A DNA stretch of 64,000 nucleotides from Physcomitrium patens (Eukaryota; Streptophyta; Bryopsida; Funariales; Funariaceae): positions 5,708,735-5,772,734 of the forward strand of contig NC_037271.1 in NCBI RefSeq assembly GCF_000002425.4, written 5' to 3'. Below, one piece after another: positions 1 to 64,000 of the stretch (the first letter of the stretch is position 1; every line of letters begins with the position of its first letter). A program made the translations under genes and the position numbers. The notes under the pieces were generated by a model, which ran no database searches, was not told where the DNA came from, and saw nothing but the letters and a program-made list of their open reading frames with translations.

Positions 1-486
1 AGAAGGACTTCAAAAGATGTGAAAAGAAGGCTTTTGGTATAACTGCTACCAATTTGGATAAAACCAACTTTTTTTACATCATCTCTTGCAAAGGACCAGC
101 AAAAGCATAGAAGGCTCTTTGCAACATATAAGAAAGCAAGAACTTATCTAATATCATTTTCAAAAGGAGAAAGTTTTTCACTTGTAAGATGGAAGAAGGT
201 GAAGATTTCATGGCTCATGTCAAGAAGGTAAAGGCTCTTGCAAATCAATTAGCAATTATTAACAAGCCTATAGAAAAAGGAGATATTATCATAACCTTGC
301 TGATGAATCTTTTCAAGTCCTACAACTACCTCATTGTGATATTGGAGTTCATTAAGTTGAAAGAACTTACAATTGACTATGTGACAACAAGTCTTGTCCA
401 TGAAGTGACCAAGAAGAAAGAAAAAGAGCTTCAAAGTAAAGATTCAATACTCTACTTATGTCAAAGTAAGAAAAATCTTATATAGT
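1..486 (+). pseudogene. Ty1/copia gag remnant
   Basis: This is the middle of a copia gag (capsid-like) protein, entered in the middle of the gene at the window edge. The longest open stretch is 189-485 and has the lysine-rich, Leu/Ile-rich character of copia gag. An in-frame TAG at 108-110 stands where Trp is expected. The copy in the right arm continues back to an ATG at 17110, which shows what is missing here. It is non-functional. Identification rests on the matching gag-PR-IN order downstream and on the related copies at 3955-4095 and 19336-19880. Confidence 0.8.
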
Positions 487-620
487 AATGAGATAATATC
501 AAAACTTACTTTATTTAGAAAAAATAAGGTCATTTTGCATGAAATTATTGCAAGGCTAAAAAAAATACATAAAGTACCAACAATGTACATGAGCAATTTG
601 GAGGAGATTATTTTGCTTTT

Positions 621-1620
621 ATGGCAAGTGAAGGCACTTCTATGGTTGCCATATTCAAGTGGATTGTTGACTCAGCTGCCACTAAGTACATGACACCATA
701 CAAGTATTTATTTGATACTTATGAAGAAATTTCAGCAACAAATGTCTTTATGGGAGACAATGGCATGGTACAAGCTATTGGAATAGGCTCCATTGTAGTG
801 GAGATTGTTGTGAGAGGTCAAACAAAGAGGATCAGATTGAAGGATGTTAGACATATATCTAAGATCAAGAAAAATCTCTTTTTGATGAATAAATTAGTTT
901 TACATGCAATTTGATAAGAACGGATGCTTTATAAAGACATTGGGTAGAGATGATATTGCCAAGGGCTTTAGAAATAGCAACCTTTATTTTATCAAGTACA
1001 AGATAGTGAATAGAGTTGAAGTGGCTGCATTTGTTGAGTTTCCACTTGATCAAGTCAAGTTTAGTATTTGGCATCAATGCCTTGGTCATTTGAACGCGAA
1101 GAACATGAAAGAACTCCAATCCATAGTTAGTAATATGGATCTTAGTTAATTTAGCCACAATACCAATATACTTGCTTGTGAAGGTTGTATTCAAGGCAAA
1201 CAATAAAAGGCCTCATTTCCAAATGGAGTAGCAACACATATTAGCAAGTTGTTAGAGATTTAGATGTTTGTGGACCAATGAAGACACCATCAGTAGGAGG
1301 AGCATAGAATTTTGTCACATTCATTGATGATTTCTCAAGGAAGATGTGGATTTATATCATCAAATTCAAGAATGTGTACTTTTTTTAGATTCAAGGAGTT
1401 TAAGACACTTATAGAAAAATAGTGTGATTATAAGATTAAGGTATTGTACACGAATAATAGAGGTGACTACATGTCAAAGCAATTTGATGAATTTTAAAAG
1501 ATTCAAGGCATTATAAGATAAATCTCTACTCCATATATTTCACAATAATATGGAGTTATTGAAAGAAAAAATTGCACCATAGTAGAGATGGTAAATATTA
1601 AAGAATAGAAGTCTAAAAGC
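621..1620 (+). pseudogene. Ty1/copia protease, pre-integrase and integrase core, dead
   Basis: The order is typical of copia pol. The protease has WIVDSAATKYMT near residue 14, where the usual motif is Asp-Ser/Thr-Gly, so Gly has become Ala. The gag-pre-integrase zinc region includes a CLGHLNAKNMKEL stretch. The integrase core has FIDDFS near 1320 (first Asp). At about 1450-1465 the second catalytic Asp is replaced: TNNRG here against TDNRG in the copy at 5110. A frameshift lies near 905, and several stops follow after 1150. The body ends abruptly near 1620 against an LTR fragment in the opposite orientation. It cannot encode an active polyprotein. Confidence 0.85.
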
Positions 1621-2162
1621 TACAAATACTTAATATCAGTAAAGTTTGTACACAAAGAGAAGTGTAGAATAAGATAACTCTTACTTCCAACACCCTTTAT
1701 TTATAGGTGGTGGTTGCTAATCAACAAGGCAACTTCTATCATTTTGATATTACATCCATTTCTACTTCATCCAATTAAATCTTAGGTTCTTTCTTAATTT
1801 AGCTGCCACCTATAAATCTTAGCTACCACTGTAGTAACTTAATATAATTCTTTGTTATCTTTTAACTATTAGTAACATATTATGCATAATCTCTATGTAG
1901 TTATAACTAAGCAAGTACTTGTTGATCTTCAACACTCTCACTTTTGCTAATTTTTAAAAGGCTTTTAATCCTAATCTTTGTATTAACTCATGATATCTAT
2001 CCTTCACTAATGCCTTTGTAAGCACATGAGCAAGCATGTCATTTATAGCACAATACTTCATACTTATTATTCCACCTTCAATCTACTCTCCTATGAAATG
2101 ATGTTGAATATCAATGTGCTTGGTTCTTGAATGGTATTTTGGATTCTTGAAAAATGTAAGAT
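1621..2162 (-). mobile_element. Copia 3' end in reverse: LTR fragment plus RNase H tail
   Basis: Read on the minus strand, about 1935-2150 encodes the C-terminal tail of a copia RNase H (a LAHVLTKALVKDR-like stretch, and HIDIQHHFIGE before it). It is followed by a partial copia LTR at about 1640-1930. It lies head to head with the plus-strand body before it and the plus-strand LTR after it, so three copia pieces of different orientation are joined here. The same join is present in the right arm. Confidence 0.75.
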
Positions 2163-2790
2163 TGATAAAATAAATATTGGATGAATAAAAGATATTACCT
2201 AATATAAGTTATTAATGATTAAAGGGCGGCAAAAAGTAATAAAAAAGTTATCAAGGTGGCGACTAAGGTTTATAATGGCGGCTAGGTTAAGTGGCTGCTA
2301 AGATTTGGAGTAGCGGCTAGGTTAAGTAGAATCTAAGATTCAGTTAAATGAAGTAAGAATAAATGAGAATGAAGTTGAGCCACAATAGATGTAAACTCTA
2401 CCTATAAGTAAAAGGTGTTTGAAGTAAGAGATATTTCATTCTAGACTTCTTTTGTGTCTAATCTTGTTGATTTCTATTTACTTATATCTTGCTTATTGTA
2501 TTTCTTCAATAGGTTATGGACCTACATATACTTAAATGTGCTTTTTAAATAAGTTAAAGTTATTTATTAGTTATTACTATTGTATGGAATAGATCTTATG
2601 GTGTTTATTGATGTTAGGATTTGTATGATCTAATCTTATATTTTGACTTGTAGAAGTTTTGATTTGGACCTTATAGATTCCTAACATCTGTTTGAAGATT
2701 CTTATTTCTTAGGATTGAGTGATTAAGTCTTTATACAAAGACCTTGATAGTATCTTTGGTGTTGGGATACAACATTGTATTTTCCATATG
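2163..2790 (+). repeat. Ty1/copia LTR
   Basis: It begins with TGATAAAATAAATATTGG, the same start as the LTR at 10050 that directly follows a polypurine tract. It contains the conserved stretch that ends in TTTCTTCAATAGGTTATGG (a likely transcribed part of the LTR), shared with copies at 12000, 17620 and 18800. The 3' boundary is uncertain because the copies diverge after about 2750-2790. Confidence 0.7.
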
Positions 2791-2919
2791 AGGAGCTTTT
2801 GTTGCATTACATATGCATAAATATCAAATTATATGAGGTCTAAATTTGATACAAAAGATATAAATTATGAGTTTTTAGTTATGTTGAAGGTACTAAGGCA
2901 TACAAACTAATGTGCTTAG

Positions 2920-3946
2920 TGTGAGTGTAAATTTTTACACCTCATCCTAAGTTATTAAATGACCTCAATTAATTGTTGCTTGTTATTGATGGTGTGAAGT
3001 GAAATAAGTGAATAATAAGAACAAAAGAAGAACAGCCTAAAAGCAATTGAAATAAATGACATGAAGCAATTACAACTTCCAAAACTAAGTCACAGTCTAT
3101 TTATTATACTTTTACCTAGAAAAAATAAAATTAAATATATTAAAAGTATATTTTTAGATAGCTAATTTTATTTCTTTTCAATGACATAAGAAACATGTCA
3201 ATCCAAATTACTATGAGTATGTTATAAATTTTTAAAGATATGAAGTAAATAATTGAAAAGTGAAGTGAAAATAATTTATCTCAAAGGTAACTTGCTTATA
3301 GATCAAAGGTTCGAGCCTCACCAAGGCTCACATGTAGTGTATAAGGGAGTTTTAGAGAGGATACGAGGTCTTAGTCTTATCCTCCATACTACCTTCAAGG
3401 TGCTACAATCCATATGGGACTTGTACACTCTCCTTCCTAGAAGGACTACACTAGCTGCTGGTCCTCCTATTTTCTACTAAAAAGACCGACATTTTTGTAA
3501 TTTTGACCTCACCATGGTATTCAAAAACATCCAATTAGCTTAGGTAACATGTGAGGCCCTCAAATCTTGCTCCATTTCTTCATAAAGGCTTCGAAAGTAG
3601 TAAAACTCATTTTTACCAAGGTCTTCAAAATTACTCTAAAAATTCCTAATAAATTCTAAATAAATTCTATATATTTTTATAATATTAACATATATTTAAG
3701 GATATATTTTTCTAACTTGAAGATTTTTGAGAATAATAAAAATTAATTTAAATCCACTATAAATCTTATTTTTTATATCAATATCTAAAATGACATGAGG
3801 TTCTTTTTCAATTTTCTTCTAACTACTAACATTTATAGTTTTTATAAGTATTACATATAGATGAAAGACCAAAATAAATATTGGTCTTAATAAATAATCC
3901 TTAATATTCAACAATGAATAAAAATACTAAATCAACTACAACTACT
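2920..3946 (-). repeat. Family-C LTR, truncated at the inverted-repeat junction
   Basis: It matches, in reverse, the complete family-C LTR at 12849-14028 and the solo copy at 7656-8861. The TGTGAGTGTAAA end is present at 2920, but the other end is missing: about 153 bp are lost at the 3946/3947 junction. No internal coding region accompanies it. The open frame at 3253-3480 is an accident inside the LTR. Confidence 0.8.
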
Positions 3947-4258
3947 ACTACAACTACTTCATTGTAGCATTAGAGTCCATCAAACTAAAAGAGATCCTAA
4001 TGGATTATATGATGGAAAGTTTTACTCTTGAAGTGACTAAGAAGAAAAAAAGAAAAAAAGAGTCTCAAAGTGAAGATTTGACTCTCTTTTCAAGATAAGG
4101 CAAGGAAATTTTTTTCTAATCAATGTGGCAATGCAAGAATTTGCTTCATTTGTGGAAAATCAAATTATTTTGCTAGAAATTACTACAAGGTTAAGAAAAG
4201 AGATATAGAAAGTACAAATAATGCTCATAATGAATATGGAGATTATAATTATATATTC

Positions 4259-4727
4259 ATGGCAAGTGAAGGTTTTTCCATGGCTACCATGTCCAAGTGG
4301 TTTGTTGATTCTAGTGCCACTAAGTACATGACTCTATACATGTGTTCATTTGATACTTATGAAAAAAATTTAGCAAGAAATATATTCATGGGAGACAATG
4401 GCTTAGTAAAAACTATTGGAATAGGCTTTATTATAGTAGAGATTGTTGTGAAAGGCCAAAATAAGAGGATCAGATTGAAGGACGTCTTACATGTGCCAAA
4501 GATGAAGAAAAACCTCATCTCGGTGAATAAATTTATTTCACATGGTTATAAAGTACAAATTTGATAAGAATGGGTATTTTATAAAGACATTGAAAGGAGA
4601 TGATGTTGCAAAGGGCTTTAGAAATAGCAACCTCTACTTCATCAAGTGTAAGAAGGTGAATGGAGTTGAAGTCGTGGTATTTGTTAAATTTCCTCAAGAT
4701 CAAGACAAGTTCGACATTTGGCATTGA
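4259..4727 (+). pseudogene. Copia protease and pre-integrase remnant
   Basis: The protease site is FVDSSATKYMT, with Ser where Gly is normal. It is followed by the conserved MGDNG and RIRLKDVLHVPKMKKNL stretches that link protease to the pre-integrase region. The frame shifts near 4560 and continues to 4727, where a TGA follows a Trp-His pair that normally begins the WHQRLGHL zinc-binding segment. Confidence 0.85.
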
Positions 4728-4898
4728 CGTCCTCGTCATTTGAATGCCAAAAGCATGAAGGAGCTCCAATCTATAGTAAATGGCTTAGATCTTAGTCATA
4801 TAAGCCACAATGGTATGACACTTGCTTGTGAAGGTTGTATTTAAGGCAAACAAGAAAGGCCTACATTTCCAAGTGGAGTTGCAACATGTGCAACCAAG

Positions 4899-5295
4899 TT
4901 GTTGGAGATAGTCCATTTTGATGTTTATGGACCTATGAGGATGCCATCAATAGGAGGTGCAAGATACTTTGTCACATTCATTGATGATTTTTCCAAGAAG
5001 GTATTGATTTTCATCCTCAAAGCAAAGAGTGAGTATTTCATAAGGTTTAAGGAGTTTACGGCACTTGTGGAGAAGCAATGTGAGTGCAAAATCAAGATAT
5101 TGCATACAGACAATAGAGGTGAGTATATATCAAAGCAATTCAATGATTTCTTGAAGATGCATGGTATCACAAGACATACCTCTACTCCTTACACTCCACA
5201 AAAAAATGAAGTTGCTGAAAGAACAAATTAAAATATTGTGGAGATGGCAAGGAATATGCTTCATGTCCAACACCTTAGACATAAGTTTTGGGCGG
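4899..5295 (+). pseudogene. Copia integrase catalytic core, first part
   Basis: This rve-type integrase core would join element cDNA to the chromosome. The catalytic residues are visible: Asp in FDVYGPM and FIDDFS (near 4915 and 4980), Asp in HTDNRGEY (near 5105), and Glu in the QKNEVAERTN segment near 5215. A TAA at 5229 interrupts the frame. After HKFWA the sequence is cut by the solo LTR at 5296, and integrase resumes at 6553. The triad is intact here, unlike in the copy at 1255-1590. Confidence 0.9.
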
Positions 5296-6552
5296 TGTCG
5301 TACTATAAATACTTATAATATGTAAAAATTAGTTAAAACATATTATATGTTGATAAATCTAAATGTGTGTTAGAGTGGCTAGTAGATTAAATTAAAAGGA
5401 GTTGGTATAAGAAACTTTACTTTGTTTCTTTACTTGTTTTGATTTTGACATTAAAAAAAAATATACATATAAGACCTAAATATTTAGTATGAAGCCTTGG
5501 GAGAAGGTGGAAGCCTAAGGATGAAAATCTAAACTAATAGGAGGCTAATTGGGAGGGATAAAAGCAAAGCATGGTTGGATGAAGGCAAGGAATGGAGAAC
5601 TTCATCCCTATTGGTCGAAAACCATGCCCAATGGACTTCAAGGAGGCTGCCCGAGGCCATATTAGGGATTAGGGTTCCTCTTTCGGAGGCATTCGGAGAT
5701 TACAAGCTAGGATTGTAAAGTTTAGGATTTGGAGTAAAATTTTTGTACAAAAATTAGAGGATTTGGAGTTAGGATGAAGAAGTTATAGCCGTTTGAAGTT
5801 AAGGTGTTAATTTAAGACATACTGTTATTCTTTTGAGAGTTGAGGAGTTTTACAGAAACTTTTGAAGATCGAAAGGTGCGACTGGAATGGTGATTTCAAG
5901 GCCTACATCTTTCATGAAAGAATTATTGCTTTTGGAGTTCATATGAAGGAGTTGTAAGGAGTTGAAGGCGGCGCTTCCAAATCAAAGGCAGTAAGTAAGC
6001 GGTTTTGTTTTTAGTAATGGTTGGAGCCATAACTTGAGTATTCGGATGAGTTTTTGGCTCAAACTTTTGGAAAATGTAAAATTTTGTGTTAAGAAGATGT
6101 ACATACAAATTTCGTGGCATTTGAGCTTATATTTTGTGAGATATGAAGAAAATTTCAGGTAGATATATAAAGACAAGGGTTTGAAGCGACAGTTAGGGTT
6201 TTCAAGATATCTCAAGATCTGCAACGAATTTGCGGTTGAAATTTGTTGTAAAAGTTAATAAAAATATATCAGTATTTCATGTAAAATTTGAATTTTTTTG
6301 GACGGTCGGATTAGGAGATATGAGGTGTTGAAGTTCGGAAAAATCTCCACATAAGAATAAACAAGGTTTTAGAAGATTTTATCATATTTTGGAAGTTGTG
6401 GGTTACTTGAGGATTGTGTAATTGGTGTAATTACTCAAAAGGAAAAAATTATATATAAAATTAAGGCTTCCCTTATTTTGAAGCTTGATTGAATAATTAG
6501 TGATAGCCAGAAGTCCAACGTATTCTTGAGGCAAACTCTCTCTACCTCGACA
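5296..6552 (+). repeat. Solo LTR of gypsy family A nested in copia integrase
   Basis: It starts TGTCGTACT and ends CTCGACA. It is the reverse complement of a diverged LTR of the element at 20531-28023 (AAAATTAGT region, the CCAATGG...GAGGCTGCC block near 5630, and the TTCTTGAGGCAA end). It is flanked by the 4-bp duplication GCGG (5292-5295 and 6553-6556). Removing it restores the integrase reading frame. No internal region is left, so it is a solo LTR formed by LTR-LTR recombination. Confidence 0.9.
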
Positions 6553-7330
6553 GCGGAAGCAGTCATGAATGCAACGTACACAAGAAATAGATATCTTATA
6601 AGTGCACTTATATCAATAACTCCAAAAGAAGCTTGGAGTGAGAGAAAACCTTATGTTTCCCACATGAAGACCTTTAGATGCATAGCATATACAAAGACAC
6701 TAGATTGTATGAGATCAAAATTTTATAAAAAAGGTACAAAATGTGTATTTTTTGGATATTGTGAAGATACAAAGGCTTATAGGCTCATGTATTTGGAGAC
6801 CAAAAAGATCATCAAAAGTCGTGATGTTGAGTTTTTGGAGCACAAGAGTGCTTGTGAGCACTTGGAGATGTGTCTAAGTAGAAGTAATAGTGTGATCATG
6901 GATACATCTTCAAATTTAACAAAGAAGGAAGAAGATGAAAACAATGATGGTTGTAAAGGTGGAAATGAAAGATGGAGAGGCAAAGAAGGTAGAGAATAAA
7001 GCCTTTAAAAATGCTAAGACTAGCAATGATAAGCATGAAGATGTTGATGGTGATGGTAATTCGGATTATCAATCTTTGAGTGAAAAAAAAACTATCTATA
7101 AAAGAAAATAAGGTTGGAAGAGACCATAGAATGCAACAAGATGAATCTTCTTCAAATGAAAGGAGATATCCTTTAAGAGATAGAAAACAACATAGCGAAT
7201 GGTGGAAGAATTACATCTTTCCTCAAGTAACTGAAGAACATGTCAATGTTGCACTTTTTAGTGATCCATTGAGTTTGTGTGATGCAATGAAGTCCATAAA
7301 TACTTTGAAGTGGGAGAAAGCCAAAGAAGA
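6553..7330 (+). pseudogene. Copia integrase C-terminal part and linker
   Basis: The frame continues directly from the integrase piece before the solo LTR (EAVMNATYTRNR). It then shows the typical copia stretches TPKEAWSERKP, FRCIAYT and GYCEDTKAYRLMYLETKKII. It ends in an acidic, low-complexity linker and a YPLRDRKQH segment, which precede the reverse transcriptase. Frame breaks occur near 7000 and 7334. The paralogue at 12432-12848 on the minus strand covers the same linker. Confidence 0.85.
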
Positions 7331-7412
7331 ATAGTATCAATCACTCATGGACAATGGAACATGGAAATTGACTCAACTTCTATCACATTGAGCTTCAATT
7401 GGTTGTAAGTGA

Positions 7413-7655
7413 GTGTTTAGAATAAAGAGAGATACAATGGTCAATGTTGTAAAGTATAATGTAAGATTAGTTGTTAAAGACTACTTGCAAGTTGCTGGTG
7501 TTGATTTCAATGAGACATTTGGTCCCATGGCCAAATTCACCACTATTAGAACTATTGTGGAAATTGGAGCAACAATGGACTTGGAGATGCATCAAATGGA
7601 TGTGAAGATAGCTTTCTTAAATGGAGAGTTAGAAGAAGACATCTATATGGATCAA
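7413..7655 (+). pseudogene. Copia reverse transcriptase, first part
   Basis: This is the N-terminal reverse transcriptase domain: YNVRLVVKDYLQVAGVDFNETF, followed by MHQMDVKIAFLNGELEEDIYMDQ, which carries the first catalytic Asp (MDVK). The solo LTR at 7656 cuts the frame after MDQ, and the domain resumes at 8862 with PQGFVKEG. In the uninterrupted paralogue at 17960-18222 the two parts are contiguous, which confirms the join. Confidence 0.9.
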
Positions 7656-8861
7656 TGTGAGTCATTAAATTGACTCACTTATTGTTTTAGGATAAAAATA
7701 TGCATTTAGAATGCTTTAAATCATAATATATAATAAGTAGTATAGAAATCCTTAGAGAAATAGAAAATTAAAATATTAGTGGTAGAAATGGAGTCTTAGT
7801 AAAACTTGGAGGTAATTATCTACATTGGGTTAGTATTTTTATTCATTATTAAATAATAAAAATTATTTATTAATACCAATATTTATATTGTTCTTCTATC
7901 TATATGTAATACTTATAAAAACTATTAATGTTAGTAGTTAGAAGAAGCATGAGAAAGAACCTCATATCATTTTAGTTATTGGTATAAAAAAATATGATTT
8001 ATAGTAGATTTAAATTGATTTTTATTATTATAAAAAATCAAAAAAATAGGAAAATATAGCCTTATATAGATATTAGTATTATAAAAATATTATAAGATTT
8101 TTATAATTTATTTAGAATTTATTTATATTTTTTTAGGAATTTTTAAAGCAATGTTTAAGATCTTGGTAAAAATGAGTTTTACCACTTCGGAACCCATTAT
8201 GAAGAAAGGGAGTAAGATTTGAAGGCCATACTAAGTTCCTCAGCTAATTGGGTATTTTTAAACACCATGGTGAAGTCAAAAATACAAAAAAATGATTTTT
8301 ACTAGTAGAAAATAGGAGGATCAGCAGCTAGTGTAGTCCTTATAGGAAGGGAGGTACACAAGTCCCATATGGATTGTAGCACCTTGAAGGTAGTTAAGAG
8401 GATAAGACTAAGGCCTCGTGGCCTCTCTTAGACACCCTTATACACTACATGTGAGCCTTGGTAAGGCTCGAATCCTTGATCTATAAGCAAATTATCCTTG
8501 AGGTAAAACATTTTCAATTAACTTTTTGTTTATTTACTTGTTGTTTCAAACCTTCATAACTTACTCATAGTAATTTGGATTTACATGTTTTTTTATACCT
8601 TTGGAAAGATAAAAAAAAATCTATCTAAAAATATACTTTTTATATTTTATTTTTACTTTTTATTGGATAAAAACATAGTAAACAGACTGTAACTAAGTTT
8701 TGGAGTAAGTATTTGCTTGTATACATTTCTTTCAGTTGTTTGTGTTTTTTTCTTCTTTTTTTCTTATTCATTGCATCTTCTACTTCATATTATCTATTAC
8801 AAGTAACTCTTAATTGAGGCCATCTTGTGATTTGGATAGAAGGGTAAAATTTACACTCACA
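7656..8861 (+). repeat. Solo LTR of family C with 5-bp target duplication
   Basis: It begins TGTGAGTC and ends ACTCACA, which gives the inverted TG...CA ends of an LTR. It is flanked by a perfect ATCAA duplication (7651-7655 and 8862-8866). Removing the LTR and one ATCAA restores the copia reverse transcriptase. The same family occurs at 2920-3946 and 12849-14028. No internal region of family C is present in the window, so its superfamily is not known. Orientation is arbitrary. Confidence 0.92.
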
Positions 8862-10049
8862 ATCAACCTCAAGGATTTGTTAAAGAAGGTAAGAAACATC
8901 TTATTTTTAAGTTGAAGAAAACTTTTTATGGGCTCAAGCAATTACCAAGGATATAATATCAATGCATTGACACATTCTTTATGAATGAGGGATTTATGAG
9001 AAGTGATGCTAATCATTTCATGTATGTGATGCAATCAAAAGTCTTCTTATTGATTATTATTCTTTATATTGATGATTTAATCATCTTGACCAACACCTTG
9101 AAAAAGATGGATTGGTTGAAGGCAAAGCTAGCAAAAGAATTTGAGATGAGTGATTTGAAAGAGCTCCATTATTACTTAGGAATGGAATTTGTGAGAGATC
9201 GAGTTAAAAAAATCATTACATTGAGTCAAAAGAAGTATATTAAAGAAGTATTAAAACGATTCAACATGGAAGAGTGCAAGCCTATTGGAACACCATTGGA
9301 AGCCAATATGAAGTTGATAAAGCTCATGGATGAGGAGGTTACTAAAGTTAAAGATGAAATGAAAGATGTTCTATATAAGGCAATAGTAAGCTCACTTATG
9401 TATACAATGGTTGGCACAAGGATGGATCTTGCATATGCAATGAGTGTTGTGAGTCAACACATGTCAAAGGCTAGACCAATCTAGAGGAAAACCATTAAGA
9501 GAATCTTGAGGTACTTAAAAGGTACTTTGAACTTCAAATTGAGCCTTGGAGATGATAATATTGCATTGCATGGTTACTATGAGGTGAATTAGGTTAGAGA
9601 TACAAATGATAAAAGGTCAAAAATTGGATATGTATTCTTTATTGAAGTGGGAATAATTTCATGGAATTACAAGAGAGAACCAACAATTGCAAGGTCTACA
9701 ATAGAGAAAAAATATATGACAGCAAGTCGTGGTGCAATGAAGGCAATATGGCTTAGATAATGTTTAGAAGATATTAGACTTATGTAAATAGAAGCAACTC
9801 CAATAAAGTGTGATAACTAAAGATATCTTGCTTTTGTAAAGAATCCAAAGAATCACTTAAAAACTAAACACATTCACATTCAACATCACTTCATAAGAGA
9901 GAAGATTGAAATAGAAGTGATTGACATGAAATATTATATAATAGAAGACATGCTTGCTGATTTGCTCACAAAAGTACTAATAAAGGATAGGCATCAAAAG
10001 TTAAAAAAGGTACTAGGATTAATGGCCTTTGACTAATAGTAAAGTGGGA
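8862..10049 (+). pseudogene. Copia reverse transcriptase (second part) and RNase H
   Basis: The reverse transcriptase continues with the catalytic LYIDDLIIL box near 9065-9090 (YIDD, compatible with activity), then LKELHYYLGMEF and YIKEVLKRFNMEECKP. RNase H follows after a stop at 9482, with WNYKREPTIARSTIEKKYMTAS near 9660-9725 and the terminal TKHIHIQHHF and DMLADLLTKVL segments near 9870-9970. Stops in the RNase H part show decay. The end of the frame abuts the polypurine tract and LTR at 10050. Confidence 0.88.
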
Positions 10050-12030
10050 GTGATAAAATAAATGTTAAAAAAATAAAAGATATTATCAAATGTAAGTTGT
10101 TAATAATTAAAGGATAGCAAAAGATAATAAGAAAGTTATCAGGGTGGCATCTAAGGTTTATAGTGGCAGTATCGTGTTGTGATTTGGCTACCATGTGAAA
10201 ATAATGTGTTTATATATTTAATATACAATATATTGGATAATATGGTGAAAGCCATATTAGTGGATTTTTGTTGGTTGTAGAATGTGGATAGATTACAACT
10301 TCAAAAATAAATAGTTTAAAAGGATTTCTATTAGAATTTATATAATTTTATTTTCTTTTGATAGTGACTTTAAAGTTGATCTTACTAGTAGTAACTTTTA
10401 AATATTTAGAATCACCTTTGTTAGATATTGATGACTCTTAAAGTCTTATTTTGGTTCTTTATATAATATTTAGGGCATATATTGAGTAAATCTTGTAAAG
10501 AAAAGAGTTAGAGAGGGATTTTGGTACCAAAAAGAGAGTTTAGGACATCCATACAGATGAATGGAGATGGATGATGAAAATTTCCATTCCTACTGGTTAA
10601 AAATCATGACCAATGGGCTTCGAGGAGGCTGCCTGAGGCCATATTAGAGATTAGGATTAATTTTTTGAAGGTATTTGAGCTTTGAAAGCTAAAATCAGCA
10701 AGTTTAGATTTTTGGTTATAATTTTGGTGCATATTTTGAGTCCTTTGGAGTTTATATGAAAGAGATATGGGTGCTCAAAGTTAAAGTGTTGATTTTATAC
10801 TTACTATCACTCTTTTGGATATAACACATGCATATGGAAAGCAACAAAGGATCAGTAGCTAGGATTGGAGAGAATATTCTTTTAACTATACTCTCTATAT
10901 ATTGCCTAATAAATTTTGAGTTGAACAAAAGAAGTTATTGGAAGTTGAAATTAGCATTTGGAATCTAAGGAGTTGTAAGTGATCCGAATTACTAGTAGTT
11001 GTGTTTTGAGCTATTTCTTGTGTAATTTGATAAGATTATGGCTAAGAATTTCTAAAAATATATGTTTTCTGTTATTAAACTTTATACATAATTTTTGTGA
11101 CATTTAGATTTTGGATTTGTGAGATATGAAGAAAATAGTACTTAGGTGCTTGTAAATTAGGGTTTTAGAGCACTTGCTTGGATTTTTAAGATGCTAGACG
11201 ATTAGTAGCAAATTTACTACTGAAATTTTAAGAAATGAAGCTTAAGGATGAATTCTATGATATTTATAAATTTGGCAAAATTTGAATAGTTGGATCAAGA
11301 GATATGAATTTCTAAAATTTAAAAAGAAAAAATTCTTTGCTGAAATATTATATTTTAGAGGGATTTTATTATATCTTGAGCATTTTATATAAAATAAAGG
11401 AGTATTTTGGAAGCCAAGACTTTATATATATATATTGAAGATAGATATATAGAGCTATGGTTGAATTTTTGTATAAAGATGAGCTTTTGAGAGGAGATTG
11501 TAGATTTCTTTTGAAGTTATTGAAAACCTAATTTACCACCAAATAGTTAGCTATGATTTGGTATAGCCAAGAATTTTAGAAAATTTCTAGATATTTTAGA
11601 AAGCCTTATGTACAAACCTTCTTAAATATAAAATAGTTTATTAATATAATATTTTTTTGATATTGTTGTATTTATTTGTCTTCTACTTTTACATTTAAAT
11701 AACTTATTAGAGCTTGGCCAATAAGTTAAAATTAAACTCTCTATAACTAGATATCCAATGTATCCCCAAATAGAAAACCAATATAATAACATGTTTAGTT
11801 AAATGGTAGCTAGGGTTTGAAGTGAAGGCTAGGTTAAGTAGAATCTAGGATTCAGTTGGATGAAATAAGGATAAATAAGAATGAAGTTGAGCCAAAATAG
11901 ATATAAGTTCTTCTTATAAGTAAAAGATATTGGAAGTGAGAGGTATTTCATTCTACACTTATTTCATTCTACACTTATTTTTATTGCTGATTTTTACTTA
12001 CTTGTATCTTGCTTATTGTGTTTCTTCAAT
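10050..12030 (+). repeat. Copia 3' LTR, split by a family-A-like LTR
   Basis: The LTR starts TGATAAAATAAATG right after the polypurine tract. Its first 120 bp align with the LTR at 2163. It resumes near 11792 with the stretch corresponding to about 2285-2510 and ends near the TTTCTTCAATA block at 12020. The DNA between belongs to another insertion (10170-11791). The outer end runs into a minus-strand copia fragment. Confidence 0.8.
10170..11791 (+). repeat. Family-A-like solo LTR, diverged
   Basis: It starts like the LTR at 33586 (a TGTGATTTGGCTACCATGTGAAAATAATG-type stretch) and holds the family-A block with CCAATGGGCTTCGAGGAGG near 10610-10640. It is about 1.6 kb, longer than the 1.25 kb of the young A LTRs. 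No clean target duplication is visible. Either it is an older subfamily or it contains further insertions. Confidence 0.6.
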
Positions 12031-12848
12031 ATAGACATCCTTGATTGTCACACATAATAAGATTTGCTTCTAATTGCACTAGTTCAATGTCTTCTACAAG
12101 TTGATTTATCCAACATGCCTCCATTACACAATGACTTGCTGCCATGTACTCTGCTTCCATTGTTGATCTTGGAATAGTAGGTTATCTCTTACAATTCCAT
12201 GAAATAGCTTCTATTCCAATGAAAAAGACATATTTCATTATGGATCTCTATCATTTGTATTTCTAGCCCAATTTGCATCACAATAACCTTGCACATCAAT
12301 GTTCTTACCACCAAGGTATAATTTGAAGGTCTTTGTACCTTTTATTATTTCAATATTCTCTTTATCGTTGTCTAATGTAACAATCCAGCCTTAGACATGT
12401 TTTTCACTTACTTGAGAAAGATGAGATCTTTCTACCATTCACCACGTTGCTTTCTTTCTCTCAAAAGATATCTCTTTTTATTTGTAGAAGAAGATTCACC
12501 TTGTTGCACCCTATATTCTTTTCTATCCTTCTTTTCTCTTAAACCTTCTTGTTTTTCACTCAAAGGTTGGTATTCTTCATCATTATTATCATCATAATCT
12601 TCAACATCTTCGTTTCTTTTATTGTTGTTCTTTGTAATTCTAGGAGCCTTCATCTTTTCAAACTTCTTTGGCTTTTCATCTATATCATCTTTATTGTCTT
12701 CATCTTCTTGTTTCTTTATTAAATTCAAAGATGTGACCACAAACACACTATTACTCCAACTTGAATACATCTCAAAATACTCACAAGTACTCTTGTGCAC
12801 CAAAAACTCAACATCACGACTTTTGATGATCTTTTTTGTTTCCAAGTA
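12030..12848 (-). pseudogene. Copia RNase H piece and integrase-RT linker, minus strand
   Basis: Minus-strand 12040-12330 resembles copia RNase H (GYCDANWA-like stretch near 12265-12290). 12432-12840 encodes the acidic linker between integrase and reverse transcriptase (YLETKKIIKSRDVEFL, then Asp/Glu/Lys-rich sequence and a RYLLRERKQRGEW end). The reverse transcriptase expected between them is missing, so this is an internally deleted copy. It is cut at 12849 by a family-C LTR. Confidence 0.75.
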
Positions 12849-14028
12849 TGAGTCATCAAATTGTCTCATTTATTATTTTAAAATAAAAATATACATTAAG
12901 AATGCTTTAAATCACAATATATAATGAATAGTATAGAAATCCTTAGAGAAATAAAAAATTAGAATGTTAATGGAATAAATGGAGTCTTAGTAAGTCTTCG
13001 AAGTAGTTGTAGTTGATTTAGTATTTTTATTCATTGTTGAATATTAAGGATTATTTATTAAGACCAATATTTATTTTGGTCTTTCATCTATATGTAATAC
13101 TTATAAAAACTATAAATGTTAGTAGTTAGAAGAAAATTGAAAAAGAACCTCATGTCATTTTAGATATTGATATAAAAAATAAGATTTATAGTGGATTTAA
13201 ATTAATTTTTATTATTCTCAAAAATCTTCAAGTTAGAAAAATATATCCTTAAATATATGTTAATATTATAAAAATATATAGAATTTATTTAGAATTTATT
13301 AGGAATTTTTAGAGTAATTTTGAAGACCTTGGTAAAAATGAGTTTTACTACTTTCGAAGCCTTTATGAAGAAATGGAGCAAGATTTGAGGGCCTCACATG
13401 TTACCTAAGCTAATTGGATGTTTTTGAATACCATGGTGAGGTCAAAATTACAAAAATGTCGGTCTTTTTAGTAGAAAATAGGAGGACCAGCAGCTAGTGT
13501 AGTCCTTCTAGGAAGGAGAGTGTACAAGTCCCATATGGATTGTAGCACCTTGAAGGTAGTATGGAGGATAAGACTAAGACCTCGTATCCTCTCTAAAACT
13601 CCCTTATACACTACATGTGAGCCTTGGTGAGGCTCGAACCTTTGATCTATAAGCAAGTTACCTTTGAGATAAATTATTTTCACTTCACTTTTCAATTATT
13701 TACTTCATATCTTTAAAAATTTATAACATACTCATAGTAATTTGGATTTACATGTTTCTTATGTCATTGAAAAGAAATAAAATTAAATATCTAAAAATAT
13801 ACTTTTAATATATTTAATTTTGTTTTTACTAGGTAAAAGTATAATAAATAGACTGTGACTTAGTTTTGGAAGTTGTAATTGCTTCATGTCATTTATTTCA
13901 ATTGCTTTTTGGCTGTTCTTCTTTTGTTCTTATTATTTACTTATTTCACTTCACACCATCAATAACAAGCAACAATTAATTGAGGTCATTTAATAACTTA
14001 GGATGAGGTGTAAAAATTTACACTCACA
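12849..14028 (+). repeat. Family-C LTR, complete, without target duplication
   Basis: It begins TGAGTCATC and ends TTTACACTCACA. It aligns along its full length with the solo LTR at 7656-8861. The flanks (AAGTA and CTAAG) do not match, so one side was probably rearranged after insertion. The inverted-repeat arm begins inside it, at 13002. Confidence 0.85.
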
Positions 14029-16947
14029 CTAAGCACATTAGTTTGTATGCCTTAGTACCTTCAACATAACTAAAAACTCATAATTTATATCTTTTGTATC
14101 AAATTTAGACCTCATATAATTTGATATTTATGCATATGTAATGCAACAAAAGCTCCTCATATGGAAAATACAATGTTGTATCCCAACACCAAAGATACTA
14201 TCAAGGTCTTTGTATAAAGACTTAATCACTCAATCCTAAGAAATAAGAATCTTCAAACAGATGTTAGGAATCTATAAGGTCCAAATCAAAACTTCTACAA
14301 GTCAAAATATAAGATTAGATCATACAAATCCTAACATCAATAAACACCATAAGATCTATTCCATACAATAGTAATAACTAATAAATAACTTTAACTTATT
14401 TAAAAAGCACATTTAAGTATATGTAGGTCCATAACCTATTGAAGAAATACAATAAGCAAGATATAAGTAAATAGAAATCAACAAGATTAGACACAAAAGA
14501 AGTCTAGAATGAAATATCTCTTACTTCAAACACCTTTTACTTATAGGTAGAGTTTACATCTATTGTGGCTCAACTTCATTCTCATTTATTCTTACTTCAT
14601 TTAACTGAATCTTAGATTCTACTTAACCTAGCCGCTACTCCAAATCTTAGCAGCCACTTAACCTAGCCGCCATTATAAACCTTAGTCGCCACCTTGATAA
14701 CTTTTTTATTACTTTTTGCCGCCCTTTAATCATTAATAACTTATATTAGGTAATATCTTTTATTCATCCAATATTTATTTTATCAATCTTACATTTTTCA
14801 AGAATCCAAAATACCATTCAAGAACCAAGCACATTGATATTCAACATCATTTCATAGGAGAGTAGATTGAAGGTGGAATAATAAGTATGAAGTATTGTGC
14901 TATAAATGACATGCTTGCTCATGTGCTTACAAAGGCATTAGTGAAGGATAGATATCATGAGTTAATACAAAGATTAGGATTAAAAGCCTTTTAAAAATTA
15001 GCAAAAGTGAGAGTGTTGAAGATCAACAAGTACTTGCTTAGTTATAACTACATAGAGATTATGCATAATATGTTACTAATAGTTAAAAGATAACAAAGAA
15101 TTATATTAAGTTACTACAGTGGTAGCTAAGATTTATAGGTGGCAGCTAAATTAAGAAAGAACCTAAGATTTAATTGGATGAAGTAGAAATGGATGTAATA
15201 TCAAAATGATAGAAGTTGCCTTGTTGATTAGCAACCACCACCTATAAATAAAGGGTGTTGGAAGTAAGAGTTATCTTATTCTACACTTCTCTTTGTGTAC
15301 AAACTTTACTGATATTAAGTATTTGTAGCTTTTAGACTTCTATTCTTTAATATTTACCATCTCTACTATGGTGCAATTTTTTCTTTCAATAACTCCATAT
15401 TATTGTGAAATATATGGAGTAGAGATTTATCTTATAATGCCTTGAATCTTTTAAAATTCATCAAATTGCTTTGACATGTAGTCACCTCTATTATTCGTGT
15501 ACAATACCTTAATCTTATAATCACACTATTTTTCTATAAGTGTCTTAAACTCCTTGAATCTAAAAAAAGTACACATTCTTGAATTTGATGATATAAATCC
15601 ACATCTTCCTTGAGAAATCATCAATGAATGTGACAAAATTCTATGCTCCTCCTACTGATGGTGTCTTCATTGGTCCACAAACATCTAAATCTCTAACAAC
15701 TTGCTAATATGTGTTGCTACTCCATTTGGAAATGAGGCCTTTTATTGTTTGCCTTGAATACAACCTTCACAAGCAAGTATATTGGTATTGTGGCTAAATT
15801 AACTAAGATCCATATTACTAACTATGGATTGGAGTTCTTTCATGTTCTTCGCGTTCAAATGACCAAGGCATTGATGCCAAATACTAAACTTGACTTGATC
15901 AAGTGGAAACTCAACAAATGCAGCCACTTCAACTCTATTCACTATCTTGTACTTGATAAAATAAAGGTTGCTATTTCTAAAGCCCTTGGCAATATCATCT
16001 CTACCCAATGTCTTTATAAAGCATCCGTTCTTATCAAATTGCATGTAAAACTAATTTATTCATCAAAAAGAGATTTTTCTTGATCTTAGATATATGTCTA
16101 ACATCCTTCAATCTGATCCTCTTTGTTTGACCTCTCACAACAATCTCCACTACAATGGAGCCTATTCCAATAGCTTGTACCATGCCATTGTCTCCCATAA
16201 AGACATTTGTTGCTGAAATTTCTTCATAAGTATCAAATAAATACTTGTATGGTGTCATGTACTTAGTGGCAGCTGAGTCAACAATCCACTTGAATATGGC
16301 AACCATAGAAGTGCCTTCACTTGCCATAAAAGCAAAATAATCTCCTCCAAATTGCTCATGTACATTGTTGGTACTTTATGTATTTTTTTTAGCCTTGCAA
16401 TAATTTCATGCAAAATGACCTTATTTTTTCTAAATAAAGTAAGTTTTGATATTATCTCATTACTATATAAGATTTTTCTTACTTTGACATAAGTAGAGTA
16501 TTGAATCTTTACTTTGAAGCTCTTTTTCTTTCTTCTTGGTCACTTCATGGACAAGACTTGTTGTCACATAGTCAATTGTAAGTTCTTTCAACTTAATGAA
16601 CTCCAATATCACAATGAGGTAGTTGTAGGACTTGAAAAGATTCATCAGCAAGGTTATGATAATATCTCCTTTTTCTATAGGCTTGTTAATAATTGCTAAT
16701 TGATTTGCAAGAGCCTTTACCTTCTTGACATGAGCCATGAAATCTTCACCTTCTTCCATCTTACAAGTGAAAAACTTTCTCCTTTTGAAAATGATATTAG
16801 ATAAGTTCTTGCTTTCTTATATGTTGCAAAGAGCCTTCTATGCTTTTGCTGGTCCTTTGCAAGAGATGATGTAAAAAAAGTTGGTTTTATCCAAATTGGT
16901 AGCAGTTATACCAAAAGCCTTCTTTTCACATCTTTTGAAGTCCTTCT
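13002..16947 (-). repeat. Right arm of the giant inverted repeat
   Basis: It is the reverse complement of 1-3946. In order along the plus strand it holds most of a family-C LTR (13002-14028), a reversed copia LTR whose TGATAAAATA end is at 14785, a copia RNase H tail in plus orientation (about 14790-15010), a partial LTR (about 15015-15310), and the integrase-protease-gag body on the minus strand (15320-16947). The body continues beyond the arm to its gag start at 17110. The true outer edge cannot be placed because the left arm leaves the window at position 1. Confidence 0.95.
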
Positions 16948-17110
16948 CCTTAGCATCTGCATTTATGCTTGGAGCCTCTTCACTTTCATCTACAATATCT
17001 CAAATGTCCAAAGATGCCAACAAAAGCTTCATTTTGATCTTTTAATAGTAGAAATTCTCTCCTCTAAGCTTTTCAATCACTCTCAAACCTTCACCTTCAC
17101 TAGAAGCCAT
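15320..17110 (-). pseudogene. Ty1/copia gag-protease-integrase, minus strand
   Basis: This is the same sequence as 1-1620, extended outward to a gag start at 17108-17110 (MASSEGEGLRVIEKLRG). Two stops (near 17040 and 17005) and a third at the Trp position near 16840 break gag. The one near 17005 is TGA in a place where Trp is expected. Protease and integrase carry the same lesions as in the left arm: DSA instead of DSG, a frameshift near 16045, and Asn for the second catalytic Asp of integrase. The 5' LTR lies at 17145-17891. Confidence 0.85.
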
Positions 17111-17144
17111 GTCTAAAAAGGGCTCTATCTAAAAAAATATCATG

Positions 17145-17891
17145 AAAAGGAGTCACTATGAGCTTGAAATGATCAAATCAATTAAATACTAGTAGAATCT
17201 CAAAAAACCTTATTGTAAATAAATGAGTGCTTTCTTGCTCAAAATATTTTCAAATCAAGTTGTGAAGCTTCTAACAAGTATGTGTACTCCAATAAACCTC
17301 GCTATTATGAACTTTGACTCTTTGGAATCAACTATTTTACTATACACATAAGGTAAGTGAAACAACATCAGAAAAATAAAAGATACTATCAAGGTCTTTC
17401 TATAACATCTTAAACTCTCAATCTAGGGAGATAAAAATCCACAAAGTAATGTTAGAGATCTATAAGGTCAAAGTTAGCACCTCTTCATGCCTAAAACACA
17501 AGTTTCATTCTTAAAAATCCTAATATCAACAAATACCATGAGATCTATTCCACATAAGTACAATCACAAGAAAATAACACTCACTTACTTGAATGGCATA
17601 AAAAAGTGAAAGTGGACTCATAATCTATTAAAGAAATACAATAAGCAAGACACAAGTAAGTAGAAATTAGCAAGGTTGCAAACAAGAGAAGTGTGGAATG
17701 AGATGCCTGTTACTTTCAATATCCTTTACTTATAGGTAGAATTTACATCTAATATGGCTGAACTTCATCTTCATCCAATGAAATCCTAGCTATTACTTAA
17801 CCTAGTAGCTACTTAAAATCCTAATTACTTCTTTTCACTATTTTGCTATCCTTTGACTATTGACCTAAGGTAATACTTACTTACTTTATCA
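17145..17891 (-). repeat. Copia LTR, minus strand, 5' of the gag at 17110
   Basis: On the minus strand it starts TGATAAAGTAAGTAAG at 17891 and contains the same CTTCAATAGATTATG-type block as the other copia LTRs (near 17620). The end towards gag is not defined: the LTR and leader cannot be separated and I could not recognise a primer-binding site. Confidence 0.6.
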
Positions 17892-17941
17892 TACCTATGA
17901 TAATATTTATTTATTTTAAATAAATAACTATTTATAAGTTT

Positions 17942-18547
17942 TTGATGTTGATTTCAATCATATGTTTGCTCCCGTGGCCAAATTCACCATCATTAAAACT
18001 ATTGTGGCAATTGGTGCAGTAATAGACTTGGAGATGCATCAAATGGATGTGAAGACAGCTTTCTTAAATGAAAAGTTGGAAGAAGATATCTACATAGATC
18101 AACCTCAAGGATTTGTTGAAGGTGGCAAACAACACCTTGTTTGTAAGTTGAAGAAATCTTTGTATAATTTAAAACAATTACCAAGGGTATGGTACCAATG
18201 TATAGACATTTTTTTTAAATGAGGGATTTATAAGAAAAGAGACTAATCATTCTTTGTATGTGATGCAATCAAATGAATTTATATCAATTTTCATCCTCTA
18301 TGTTGATGATTTGATCATATTAAGTAACACTATGAAGAAGATGGATTGGTTGAAGGCAAAGTTAGACAAAGAGTATGAGATGAATAACTTAGAAGAACTC
18401 CTTTATTCTTTAGGAGTGGAATTTGCAAGAGATCGTCATAATAAGACTATTACAATGAGCCAAAGCATGTACATTAAAGAAATATTGAAACAATTCAACA
18501 TGGAGGATTGTAAGCCTATTGGAATACCTTTAGAAGCCAACTTGTAA
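17942..18547 (+). pseudogene. Ty1/copia reverse transcriptase fragment
   Basis: The frame runs through MHQMDVKTAFLNEKLEEDIY, QPQGFVEGGKQHLVCKLKKSLY and, after a frameshift near 18222, LYVDDLIILSNT (the YVDD box near 18300) and LEELLYSLGVEFARD. It is the most complete continuous copy of this domain in the window and has no nested LTR. It begins and ends abruptly: a reversed LTR end sits at 17891 and another LTR fragment begins near 18548. Confidence 0.85.
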
Positions 18548-19320
18548 AATTACTTTCTTTCACTCTTTTGCTGCCCTTTGACTATTAGCAACTTACCTAA
18601 GATAATACTTACTTAGTTTAATAGAACCAAGGGTTTAGTTGAATGAAGTCAAAATGGATGTAATATCCAAAGGATGGAAGTTGCCTCATTGATTAGCAAC
18701 CACCACCTATTAGGTAAAGAGTGTTGAAAGTGGGAGGTATTTCATTCCACACTTCTCTTGTGTACAACCTTGCTGATTTTTACTTACTTGTTTCTTGCTT
18801 GTTATATTTCTTCAATAGGTTATGGGCCCACTCAAACTTTGTTGTACCATTCAAGTAAGTTAGTGTCATTCTCTTATAGCTGTACTTGTGTAGAATAGAT
18901 CTTATGGTATTTGCTAATATTAGGATTTCTAAGATTGAAACTTGTGTTTTAGGAATGAAGAGGTGCTGACTTTGACCTTATAGATCTCTAACATTGCTTT
19001 GTGGATTTTTATCTTCCTAGATTGAGAGTTTAAGATGTTATAGAAAGACCTTGATAGTATCTTTTATTATTCTGATGTTGTTTCACTTACCTTATGTGTA
19101 TAATAAAATAGTTGATTCCAAAGAATCAAAGTTCATAATAGTGAGGTTTATTGGAGTACACATACTTGTTAGAAGCTTCACAACTTGATTTGAAAATATT
19201 TTGAGCAAGAAAGCACTCATTTATTTACAATAAGGTTTTTTGAGATTCTACTAGTATTTAATTGATTTGATCATTTCAAGCACATAGTGACTTCTTTTCA
19301 TGATATTTTTTTAAATAGAG
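18548..19320 (+). repeat. Copia LTR and leader
   Basis: 18548-18615 resembles a reversed LTR end (compare 17832-17880). From about 18616 the plus-strand LTR runs through the block with CTTCTCTTGTGTACAACCTTGC and TTTCTTCAATAGGTTATGGGC (near 18750-18825) to the gag leader. It mirrors 17145-17891 around the RT fragment, giving a second, imperfect inverted arrangement. Confidence 0.65.
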
Positions 19321-19880
19321 CCCTTCTTAGACATAGCTTCTAGTAAAGGTGAAGGTTTGAGAGTGATTGAAAAGCTTAGAGGAGAGAATTTCTACCATTG
19401 GGAGATCAAAATAAAGCTTTTGTTGGCATCTTTGGACCTTTGAGATATTGTAGATGAAGATAAAGAGGCTCCAAGCATAAATGCAGATGCTAAAGAAAAA
19501 AAAGACTTCAAAAGATGTGAAAAGAAGGCTTTTGGCATAATTGCTACTAATTTGGATAAAACCAATTTTTTTCACATCATCTCTTATAAAGGACTAGCAA
19601 AAGCATAGAAGACTCTTTGTAGCATATAAGAGAGCAAGAACTTGTCTAACATCATCTTCAAAAGGAGGAAGTTCTTCACTTGTAAGATGGAAGAAGGTGA
19701 AGATTTCATGGCTCATGTCAAGAAGGTAAAGGCTCTTGTAAATCAATTAATAATTATTGACAAGCCTGTAGAAAAAGGAGATATTGTCATGATCTTGTTG
19801 ATGAATCTTTCCAAGTCCTACAACTACTTCATTGTGACATTAGAGTCCATTAAGCTGAAAGAACTTACAATTGAGTAGGT
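19321..19880 (+). pseudogene. Copia gag remnant, start codon lost
   Basis: It is colinear with the minus-strand gag at 17110, but the start reads ATA at 19333-19335 instead of ATG. The rest follows with stops, including TGA near 19440 and TAG near 19609. A clear frame from 19642 gives FKRRKFFTCKMEEGEDFMAH and ends at TAG near 19876. It is truncated where a reversed LTR fragment begins. Confidence 0.8.
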
Positions 19881-19884
19881 AATG

Positions 19885-20140
19885 GCAATATTGAAGAAAT
19901 ACAACAAGTAAGATATAAGTAAATAAAAATCAACAAGATTGCAAACAAGTAAAGTATAGAATGAGATGCCTCCCAATTCCAATTTTCTTTATTTATAGGT
20001 GGTAGTTGCTAACCAACGAGGCAACTTCTATCTTTTTGATATTCCATCCATTTCTATTTCATCTAACTAAATCCTAGGTTCTTTCTTAACCTAGCTGCCA
20101 TCTAAATTCTAGCCACCACCTTAATTCGACTAGGACTAAC
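19885..20140 (-). repeat. Copia LTR fragment, minus strand
   Basis: It aligns in reverse with the middle of the copia LTR (compare 1640-1830): ATTGAAGAAATACAACAAGT at its left end, the TTATTTATAGGTGGTAGTTGC block, and the CTAGGTTCTTTCTTAACC block. Both ends are missing. Confidence 0.7.
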
Positions 20141-20522
20141 ATCCTTGTTGTAGCTATTTTATAAAGAAGCCATGGATGCTATAAGATGCGATATAATCCT
20201 ATGCATTTTTTTTGTTGTTGAAGTAGTATTCTCTAAGCATAGTTTTTTTTTTCAATAGAACAAAAATGAATTGGCATTCATACTAGTAGTCTCTCTTTGA
20301 CGTATAGTTGAAGATTGTTATATTAGGTAATTTTCCTAATCATCGCCACATCCATTTCACAAGATCTATTGAAAGCTATTTAATTAGTTAGACATCAACT
20401 AGATAAATTTTTGAATCTTCATTATGTTTTTATAGTAGATTAAATTCAATGAATGAACTTTCAATGCCTATATGAGATATGACTCAAACTTCTCTAACTT
20501 CAACTTCTCCTATTAGTAATGG
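20141..20522. other. Unassigned AT-rich stretch
   Basis: This lies between the copia fragment and the gypsy B LTR. I see no frame, LTR end or RNA gene. It may be more degraded transposon DNA. Confidence 0.4.
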
Positions 20523-20530
20523 TGTTAGGG

Positions 20531-21781
20531 TGTCGGGGTAGAGAGAGTTTGCCTCAAGAAAGCGCTGGGCTTCTGGCTGTCACTAAATACTCAATCAAGT
20601 TTGAAATATAAGGGTAATTATTTTATATATATAAACTCCTCTCCTTTGGAGCAATTACATCAATATACAAGCCTTAAAATCCAAAGAACACCAAAATACT
20701 TGATAAGGTGTTATAAAAAACTTATATATCCTTATGAGGAATTTTTCCCGAAGTTCAACAGCTCATAACTTACGATCTAACCGTCTAAACAACTCCAAAT
20801 TTTACATGGAGTACTGATATATCTTTAGAAACTACCACATCAAAATTCAACCGTAAATTCGTCTTGGATCTTGTGATATCTTGAAAACCCTAACTGTAGC
20901 TTCAAACCCTAGCTTTTTTACACCCGTGTACAACTTCCTTCATATCTAACAAAGTAATTATTCAAATACTATGAAACTTTGATCTAAAGCTTTTTAACCC
21001 AATTACACACACTTGTGGAAATTTTGAGCCAAAAATTCGTCTAGAAACTTAAGATATGGCTTCATCCATAACTAGCAACAAAACGATATACTTACTGCCT
21101 TCAAATTACAAGTGCTGTCTTCAACGCCTCATAACTCCTTCACCCAATCTTAGAATTCACTATACAGTAATTAGAATGTGTAGCCGAAAAAATGCTCCCT
21201 CCAAACCCAGTCGCCGATCTTCCGTTGCTCTCCGTATTCGTATGTGATGCCCAAAAGAAGTGACAGTAGGTACGAAATTGACATCTTATCTTTGAACATT
21301 CATATCTTTTCCATAAAAACTCGAAATCACACAAAATCTTCACCCAAATTATACCCAAAACCCTAAACCTTCTGACCTTAGCCTCAAAAGCTCGAATGGC
21401 CTCGAAAGAGGAACCCTAATTCCTAATATGGCCTCAGGCAGCCTCCTCAAAGCCCATTGGGCATGATATTCGACCAATAGGGATGAAGTTCTTCACCCCT
21501 TGCCTTCATCCAACCATGCCTTACTTTAATCCTTCCCAATAAGCCTCCTTCTAGTTATATTTTCATCTTTTAACTCCTCCCTTCCCTTAATCTTTATACT
21601 AACTATCTAAATCCTATATAATATAAACTCTATAATCAAACTAGATTAACTTTCAAATAATTTTTCTTATTTCAATTCATTTTAAATTAACATACTAACT
21701 ATTTTAACTCACATTAAAACTTATAAACATATTACATGTTTTCACTAATTTTTACATACTGTAAGAAATTACAGTACGACA
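20531..21781 (-). repeat. 3' LTR of element A
   Basis: Its plus-strand ends are TGTCGGGG and TACGACA. Directly inside it the minus strand has a purine run (GGAGGGGGTGGA, near 21783-21796), the expected polypurine tract. The open frames at 21056-21247 and 21140-21358 recur unchanged in the other LTR and are not genes. Confidence 0.95.
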
Positions 21782-22008
21782 TCCACCCCCTCCAAACGTG
21801 CACATCCTCCGGTATGTGCCACATACTACTCTTCTTCATCCTCCTGAGACTTCTTGGAATCACTCAAAGAGTCTTCTTCTTCATGTTCTTGGTCTAAATA
21901 TTGAGGTAAGAATTCTTCAAGATCTTCTATTTGAAACCACCCATCTCTTCTTTTGAAAGCCTTCACCCTCTTCCCTGCTATTGGAATTCTAATGATAGCT
22001 CCATCTAA

Positions 22009-22200
22009 CTAACGTAAAGTATATGTGGCATTATTATGGACTACAACCACCACATATGGTCCAAACCATTTTTTTGCAAATTTCTTTACAGTACTATGTT
22101 GATGTTCAAAGCTGCTATCATAAACTAGAACCCAATCTCCAATCTCTATAGGTTTAGGCCTTAACCTATGAATCTTATCAAACCTCTCTTTATTTTTCAA
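22009..22200 (-). CDS. Element A integrase C-terminal domain
   Basis: The frame has KPIEIGDWVLVYDSS followed by KKWFGPYVV and TYTLR. This is the small SH3-like C-terminal domain of gypsy integrases (the GDWVLV...GPY pattern), which binds DNA. A TAA near 22230 separates it from the core, so the two would not be made as one protein. Confidence 0.8.
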   Translation of the reverse strand: MKNKERFDKIHRLRPKPIEIGDWVLVYDSSFEHQHSTVKKFAKKWFGPYVVVVVHNNATYTLR

Positions 22201-22230
22201 TCTTGCTTCCTTTAACCTCTCAGCTGCAAT

Positions 22231-22917
22231 TTATAGGTCCTCAGGTAATCTTCTTAACTGTTGGATTCGAAGCTCTAATAACCTTTCTCTATTAATGTTA
22301 TCTTCCCAAGACAAAAACATCCATGTAGGATAGGTTGCTTCAGCAAGCATTATAGGTTTTTGTCCTAGCATTAATTCCATAGGCATATAACCAGGGACAG
22401 TACTATGAGTAGTTCTATCAGCCCATAAAGCAAATGGAAGCAGTTTAGGCCATTGAATTGATTTACCCTTACATGCCTTAACTAATGCATAAATGATTGG
22501 AGGATGACCTCTTTCACTCTTTCCATTGGCTTCAGGATTATAAGAAGTAGTCAACTTCAATTGAACTCCGTACCTTTTGAAAAAATCTCTTGCTTCTATG
22601 GCATCCAATTCTCCTCTATCAGCTCTCATCCTCCCAATATAGCCATATCTGCTGAAGATGTCTTCTAATATAAACCTGCATATTGCTTCCGTGGTCTTGG
22701 TTCTCAAAGCCCTTCCTTCAACATAGTTTGATAACTCTTCTCTTGCTAAAACCAAATATTTCATACCCCATAATCTTTCATAGAAATTTTGAACCTTGTC
22801 ACCAAAATCCATTCCACTAGTAGCAAATGAACTTCCATAATTCTTCTCTTCTTCATCTTCACCTCTTTCATATGCCATCATCTCTTCTTCAAATGTATAT
22901 CTAGCTCTGGACAACAT
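22231..22917 (-). pseudogene. Element A integrase core, N-terminally deleted
   Basis: The rve core is recognisable: GMKYLVLAREELSNYVEGRAL, the second catalytic Asp in MRADRGELDA, and the catalytic Glu in NPEANGKSERGH, then WPKLLPFALWADRT. The zinc-binding N-terminus and the segment with the first catalytic Asp are missing. The frame instead begins LSRARYTFEEEMM, which in this family follows RNase H. This shows an internal deletion. It is unlikely to have strand-transfer activity. Confidence 0.85.
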
Positions 22918-24277
22918 ATTTGCGACACATGTGCCCCACCACTAGAATCTCATCAACTCCAAAGCTTGATTTCTCCAAAGATAACGTGAGATTAACTGAC
23001 TCCAATCTCTCCAATATCTGAGCCACATCTTCAATATGTTTCTTCACAAACTTTCTACAACCTTCAACCTCCATAGTCTCATCCTTGTCTTCTTCTTTAT
23101 CTCTTTTTATAGGTATATCATCTAGAAATGGAATGGTTTTTTCAGGTACAAATTCTTTTAATATTTGATTCATAGCATTTTGCATATGAGCCACTGAGTT
23201 GGTTGCACCTTGAGGTAGCGTACACATCCTCATTAAACCCAAAGGAGTCTTCATGGTAGTTAAATCTCTACTTTCTTTAGCCAATTGAAATTGGTCATAT
23301 CCAAAATATAAGTCTCCAATAGAATAAATGGCATGACCTGCAAATTGTTCAGCCACTTCATCTACTATGGGACCTGATCCCATATTTCGAATAGTCACCC
23401 TGTTTGCAGGTTGCATATCCTGAATAAACCTTAATGCCCCTGACTTCTCGGGTACTGTGAACCATCTATTAGAATAGGGAGCAATTGAAGGTTCTAAAAT
23501 ACCCATCTTCACCTTCTCTTTTAATAATTCTATCAATTTTGGAAGTAAAGCTCTAGGCACAGGTATAGGCTTTAAATCCCATGGAACATGTGGCACTGTA
23601 AAGACTACCATAGGTACTATAATATTAGGATCCACACATCCGATTTCATCAAGAGTTAAGGCAAATGCCTTACCATGTCTAATAAGCATTTCTTGAAACA
23701 TATCTTCTTCCGTTGATGTTAAGAAGTCACCCCCTCCAATCTTCAACTTAGCTAATGATTCTTGTGTAAATTGATGTCCAATTCGACGCCTCTCTCTTAG
23801 ACTTGGCTCCATAACTGCTTGTTTAATATGCTCCATATTATCAACTAATAATTGTGTAGCTACAGGCTTTACCTTTCTTGCCACAGTTTTATATTTAGTT
23901 TGTACTCTAGCCTCATGCTTCAACCCATAGTTTGTAGTAAGTCCACCATTTGCTACCATCTTTTCTAATCCTTCATAAGTCCTTCTTGAATATATTTCTA
24001 CTATAGCATCTCCATCTATGTTTATAGCCAGATTCTCCAAAACCTTTACCAAATCATCTTCCAAACCTATTTCTTCTATTACTCCAACTATGGCTTCATC
24101 ACTTGAAACTAAACCCACTCTTTTTAAGTTCTTCTCTTGTTTCTTTACCCTTTTTTTATTTATAGAATCTAAATCTTTAACCTTTTGAATACTCACAAAT
24201 CCATTACTAGATAAGTTCAAAAATCCAAAACTCATACTATCTACATTGGGGTTTGTAGATGAATCATTTGTACCCAT
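22901..24277 (-). CDS. Element A reverse transcriptase
   Basis: It would copy element RNA into DNA. An uncharacterised region is at about residues 1-150. The reverse transcriptase lies at about residues 195-440 and includes GALRFIQDMQPANRVT, the first catalytic Asp in IYSIGDLYFGYDQFQL, the LPQGATNSVAHMQNAMNQIL segment, and a TIPFLDDIP box (FLDD in place of YxDD). The frame stops soon after VVGHMC, where RNase H should begin, and the next element piece overlaps it by 17 bp in another frame. The protein is therefore a reverse transcriptase without RNase H. Confidence 0.88.
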   Translation of the reverse strand: MGTNDSSTNPNVDSMSFGFLNLSSNGFVSIQKVKDLDSINKKRVKKQEKNLKRVGLVSSDEAIVGVIEEIGLEDDLVKVLENLAINIDGDAIVEIYSRRTYEGLEKMVANGGLTTNYGLKHEARVQTKYKTVARKVKPVATQLLVDNMEHIKQAVMEPSLRERRRIGHQFTQESLAKLKIGGGDFLTSTEEDMFQEMLIRHGKAFALTLDEIGCVDPNIIVPMVVFTVPHVPWDLKPIPVPRALLPKLIELLKEKVKMGILEPSIAPYSNRWFTVPEKSGALRFIQDMQPANRVTIRNMGSGPIVDEVAEQFAGHAIYSIGDLYFGYDQFQLAKESRDLTTMKTPLGLMRMCTLPQGATNSVAHMQNAMNQILKEFVPEKTIPFLDDIPIKRDKEEDKDETMEVEGCRKFVKKHIEDVAQILERLESVNLTLSLEKSSFGVDEILVVGHMCRKYVVQS

Positions 24278-24303
24278 ATGCCCCCATCTTACAAGGGTAC
24301 TTT

Positions 24304-25194
24304 TTAGAAATCCACAAAGTTATTTCCTGGCTCCAAGGGCATCCCTCTTAATTGTTCTCTGTATCTCTCATGGATAGGTTTCACAGTAATAAATTGTACA
24401 GCTTTTTTCCCATCCCAACTCTGAATTCTGGCATAATGTGAACCATCATTCAAGACTCTAGTCTCCATTCTAGCAGCTGTAATATAAGGTTGACCAAGTA
24501 TTATCGGATATGTAGCAGAGTTTTGTACAAAGAAATTTTGCTCCACTTCTACATCTCTAATTCTAGTCTTTATAGCTGGACAAGCTCCATGTAAATCACC
24601 TTGTTGATTGTTTGCAGCTCTGATTACCCAACCATGGTTGATATCAATTGGCCACTTATTCTTCTCATATATCTTCCTTGACATGATGTTGATTTCAGAT
24701 CCATGATCAACCAGGGCCAAAATTGGATCTTTAAAGTCCCCCAATCTCACATATGTTTCTGTAGTAGCTCTAGTCCAATAAGAAACTGAATAACTACTAC
24801 TCTCTATTCTCTCATTTTCACATTTGGAGCAAGTATTAACACTTACTTCTTGTGCATCCTTCCTTATCCCTGTAAATCCCAAAGGTGTGCATTCCACTTG
24901 ATGCTCTCTTTTACCTTCAACATATTTAAATGAAACCTTGTTTTTCATATCAACCTTATTTCTAGTTTCAGGCATTGCAAATTGTGCAAATACCTGTCCT
25001 ATCTCTTCTTCTTCATCCACAGTTACCCGAGTATCCAATGCCTCTACCATAATAGCTTCTGCTGTCATTTGCCTCTTCCTCTTTATCACATTGATGATTA
25101 ATTCATGAAAATCCTTCTTGGCTATGCCTAGAGCCTCTCTTAGAGTGAATTCAATCTTTGCATCCAAGATCTTCTCCTCTAAAATACTCTTCAT
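24304..25194 (-). CDS. Element A aspartic protease region
   Basis: The retropepsin-like domain is at about residues 155-265: LALVDHGSEINIMSRKIYE carries the active-site Asp with His in place of the usual Ser/Thr (DHG). It is followed by YPIILGQPYITAARME, the conserved Ile-Leu-Gly flap partner region. It is in the same frame as gag but separated by a TAG near 25293. The N-terminal 150 residues look like a gag-to-protease linker. The protease would process the polyprotein. Confidence 0.85.
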   Translation of the reverse strand: MKSILEEKILDAKIEFTLREALGIAKKDFHELIINVIKRKRQMTAEAIMVEALDTRVTVDEEEEIGQVFAQFAMPETRNKVDMKNKVSFKYVEGKREHQVECTPLGFTGIRKDAQEVSVNTCSKCENERIESSSYSVSYWTRATTETYVRLGDFKDPILALVDHGSEINIMSRKIYEKNKWPIDINHGWVIRAANNQQGDLHGACPAIKTRIRDVEVEQNFFVQNSATYPIILGQPYITAARMETRVLNDGSHYARIQSWDGKKAVQFITVKPIHERYREQLRGMPLEPGNNFVDF

Positions 25195-25290
25195 ATCTGT
25201 AGATGATTCAATCTCAGATTGAAGTTTATAAGCAGGAGTTTTACCTTTAGGTTTGCTTTTATCTTCTTTCTTCTTTTCTTTGCCCTTCTC

Positions 25291-26511
25291 CTACCACTCT
25301 TTTGGTAATGGTGCACTACCAGGATGAGTAGAAGAAGATACCTTCTCAGTTTTTTGCTCCTTAGAAGCTTCTTTATTTCTTGGAGACCTCCTCTTGTTTT
25401 CAGGCTCAATAACATCCTCTTCATGAATAGTTCTACCTCTTTTTTCCTCAACCATAGCATCATGCATATCATCATCATGCTTGTCTCCACACAAATATGT
25501 TTTAATGCTAATAGCATCAACTGGATCATTCCACCCAGTTTTCTTTCTGATAGCTTCAGCTCCCCTCATCATGACTCCTTTAGTTGGCAAAGAAATAGCC
25601 TTAACTCCCTTTTGTTCAACTGTAATAGAATAAGACTCAGCTCCTTCCCCTTTTATGGCACTATTCTTTGATGTTTGCTCCTCTACTAATTTTTTCATGC
25701 CACCCTTTCCAAAATTAGTCTTTAGAGGCTCATCTGACCCTGTGAGTCTTATCCTGCCCTCTTTGAAATACACAATACCATCCTTGATTGCAGCCTTATA
25801 GCTATCACACTCACCACGCTTATGGTTTGGATTGTCACACCACATACATCTTTCTATAAATCCCTTTGAGCCTTCAATTTTCTTTGATGAGCTTGCCATC
25901 TGGGATTTCTTCAATTCAATCATTTCCACCTTCAAGTCCTGTATGCCTTTAATTAGTTCTTCAAGAGTACCATCCTTAACAGTCTTGATTCCGTTTTGAG
26001 GTGGCATTAGATTTTGAGATGCAGGCATTCGCTCCAACCTTGGTAATAATCCACGAGTCTTAATCTTTTGTTGCCTAGCCAAAAGCCCCACTGTCTCTTT
26101 TACTAGCTTCCAATCATTAGTAAAACCACTCTCAGATGTCTTGTCTGCTAGATAAAAGAGTAGCTTATCCTCCAAATGTTCATCAGCTGCTTGTAAAAAC
26201 AATCCAGTCTTCCTTGTTTCCAAAAGCTGCCTCTCTTGTTGTGGTAACTATCCAAACTTAGCCTCAAATTCTCTGATTAATTCATTGGGAGCCATTTGAT
26301 TCCCTGGCCTTTGTTCAATCCAATCCAAAAAAGTTTGTTTTGTCATTCTTTCTGAATCCTCCTTACAAAATTCATCTTTCAAGAGTTCTTCAAATTTCTT
26401 CCATGATATAATCTCAGTATGCAACTCTTGCACCCTCTCTCTGATTTTTGGTACCACTGCCAAATCAAAGGTAGAAATCATCTTTACTTCTGAAACCTGA
26501 TGCACTTCCAT
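25291..26511 (-). CDS. Element A gag
   Basis: This is capsid and nucleocapsid. The frame starts at 26511 and is interrupted once, by TAG near 26246 (Gln expected), then runs to 25291. A perfect zinc knuckle C-x2-C-x4-H-x4-C (CMWCDNPNHKRGEC) lies near 25830-25855, followed by a basic tail. The N-terminal half has the helical, Trp/Leu-containing pattern of a gypsy capsid (FLDWIEQRPGNQ). Only two in-frame TAG codons separate a continuous gag-protease frame, so this copy is young. Confidence 0.85.
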
Positions 26512-26773
26512 TTCACATGTATAAACCTGAGGAACTTAGTAATGTTCCTCCCATCAAACCTCCCAACCTTATCCAACACTACTTGTAAAGCTTTGGTGGT
26601 ATTCTTATCCTCCCCATGCACCTGTTGCCTTTCTTCCATAAATTGAGCAAATGCCCTGAATAAATCATGACCACCTACTCAACTTGGTAACCCAAACCCA
26701 GGAACTTGATCCCCCATTCTAACTTATTGAAAATTTTAGTGCCTTAAGGCTCTCTCAGTAGAAGCACCAAATA

Positions 26774-28023
26774 TGTCGGGGTAGAGAGAGTTGCCTCAAG
26801 AAAGCGCTGGGCTTCTGGCTGTCACTAAATACTCAATCAAGTTTGAAATATAAGGGTAATTATTTTATATATATAAACTCCTCTCCTTTGGAGCAATTAC
26901 ATCAATATACAAGCCTTAAAATCCAAAGAACACCAAAATACTTGATAAGGTGTTATAAAAAACTTATATATCCTTATGAGGAATTTTTCCCGAAGTTCAA
27001 CAGCTCATAACTTACGATCTAACCGTCTAAACAACTCCAAATTTTACATGGAGTACTGATATATCTTTAGAAACTACCACATCAAAATTCAACCGTAAAT
27101 TCGTCTTGGATCTTGTGATATCTTGAAAACCCTAACTGTAGCTTCAAACCCTAGCTTTTTTACACCCGTGTACAACTTCCTTCATATCTAACAAAGTAAT
27201 TATTCAAATACTATGAAACTTTGATCTAAAGCTTTTTAACCCAATTACACACACTTGTGGAAATTTTGAGCCAAAAATTCGTCTAGAAACTTAAGATATG
27301 GCTTCATCCATAACTAGCAACAAAACGATATACTTACTGCCTTCAAATTACAAGTGCTGTCTTCAACGCCTCATAACTCCTTCACCCAATCTTAGAATTC
27401 ACTATACAGTAATTAGAATGTGTAGCCGAAAAAATGCTCCCTCCAAACCCAGTCGCCGATCTTCCGTTGCTCTCCGTATTCGTATGTGATGCCCAAAAGA
27501 AGTGACAGTAGGTACGAAATTGACATCTTATCTTTGAACATTCATATCTTTTCCATAAAAACTCGAAATCACACAAAATCTTCACCCAAATTATACCCAA
27601 AACCCTAAACCTTCTGACCTTAGCCTCAAAAGCTCGAATGGCCTCGAAAGAGGAACCCTAATTCCTAATATGGCCTCAGGCAGCCTCCTCAAAGCCCATT
27701 GGGCATGATATTCGACCAATAGGGATGAAGTTCTTCACCCCTTGCCTTCATCCAACCATGCCTTACTTTAATCCTTCCCAATAAGCCTCCTTCTAGTTAT
27801 ATTTTCATCTTTTAACTCCTCCCTTCCCTTAATCTTTATACTAACTATCTAAATCCTATATAATATAAACTCTATAATCAAACTAGATTAACTTTCAAAT
27901 AATTTTTCTTATTTCAATTCATTTTAAATTAACATACTAACTATTTTAACTCACATTAAAACTTATAAACATATTACATGTTTTCACTAATTTTTACATA
28001 CTGTAAGAAATTACAGTACGACA
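26774..28023 (-). repeat. 5' LTR of element A
   Basis: It matches 20531-21781 at a constant offset of 6242 after one 1-bp difference. Its inner (plus-strand left) end begins TGTCGGGG at 26774. On the minus strand the leader after the LTR reads TATTTGGTGCTTCTAC, where the primer-binding site should be; I could not assign the tRNA. Confidence 0.95.
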
Positions 28024-28790
28024 ACGGACATATATATTTATTTCAATAATTACTTACATGATTAAGTAGAAATATATAAATTTAGATTAATTTCATAAAG
28101 TTTTTTAGTGAAGCTTCTTAAAAGCTTCATAAATGCGATTTTGACTTTAGATGTGTTTGTATGTCAAAAACTTGGCCAATAAGTTAACCACATGTTGGTA
28201 GCTTGTGGAACAAGTTAACTCCGCATAATAGCTTGTGGAACAAGCTAATTATGTGGCGCATATATAGATAACTTGCCTTATAAGTTAAGACATGTGGCTA
28301 GCAAAGTCAACATGTTTTGAAGGTCCTATAGGACATTGCCACGTAGCTCTTAGTTAAGATTATATATAAAGGTAAGAATGAAGCCTTCTTTACTCTTGTC
28401 AATGTCATTCTAGTCCTTAGTCTTGTTTCAAGATTTTCTAGTCTTCTTGTTTTTGACAATAGCCATTCTAGTTAATATTACATTACCTTTTGAGTGACTT
28501 TTTAGTTTTCTTCATTAACGCAAGAGTGTATCGAGGATTCTCTTTCTTTGAGATTTATGTCTCTAACAATTTGATAAGAGTACTAACATACTGTTTTTGT
28601 CTTGTTTTAAAAGTGAGTGGATTACCCCACTTCTATTGTTGTGTTTTGAAGGTTGCAGACTATCCACCTTTTAAATATTGATCTTTCATTAAAGAAAGTG
28701 GATTATCCCTCTTTGTAGAAATTTTTATTAAAGGTTGCAGATTACCCTCCTCTAACTTAATTTTTTGGATTTATTTGAGTTGCCTATGGA
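28024..28790 (+). repeat. 5' LTR of gypsy B1, main part
   Basis: It continues the LTR started at 20523-20530. It matches 34865-35412 and, more distantly, 45771-46330, 52360-53136 and 59755-60205: ACGGACATATATATTTATTTC at its start and TTTTGACAATAGCCATTCTAGTT near 28455. The 3' boundary is only approximate and lies before the gag start at 28805. Confidence 0.8.
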
Positions 28791-28804
28791 AGGAAAGATT
28801 ATAG

Positions 28805-29800
28805 ATGCTACATCTAGCGAAAGTGAATAGATTTGTAACTATTGCAGATCTTCATGAGCTTGTTAATACTCTTAGAGTGGAAATTTCACGTATTTCTAAG
28901 ATGAATCATGGAGGTACTATGCCTACACCTATGGAAGAAGTTCAGAGTCAATGGCAAGAAGTTGTACAATTGAAGGATGCAAATAGATTTATTTCATAAT
29001 CAAATCCAGGGAGTTTTATTTCTACAAGTATGACAAGAACAAGGATTAGTATGCCTAAGAAGTTTGAGGGAACAAGATCAAAATTTTAAGGATTTTTGTA
29101 ATAAGTCAAGCTCTATCTAAGGTTGCACCCTTTTTAATATCCTGATAGATTTATTCAAGTTTGATTCATAGGCGCACTTCTATCAAGAAGTACTCTCTCT
29201 TGATTTTTACCTTTAATGGAAAAGATTCACGAATCTTTTATGATTTGAATTCATTTCTAGAAGTACTTATAGTGACATTCAAAGAAAGTGATAAAAAATG
29301 AGTAGCAAAGACCAAACTCTTATCTTTAAAATAAGAATCACGATTAGCCACCACATATACTATTGAATTCTAAAACTTTGCTTGTAATGTAGATTGGAAT
29401 GACAAACCACTCATCAATCAATTTTGATATGGATTAAAGGATAGTGTCAAAGATTTATTATTAACAATATTGAAAACAAAATCTTTAGAACAATTTATTT
29501 CTCAAGCCATTGCATACAATAATTGATTATTTGAAAGGCATCAAGAACAAAGACTTGATTGGAGAGAAACAAGCCAAGTAATGGTGGTGGTTTCCAAGTC
29601 TTTTGAAACGTATTCATCAAGGCTAGATCCAATGCAAATTGATATGATATGTTTTAAAACTCTCATAGAGTAGGAAAAGACTTGACGTCACTAAGAAGGT
29701 TTATGTTTATACTATAGAAAAGCTAAGCATACTGCTCAACATTATCCAAAAAAGTAACACAATTACTAAATGAAGAGTATAATTACCAAAAAAGATAATG
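28805..29800 (+). pseudogene. Gypsy B1 gag remnant
   Basis: A frame from 28805 (MLHLAKVNRFVTIADLHELV, then KVNRFVT-type helical sequence) ends at 28997. Further gag-like sequence follows with many stops. The paralogue on the minus strand at 52138-52350 has the same start (NRFATISDLQELVNTLRIEI), which supports a gag N-terminus. No zinc knuckle survives. Confidence 0.65.
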
Positions 29801-29837
29801 TGTCAAAAAACGAATTTCTTCAATTACAATAAGAATT

Positions 29838-30269
29838 GTGCGACTGGAATCATGTGTAACATCTAATAACGGTCTTATTCTCTCCTCAGATCCTTCACCT
29901 TGTTTTATAGTAGATATGCGTTTAGGACCTAATAATCACAAAGTCCTTGTCTTATTAGATTCAAGAGCCTCAACTTGTTTTATAGACAAAGATTTTGTCA
30001 AAAATCAAAAAATATCTTTAATCAAAAAAACTAAATCCGTACATGTAGAAGTCATAGATGGTTGTTCATTGTATTTTGCAAATGTTATCCATGAGATTAT
30101 TCTTTTAGATGTAATAATTAAAGATCATAAAAGTGTAGTAGTATTTAATATAATAAGATCTCCCTCTAATCTGATTATTTTAGGATTATCGTGGCTAAAA
30201 AAATATAACCCTCAAATAGATTGGATTTCTTATAACTTTAACTTTTCTGGTAGTATAATCCTAGATTGA
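29838..30269 (+). pseudogene. Gypsy B1 aspartic protease, active site altered
   Basis: The retropepsin-like domain of about 130 residues is continuous here. The active-site segment is LLDSRASTCFIDKDFV, with Arg where the catalytic triplet should have Gly (GGA to AGA is one transition). Later landmarks are IILGLSWLKKYNPQIDWISY. The same DSR change is present in the copies at 41830 and 51180. It is therefore old, or shared by the whole family here. Confidence 0.85.
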
Positions 30270-30482
30270 GTTAGCAAAGTAGAAGTATAAAAGTCTAGTA
30301 CTTCCAAACCTTTACTGGTAGATGCAAGAGCTTTCATGCATGTTGCAAAAAAATGATCATCTTTTGCTATATATATTATGTCTATTTCTAATGGTAAAAA
30401 AATATCAAGTAGTATTCTTAGTCAATATGAAGAATTCTAAGATATTTTTAAAAAAAAGAATGCAATATTCTTCTAGAGCATC

Positions 30483-31745
30483 AATCTTATGATTATTCAA
30501 CTGATTTATAAGAAGGAGTTCAATCACCATTCGGACCAATCTATAGCTTATCAAAAAATGAGTTGGCTGCATTAAAAGAATATATTGATGAAAACTTGGC
30601 AAAGAACTTCATACGCCATTCTAAATCTCCAACCAGAGCTTGTATCTTATTTGTGAAGAAGAAAGACAGATCTATGCGGATGTGTATGGATTATCAAAGA
30701 CTCAATAAGATCACCATCAAGAATAGGTATCTTTTGCCTTTGATTTTAAGACTTCTTGATCAATTCAATCAAGAAAAGATCTATACCAAAATAGATCTAC
30801 GAGGAGCATACAACTTAGTTTGTATCAAAGAAGGAGATAAATGGAAGACTGCTTTTTGAACTAAGTATGGACATTTTGAATATAATGTCATACCTTTTGG
30901 ACTCACAAATATACTAGCCACTTTTCAACATCTTATGAATGATGTTTTTCATGAATTTCTAGATGATTTTGTCATTTGCTATTTAGATGACATTTTAATC
31001 TACTCTAAGAACAGAGAAGAATATGAACTTCATATTTGTCATGTATTATAGAAATTTAGAGATGCAAGATTATATGCCAAGTTGAAAAAGTGTGTATTCC
31101 ACACTACTCAAGTTAACTTTTTAGAATACATCATTTTCAACGAAAGCCTTATGATGGATCTTAAGAAGGTCCAAATTATCATAGATTGGAAGATTCTAAG
31201 AATAATATGAGATGTACAATATTTTTTAGGCTTTGCTAATTACTACCAAATCTTCATCAAGAACTTTTTTTAAGTTACAACTCCACTTATATATTTGACT
31301 TGTAAAGATAAACTTGAGTGGAATAAAGAAGCAAAAGCATCATTTGATGTTATAAAAAAAGAACTTATTTCAGCACCAATCTTGTATTGAGTCAAATTTT
31401 CCAAGTTATTTTTTATAGAAATAGATGTATTAGACTTTATTATGAATGTTGTGTTGTTACAAATGGAAACAAATGATAAACTCCACCTAATAGCTTTTCA
31501 TTCTAGAAAATTTTCAGTAGCTGAAATTAATTATGAAATCTATGACAAAGAACTCCTTACAATCATGGATTCATTTCAAGAATGGCATCATTATTTAGAA
31601 GGCACTTCAAGTCCAATTACCATATATATGGATCATAAGAACCTTGAGTACTTCATGTTAGTACGTATATTGAATCGTCATCAAGCTTGTTGGAGCATGT
31701 CTTTATCTAGATTCAATTTTAAGATCACTTATTGATCCAAAAAAT
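30483..31745 (+). pseudogene. Gypsy B1 reverse transcriptase and RNase H
   Basis: Reverse transcriptase landmarks in order: [30 protein letters not shown] (first Asp), and CYLDDILIYSKN at about 30977-31010 (YLDD intact). RNase H follows from about 31415: FFIEIDVLDF (Asp), EINYEIYDKELL (Glu) and IYMDHKNLEYF (Asp), so its main acidic residues remain. Several stops (30857 TGA for Arg, 31048, 31207, 31272, 31388) break the frame. This is a Ty3-type order and a dead copy. Confidence 0.9.
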
Positions 31746-32039
31746 AACAAGGTCTATCAGATGATCTTTTTAAATGTTCTTATCTTGCACCAAAAGAAGG
31801 AGATGCATCTTTTAATCAATAAAAAATGATTCTCTTGAAGCTTGAGCATTTTTATCTTCGAGCAATAAAATCAACATTGACTATTGATTCAATCTTTATC
31901 AAGCAAATCTAATTAAGTATGTCCTTTGATCTTCTTGTTCATAATATTAAGAATCTTTCTTCTAAGTCTCATGATATTTCAAAGTTTGAGTTCAAGAATA
32001 ACCTTCTCTATTTGAAGGACGCCTATATGTTCTAGAAAG

Positions 32040-33000
32040 AGAAGCACATTTATGTGCTCTTCAAGCATGTCATGACTTTCTAGCAATAGGAAATTTTGGA
32101 TACAATAAGACTTTAGAGCTTATATCTAGAGATTTTTAGTGGCTGAAAATGTAGAAGGCAATAAAAAACTTTGTACAATCATGAGATACTTGTTCAAGAT
32201 CCAAAACTCTTCATCATAGACCTTATGGACTACTTCAATCATTACCTATTCTAGAACAACCATGGTCTTTTGTTTCTATGGATTTTATAATAGATCTTCC
32301 ACTCTCAGATTTACATGATTCTATATTCATAATCGTAGATTGCTTCACTAAAATGGTACGTTTTATACCATGTAAAAAATCTATTTCAGGTAAAAAAATA
32401 GCTGAGCTTTTTATTGACAATATTTTTTCCTATCATGGATTGTCAAAAGGTATTATATCAAATAGGGGGACCCAATTTGTATCAAGATTTTGGAGAACCT
32501 TATTTAAGATTCTAAAGGTGGATATAAAGCATTCTTTGGCTTTTCATCTTCAAACTGATAGGCAAATGGAATGGGTGAATCAAATTTTGGAACAGTATTT
32601 GAGGTGTACTATCAACTATCATCAAGATGATTGGATAATTCTTTTGCCATCGATAGAGTTTACATACAATAACTCAGTATATTCTTCTACTCAACAAATA
32701 CCTTTCTTTGCTAATTCTGGTTATCATCCATGACTTGATATTTTTGACTTTTCAAAAGTTGATAATCTTACAACGAAAGATTTAACAAAGCATTCATCAA
32801 AGCTACATGCAACAATGAAGATACAATTAAAAGAAGCTCAAGGATGGCAAAAAATCAATGCAGATGCCAATCACAAGGAGCAACCACAATTCAACATAGG
32901 TGACAAGATATGGTTACTTTGTCGCAATATTAAGACTACTCATTCTTATGATAAGTTGGACTGTTGTAGATTGGGACTTTTTTTTATTTGTAAATAAATC
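32040..33000 (+). pseudogene. Gypsy B1 integrase
   Basis: The zinc-binding N-terminus (HDFLAIGNFGYNKTL, and DTCSRSK with a TGA) lies before 32220. The core shows IIVDCFTKMVRFIP (first Asp, near 32335), ISNRGTQFVSRFW (Asn where the second catalytic Asp belongs, near 32460) and a Glu in QMEWVNQILEQYL (near 32565). A C-terminal GDKIWLLCRNIKT segment is at 32900-32940. The Asp-to-Asn change fits one G-to-A transition. Inactive. Confidence 0.88.
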
Positions 33001-33139
33001 AATCCTCTTGCTTATCGATTACATTTACTAGAATCTATGAAGATCCAACTTATATTTCACGTATCTCTTCTAGAATCCTATAAAATAGTGAATATTTTGA
33101 GAAGAAGGCAAATGCCACCTCTTCCAATAGAAGTAGATA

Positions 33140-33302
33140 ATAATCAAGAGTTTGAGGTGGAAGAAGTTTTAGATTCAAGGCCATGCCAAAATAGGTTGGA
33201 ATATCTTATTCATTGGCACACATATGATATTAATGAATGTACATAGAAGCCATCAAAGAATCTTATAAATACAACAAAGAAAGTTAAAGCTTTTCATCAA
33301 TG
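33140..33302 (+). pseudogene. Chromodomain of gypsy B1
   Basis: The sequence EVEEVLDSRPCQNRLEYLIH is followed by W, a YDINECT segment and an NLINTTKKVKAFHQ helix: the chromodomain plan that defines chromoviruses and steers integration to modified histones. A TAG at 33244 replaces the second conserved Trp. The family-B copy at 60771-60950 has the same domain uninterrupted. Confidence 0.85.
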
Positions 33303-33585
33303 AAATCCATCAAAATCAAGATGAAGAATAACAAATCTTTGCTATAAAAGAAACAAGATCAAAGGAAGATAACATTCTACCTTCTATCTTTCTTTATAGC
33401 TTGTGTATATTTGCAACGCTAAAGAGGTAGAGAACCAACAACTACCAGATTCAATTCAAGAGCTTTTATTTGTGGATTTACCAAATGAGATATTCCAATT
33501 GTCATAACCTTCAAGACAACAGAATTGAGATAAAGATCCTCAAGAATGACATGTCCTTCCTAGAATAGATGGCAAGATACAACAT

Positions 33586-34864
33586 TGTTGTATTGTGGTT
33601 TGGCTACTATGTGAAAATAATGTAAAAGCTTATAGTATGTAAAAATTAGTTGAAATATATTATATGCTAATAAGTCCTGATGTATGTTAAAATGGTTAAT
33701 ATATTAATTTAAAGAGAGTGGATTTAAGAAACTTTATTTTGAGTTTTATTTTTTTTTACTATAGTATTTCAAAAAATTATAGGACCTAAATGTTTAATAT
33801 GAAGCCTTGAGAGGAGATTGGAGCCTAAAGAAGAAAATATTAACTAATAGGAGGCTTATTGAAAGAGATGAAAGCAAAGCATGGTTGGATGAAGGCAAGG
33901 AATGGAGATCTTCATTCCTATTGATCGAAGGCCATGCCCAATGGGCTTCAAGGAGGTTGCCTCAGGACTTATTAGGGATTAGGATTTCTCTTTCGAAGTC
34001 ATTTGAACTTTGGAGGCTAAGATCATAAAATTTAGGTTTTTAAATACGGATTGGATGCAAATTTTGTGTGATTTGGAATTTTTATGAAGGAATTATTGGT
34101 GCTCAAAGTTAAGCTATCAATTTCATACCGACTGACACTCTTTGGGGCATAATATACATTTACAGAGAGTAATAAAGGATTGGCAACTAGGATTGGAGAA
34201 ATCACTTCTTTGACCACACTTTTTATATACTATTTAATGAATTTAGAATTTTAATGAAGAAATTATAGTGGGTTGAAGTCAGTGCATCCAAATCAAAAGC
34301 AATAAGTAAGTGATTTTGTTCATAGTAATGATTGGAGCCATATCTTGAATTTTTAGAAGAATTTTTAGCTCAAACCTTTTGGAAAAGGTAGATAATTGTG
34401 TTAAGAAACTATATATACAAACTTCATGGCATTTAGATGTTTAATTTGTGAAATATGAAAAAATTACATGCATGTATATAAAAACTAAATTTTGAAGCTA
34501 CTATTAGGGTTTTGGTGATATCTTAAGATCCACGACAAATTTGTAATTGAAATTTGTTTTAGAAGTTGATAAAAATACATCAGGACTTCATGTAAAATTT
34601 GAGTAAGTTTGGACGATCGGATCAAGAGATATGAGGTATTGAAGTTTGGAAAATTTCCACATAAGGATATACAAGGTTTTAGAAGATTTTATCATATTTT
34701 GGATATTTTTGGTTACTTGAGGCTTATGTATTTAGTGTAATTGATCCAAAAAGGAAAATTTTATATATAAACTTAGGACTTCCCTTATTTTGAAGCTTGA
34801 TCGAGCAATCAGTAACAACTAAGAGCCCAATGCTTTCTTGAGGCAAATTCTTTCTACCATGATA
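33586..34864 (+). repeat. Family-A LTR at the 3' end of gypsy B1
   Basis: It starts TGTTGTATTG and ends CCATGATA (a mutated CCCGACA end). It carries the family-A block near 33935-33960 (CATGCCCAATGGGCTTC). The flanks AACAT and ATGGA do not match. On the left it joins B1 internal sequence and on the right it joins the B LTR at its eighth base, the same position at which element A entered the other B LTR. Confidence 0.85.
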
Positions 34865-35412
34865 ATGGACATATACATTTATTTCAATAATTACTTATAT
34901 GATTAGATAGAAATATATAAATTTAGATTAATTTCATTAAGTCTTTTAGTGAAGCTTCTTAGAAGCTTCATAGACTCAGTTTTGACTTTAGATGTATTTG
35001 TAGGTCAAAAACTTGGCCAATAAGTTAACCACATATTGGTAGCTTGTGGAACAAGTTAATTCTACATAATAGCTTGTGAAACAAGCTAACCATCTGGCAT
35101 ATACATAAATAACTTGCCTTGCAAGTTAAGACATGTGGCTAACAAAGTCAACATGTTTTAGAGGTCCTATAGGACATCGCTATGTAGCTCCTACTTAAGA
35201 GTATATATGGACGCAAGAATGAAGCCTTTTTCACTCTTGTCAATGTTGTTCTAGTCTTTAGTCTTGTTTCAAGTCTTTCTAGTCTTCTTATTTTTGGCAA
35301 TAGCCATTCTAGTTAATATTACATTACCTTTTGAATGACTTTCTATTTCTCTTCAATGACTCAAGAGTGTATCAAAGATTTTCTTTCTTTGAGATTCATA
35401 TCCTTAACAATT
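34865..35412 (+). repeat. 3' LTR remnant of gypsy B1
   Basis: It matches 28024-28570 closely. Similarity ends near 35412 after CCTTAACAATT. The first 8 bp of the LTR are missing behind the family-A LTR. Confidence 0.8.
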
Positions 35413-35797
35413 GGTCTAAAATTGACAAGCTCTAATTCTTTTGTTTTAGACACTATAAACTAGACTCCATAGAGCAATCTGCTTTTGATGCTCAAAATGT
35501 AATATACTTCAACTAAGGTCTTTGAGTGTCAAGATTCCATTTCTCAATTGAAACTTAGAGTTAGGCATCATTGAAATGCCAAGAAAAATATTTTAGTACT
35601 TTAGTTCATTGGATTTCTAAAATATTGTTATATTTTATCTTATAATATGTTAAATAAATAACATGTCTTTCTTTAAGTCTTCATCTGAATTCCAAAGAAT
35701 CATAGAAGATTCAAATAAATCTTAAATGATTATACAGAATTTCCAAAAGATTTTTTTGCCTCCAAGCATCAAAAAAACTTTTGAAAGAGCTATTTTG

Positions 35798-35838
<41 letters not shown>

Positions 35839-36470
35839 TGAAGCTAAAAGAATCTCCAATCTTAACTATGAATCTTTTTGACTCAACTTAATCCTTTTGA
35901 TCTTATTCTTTAATCTTGTCATAGCTTCTTGATTGTGATACAAAGTGAAATTCTTATCTTTTATTTCCTTCAATTCTTAGATTATTTTTTTATTATTTTA
36001 TATTTGTACTTATGAAATTGAATAAGTTCATTTTATTGTAAATTAGAACTTATTTTTTTTTTATTATTTTCTTTTATTTTTTTCTTATAGAAATCTTATA
36101 TTTCTTCTTAAATGAACAATATTAATAATAGTGATGTCATAGATTCTTCTTTATTTTGCTTTGTTTTCAATATCTTGAATTTATTTTTTTATGATAGTAT
36201 ATTTTAGCTAGTAGTTAAAAGTACTTTGAATTATAATCTAAAGAAGTCTAATTAGATTTATTTTTAAATGCTATTGAAGTATTATAAGATTAGAAAACCA
36301 CTTTATTGACAAAGACATATAAAAAATGTGAAGGACCTCTTCTATATATGATTGATCCTTCATTATTAATAAATAAATAAGTTTGGATCTTTAAAAACTT
36401 AAAATCTATGGTTTAATAAATTTATGAATTTTAAGTTTTTATATTAAGTTATAATTTTATTAAGGTCATT
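35413..36470. other. Unassigned AT-rich stretch
   Basis: I see no frame, LTR or RNA gene. It may be the 3' part of the LINE that follows on the minus strand, but nothing shows this. It contains an (AT)n tract at 35801-35834. Confidence 0.4.
35801..35834. repeat. (AT)n microsatellite
   Basis: About 17 uninterrupted AT units. Confidence 0.95.
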
Positions 36471-37530
36471 TCTAAAGTATAAAGAAGTATCATCAGCAAA
36501 TATAGAGTTGATGTGTTGCACTTAGTTTGATAGGAGGATCCTTTAAATGTCATGGTGGATGTCGTCTAGCATATATCCTAGAGCATTTGATGTAAAGAAA
36601 AATAAATATGGTACAAGAAGGCATCTTTGTTTAACTGATCTCTCTAATTTGAATGGATGCTTGTATTTTTCATTTATTATAATGGATGCTGCAGCTTCCA
36701 TGTTCAATACCATGATCCATTTCAACTAAGTGGAAGAGAAGCCAAGTTGTTTCATTATGTCTTGTAAGAAGGTCCAGCTTATTCAATCGTATATTTTTTC
36801 AAAGTCTAATAGTATAAAGACTAAATCTTGCTTGCTCTCTTCTATTCAAGTTAATATTTTCATTGCTAAGAACATATTGTTAAAGATGCATCTTCCTTTG
36901 ACAAAGCTTATTTGAGCTTTTTATCCATCTAGGGAGGTTTGGAACTAATCTATTAACTAAAACTTTGGCTATGAACTTATATATAAAGCTTAAGAAAGAA
37001 ATAGGTTAGTAGTTAGTGATTATTGATAAATCCCTTGTTTTTGGAATCAATATAATATTGCTAGTGTTGAGTTTGGTGGATAATTTATCTTGTGTGAAGA
37101 CTTCATTGATTAGAGCCACTATATCCAATCCGATATTTTCTTAGCATGTTTGGAAGAATTTCATGAGTACTATGTCTATTCCTAAAACCTTCCCTCTCAA
37201 AATGCTATTCATTGCAACTTTCACTTCATGTTTAGTAATGTCATGTTTAAGTTCTATGTTTTGAGTGGATGTCACAACTTTCGGAGTATTGGAAAGGTAG
37301 TGTAACTTGGTTGTGTTGTTATTTTTTATATTGGGATCTCTGGTATATAGCTTTTTATAGTATTGTTGTACGTAGGATGCCATGTCTTCTTGTTTATTCA
37401 GAATACAGCCTCTAGAGTTAAATCCATGGATTTTGACTTTCTTGTCTCATGCTTCATAGTGTTGGAAGAATTCTGAGTTCAACCTATTGCCCATCTATGT
37501 CCACTTTGCCAAGGTTGCAATAAATTGTTT
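36470..37530 (-). pseudogene. LINE (non-LTR) reverse transcriptase remnant
   Basis: Minus-strand order from 37530 downwards: SYVQQYYKKLYT near 37375; a linker; then NTSNIILIPKTRDLS, NYxPISFLSFIYKFIAKVL and NRLVPNLPRW (about 36930-37065), the typical LINE fingers region; then MKWIMVLNMEAAASIIINEK, LERSVKQRCLLVPYLFFFT and ALGYML (36560-36725); and finally the catalytic SIFADDTSLY box at about 36478-36507. Stops and frame changes break it. Endonuclease and poly(A) tail are not recognised. Orientation and family are clear from the FADD box and motif order. Confidence 0.85.
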
Positions 37531-37579
37531 CTCTAATCTATTATGGCAAATTCTTTGGAGATGTAGTTGATTGCATTGT

Positions 37580-37581
<2 letters not shown>

Positions 37582-37611
<30 letters not shown>
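37582..37611. repeat. (AT)n microsatellite
   Basis: About 15 AT units, between the LINE remnant and the tRNA genes. Confidence 0.95.
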
Positions 37612-37613
<2 letters not shown>

Positions 37614-37801
37614 GAATGTATTGTGAAGAAGTTGTATTTCTATTTAAAGATATATTTTGGACTTGTGAGAATAATGTGCTAAAGTGAATTTCAAAGAGAG
37701 TGACCTGAGATTGTTTGACGGACGATTTATAACATTTAAACGATTTGAGAGCATTGAAAAGAAGGCTGATTTAAATGCAGAAAAAGCTGACAATAAGATT
37801 C

Positions 37802-37805
37802 AAAA
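37802..37805 (-). terminator. RNA polymerase III terminator (TTTT)
   Basis: On the minus strand a run of four T follows the tRNA-Leu 3' end by 3 nt. It is the first such run downstream of either tRNA. Confidence 0.8.
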
Positions 37806-37808
37806 GGA

Positions 37809-37889
37809 TGTCGACAGTGGGATTCGAACCCACGCCCTTTCGGACCAGTACCTGAAACTGGCGCCTTAGACCAACTCGGCCATATCGAC
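37809..37889 (-). tRNA. tRNA-Leu (anticodon CAG)
   Basis: It is an 81-nt class II tRNA with no intron. The acceptor stem pairs GTCGATA with TGTCGAC (one G-U). The D arm has the A-box-like TGGCCGAGTTGG. The anticodon stem CCAGT/ACTGG encloses loop TTCAGGT, giving CAG. A long variable arm and the T arm with GGTTCGAATCC (B box) follow. The discriminator base is A and CCA is not encoded, so it is a nuclear gene. It reads CUG codons. It lies 36 nt after the tRNA-Ala on the same strand. Confidence 0.97.
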
Positions 37890-37903
37890 AGGGTAACCCT
37901 CAC

Positions 37904-37924
37904 TCTCGCGAGGGGCGCGCGAGA
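37904..37924. other. GC-only hairpin between the two tRNAs
   Basis: TCTCGCG (37904-37910) and CGCGAGA (37918-37924) pair perfectly over 7 bp around a 7-nt loop. It fills most of the 36-nt spacer between tRNA-Ala and tRNA-Leu, which has no run of four T on the transcribed strand. Confidence 0.85.
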
Positions 37925-37925
37925 T

Positions 37926-37998
37926 TGGAGACGCCGGGTATCGATCCCGGTACCTCTCGCATGCAAAGCGAGCGCTCTTCCATTTGAGCTACACCCCC
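37926..37998 (-). tRNA. tRNA-Ala (anticodon TGC)
   Basis: It is 73 nt long. Acceptor GGGGGTG pairs with CGTCTCC, with two G-U pairs. The D arm has TAGCTCAAATGG (A box), the anticodon arm CTCGC-TTTGCAT-GCGAG gives TGC, and the T arm has GGGATCGATACCC, a B-box form usual for plant tRNA-Ala. The discriminator is A and CCA is not encoded. No T run follows it, so a polymerase III transcript could continue into tRNA-Leu. Confidence 0.97.
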
Positions 37999-38585
37999 TC
38001 AAGTTGTACAGGTGGAGCAGCATCAATTACATATTGCTAATTAGGTACTGCATTCATCAGTCAACTTTCAAACGTGCCAGTTTGGCCGGCTTCAGTAAAG
38101 TCAATTTCACCCGGACAAGGACTTCAACTCGCCTCTGAGATGATATTAACCTCCAGAGTTTCATGGTTCAGCAAAACATGAATCCGGCTGCCCCTCTTCC
38201 TACCAACACTGGCGAAATATTTTTGTTGCGCTCCACTGCGCGCTAAATCAACCTTACAAAACCATCGGACGCTCCACCCTCCTAGCCGCGTGCTCCGGTC
38301 TCGCCATTCTGAGTCGACATGATTCAAAGCACACCATTTCCTCACAACTACATCGGCATGCCACACCGTGAAATCCCCACCGGGGTTAAAAACGAGCACC
38401 GAAGTGCATTACAAAAGTGCCTTGGCACGTGTAGTCCTACCATTGGTCGTTACGGGCATGTGCCATTCCTGGGATTTAGATCCGTTACATGCCTACCCTT
38501 ATATCTTCTAGTCACAATTAATAAACTTGAATGCGGACTCACCTTAGATTTCATTATTACCCTTACGCTATATCTATCTGTGTTG

Positions 38586-38966
38586 TCATCTCGGGTGTCT
38601 TGGTCCTAGGTCGAAATACTGGCGCCCGTCTGCCATCCATCTTTGAAAGTTGTCACCATGTAAGTGCTGACCTGTGGCTGCATAAATCTCTGGGGCAGTG
38701 ATGCTGCCTCGGAACGACGGGTTGCGCCGGGCTGAGTCTACTAGGTGGATGAGATCTTCTGGTCTATATGGCACTGCATCAAACCATCTCTGTCTATCTT
38801 CGTTAGTTCTTTGTTGGCGTTGAGTCGTTCGGGGTGAGTCTGGAGGTTGGTCCAGTCGTTCGTATTCCATATTAGTTAGGATCTCTTCGACCTTATCGGC
38901 ATGCCACACGACTGTTGCTTGTACGTCGTCCACTTTCTGATCCCGAAGCAAAAGTGTTTCCCGCAT
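38586..38966 (-). CDS. Hypothetical protein, 126 aa, unrecognised
   Basis: It starts at an ATG (38964-38966) and has 126 codons ending in TGA. The protein is hydrophilic: residues 1-35 are acidic and helical-looking, about 36-60 is a Pro/Gln/Arg/Thr-rich linker, and 60-126 is a compact-looking segment with RWFDAVPYRPEDLIHLVDSA, SFRGSITAPEIYAATGQHL and a DNFQRWMADGRQYFDL end. It has no signal peptide or membrane segment. The composition looks like real protein rather than chance, but I do not recognise a family. It could be an exon of a larger gene or a gene fragment. A 15-bp word inside it (ATCGGCATGCCACAC, 38895-38909) recurs at 38352-38366. Confidence 0.4.
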   Translation of the reverse strand: MRETLLLRDQKVDDVQATVVWHADKVEEILTNMEYERLDQPPDSPRTTQRQQRTNEDRQRWFDAVPYRPEDLIHLVDSARRNPSFRGSITAPEIYAATGQHLHGDNFQRWMADGRQYFDLGPRHPR

Positions 38967-40330
38967 GCGCTCTATTCATTGGCCATGGAACGGTCTCCCG
39001 CTCTTTCGTGCTCACGCAACATCCCTGACATCACATCACACGTTCCCTAAAAACCTCCCTGCTCGTTTTCGCTGACCGGTCGGTTTCCACTTGCACTACG
39101 GCAATCTAGTAAGCTACAAGAGACGCATCATTTGCACCACCCCGCGGTGTAGCAACGTGCTCATACGCTAGAAAAATGTTCCTATCTTGGCACAAACCAC
39201 TCTACTTATATTCATGTATTGGCTGCCTTGTAGTGTCGTGAAGGTGGACGCGCACCACCCGAGAATAAGTGATGCGCCGTACATCTTCCAGATAATATCC
39301 TCAACATGCGAGAATTGTCGGTCACACTCGGCTTGCGCACATCGTCTTCGCAAAGCGATGAGACAGAAATCCATGCACCGTACAAAACTCAACGCACTCT
39401 GCTGTTAGATAGAGTTCACTCAGATGAGGAAAACGATTCCCTACTGTTTCCGCCTTCACGAGGCAGCCCCCTCACAACAACCTTTGGATCTGCGTAGAGC
39501 TCTTGACTGCTACAGCAATCTTGCGCAACCTGTGTGGTAGCATGTGGAAGCCTGTGCACGCAGCCAAGCAATCAAACAAGAGAAATGTCTGCAGCGCCGG
39601 GTGACTGCGGGGCTGAGACATTGACCATGACGGCAGCAGTGAATCTGCATTGCACAGCAGAAATGCGAGTTGCAGCCATCGAGCTCGTCTCATCCCAGAT
39701 CCTACAGATCCATCGTAGGCGATTGCCTTCGGATCGGGCTTGCAGTGCGGGAAGAGACTAGTTGTCAGGCCCTCCAGCACGACCTGCCAACGTAGCCATA
39801 GCGCGTCAACACGGCCATGCTCGTGAGGAATACCCACATGTAGCATCAGTGACATCCGTCCTGCCCCACCCACCCCTGGACTCTCCCGCGCAGCAACGCC
39901 GGCGGAGTGTCGTTTGTCTTTCAACGCACTAACAGATACAGCCAAGGTTATGTGTGCATTCACCGACAACTGAACAAAGCAGCTCCGCTCCTTGCTACAA
40001 CCTGTAATGCGGCTCGCAACAAGACAAGTGGGAATTGGAACGGATGGAACTGATGGTTTGCGAGGAGAGACAGCGGCAGAGCATAGTCGTGCTGTACCTG
40101 GTGGCTTGTTTCATTGCATGCCGAGGTTTGCGTCTCGCGAACCAGCAATCTATGCCGTTTCCAACAACAGGTGCATGTGGCATTAAGTTTCATCCCTCGG
40201 GTCCCAACACTTCAGTGCACCTTCGCGAGGATGCAACTTGCGGCCATGCACGAGAGGTGGTGGGTCAGATTTGAACTGATTCTATGGTGTGACAAGGTAT
40301 ACCTTCTTGTTTTGCATGGAATATATTGTT

Positions 40331-41384
40331 GATGTAATGCTTACAATCCTGTGAGCGATACAGTGATTGTTTTAGTTTGAACTATTCATTTATTTAGTGA
40401 TGTGTGACAAACTAGGACGCATCATGTTTTGGACGTAGGTGTTATTTGATGTGCGGGAGGGCAAGGATTGAAACCCTATGAAAATAACGCTTTGCAGAGT
40501 TGAAGTTGTAATCCAAGTACGCTATTACGAAATGACGTGTACAGAAGTGAAGACAGAAGATGAGGGATCATGAATGAGACTTGATATGCTGGCAGAACTA
40601 CATTTGAATAGAATGTACCATAGATTTTTATGATTTATTTTCACATCTTCATGATCTGGTGTTTTTGCCATTGTCTAGTAAGTGGTGTGTAGCTTTGTTT
40701 AAGGAAAGGTTGTTAAATAAATTTCAACCTGGTTTAGTTTCATGTCAATATTATGGCTTTTTGTATAGAGTATTTTGTAGCTAAATTAAATGTTGAAGAA
40801 GTTTATTTTAAAAAATTATATTGTGATTCATCTTCATAGGTTCATTTTTTTATTAAATAATTATGAAATTTCAATTGTAGGTTCATTCTTTGGGGTATTT
40901 TAGCTTTTGCAACATGAAGTTGATTTACTTTAAGTTGGTTGAAATTTCTTCATGTTTTTTGTTTTTATTGTTGAATCTAATTAATGATAGAGTAGCTTTG
41001 ATACTTTGATTTTCTTAAGCTTGTTATTCTTGTTTCTATTTTAATTGTTATAAATATACAATCAAATGTATAATATTCTTATTTTAGCATACATAAATAC
41101 TATATATATAGTATTTCTATATAAATATGTTTAAATATGTATATTTTTATTATAAAGTGTCCATATAATTATAGTCTTATTTTATTTTTTTCACACATTT
41201 AAGTAAATGTTGTGCAATATTTTACAATATTTTGTTATTATTTATCAATAGCTGGGAATTTTTTCTATTTTTGTTGTAGCTTTTAAAAAAGTTGCACTAT
41301 ATTTATTCAATGCTATTTGAAAAATATTTTATATTTATTATTTATAAGATTCTTTTATATTTATTCAAGCAATTGACTTTGCTG
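40331..41384. other. Unassigned AT-rich stretch
   Basis: I see no coding frame, RNA gene or repeat end. It separates the GC island from the truncated 5' end of gypsy B2. Confidence 0.4.
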
Positions 41385-41718
41385 TAAGATGTGATAATGG
41401 ACTTTTTGAATATCAATCTAAGAGTCATATAAGTGCACTTCAATGCTACTATAATTCAATGACAATGTCAATAACTTCTCAACACATACATTCAGAAGTA
41501 AAAGATATACAAATTAATGTGATACATTTCAAACTTCTTACTGAGCAAAAAAAATCTCGTTGTCATCAAGAAAGATTTTGGTTGTGTTGTAGAGAATCTA
41601 AGCACACTCCTCAACATTATTTAAAGTAGTAATGCAATCACATAATGAAGAGTACAGCTATTAAAGAAGATAGTATGTCAAAAAATGAGTTTGTTTAGCT
41701 ACAATAGCAAACGTGTAA

Positions 41719-42231
41719 TTGGAACCTTGTACATCACCTAGAGAAGTTCCTATTTTCTTTTCAAAAACTTTTCTTTGCTTTACAATAAATATTATTTTAG
41801 AACCTAAACATCACAAAGCCTCTATCTTGTTAGATTCAAGAGCCTCAGTATATTTCTTACATGAAGAATTTATTAAAAGACATAACCTACTTTTAGTATA
41901 GAAAATTAAACATGTTCACATAGAAGTCATAGATGGTCATCCATTGTCTTCAAGAAATGTTTCTCATGAAACCTTTCCTATAGAAGTAACAATTAATGGT
42001 CATAGTAGCTTTGTAATATTTAATATCATTAACTTTTCTTCTAATCCAATCATTTTAGATCTATCATGGTTAAAAAAATATGATCCAAAAATAGATTGGA
42101 TTTCTTGTAGTCTTCATCTTTTAAAAAATATAACTAAGAGTATAATTGATCAAGTAAAAAGTCATAAGTCTAGTGCAATTAAACATATACTTGTAAGTGC
42201 AAGAACTTTCTTGCATGCTACAAAAGAATGA
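41719..42231 (+). pseudogene. Gypsy B2 protease remnant
   Basis: The active-site segment is LLDSRASVYFLHEEF (DSR, as in B1). A TAG near 41899 and a frame break near 41940 follow. The conserved NPIILDLSWLKKYDPKIDWI end is intact. It is inactive for the same reason as B1. Confidence 0.8.
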
Positions 42232-42339
42232 TTACCTTGTGTCATTTATGCTGCATCTATTTCTAATGGTGGAAAGACTTCAAGTGGTATTTCAAGTCAA
42301 TATGAAGATTTTTAAGTAATATTTGAAAATAAGAATGCA

Positions 42340-43640
42340 GATACTCTACTAGAACATCATTCCCATGACTATTCAATTGATCTTTTAGAAGGACCTCAAC
42401 CTCCATTTGGACTAATTTACAATTTATCACAAAATGAGTTGGTTCAACTCAAGGAGTATATTGGAGAAAATCTAGCCAAGAACTTCATATGTAATTACAA
42501 ATTTCCAGCATGAGCTCCAATTTTATTTGTAAAGAAAAAAAATTGATCATTGTAGATGTGTGTTGATTATCAAGAATTCAACAAAATTACCATAAAAAAT
42601 AGATATCTGCTACCTTTGATATCTGAACTTTTTATTCAATTGAATTAAGCTAAGATCTATACAAAAATAGATGTACAATGAATATACAATCTTGTGTGCA
42701 TCAAAAAAAGAGATAAATGGAAGAATGTATTTTGAATAAGGTATGGATATTTTGAATACAATGTCATACTTTTTGGACTTACAAATGCACCAATAGCTTT
42801 TCAACATTTAATGAATAATGTTTTTCAAGAGTTTTTAAATGATTATATTGTCAGTTACCTAAATGACATCTTAATCTATTCTAAGAACATAGAAGAACAT
42901 AAACTTCATATTTGTCATAAGTTACCAAAACTAAGAGATGTAAGACTCTATGCCATGATAGAAAAGTGTATATTCCACACTACTTAGATTGACTTCTTAA
43001 GATATATCATTTGAAATGATAGACTTATAATAGATCTTAAGAAAATTTAAACTATTATAGATTGAATGATCTCAAAAACAATAAGAGATGTTTAATATTT
43101 TTTTGAGATTTGCTAACTACTACCATATCTTAATTAAAAACTTCTCTGAGATTGCAGCTCTACTTACACATTTGACTGGTAAAGAAAAACTTTAATGGAA
43201 TCAAGAAATAAAAGTAGCATTTGAAGCTTTAAAGATAATTTTTTTCTGCACCAATTTTGTATCGTATCGACTTTTCTAAGCCATTTTTTTATAGAAACAA
43301 ATGTATCAAACTTTGCTTTGGGTATTGTATCATCACAAATGAGAACAAATGATAAACTTCATATAATAGCTTTTCATTCAAAAAAAATTTTAAGAGCAAA
43401 AATCAACTACAAGATTCATAACAAAGAACTTCTTACAATTATTGACTTGTTTCAAGAATAGCACTATTATCTAGAAGGCGCTTGTAATCCAATCATTTTT
43501 TATACCGACCATAAGAATCTTAAATATTTTATGTCAATACATGTTTTGAATCATTGCCAAATCCATTGGAGCATGTTTTTGTCAAGATTTGATTTTAAAA
43601 TAACTTATTGACTTAAAAAATAACAAGATTTATCAAATGC
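42340..43640 (+). pseudogene. Gypsy B2 reverse transcriptase and RNase H
   Basis: The catalytic box near 42856-42867 reads YLND instead of YLDD (Asp to Asn, one G-to-A change). TGA stands at Arg positions near 42512 and 42733. RNase H landmarks ([27 protein letters not shown]) follow at about 43390-43530. There are many more stops. Confidence 0.85.
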
Positions 43641-44039
43641 TTATTCTAAATATTCTTATCTTACACCAAAAGAAAAAAATATATATCTTTTGATTAATAA
43701 AGAATAATTCTCTTGAAGCTAGAGCACTTTCATCTTTGAGCAATAAAATCAATGTTAACTATTGATTCAAATCTTATCAAGCAAATTAAATCAAGTATGT
43801 CCTCTAATCTTCTTATTCATGATATTAAAAATCTTTCTTTTAAGTCTTATGATGCTTCTAAGTTCAAGTTCAAAAACAACCTACTTTATTTTGAAAGATG
43901 CCTATACATTTTTTTTTAAAAAAATATGTTTACTTATTCTTCAAGCACGTCATAATTTTTCAGCGGTTGGATATTTTGAATACAACAAGAATTTAGAAAT
44001 TATATCCAAAGATATTTGGTGGCCACAAATGTGAAAAGC

Positions 44040-44920
44040 AATAAAAGACTTTGTCAAGTCATATAACATTTTTTCAAGATTAAAAACTCTTCATTATCAA
44101 TCCTATGGACTTTTTCAATTCTTATCCATTCCAAAACAACCATAGTCTTCTATTCCTATGGATTTTATTATGGATCTTCTAATCTCAGATTCTTATAAAT
44201 TTATATTTTTAATAGTATATTTTTTTACTAAAATGGCATATTTTATACCATATAAAAAAACTATTACAAGTAAAGAAACAATAAAGCGTTTCCCTGACAA
44301 TATCTATTACTATTATGGATTTTTTAAAGATATTATATTTGATGGAGGAACTTAGTTTGTATCAAGATTTTAAAGAATGCTTTTCAAGATTCTAAAGGTG
44401 GACATTAAATTATCTTTAGCTTTCTATCCTCAAATTGATAGACAAATAGAGCATGTAAATCAAATTTTGGAGCAATATTTGAGGTCTATCATTAATTGTC
44501 AACAAGATGATTAGACAATTCTTTTGCCATTGATAGAGTTTGCTTATAATAATATGATATATTCTTCTACATAATAAATATATTTTTTTGTTAATTATGG
44601 TAATCATTCTCGACTTGATATTTTTTACTTTTTAAAAGTTGATAATCTTGTAGTGAAAGATTTGATAAATCATGTATCTAAGCTACATAAAAAAATGAAG
44701 GCGTGACTCAAAGTGGCTTAAAAACAACAAAAGAGTAATGCAGATGCTTATTGTAAAGAACAACTTCATTTCTTCATTGGTGATAAGATATGGCCACTTT
44801 GTCATAATATTAAAATTATTTGTCGTAAAGATAAGTTGGACTATTGTAGATTTTAATCATTTTCTATTTATGAACAAATCAATCCAGTTGCTTATTGAAT
44901 ACATCTATTGGAGTCAATGA
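44040..44920 (+). pseudogene. Gypsy B2 integrase remnant
   Basis: MDFIMDLLISDS and FFTKMAYFIPYKK (44158-44260) give the start of the core. The first catalytic Asp position reads Tyr. DGGTxFVSRF near 44340 keeps the second Asp. TAG replaces Trp near 44143 and 44512. Decayed. Confidence 0.8.
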
Positions 44921-45770
44921 AAATCCATCCCATATTCTATGTATCTCTTTTAGAATCATATGAAATATTGAATATCCTAGGAAGAAGACATATACCACTG
45001 CCTCCTTTTTAGTGGATAATAATTAAAAATTTGAAGTAGAAGAAATCTTAAATTCAAGGTAGCGCCAATATAGGGTTGAATATCTTATTCATTGGTAGAG
45101 ATACAATAATAGTGAATGTACATGAGAGCTAGCAAAATATCTTACAAATGTAGTAGAGAAGGTCAATACTTTTCATCAATGACATCCAACAAAAGTAAGA
45201 TGAAGAATAGCAATCCTTTGCCATAAAAGAAATATAATTTAGGAAAAATTTCATTCTATTTTTTATCTTTATTTGTAGTTTTTATATAATTATTGAATCT
45301 TGGAGATGGAAAATAAATACGCAACAAATTTAAGTGAAGAGCTTATCAAACATAAAATTATTAAAAAATAAATTATGACTATTATAACCTTGAGGACAAC
45401 GTAATAGAGATAAAATCCTTCAAAAAAAATATGTTCTTCTTCAAATAAATGGTAAAATACAATGCATTTGATATTGCAACTTTAAAAGAAACTCTCAAAG
45501 TTTGGTGATTTTATTGGAGGTAGGCACGATTCTTGATGGTATTACAAATATTTTATTTGAAAGAAGTTATCAAGATTTTAACAATTATCAAATTATAGGG
45601 TGGTCTCTTTGCCTTGAAACGGGACATTATTGATGGCTGAGAGGGCCTATCAACCATCTTTGAAGGAAATAAAGATCAGATTATGTGGCAAATATAATTT
45701 ATTGTATCTTAGACTCTTTTAACATGTGATCATTATTCCTCATAGTCCTCATCTTTAGAAGGGGGAATAA

Positions 45771-46330
45771 TGTCACGGATATATATCTACTATAATTATT
45801 ACTTAAATAATATAAATAAGTAGAAGTAAGTAGAAGTAGATTAATTTCATAATATCTTTTAGACAAGCTTCTTAGAAGCTTTTTAGATGTTGTTTTGACT
45901 TTATATATATTTATAGTTGATTGATAGGTTAGAAACTTGGTTACAAGCTAATCACATGCCACATGGATTGGAAGCTTGCATAACAAGCTAATTATGTAGT
46001 ACTCATTTAGATAACTTGCTTTACAAGTTCAGATACATGTTCTATAAAATCAACACATTTTTGGAAGTTCTATAGAATGTCGCCACATAGATCCTATGTT
46101 AATAGTATATATAGATGCAAGAATGAAGTCTTTTTCACTCCTATCAATTCTTGTCTTTTTTCTCGTTTAGTTTCAAGAGTCTCTAGTTTTTTTATCTTTT
46201 GACAATAGCCATTCTAGTTTTTCTTTTAATATACATACTTCTTTATTTCTATTTCTTTGAAAGAATCTCACTTGTTTATTTGCTTTCATTAAGATTGTAT
46301 CTTTGTTACTTCCTTCAAATTAAATATTTA
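45771..46330 (+). repeat. Family-B LTR between B2 and B3
   Basis: It starts TGTCACGGATATATA directly after the B2 polypurine tract, so it is the 3' LTR of B2. The conserved TGACAATAGCCATTCTAGTTT block lies near 46200. From about 46330 the sequence becomes B3 internal DNA in the opposite orientation, so the right end is truncated or shared. Confidence 0.75.
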
Positions 46331-47219
46331 GAATATCATTAGGAGTCATTCCTACTTGTAATAAAATCACCAAATATAAAGAGTCTCTTTCAAGGTTGTG
46401 ATACCAAATATATTATATCTTGCTAGTTGTTCAAGAAAAGACATGTTGTTTTTGAGGATCTTTATCTTGATTATCATCTTCAAAATTATAAAAAATATAA
46501 TATCTTATCTAATAAGTTAATAAATAATAATTTTTGAATTGAATCTACTAGTTATTGATTCTCCATGTCTTTACTATGATAAATACACAAAAGTTACAAA
46601 CAAGAGTAGAAAGTAGAATGCTATCTTCTCTAGATCTTGTTTCTTTTATAGCAAAGATTTACTATTTTTTATCTTGGTTTTGATAGATGTTGTCAATAAA
46701 AAAGTCTCGCCTTCTTTATTGCATTTGCAAGATTCTTTAATGGCTCATATAAGCATTCAGTAATATCATATGTGCACAAATGAATAAAATATTCTAATCT
46801 ATTTTTGCCTTGAATCTAAGACTTCTTCCAACTCAAATTTTTAATTATTATTTACTTCTAAAAAAAGAAATAGTATTTTTTTTTCTTTCCAAGGTATTTA
46901 TTGTCTTATATGACTCAAGAAGAGACATGTGAAGTACAAGATGGATTTTTATAGACTCATGTAGATATAATTCATAAGAAATATGATTGACTTATTCATT
47001 GAAAAGAAAAGGTCGAAGCCTATAATAGTCCAACTTGCCACAAAGGCAAGTAGTCTTGATATTACTCCAAGTAGTCATATCTTATCATTCATATTAAATC
47101 ATACTTTTTCTTTGCAATAGGCATCCATATTGATCTTTTGTCATTTTTGAGCTTTCTTTAATTATACCTTCATAGTTACATATAGCTTTAATATACAATT
47201 TGTCAAATCTTGTGCCACA

Positions 47220-47780
47220 TAATTATCAACTTTTGAAAAGTCAAAAATATTAAATCATGGATGATAATCACAATTGATAAAGAAAGATATTTATTAAATA
47301 AAAGAATGTATGAAATTATTATAGATAAACTCTGATAATTGCAAAAGAATTATCTAATCAATTTGATGATAATTGATGGTATACCTCAAATACTACTCTA
47401 GAACTTAATTCACCTATTTTATTTGCCTATCAATTCAAGATAAAAAGCCAAAGAGACCTTTATATCCACCTTTAAAATCTTGAAGTAGGTTCTTTAAAAT
47501 CTTGATATAAATTAAGTCCTTCTATCTAATATAATATTCTTAGATAATCTATGATAGTCATAGATATTGTTAAAAAAAGCTCAGTCATTTCTTTACTTAT
47601 GATAGATTTTATACATAATATTAAATGTACTATCTTGATAAAATAAAATATTATTATAAATATAGAATCATATAAACCTAGATTAAAAGATCTCTCATAA
47701 AATCCATAGAAACAAAAGACCATAGTTGTTTTGAAATAAGTAATGGCTGAAGAAGTCTATAAGCTTAATGATGAAGAATT
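47220..47780 (-). pseudogene. Gypsy B3 integrase remnant
   Basis: It encodes a heavily broken core: SIFIIIFYFIKIVHLILC (compare IIVDCFTKMVRF in B1) near 47625-47675, and further matches down to 47230. The first catalytic Asp position reads Tyr. Identification rests on colinearity with the B1 and B4 integrases. Confidence 0.7.
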
Positions 47781-48229
47781 TTGGATCTTGAAAAAATATC
47801 ACATGATTGTATAAAGACTTTGAGTGCCTTTCATATTTTAAGCCACCAAAAATCTATAGATATCAATTAAAATTTTTTATTACATCCAAAATATCTAACT
47901 ATTAGAAAGTCATGACAAACTTCAAGAAAGCTATGAGATAGAGCTTATCATCTACTCTTATTTGTGATAAAACAATACCCACTATAAATTCTGATGCATA
48001 TAATTCCGTAAAGAATGCCTTAAAAAAAATTGTTGCAATAGAAAATTGATGCAAAAATAAATGTTATTTTTTAGGCTTCAATAGATGTTTTAGCTTCTTA
48101 GGTCCACTTAAGTTTGTCTTTACATATCATACGTGTAAGAAGAGCGACAACTTGGAAAAAGTTCTTGATGAAGATTCAATAATAATTGGTAAATTTCAAA
48201 AAATATTACACATCTTTGATTATTTTTGG

Positions 48230-48980
48230 AACCTTCCAATTTTTAATACTTTAGATCTTTTTAGAATCTATCATTAATCTCTTATTGGAAATGATGTATC
48301 TTAAAAAGTCAACTTGAATAATATAGAATATATACTTTTTTATCTTAGCATATAATCTTACATCTCTAAGTTTTTGTAATATAAGATAAATATAAAGTTT
48401 ATGTTCTTCTATTTTTTAAGAGTAGATTAGAATGTTGTCTAAATAAAAAAAAACAACAAAATTATCAAGAAATTCACAAAAGACATCATTTATAAGATGT
48501 TGAAAAGTAATTGGTCCATTAGTGAGTCCGAAAGGCATGATATTATATTCAAAATGTCCATACTTAATTTGAAAAGTAATCTTTTATTTATTTTTTTGTT
48601 TAATATAGATCAAATTATATGTTCCTTATAGATCTATTTTTATGTAGATCTTTGCTTAATTAAGTTGGTCAAGAAGTCTTAAAATTAAAAGTAGGAGATA
48701 CCTATTTTTGATGGTGATTTTAATAAGTCTTCAATAGTCTATATACATTCGCAGAGATCCATCTTTATTCTTTACAAATAAGATAGGATTTTTTGTTGGA
48801 GATTTCAAATGGTGTATAAAGTTCTTAGCTATGATCTTGTTAATATATTCTTTTAGTATAATCAACTCATTTTGCAATAAGTTATAGATAGACCCAAATA
48901 GTGGTTGAGCTCTTTCTTATACATCAATTGTACAATCATAGGATCAATACTCTAAAAAACTATTTACATTCTTCATTTCA
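48230..48980 (-). pseudogene. Gypsy B3 reverse transcriptase remnant
   Basis: Antisense matches to the family-B reverse transcriptase run from the palm (a YLDN-type box near 48445-48470) up to KKKDRSMRM-like sequence near 48750. RNase H is recognisable downstream, towards 48000. No continuous frame remains. Confidence 0.65.
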
Positions 48981-49290
48981 AAAATATCCTAAAAATCTTA
49001 ATATTAGCTAGGAATACTATTTAATGTCTTTTTACTATCAAAAATGGATGTAGCATATATAACAAAAGATAGCCCTTCTTTTATTATATATTATGACTCA
49101 AAAAATTCTTTCAATGTTGACATATTTTACTAATATAATTTTACTCAATTACAGCATTCTATCATCATCAAATTTATTATGATGATATTATTACTAATAT
49201 AATGAAATTATTAATGCTTATTAATAGTTATAAAAGCACCATTCTTAATCACAATTCTTAGCATGGATATATTCGAAATTATCACATTTT

Positions 49291-49440
49291 AGGACCTTCT
49301 AGAATCTTCTATAAATTTTTAGAACCTTCTAGATACTTGTAGAAGCTTCCATAATCTTTTAGAAAGTTCTATAGGCTTTTAGAAGCCTCTTTAGACTTCT
49401 AAAAACTTCCATAGAAAGTACCATAGACTTTTGTAACCTT
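49291..49440 (+). promoter_or_regulatory. 20-bp tandem repeats with GAAnnTTC motifs
   Basis: From 49291 the sequence falls into a 20-bp register (49291, then 49321, 49341, 49361, 49381, 49401), with units of the form AGAAnnTTCyAnAnnCTTnT. GAAnnTTC is the core of plant and animal heat-shock elements. The array ends about 10 bp before a TATA box and about 200 bp before the transposase remnant. Whether it binds heat-shock factor is inference. Confidence 0.6.
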
Positions 49441-49448
49441 CATTATAG

Positions 49449-49456
49449 TATAAATA
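49449..49456 (+). promoter_or_regulatory. TATA box (TATAAATA)
   Basis: This is a canonical TATA box between the 20-bp repeat array and the Tc1 transposase remnant. The position suits a transposase promoter. Confidence 0.6.
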
Positions 49457-49639
49457 GGAATCTTTGGAACCACTTTTGCTATCAATTTCATTCTTTGTCT
49501 TTAATCTTGACATATTTCTTTGTCAAATTCTTGTGTCATTGATAATTCCTTGAACAACTATGAGACTCATTTCCCCCTCTCTCTAAGACAACATCACCTC
49601 TAGTCTTCTTCATTTTCAAAAATCTTATGGTTAAATTTC

Positions 49640-50640
49640 TTTTGAACTTGGGTATAATAAAGCTACTATCTCTAGACTAGCAAAAAAGATCACTTTTAAT
49701 AAGGAGTACCTTAAATTAGGCAAACCAAAGAACCTCATTGTAGTAAATGAAAGGGCAATTATTTGCCAAATCAACATTAAAAAGGCTTGAAATGCTATTG
49801 ATGTTGCTAAAAATCTTAATAATATTATCAGTAACTATCAATCCAAACTATTTTAAATGTTCTTAAGGAATGGAATATGAAAGCCTCGGTGAAGAAAAAA
49901 AAAGCCACTACTATCTACTTGCCATTGAAAATAATGCTTGGATTTTGTTCTAAAGTACAAGGAATGAACTATAAAAGATAAGAAGAGGATTATTTGGTCA
50001 GATGAGACAAAAATCAACAAATTTGGATTAGATGGCAGAAAGTGGGTATAGAAATAAAAGAATTAGACTTTACTTGACAAGAAGATCCAAAAAAATAATT
50101 AAACATGAGAGTAAAAATATATTTGTATGAGATTATATGGGATGGAATGGAATAAGGAGGATGATAAGGATTGAAGAAAGAATGGATGCTAAGCAATTTG
50201 TAGAAATTTTTGAAAAAAAATTACTAGCTAGCATTAAAGAATTTGGTATTTTTGAAGAAGAGGTGATTTTTCAACAAGATAAAAATTCCAAGCATAATTC
50301 AAAACTAGCATGGAAGTAATTTGATCATCATGGCATTAAAATAATAGATTGGCCTACTTAGTCTTCTAATCTTAATTCCATTGAATATCTTTGGGAGCAT
50401 CTCAAATGCCAACTCAACACTTGGAAGATAAAACCAAAAAGAGTTTGGAAATTATAGAAAAGAATAGCTATGGAATGAAATAATATTGAAGTAGTTTTGT
50501 GCCAAAAGTTAATAGAAAGTATGTCTAGGAGGTTGGAAGCAGTTATCAAGGCCAAAAGAGGTCCTACAAAGTATTGATATGTAATTGGATACCACATTCA
50601 AAAAAAATATTTCAATACTACTTCAAATTAGATTAGACAT
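49640..50640 (+). pseudogene. Tc1-type transposase, dead
   Basis: This DDE transposase would cut and paste the element. Three frames hold the pieces. An SVKKKKATTIY segment lies near 49890-49915. RIIWSDETKINKFGLDGRKW (about 49987-50045) carries the first catalytic Asp. VIFQQDKNSKHNSK near 50265-50305 has the second Asp, and NLNSIEYLWEHLK near 50370-50405 has the Glu. Exactly 34 residues separate the last two, giving DD34E, the Tc1 spacing; plant mariner-like elements usually have DD39D. The tail has LCQKLIESMSRRLEAVIKAK. Stops at Trp and Gln positions (near 50318, 50358) and frameshifts kill it. Confidence 0.88.
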
Positions 50641-50924
50641 AGTTCTGCAATTATCTAATAGATCCTTTTCAATTTGGATTCATTTAATAGCTGTAAAAAA
50701 ATGATTTATTTGCTTTATAAACCATGTATCATTATTCACTACAATTCATGTATAATACGCCATTCTTTCTAAAATATGTCAATATTGAAATAATTTTTTG
50801 AGTCACTATATATAAAAGCTCTTGCACCTACTAGTATGAATTTAGATATATTAGGCTTATCTATTTCTACTTCATTATTGAGATTTTAGATTAAACTAAA
50901 AAAAACATTAAGATCACAAGAAAT

Positions 50925-51311
50925 CTAATCTATTTGAAGGTTATATTTTTCTAACCACGATAATCCTAAAATAATTGGTTTAGAAAGAAATCTTATTACA
51001 TTAAATACTAATATACTATAATGATCTTTAATTGCTACATCTAAAGAAATAATCTCATGAGTAACATCTCCAGAAGACAATAAATAATTATATATGACTT
51101 CTACATATATGGATTTAATTTTCTTGATTAAAGATATTTCTTGTTTCTTGACAAAATCTTTATCAATAAAACGGGCTGAGGCTCTTGAATCTAATAATGC
51201 AAAGACTTTGTGATTTTTAGGTCTTAAACATACATCTATTGTACAATAAGGTGAGGGATCTGAGAAGAAAATATGTCCTTTACTAGGTGTTACATATGAT
51301 TCTAGTGGCAT
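50925..51311 (-). pseudogene. Gypsy B3 protease remnant
   Basis: It shows FALLDSRASARFIDKDFV (again DSR for DSG) and PIILGLSWLEKYNLQID, colinear with B1. The frame is open for 128 codons, but the active-site Gly is lost. Confidence 0.82.
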
Positions 51312-52137
51312 GGTCCCTATTGTAGCTAGAGAAACTCATTTTTGACACATTGTCTTTTTTGGCAATTGTAGTCTTCATTTTGTGATTGTATTGTTTCTTT
51401 GGATAATGTTGAAAAAAGTACTTAGCTTCTCCATATTATAAGTATAAATCTTTTTGATGATGTCGAGTCTTTTTTTGATGAATGAGGGATTTAAAATGTA
51501 TTATATCAATTTGCATTGATTTTAATCTTCATAAATAAGTTTCTCAAAACGTGAAAGCTATCATCATTACTTGGCTTGTTTTTTTCCAAGCAAGTCTTTA
51601 TTCTTGACGCCTTTCAAATAATCAATTATTGCATGTAATGGCTTAAGCAATAATTTACTCCAAAGATTCTACTTTCAACATTGTCAATAACAAATCTTTG
51701 ATATTATTCTTCAATCCATATTAAAATTGATTGATGAAGGCTTTGTCATTCTAATCCACATCACAAGCAAGGTTTTGGAATTCAACAACATATATGATAG
51801 TTGATCATAATCCTTGTCATAAAGATAAGAGCTTAATCTCTACTATTCTTTCTCAATCACTTTCTTTGAATATGGCCGTAAACACTTCTAAGAATGAATT
51901 CAAATTATAAAAGAGTCATGAATCATTTTCCATCAAAGGTACAATTTAAGACAAAACACTTTTAAATAGAAGTGCCTTTATGAACCCAACTTGAATAAAT
52001 CCATCAAGATATTGAAAGAAATGCAATCTTAAATAGAGCTTGACTTGTTGCCAAAATCTTCAAAATTTTGATCTTGTTTCATCAAACTTCTTGGATGTAC
52101 TAATCATTTTCTTTATTGTACTTGCAAAAGCAAAACT

Positions 52138-52350
52138 TTATGGATTTAGTTGTGAGGTCAATTTATTTGCTTCCTTCAACTGCATAACTTCTGGACATAG
52201 ATTCATAACTTCTTTGATATGCATAGGATTAATAATTCCATAGTTGGTACTTGTGATGCGTGAAATTTCTATCCTAAGAGTATTGACAAGTTCTTGAAGA
52301 TCACTAATAGTTGCAAATCTATTCTCACTTCTGCAAAGTGTAGCATTCAT
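52138..52350 (-). pseudogene. Gypsy B3 gag start
   Basis: It runs from an ATG at 52350 and shares NRFATISDLQELVNTLRIEI with the B1 gag at 28805. It ends after 70 residues. Further gag traces run to about 51400. Confidence 0.7.
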
Positions 52351-52359
52351 AATTTTTCC

Positions 52360-53136
52360 TTCTATTTCAAATAACTAAACAAATCCACAAGTCAAATTAG
52401 AAGAAGATGATCCTCAACCTCTAATATGAAATGAAGATTTTTACAAAGAGGGATAATGCGCTTTCTTTAAGGAAGATATCAATGTTAGAAAACAAAATAG
52501 TTTGTTTAAAGGTGGATAACCTGCAAGCTTTAATACAACAATAGAAATGGAATAAGCCACTCATTTCTAAAACAAGACAAGAACAATGAATTAAGACTCT
52601 TGTTAAATTATCAAGGATATGAATCTCAAAGAACTAAAATGTCAATACACTCTTGTGTCACTTAAAAAGGCTAGAAAATCACTCAAAGATGATATAGTAT
52701 TAAACTAGAATGACTATTGTCAAAGATAATAAGACTAGAAAGTCTTGAAACAAGACTAAAGACTAGGAAGGTATTGACAAAAGTGAAGAAGGATTCACTC
52801 TTGCCTCTATATATACTCTTAACAAGGAACTATGTCATGATGTTTCATAGGACCTCTAAAACGTGTTGACTTTACAAGTCATGTATTTTAGCTTGCAAGG
52901 CAAGTTTTCTATATGTGCACACATACTTAGCTTGTTTTGTAAGTTACTAATATGTGATTAACTTGTTGATTAAGTTTTTAACCTATTAATCAACTATAAG
53001 TACATGTAAAGTCAAAGCAATGACTATGAAGCTTCTAGGAAGCTTTTCTAGAAAATATTATGAAATAAATCTACTTTTACATATTTCTATTTAATCATAT
53101 AGATAAATATTAGAATAAATCTATATGTCCATGATA
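52360..53136 (-). repeat. 5' LTR of gypsy B3
   Basis: On the minus strand it begins TATCATGGACATATAG at 53136 (a changed TGTCACGGACATAT start) and contains the GACAATAGTCATTCTAGTTT block near 52715-52735. The inner end is approximate. Confidence 0.75.
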
Positions 53137-53960
53137 ATGCATTGAATTCAATGACTTGGATAACATAGTTCTTGAGAATCATCACATTGCATAAGAATTT
53201 AATAAATGCAATATTTATAAATTACTTTGATTTTATGTGTCAAGTTCTTACAAAATTTAGCAAACAGCTCGTAAATGTTCAAAATTTAAAAATGTTACTA
53301 ACCTACAAAATTCTTACTATCTTAAAACTTAAGGTTTTTGTATATATGGCAGTTATAGGCCTCCTTATTTGTAGATGGAGCATTAGCATTGACCAATGTT
53401 TTATTAAATCCTAAAATTCAACACTCCTATCTTGACTAATTCTTGAAATGCTCATTGTATTCTCAATTTCGGTTATACAAGGTTCATTTCAATTTCATTG
53501 AATTCAAATCTTCAGATTTATCCACTTACAGCTTGAAGAAAGAAATAAAGAGTTGCATCAAAAAAAAGCAAAAAATGATCATAAGGCCAATATGAAATTG
53601 AATATTCACAATTGATTGAGAATTAGATAACAACCGATTTGAATAAGTGTTGAAGTAAATGTAATCACATTTTGTTTTGACAAAGTTCTTTCAATTAATG
53701 AGATCTGACTTTGGTAGTTCCCACCACCCTACATGGTTCTAATATGGAAATCTTGAGTTTATACATATTAGCAAGCAAAATCTTCATAGTAATCTAAACA
53801 AGGCCACTATTACAAACAAACTTATTTTAAGTCTAAACCAACTTTTGCACTCTCATGAACTCTCGACAAGCCCACTAGGATCATCAAAGATTTTCCTATT
53901 GCTTCTGTCCACAACATAATCCAACGCCTAAAATGATAAAAGTACAGAAGTTAACAATAC
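53137..53960. other. Unassigned intergenic DNA
   Basis: This AT-rich stretch lies between gypsy B3 and the 3' flank of SEC13. I see no convincing frame, RNA gene or repeat. Confidence 0.4.
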
Positions 53961-54569
53961 TTCGTTAAGAACTGCAAAAAGAAGCCCAATTATATAGAAT
54001 CCACCAATAAGCCCAAGCTCTGATCGAACTGACAATTGAATGGATAACAGTGCACTTCTACTGGGGCACTGCAACTATACAATCGATAGCAACCGCACAC
54101 CCTCAGCACCGTCTTTGTCTCCAAATCTGCTGGACGAGCACTCCTACTCCAGGCTACGACTCTGTCTGACCCTCTAACAGATAAGAGGTAATTCATAAAA
54201 GGAACAAAACGTTCAACTTCAAGCAACTAAAACAGACCCAAGAAGCTCCTCTCACCATAAGTACACCCTTTAAAAAACTACGAGAAATAAAGCACTGAAA
54301 AACAGAAACAAAACAAACAAAAAACAAGACTCATCCTCATCAAGAGGTTAAAAAGATAAATAGAATGGATTCACTGTGTGGTGTAGCAACGTGTCCAGAA
54401 AAGTCCACCATTCAAATATGCAGACAACTTCTCTGCAGCTTTCTAGAGCTTCCACAGGCTTCATCATAAATGATTGCTTATATTCTATCTACACGAAATT
54501 TGCTTTACACCATTCACGCTACAACAGGAAATTTTAATGACCGAAGCTGAATTAAAAAGTTCAAAACTA
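53961..54569. other. 3' flank of SEC13
   Basis: Composition is less AT-rich than further out. It probably holds the SEC13 3' UTR, but I cannot place a poly(A) site. The open frame at 53990-54226 has no recognisable domain. Confidence 0.4.
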
Positions 54570-56430
54570 TTACACACTCGTAACTTGTGCCCACTCACCA
54601 TCAACTTCTTCTTTCCATAACGTCACCTTGTTGCATGAGTCTGACACAGCTAATATATTTCCTGTAAGAGACCAGCTTACCCGCCACACTGGAGTCTTGA
54701 AATCATTCAAAGTCAGAGGCTGCCATTGGTCCCCATCTTTAGCCTGGGTATCACAACCAAGTCAGGAAGAGAAGTTAATACACAAGTTGCAGACAATACA
54801 AGTGCAGGAGTAGAAATCGAACACATATTAATAAAATTGAGGATAATAATGACTGGCTACATACAAATAGCATAGAAAACTTTAATGTGATCAGGAACAA
54901 TCCACCTTCCACATAAACCAAATAAACAACTAAAGCCAGAACCTTCGTTAGCGGTACAGAAAACTTGATGAGCCATGAGCAACAATGTCAGTTAAAACAT
55001 ATGGATCACGGTAACTAAGAAACCTTCCCATGTCGCCGTAGTAGAGAAATGCCCATACCTGGGTCCAAATGACAACTGTGCCATCTTGGGATGCACTAGC
55101 GATAGTGGAACGCACGAGACCAAGATTAGGAGCCCATGCAACATCTCGTACCCAGTCGACATGCTTAGAAAGAGGAGGAAAGCAATCTAGCTTCCAGTTA
55201 TTATTCACAAATTTCCAGACCTTCACGGTGTTGTCACAACCACCAGACGCAAGTTTCTGAACAGGCCCTGGGTCAGGTCCAATAAGAGACCCCGGAGCAC
55301 TTGCAGGCGCCCACGACACAGAAGTCACCCCCACGGGATGAGCCTGCTCTATCTTGACTTTTTCCCATGAACCATCCGGCTTGTGTGTAAGAACAGAAAT
55401 AGTCCCATCTGATGACCCACAAGCTAGACACAGCCCGAACTCACTGGGTGCCCAGCAAATACTGTTCACTGATGACTCATGCTCCTGGAATACCTGCGGA
55501 CACATCAAGGAGAACTATGTAAGCGTCAACACTATTCCAGTCTTTTGATTCTAGCAATGCCAGCTATTGGAATTTAAGTCACAATTTTATTTATTTATTT
55601 ATTTATTTACTTATTTTTGAGAATCGGACTCTATTATCTCCAACTGATTGATGTGCTTCTTTTCGCCACGAAATTCTCAAATGCATTGCCACCTCCAAAT
55701 CCCAAATTACAGTTTCAAGAACCCCGTCGCTACGGAAGTAACTTTAGAAACAAACGACTTAAAAAATAGCCCAATGATAAGCCATATGCAAAAGGTATTG
55801 ACACAGCTATGGTAAGAGAAGAAAACAAAAGAACCCGTGCAGGCTATTTTACCCAGAAGTAACCTCAAAATGTTCCTGGAATAACTATCAATCTCCTCCC
55901 CTACATTTTACAGAATTACTGGCCTCGACATACATCTCATTGCCGACTTCTGAAATACGTTCCACGAAGTACAAACATCAAAATAAAGCTGAAGCTTCGG
56001 CGCCATAGATCAAGTTTGATGGATCCATCGAAGCTAACATCTTGACAGGAAACTACTGTGCCAGAAAACATAAAAATCGAAAAAAGTGGCAGGAAGGATC
56101 CACTACCTGATCTTTCTGCCATTCGTTCTCGGCACCTTCTCTCCACACAATAACCTTCCGATCATAAGAACACGAAGCCAAAATGCTCCCGAACTTGGGA
56201 TGCGCCCATGCCACCTGCCACACAGGACCTTCATGCCCGGACAAGCTTGCGAGAGGCATTGTAGGCACATCTCCAGAGCCGACGGCGAACACCTTTATCA
56301 ACCGATCTGAGGAACACGACGCCATTCGCTTACCATAGTAATCCACGGCCACATCGTGCACCACATCCTGGTGCCCTGACTCTACCACCTGCTCACTACC
56401 TGCGTCCTTCACTCCCCCTGTGGCCCCCAT
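54570..56430 (-). CDS. SEC13, COPII coat and nuclear pore WD40 protein (three exons)
   Basis: SEC13 pairs with SEC31 in the outer COPII coat that buds vesicles from the ER, and also belongs to the Nup107-160 nuclear pore complex. The exons are 56430-56107, 55493-55059 and 54743-54570, with GT-AG introns of 613 and 315 bp, all in phase 0. The product is 310 aa, as expected for plant SEC13 (about 300). Six WD-type blades are visible: YYGKRMASCSSDRLIKVF, GPVWQVAWAHPKFGSILASC, SSVNSICWAPSEFGLCLACG, GVTSVSWAPA, DWVRDVAWAPNLGLV and KTPVWRVSWSLTGNIL. The start is the only suitable ATG (56428-56430, G at -3 and +4). It is intact and surrounded by transposons. Confidence 0.95.
54744..55058 (-). other. 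SEC13 intron 2
   Basis: The donor is GTATGG after ACCCAG and the acceptor is CAG before GCTAAAG; 315 bp. Frame is preserved (IWTQ/AKDG). Confidence 0.9.
55494..56106 (-). other. SEC13 intron 1
   Basis: The donor is GTAGTG after GATCAG and the acceptor is TCCGCAG before GTATTCC; 613 bp. It contains an (ATTT)n tract at about 55588-55613. Confidence 0.9.
55588..55613. repeat. (ATTT)n microsatellite in SEC13 intron 1
   Basis: Six to seven ATTT units, nearly perfect. Confidence 0.9.
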
Positions 56431-56575
56431 AGCTCCACCCCTAAACTCAAAACCCCCGGCACACACAATGCGCAACTGGCTTCCAAGCGATCGAAGTAAC
56501 TGCGTAGACGCGACTAGCTCAGAGCTTCACAAAACGCCGGATCCTCCGACTGAGCTCGCGGGCTCTTCAAACAAG

Positions 56576-56584
56576 AAACCCTAA
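56576..56584 (-). promoter_or_regulatory. Telo-box (AAACCCTAA) upstream of SEC13
   Basis: This nine-base motif lies about 150 bp upstream of the SEC13 ATG. Telo-boxes are common in plant promoters of genes for translation and growth. Function here is inference. Confidence 0.5.
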
Positions 56585-56699
56585 CACCGATGTCAACTAG
56601 TTTGAATTATGCAGACCAGCGATCCGGAGAGGCCATGCTTAGCCTTAGCTTTTTGGACGATGCGCTTTTACTTTAAAGTTCATGATCTCACAATGGCTT

Positions 56700-58078
56700 T
56701 AAACAAGCTGATGAGAAAAAAGGATCCACCGTGTTGACGACTCTCATCCAACAACGTTGGTGGGCACAAGGGAGTTTCCATAGATTTGTATGTCTCTTTC
56801 ATCCATCTCATCCCTTACTCTTCTGGGATCAGTCTAGTAACGTAGAAATTGAAAATGGATGCTGAAACGAAATAATGCTCCATGTCACCTCTGAAATAGT
56901 ATGAGATATAAATTAGTCTTGTTCACTTCTTTAATTCTTAGCTTCTATAGGGTGGGTTATTTTGGTTGTGTTTTAAAAAGCATTTGTTGTTCTTCATTTA
57001 CAATTAGATTTGGTCTACATCTTATGTTTTGAACGGAATCTTTTATTTAAAAAAATAATAATTTAAGAATAATAAAGAGAAACCTCTGCATAAAATTGAT
57101 ATTTATTTCATCATTTAATCAAAATGCTTTAACGGATTTTATTGATTTGATTACGATGAATTATAGAAATAAAACAGACATCAGTGTTTCACATATGGAT
57201 AATGATAAACCATTTAAATGATGAATATGATATTCCAATATTATTCAATGAAAAAAGGCTAAAATTAAAACTTATTGTGATATTTTTGTTGACATATGTA
57301 CACAAAAAACTATTTTCATAATTAATATATGTACTTCCATTTTGTAAACTGCTGAAAAAAATAGTTTAATTTATCAAAAATTGTAATAATATGCTGTAAT
57401 GTATTCGATATATAGATCAAAACAAATAAATATTTATCTGCAAAAACTTGATGATATACAATCTTCTAAAAACACTATATGATTTTTTTGATGAATTATA
57501 AGGGGCTAATTTTCTTTGAAGATATCCACATTTAGTGTTTTAAATTGTGTATTGAAGCTAAAATAATTATGTAATGAATTATAATAATAAATTTTTATAT
57601 GATAAATTATTATAGAAAAATATATATAGTATTAATTAAAGGCTGCAAAATCCAACATCCTATTTTATTTGAACTCAAAATTAAAACTCAATTATCCATT
57701 CTTTCTAAATTATACATTAATTAAAAAAATAAAAAATACCACTCAATGTTCTAAATAAAATTTTACATTATGCTTGTAAACACTATATGTAATGAAAATC
57801 AAATTATTTAATAAATTTACATATAGTACTATAATTTAAACATATATATGTACTTTTTGAAAATATATGAATTTTTATTTTGGTTTTAATCAAATAAGTA
57901 ACATTTATAAGTTTGTTCTTAGATTATTTTTTAAAAATAATTTTAATTCAATTTATTAAATATGTAGTATGTGATGCATCTTTTTCTTTATCAATATGAT
58001 GCATCTTATTTAGATGCATTGATTTTAAATTTACTAATTGTATTAGATTTAATTTAATTAAAAATATTAATACTATAA

Positions 58079-58109
<31 letters not shown>

Positions 58110-58768
58110 TGTACACATACACAGAGGTACATTGCCGAATTAATATTTCTTAACTATCAATTCTTGCTTAGTTGATAATATTTGCTAGAACTAAGATTGT
58201 TTCTAGTTTGTAAATTAATAACCTCATTTTTTGCATAGTAATAAAAAAAAAAAGATAAAATAAATCAAGATTTTGATTTGCCAAATTACAAGACTGGTTT
58301 ACAAGTTGAGCTATACAAAAAAAAATAAAAACAGGGAAATAAATTATTTAGTTCCAAAGAGTATATAAGAGCTACAAAGAAGTGGATGATTGCCATGTCA
58401 ATCAAATAAAATTCATTCAGTTATTTCAATTCAAAAAAAAATATGCTTCAACTCTTTATTCAAGACTTTGCTAAAAAATCTAACTACCATTGAAGCATAT
58501 ATCCTATAATCATTTGCCCAAGTTCTTTTCTTTTAAAGATTGTGCTTTTACATGTTATGTGTATGTGCAAAGCTTGGTATTTAGTCTTAAGTGAAGATGT
58601 TTGCCATTGTACCTATATCACTAAAACTTCAACTTGTTGAGAGATAGGACAAACCTTCAACTTTGGCGTATTAAAATCTAAGATTTTTGTTTATAGTTTT
58701 TTTTGGGTATTACAAAAATAAACACTAGATGTGTTTGATTTAAGTGACTTTGTCGATTTTAAAACCAA

Positions 58769-58805
<37 letters not shown>

Positions 58806-59750
58806 CAATTGTAGTCTTATAATGTAAAGTCTGTTCATTAGAGGTCTTTGTACATTGTTTGGATTGAAAATAATTTTGCTAAGCACCAAAAAATTACACT
58901 ATAAGTTATAGATAATAGAAAAATATTGTTACAATATTAAAATTTGTGAAATGAAATTAAGCCAATCCTAAAAAAATACTAAGAGATATAATTACTAGAG
59001 CTTTTTCATAAATAAATTCAACATTATTTAACCTCTCTTATTCTAGTAGTAATAGAATTCAAGTTTTTTGCTACTTTTTTCTTAGAAAGTTCATGACTTT
59101 TAGGCCCTATCAACAATAAATGGCTAAAGCTTCTCAATTTCTAAATATTTTTTTTATAAATATAATAAAAAAACATATTTTTTTCATTTGATTTATATCT
59201 TTGAGATGTTGGATGGCAATTTTATTCTTTGATGACATGATTTTGAATAAATTATATTTGTATATGTTGAAAATATCCTCTTGATTATGTTGTATATTTA
59301 ACTCTTTTAATTTAAGCCACTCAATTGTTGTTACTATTGCATAAATACTTCTACTCTCTCTATACAAGCAAAAGTGTCAAAATCTATTTTCTTCTTGAAC
59401 CATCTAATTTTAATATTTAAAAACTTTAGTTTTTTTTATTTATTTAATTTTAAATAAATCACATAGTTTCTAATTTTTTCATAGTTGGAAACCAAGTTAA
59501 TATTGATGAGGCCATTTCTACAATGACAAATTCAATTTTATAAGGCATAGATTTGTAACAACTTATTCATTCTCTCTTATTTATTTATTTTTATTTTTAA
59601 TAATATAAAAAATATATTCAAATTATTTCTATTTAAAAGAGCTTTTATAAGGCCAAATTGTGAAGGACATGAATAAGAAGAAGATGCATAAATCTAAAAA
59701 ACTTGAGTGAAAAGATAAGTGACAAAATAACAATAAAGTAGTATGTATAT
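56700..59750. other. Unassigned AT-rich intergenic region
   Basis: Three kilobases of very AT-rich DNA behind the SEC13 promoter. It contains AT microsatellites near 58079-58102 and 58772-58802 and short A or T runs. The frame at 59134-59367 is low-complexity and not a gene. I found no LTR ends or reverse transcriptase motifs, so this may be true intergenic DNA or transposons decayed beyond recognition. Confidence 0.5.
58772..58802. repeat. (AT)n microsatellite
   Basis: About 15 AT units. Confidence 0.95.
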
Positions 59751-59754
59751 TAAA

Positions 59755-60205
59755 AAAAAATTAAAATGGCTATTGCCAAAAGATAAAGAAACTAAAGACT
59801 CTTGAGTCCAGACTAGAAGTAAGAAAAGAATTGACAAGAGTGAAGAGTGTTTCACTCTTGCTTCTATATATACTATTTAACTAGGAGCTACATGTCAATG
59901 TTCTATAAGACATCTATTATGTGTTGACTTTGCAAGACACATGCCTTAGCTTACAAGGCAATTTTTCTATGTGTAGGCCACACAGTTAGCTTTTTCTTCA
60001 AGCTACCAATATGTGTGGTACATGGCCAACTTCTTGACTATGTTTCTAACCTAAAAAATCAATTATAGATACCTATAAAGTCAAAGTAGCATCTATGAAG
60101 CTTTTAGGAAGCTTCTATAGAAGATATTATAGAATTAATCTACTTTTATCTATTTTTATTTAATCATATAGATAATTATTAGTTTACATGTGTATGTCCG
60201 TGATA
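59755..60205 (-). repeat. 3' LTR of gypsy B4, truncated
   Basis: On the minus strand it starts TATCACGGACATAC and ends near the GACAATAGCC block (written GGCTATTGCC at about 59768). About 300 bp are missing against the LTR at 28024. Confidence 0.75.
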
Positions 60206-60770
60206 TTATCCCTCCTTTTAAAGACAAGTTCTACTAGCAGCAGTTATTATATATTGCAAAAATTCAAGATGCGGCAAATCGTATTTGCCACATACTTTGA
60301 TCTTTGTTTTCTTCGAAGATGGTTGATAGGGTCTCTCAACCATCAATAGTGTCTCATATTAAGGCAAAAAGACCACCTAATTCTTTGATCATTGTTGAGG
60401 CCTTCATAACTTCTTTCAAATAAAAAATTTGAAATACCATCAAGAATTGTTCTTACCTCTAATAAAATCACCAAACATCGATAGTTCCTTCTAAGATCGT
60501 GATACCATATGTATTGTATCTTGCTATTTATTTGAGGAAATGCAAGTCATTCTTGAGGATCTTCATCTTGATTGTGTTGTCTTGAAGGTTGTGACAATCG
60601 CAATGTCTTATTTGACAAGTTAAAAAACAAATGCTTTTGAGTTGAATCTACTAGTTGATGGTTCTCCATTTTTTAGTGTCACAAATACATAGAAACCACA
60701 AATAAGGATTGAAAGTAGAATGCAATCTTTCCTATACCTTGTTACTTTTATAACAAAGATTTACTATTTT

Positions 60771-60950
60771 TTATTTTAATTTTAATAGATGTTGTTCATG
60801 AAAAGCCTCCACTATCTTTGCTACATTTACAAGATTCTTTAGTGGCTCCCATGTGCATTCACTAATATCATATCTGCGCCAATGGATAAGATATTCTAAT
60901 TTATTATGGCGCAGCCTTGAGTCTAGAACTTCTTCCACTTTGAATTCTTG
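60771..60950 (-). CDS. Intact chromodomain of gypsy B4
   Basis: It is an uninterrupted 59-codon frame ending in TAA: KVEEVLDSRLRHNKLEYLIH, then WRRYDISECTWEP and NLVNVAKIVEAFHE. Both conserved Trp residues and the C-terminal helix are present. This is a canonical chromovirus chromodomain, expected to guide integration to modified chromatin. It is the best-preserved of the four family copies. Confidence 0.85.
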   Translation of the reverse strand, partial: QEFKVEEVLDSRLRHNKLEYLIHWRRYDISECTWEPLKNLVNVAKIVEAFHEQHLLKLK

Positions 60951-61252
60951 ATTTTGCTCACTTCTATAGAAAGAAGAGAGACTTATCTTCTTTTGGATAT
61001 ATTCATAGTCTTGTATGGTTCAAAAAGAGATATGTGAAAGACATGATAGGTCTTCATTAACTCTGATAGATGTAATCAATAAGCAATTAGATTGATTTAT
61101 CTATAATTAAGAAAAAATTCAAGACTGTGATAATCCAACTTATCACAAAGACAAGTAGTCTTGATATTACAACAAAGTAATTATACCTTGTCACCTACAT
61201 TAAATTGTGGTTGTTCTTTTTGATAGGCATCTACATTGATCTTTTGTCATTC

Positions 61253-61816
61253 TTAAGCTTTCTTTAATTGTACCTTCAGTCTCGCATGTAGCTCAAATAA
61301 ATAATTTGCCAAACCTTCAATCATAAGATTATCAACTTTTAAAAAGTCAAAAATATTAATTTGTCGATGGTAATCATAATTGGCAAAGAAAGGTGTTTGT
61401 TGCATAGAAAAATGCATCATATTATTACAAGCAACCTTTGCTAATGGCAAGAGAGTTCTCGAATCATTTTGTTGATAATTCATACTATACCTTAAGAATT
61501 GTTCCAAATCTTTATTTATACACTTTGTTTGTCCATCAATTTGAGGATGAAAGGTCAAAGATAAGTTTATATCCACCTTTAGAATCTTAAAAAGAGTTTT
61601 CCAAAATCTTGATACAAATTGAGTCCCCTTATCCAATATAATATCTTTCGGCAATCCATGATATTGATAAAGATTGTCAAGGAAAAGCTTGGTAGTTTCT
61701 TCACCTATAATAGATTTTGTACATGGTACAAAATGTGCCATTTTGGTAAAACAATATACTATTACGAAAATAGAATCACAAAAAATTGAGACTAAAAGAT
61801 CTATAATAAAATTCAT
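61253..61816 (-). pseudogene. Gypsy B4 integrase core
   Basis: It is open for 187 codons from MNFIIDLL. VIVYCFTKMAHFVPC has Tyr for the first catalytic Asp, ILDKGTQFVSRFW keeps the second Asp, and DGQTKCINKDLEQFL has Lys where the catalytic Glu belongs. So the frame is long but the enzyme is dead. Upstream the coding sequence runs into a 26-base A tract (61831-61856). Confidence 0.85.
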
Positions 61817-61825
61817 AGAAATAAA

Positions 61826-61830
<5 letters not shown>

Positions 61831-61856
<26 letters not shown>
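61831..61856. repeat. A26 homopolymer inside gypsy B4
   Basis: A run of 26 A interrupts the integrase of B4 just upstream of its core frame. Confidence 0.95.
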
Positions 61857-62372
61857 TGATTGTTTTGGAATAGGTAATCGCTGAAGAAGTCCATAAGATC
61901 GATGACGAGGAGTTTTTGACCTTGAATAAATGTCATATGATTGAATAAAGTCTTTTATAGCCTTTCATATTTGCATCTACTAAAAATCTTTGGATATTAA
62001 CTCTAAAGTCTTATTGTATCGAAAATGTCCTACTGCTGAAAAAGCATGACAAGCTTGAAGAATACGTAAATGAACTTCTTCTTATAGCACATATAGATAT
62101 GCTTGAAAATAAAATAGGTTGTTTTTGAATTCAAACTTAGAAGTATCATGAGACTTAGACGAAGTATTCTTGATATCATGAACAAGTAGATCAGAGGACA
62201 TACTTGATTGAATTTGTTTGAAAAAAGTTGAATCAATAGTCAATGTTGATTTCATTGCTCAAAGATGAAATTTTTTTGGCTTCAATAAAATTACCCTTTG
62301 TTGATCAAAAACTGCATCTCTTTCTTTAGGTATAAGATAAGAATATCAAAAAATGGCATCAAATAAATCTTA

Positions 62373-62789
62373 TTATTTTTTGAGTTGATAAGTAATATTG
62401 AACTCAAATCTTAATAAGAACATATGCCAACTAGCCTGGCAATAGTTCAAAACAAAAGCTAACATGAAATTCTTGAGGTTCTTGTGATCTCTATACATAA
62501 TGAGTGGATTGCAAGCATCTTCTAGATGATGATGCTTTTCTTGAAAAGAATCCTCAATTGCAAGAAGCTCTTTATCATAGATCTCATAGTTAATCTTGAT
62601 TGCTGAAAATTTCATGGAATGAAAAGCTACTAGGTGAAGTTTATCATCTATTCCCATTTGTGATAATACGACACCTAAAGCAAGGTCCAATGCATCTATT
62701 TCTACAATAAATGCCTTAAAGAAGTCAATGCAATATAAGTTTGGTGCAGAAACAAAGGTTGTTTTTAAAGCTTCAAATACTACTTCCAC
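62373..62789 (-). pseudogene. Gypsy B4 RNase H
   Basis: It is open for 138 codons. Acidic residues are visible in FIVEIDALDLALGVVLSQ (Asp), KINYEIYDKELLAI (Glu) and IMYRDHKNLKNFM (Asp). RNase H would remove the RNA template during reverse transcription. It is the cleanest RNase H in the window, although separated from its reverse transcriptase by stops. Confidence 0.85.
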
Positions 62790-62930
62790 TTCTTCATTTT
62801 ATTGAAGTTTGTCTTTATAAGTCAAATGTGTAAATGGAGCTTCAATTCAAGAGAATTTCTTAATGAAGATCCAATAGTAGTTAGCAAATCTCAAAAAACA
62901 TTGGACATCTCGAACCATTTTTGAGATCTT

Positions 62931-63600
62931 CTAATCCATAATAGTTTGAACTTTCTTAAAATCTATCATAAATCCATCATTTGAAATGATGTAACCTAAG
63001 AAGTCAACTTGAGTAGTGTGAAATACACACTTTTCTATCTTGTCATAGACTCTCACATCTCTTAATTTTTGTAACACATGACAAATATGAAGTTCATATT
63101 CTTTTATATTCTTAGAATAGATCAAGAAATCGTCTAGGTAATAAACAATAAATTTATCCAAAAACTCTAGAAAAACATCATTTATAAGATGTTGAAAAGT
63201 TTTTGGTGCATTTGTAAGTTCAAAAGGCATCACATCATATTTAAAATGTCCATACCTTATTTAAAATACAGACTTTTATTCATCTCTTTTTTTAATGCAT
63301 ATGAGATTATATGCTCTTAATAGATCTATTTTTGTATAGATCTTAATTTAATTCAATTGATTAAGAAGTCTAGATATTAAAAGTAGTAGGTTCCTGTTTT
63401 TTATGGTGATCTTATTGAATCCTCAATAATCAATACACATGCGCAGTGATCTATCTTTTTTCTTCACAAATAGAATTGAAACTCGTGCTAGAGATTTGGA
63501 ATGGCATATGAAGTTCTTGGCTAGATTTTTTTCAATATATTCTTTGAGTTCAACTAAGTCATTTTGTAATAAATTATAGATTGGTCCAAATAAAAGTTGT
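62931..63600 (-). pseudogene. Gypsy B4 reverse transcriptase
   Basis: 62931-63233 is open and has MPFELTNAPKTFQHLINDVF, the intact catalytic box IVYYLDDFLIYSKN (about 63115-63150) and KCVFHTTQVDFLGYII. The fingers region up to about 63600 is broken by stops. Confidence 0.85.
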
Positions 63601-63859
63601 GCTCTTTCTTGAAAGTCAATTGAATAATCATAGGAATAATGTTCTGAAAGAATATTTATATTTTTTCTTTCTCAAATACTTCTTAAAATTCTTGATATTG
63701 GCTTAGAATGCCACTTAAAGTCTTTGCACTATTAGAAATGGGTGTGGCATAAATGACATAAAGTGATCCTTCTTTTGCAGCACGTAAGAAAGCTCTTATA
63801 CCTTTAAATACATCTTTAATTGTATTAGACTTATGTTTTTTTAATTGATTAACTATATT

Positions 63860-64000
63860 CTTAATTTAAAAAAAATCAAGAATACAAGAAATCCAATCTA
63901 TTCAAGGATTGTATTTTTTTTAACCACAATAAATCTAAAATGATTGGATTAGAAGGAAATCTAATAATATTAAACACCACAAAGCTATTATGACCATTGG
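63860..64000 (-). pseudogene. Gypsy B4 protease end, cut by the window
   Basis: Antisense sequence matches the protease C-terminus of B1 (VVFNIIR, NLIILGLSWLKKYNPQID). The active site lies outside the window. Confidence 0.65.

What the first reader, a model, noticed from the sequence alone, without database searches (positions are those of the whole stretch)
1..16947. Identical 3.9-kb inverted repeat arms around a 9-kb spacer
Positions 1-3946 and 13002-16947 are reverse complements with no difference in any part I compared, although everything inside them is old, decayed transposon DNA. The copy event is thus far younger than its content. Possible causes: recent inverted duplication, gene conversion keeping the arms identical, or a mis-assembly of two haplotypes. 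Large inverted repeats can promote inversion of the spacer and can give rise to hairpin RNA and small RNAs if transcribed.
Basis: seen in the sequence. Interest (0 to 1): 0.7.

Follow-up and report, generated by a model that had tools for sequence, protein, structure and literature searches.

The report
Recent inverted copy beside assembly gap
A stretch of old, broken transposon DNA in what is probably a moss chromosome appears a second time nearby, backwards and almost letter for letter identical, ending exactly at a hole in the assembly; it looks like a recent copying accident during DNA repair, though an assembly error is not excluded.

Summary
The inverted pair is in the sequence: 1-3946 and 13002-16947 match at 3939 of 3946 bases; the seven differences all fall in 3010-3199. 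Window base 1 is the first base after 11,823 Ns, so a contig edge sets the left arm's length. The right arm is the original: old elements run unbroken through both its edges. The left arm is a displaced copy, joined at 3946/3947 in the middle of two unrelated elements. Both parents share a 13-bp word at the joint, and a 12-mer stands there twice in tandem. This excludes transposon terminal repeats and fits microhomology-primed fold-back copying across a 9-kb loop. At four sites the left-arm base is clearly private, one weak site points the other way. Three fetched gene pairs elsewhere in this genome, probably Physcomitrium patens, are near-identical and inverted without gaps, so an in-vivo event is plausible. 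A chimeric contig end is the main rival; reads are needed. New member of a known kind, modest interest. An excess of inverted over direct close gene duplicates deserves a genome-wide test.

The parts
1..3946 (+). Left arm: displaced inverted copy of the right arm; its outer end is the contig edge after an 11,823-N run
   Evidence: 3939/3946 identical to revcomp of 13002-16947; base 1 follows the N run; family copies stop at its ends but run on through the right arm
13002..16947 (-). Right arm: original copy, embedded in continuous old elements on both sides
   Evidence: 19 of 20 fetched LTR copies align across 13001/13002 and 4 of 5 copia paralogues across 16947/16948; 40 of 48 other match rows cross 16947
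3935..3960 (+). Junction: 12-mer ACTACAACTACT in tandem (3935-3946, 3947-3958) followed by TC; shared parent word CTACAACTACTTC (3948-3960), 14 bp if the A at 3947 is counted, whose origin is unknown
   Evidence: In the related copia copies the word reads CTACAACTAC(T/C)TC exactly in 2 of 5 and 5 of 11; the rest differ from it by a few bases
13000..13013 (-). Partner copy ACTACAACTACTTC at the inner edge of the right arm
3948..9484 (+). Native copia-type element (Pol_BBD, integrase, SH3-like and RT remnants; interrupted by the solo LTR 7656-8861) truncated by the junction in the part that lies before Pol_BBD (gag in the related copy)
   Evidence: 37 of 39 other listed genomic copies begin to match at 3948-3952; 11 of 11 fetched copies continue upstream. 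Domains:
3947..13001 (+). Spacer between the arms, the proposed fold-back loop
12847..14028 (-). Solo LTR (TSD CCAAG/CTAAG, one mismatch) that straddles the right arm's inner edge
   Evidence: 34 other listed copies of its 2920-3936 part at 83-87%, one more at 75%
2920..3946 (+). Copy of that LTR in the left arm, cut short at the junction
3010..3199 (+). All 7 arm differences; at 3010, 3038, 3120, 3199 the left-arm base is private against 20-21 of 21 other copies
16572..19874 (.). Older inverted pair (16572-17737 / 18705-19874, 91%) that crosses the right arm's outer edge and shows that edge to be unbroken

Best explanation
A recent one-sided inverted duplication made by microhomology-primed template switching (fold-back or MMBIR type). 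Inferred steps: a broken or stalled end inside the copia element at about 3948 exposed a 3' strand; that strand paired about 9 kb away with the same 13-bp word at the right arm's inner edge (13000-13013), slipped by one 12-bp unit, and then copied rightwards at least from 13002 to 16947. That laid down the left arm in inverted orientation and left the 9,055-bp loop as a spacer. How far copying went, and how the end was healed, is hidden in the gap. Shown: the direction of copying (right arm original, left arm copy), a joint that breaks two unrelated elements, the shared word and the tandem 12-mer, and near-identity up to the joint. Not shown: that the joint exists in the living genome. No function is indicated; possible consequences (spacer inversion, hairpin RNA) are untested.
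For: Right arm native at both edges: 19 of 20 fetched LTR copies and 4 of 5 paralogues, 40 of 48 other match rows. Copia at 3948 truncated: 37 of 39 listed copies begin to match there, 11 of 11 fetched copies extend upstream. Shared 13-bp word at the joint: in 20,000 random pairs >=13 bp occurred once and >=11 bp ten times. The 9,055-bp spacer lies in the range of 21 sequenced human inverted duplications (766-70,466 bp, 20 of 21 under 15 kb; PMC3907307, abstract and passages). 0 differences in 3756 bp outside the cluster give a 95% upper bound of 8e-4, about 57,000 years at a recalled plant rate of 7e-9 per site per year. Three of three fetched gene pairs elsewhere are inverted at 98.1-99.7% identity with no N in the fetched 10 kb, so such structures occur away from gaps in this assembly.
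Against: The left arm abuts an 11,823-N run, with a second gap 18.9-23.9 kb to the left: the classic place for a chimeric contig end. The differences cluster in 190 bp and four or five of seven are private to the left arm, which also fits poor consensus quality there; at 3126 it is the right-arm base that is seen in 0 of 21 copies. The 13-bp word is longer than the 2-8 bp at 13 of 21 human joints (3 others lie in long repeats of 82-95% identity), and the right-arm LTR is locally unlike its family just at that word. The microhomology test was made after seeing the joint. The second junction is not observable.
Confidence: 0.6

Rival explanations
1. Artefact at a contig end: a chimeric clone, chimeric read or gap-filling step added an inverted piece of the right arm to the contig edge, and later polishing with right-arm reads made it nearly identical.
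For: Arm begins exactly at the gap; differences confined to 190 bp and mostly private to the left arm; in the fetched 50 kb to the left no near-identical inverted match to 16948 onwards (only 67-70% inverted matches of the gypsy part 21970-24779 at -37.6 to -41.4 kb). Palindromic chimeras are a known product of whole-genome amplification (PMC6218980, search listing with start of abstract only).
Against: A joint at a 13-bp shared word with a 12-bp slip looks like a polymerase product and not like a false overlap, although polymerase chimeras also arise in vitro. Near-identical inverted pairs also occur without gaps in this assembly (3 of 3 fetched). A real, long identical repeat would itself make an assembly break here.
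Confidence: 0.33
2. An old inverted duplication whose arms are kept identical by gene conversion; the 190-bp cluster is a patch that escaped.
For: [quoted passage not shown] Inverted pairs with equal score are frequent here. Site 3126 may have changed on the right arm, as expected if both arms had aged.
Against: Identity runs to the last base before the joint (747 identical bp next to it), where conversion should leave divergent edges; the four clearly polarised differences all lie on one arm.
Confidence: 0.06
3. Terminal inverted repeats of a large DNA transposon or foldback element.
For: Long arms around a spacer.
Against: Neither arm end is an element end: the inner edge lies inside an LTR and inside a copia element, the outer edge is a contig edge on the left and unbroken copia on the right.
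Confidence: 0.01

Closest known systems
Fold-back inverted duplications with single-copy spacer (human inv-dup; PMC3907307, abstract and passages seen)
   Same: Inverted copy, spacer of kilobases, inverted homology at the spacer/inversion joint
   Different: Here at least 3.9 kb and, if the gap size is right, at most about 15.8 kb, inside a chromosome; no terminal deletion seen; shared word 13 bp with a 12-bp slip
Near-identical inverted gene pairs in the same genome (light-harvesting pairs fetched; HSP70 pairs of P. patens in PMC5028893, passages seen)
   Same: Close, inverted, arms 98.1-99.7% identical in the three fetched
   Different: Those carry genes and have no gap within the fetched 10 kb; this one holds only decayed retrotransposon DNA and abuts a gap
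Inverted repeats of P. patens surveyed in PMC2600652 (passages seen)
   Same: Inverted repeats are common there: 132,656, 6.2% of the genome
   Different: Median arm identity there 79%; here 99.8% over 3946 bp

Membership tests
Fold-back / template-switch inverted duplication | Spacer between the original and its inverted copy that is not itself part of the inverted pair | tested here: met
   Spacer 3947-13001; it does hold relatives of arm elements at 76-82%
Fold-back / template-switch inverted duplication | Short inverted homology between spacer end and start of the inverted copy | tested here: met
   13-bp word in both parents; >=13 bp in 1 of 20,000 random pairs; test made after seeing the joint
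Fold-back / template-switch inverted duplication | A second junction or terminal deletion where copying ended | tested here: inconclusive
   Hidden in the 11,823-N gap; far side shows no near-identical inverted match
Fold-back / template-switch inverted duplication | Joint present in single DNA molecules | not testable with these tools
   No reads available
Transposon with terminal inverted repeats | Arm ends are element ends with target-site duplication | tested here: not met
   Arm edges lie inside other elements or at a contig edge
Contig-end assembly artefact | Duplicate sits at a contig end | tested here: met
   Base 1 follows 11,823 Ns
Contig-end assembly artefact | No read support or abnormal depth at the joint | not testable with these tools
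   No reads available
Arms homogenised by gene conversion | Divergence rises towards arm edges, differences on both arms | tested here: inconclusive
   Inner edge shows no rise (747 identical bp); outer edge is cut by the gap; four clear differences on the left arm, one doubtful (3126) on the right

The most novel reading that the evidence does not exclude
The pair is the transposon-only example of a genome-wide rule in this moss: close near-identical duplicates survive almost only when inverted, because its very active homologous recombination (recalled) deletes direct repeats (leaving solo LTRs, as in this window) but can only flip or homogenise inverted ones. Evidence: of 23 neighbour pairs with equal profile score within 120 kb in three gene families, 17 are inverted, and under 27 kb 14 of 15 are. 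The 27-kb cut was chosen after seeing the data, pairs in one cluster are not independent, 18 of the 23 come from one family, and HSP70 holds a direct pair at 19 kb.
Probability: 0.2. Interest if true: 0.6.

Novelty: new member of a known kind. Interest (0 to 1): 0.35.

Why it matters
If real, it is a fresh, base-resolved example of fold-back copying in a plant, with the donor, the direction and the priming word all readable. If not, it is a caution that gap-edge inverted copies can look convincing. The inverted bias among close duplicates would, if it holds genome-wide, let one test how strong homologous recombination shapes which duplicates a genome keeps.

Tried and rejected
Transposon terminal repeats: rejected, since arm edges are not element ends. 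Left arm as the original: rejected for the same reason. Gene conversion of the left-arm patch from another genomic copy: not supported, best other listed copy 87% over 2980-3230 (40 of 1514 candidates scored). Continuation of the inverted copy beyond the gap: no near-identical inverted match in the 50 kb to the left (the listed matches there are below 82%, among them 67-70% inverted matches of the gypsy part 21970-24779). A mutation-spectrum argument was dropped as underpowered: 3 of the 7 differences are transitions, the right-arm LTR shows 14 of 40 transitions against the family majority, the other copies 370 of 651. Assembly history: Lang et al. 2018 is not held, and the searches listed no paper that I recognised as describing this assembly (I opened none of the genome papers listed). 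Print on inverted duplicates in Physcomitrella; no listed title names this locus. Never answered: the right-junction genome search (window 12400-13500) and three further gene families planned as a test of the orientation bias, PF02797, PF00190, PF00141.

Species: inferred, not given. Matches seen on C1-C27 and, singly, C38 and C68 of a 470-Mb genome; a light-harvesting protein whose best single-domain PDB matches are 8htu and 7xqp, which I recall as P. patens (9vfj ranks first on a two-domain sum); HSP70 pairs on C1 and C7 arranged as PMC5028893 describes for P. patens Chr1 and Chr7.
Full report
Observation. Bases 1-3946 equal the reverse complement of 13002-16947 at 3939 of 3946 positions without gaps. 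The seven differences lie at 3010-3199; random placement would put seven within 190 bp with probability about 8e-8. Of the 25 longest of 41 inverted pairs in the window the next best are 92% and 91%. The arms end sharply: beyond 3946/13002 four of the next nine bases differ and the context is unlike.

The window lies at C19:5708735-5772734 of a 470-Mb genome in 101 contigs. The 11,823 bases before base 1 are N, and another 5000-N run lies at -23856 to -18857. The left arm therefore starts exactly at a contig edge, its 3946-bp length is set by that edge, and its true outer end is unknown. No N was found in 10 kb to the right of the window and in a further 50 kb to the left of the first 50. I take the Ns as an assembly gap; the tool also uses N for withheld stretches.

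Which arm is the original. The block 2920-3936 of the arm is part of a ~1.2-kb solo LTR: the sister copy 7656-8861 runs TG...CA with a perfect 5-bp target duplication ATCAA, and the right-arm copy 12847-14028 has CCAAG/CTAAG. Of 20 genomic copies fetched with 100-bp flanks (of 34 listed at 83-87%), 19 align across the right arm's inner edge 13001/13002; the exception (L028) ends at 13012. Against the left arm all 20 stop at 3931-3937. At the outer edge, 4 of 5 copia paralogues align straight through 16947 (L007 stops at 16689), and 40 of 48 other match rows for 16300-17700 cross that point, the other 8 being short fragments (counted by reading the table; 40 of 2727 candidates scored). So the right arm is embedded in continuous old elements and the left arm is a displaced copy.

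What the left arm is joined to. From 3948 rightwards lies another copia-type element. Of 39 other genomic copies listed (40 of 4558 candidates scored), 37 begin to match at 3948-3952, one 6 bp earlier and one 275 bp later. The 11 that came with flanks go on upstream: 10 of 10 align with the eleventh over 987-1001 bp at 83-86%, sequence which the window lacks. Five less close paralogues agree. The joint therefore cuts through an LTR on one side and a copia element on the other; it is the end of neither. This excludes terminal inverted repeats of a transposon.

The joint. The right arm reads ...TCAACTACAACTACTTCGAAG, related copia copies read ...AGTC CTACAACTAC(T/C)TCATTG or within a few bases of it, and the window reads ...TCAACTACAACTACT ACTACAACTACTTCATTG. 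Both parents hold CTACAACTACTTC (13 bp; 14 if the A at 3947, of unknown origin, is counted), and in the product the 12-mer ACTACAACTACT stands twice in tandem. In 20,000 random position pairs from the window, a shared word of 13 or more bases occurred once and of 11 or more ten times; the test was designed after seeing the joint. A template switch primed by this word, with one slip of 12 bases, gives exactly this product. One puzzle: the right-arm LTR is less like its family just at this word.

The differences. At 3010, 3038, 3120 and 3199 the right-arm base is that of 20 or 21 of 21 other copies, and the left-arm base is seen in none. At 3162 the right-arm base is in 14 of 21 and the left-arm base in none; at 3161 each is in 9; at 3126 it is the right-arm base that is in none and the left-arm base in 4, so that one change may lie on the right arm. 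No other listed copy is closer than 87% to this stretch (40 of 1514 candidates scored), so a conversion donor is not supported. Error-prone repair synthesis and poor consensus quality both fit. Outside the cluster 0 of 3756 positions differ, which bounds the age at about 57,000 years under a recalled rate of 7e-9.

Is it real? Against: it sits at a contig edge beside a gap. For: the joint looks like a polymerase product; a real, long identical repeat would itself stop an assembler; and this genome holds other near-identical inverted pairs. In the light-harvesting family (85 matches), neighbours with equal profile score within 120 kb make 18 gene pairs after 3 extra exon rows were merged by eye, 14 inverted and 4 direct. 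Cytochrome P450 (92 of 209 candidates scored) adds one inverted (18 kb) and one direct pair (37 kb); HSP70 (73 of 84 scored) adds two inverted (5.9 and 26 kb) and one direct (19 kb). The last two tallies were read by eye. In all 17 of 23 are inverted, and under 27 kb 14 of 15; the cut was chosen after seeing the data and the pairs within one cluster are not independent. Equal score is a stand-in for near-identity. Three pairs that fit in 10 kb were fetched: 1618 bp with 5 differences and a 354-bp spacer (L062), 1689 bp at 99.70% (L063), 2166 bp at 98.1% (L064), none with an N; one search prints 100% for L062, the direct count is 5 differences.

Known context. In 21 sequenced human inverted duplications the spacer is 766-70,466 bp (median 3,428; 20 of 21 under 15 kb); 13 joints have 2-8 bp of inverted homology, 3 lie in long repeats and 5 have insertions (PMC3907307, abstract and passages). 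A survey of P. patens found 132,656 inverted repeats covering 6.2% of the genome with median arm identity 79% (PMC2600652, passages). Three of four P. patens HSP70 tandem pairs are tail-to-tail (PMC5028893, passages), and similarity of its tandem genes has been ascribed to gene conversion (PMC3045890, passages).

Verdict. Best reading: a recent fold-back or template-switch inverted duplication, about 0.6. Main rival: a chimeric contig end, about 0.33. It is a new member of a known kind, with no function indicated. Reads across 3946/3947 would settle it. Apart from that, the apparent lack of close, equal-scoring direct duplicates in the three gene families looked at may be the more interesting lead.

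Noticed in passing
G000 C27, C20, C26, C4, C12, C14, C23, C5, C3, C16, C2, C1, C7; L062, L063, L064: Close gene duplicates with equal profile score are mostly inverted: 17 of 23 pairs within 120 kb, 14 of 15 under 27 kb (cut chosen afterwards).
   Followed up: partly
L062:3151-6740: Near-identical inverted arms (5 differences in 1618) begin next to what looks like the start codon ATGGCGCAGGCACTG, and the sequences just upstream are unlike, as if only the part from the start codon on were copied or kept alike.
   Followed up: no
window 20531-28023: Gypsy-type element (RVT_1, rve below cut-off) with LTRs 99.92% identical but no matching target-site duplication at its ends, unusual for a young insertion.
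   Followed up: partly
window 12990-13013: The right-arm solo LTR is locally less like its family exactly at the junction word; chance, or a trace of the event.
   Followed up: no
window -18856 to -11823: The 7-kb island between the two gaps is similar (72-77%) to several stretches of the window's right half such as 29632-33583, 41370-46289 and 59725-63998.
   Followed up: no
window 37806-37998: Two tRNA genes, Leu(CAG) and Ala(TGC), 35 bp apart on the minus strand.
   Followed up: no
window 54948-56475: Exons that read like a WD-repeat protein of the Sec13 kind (by eye; not searched).
   Followed up: no
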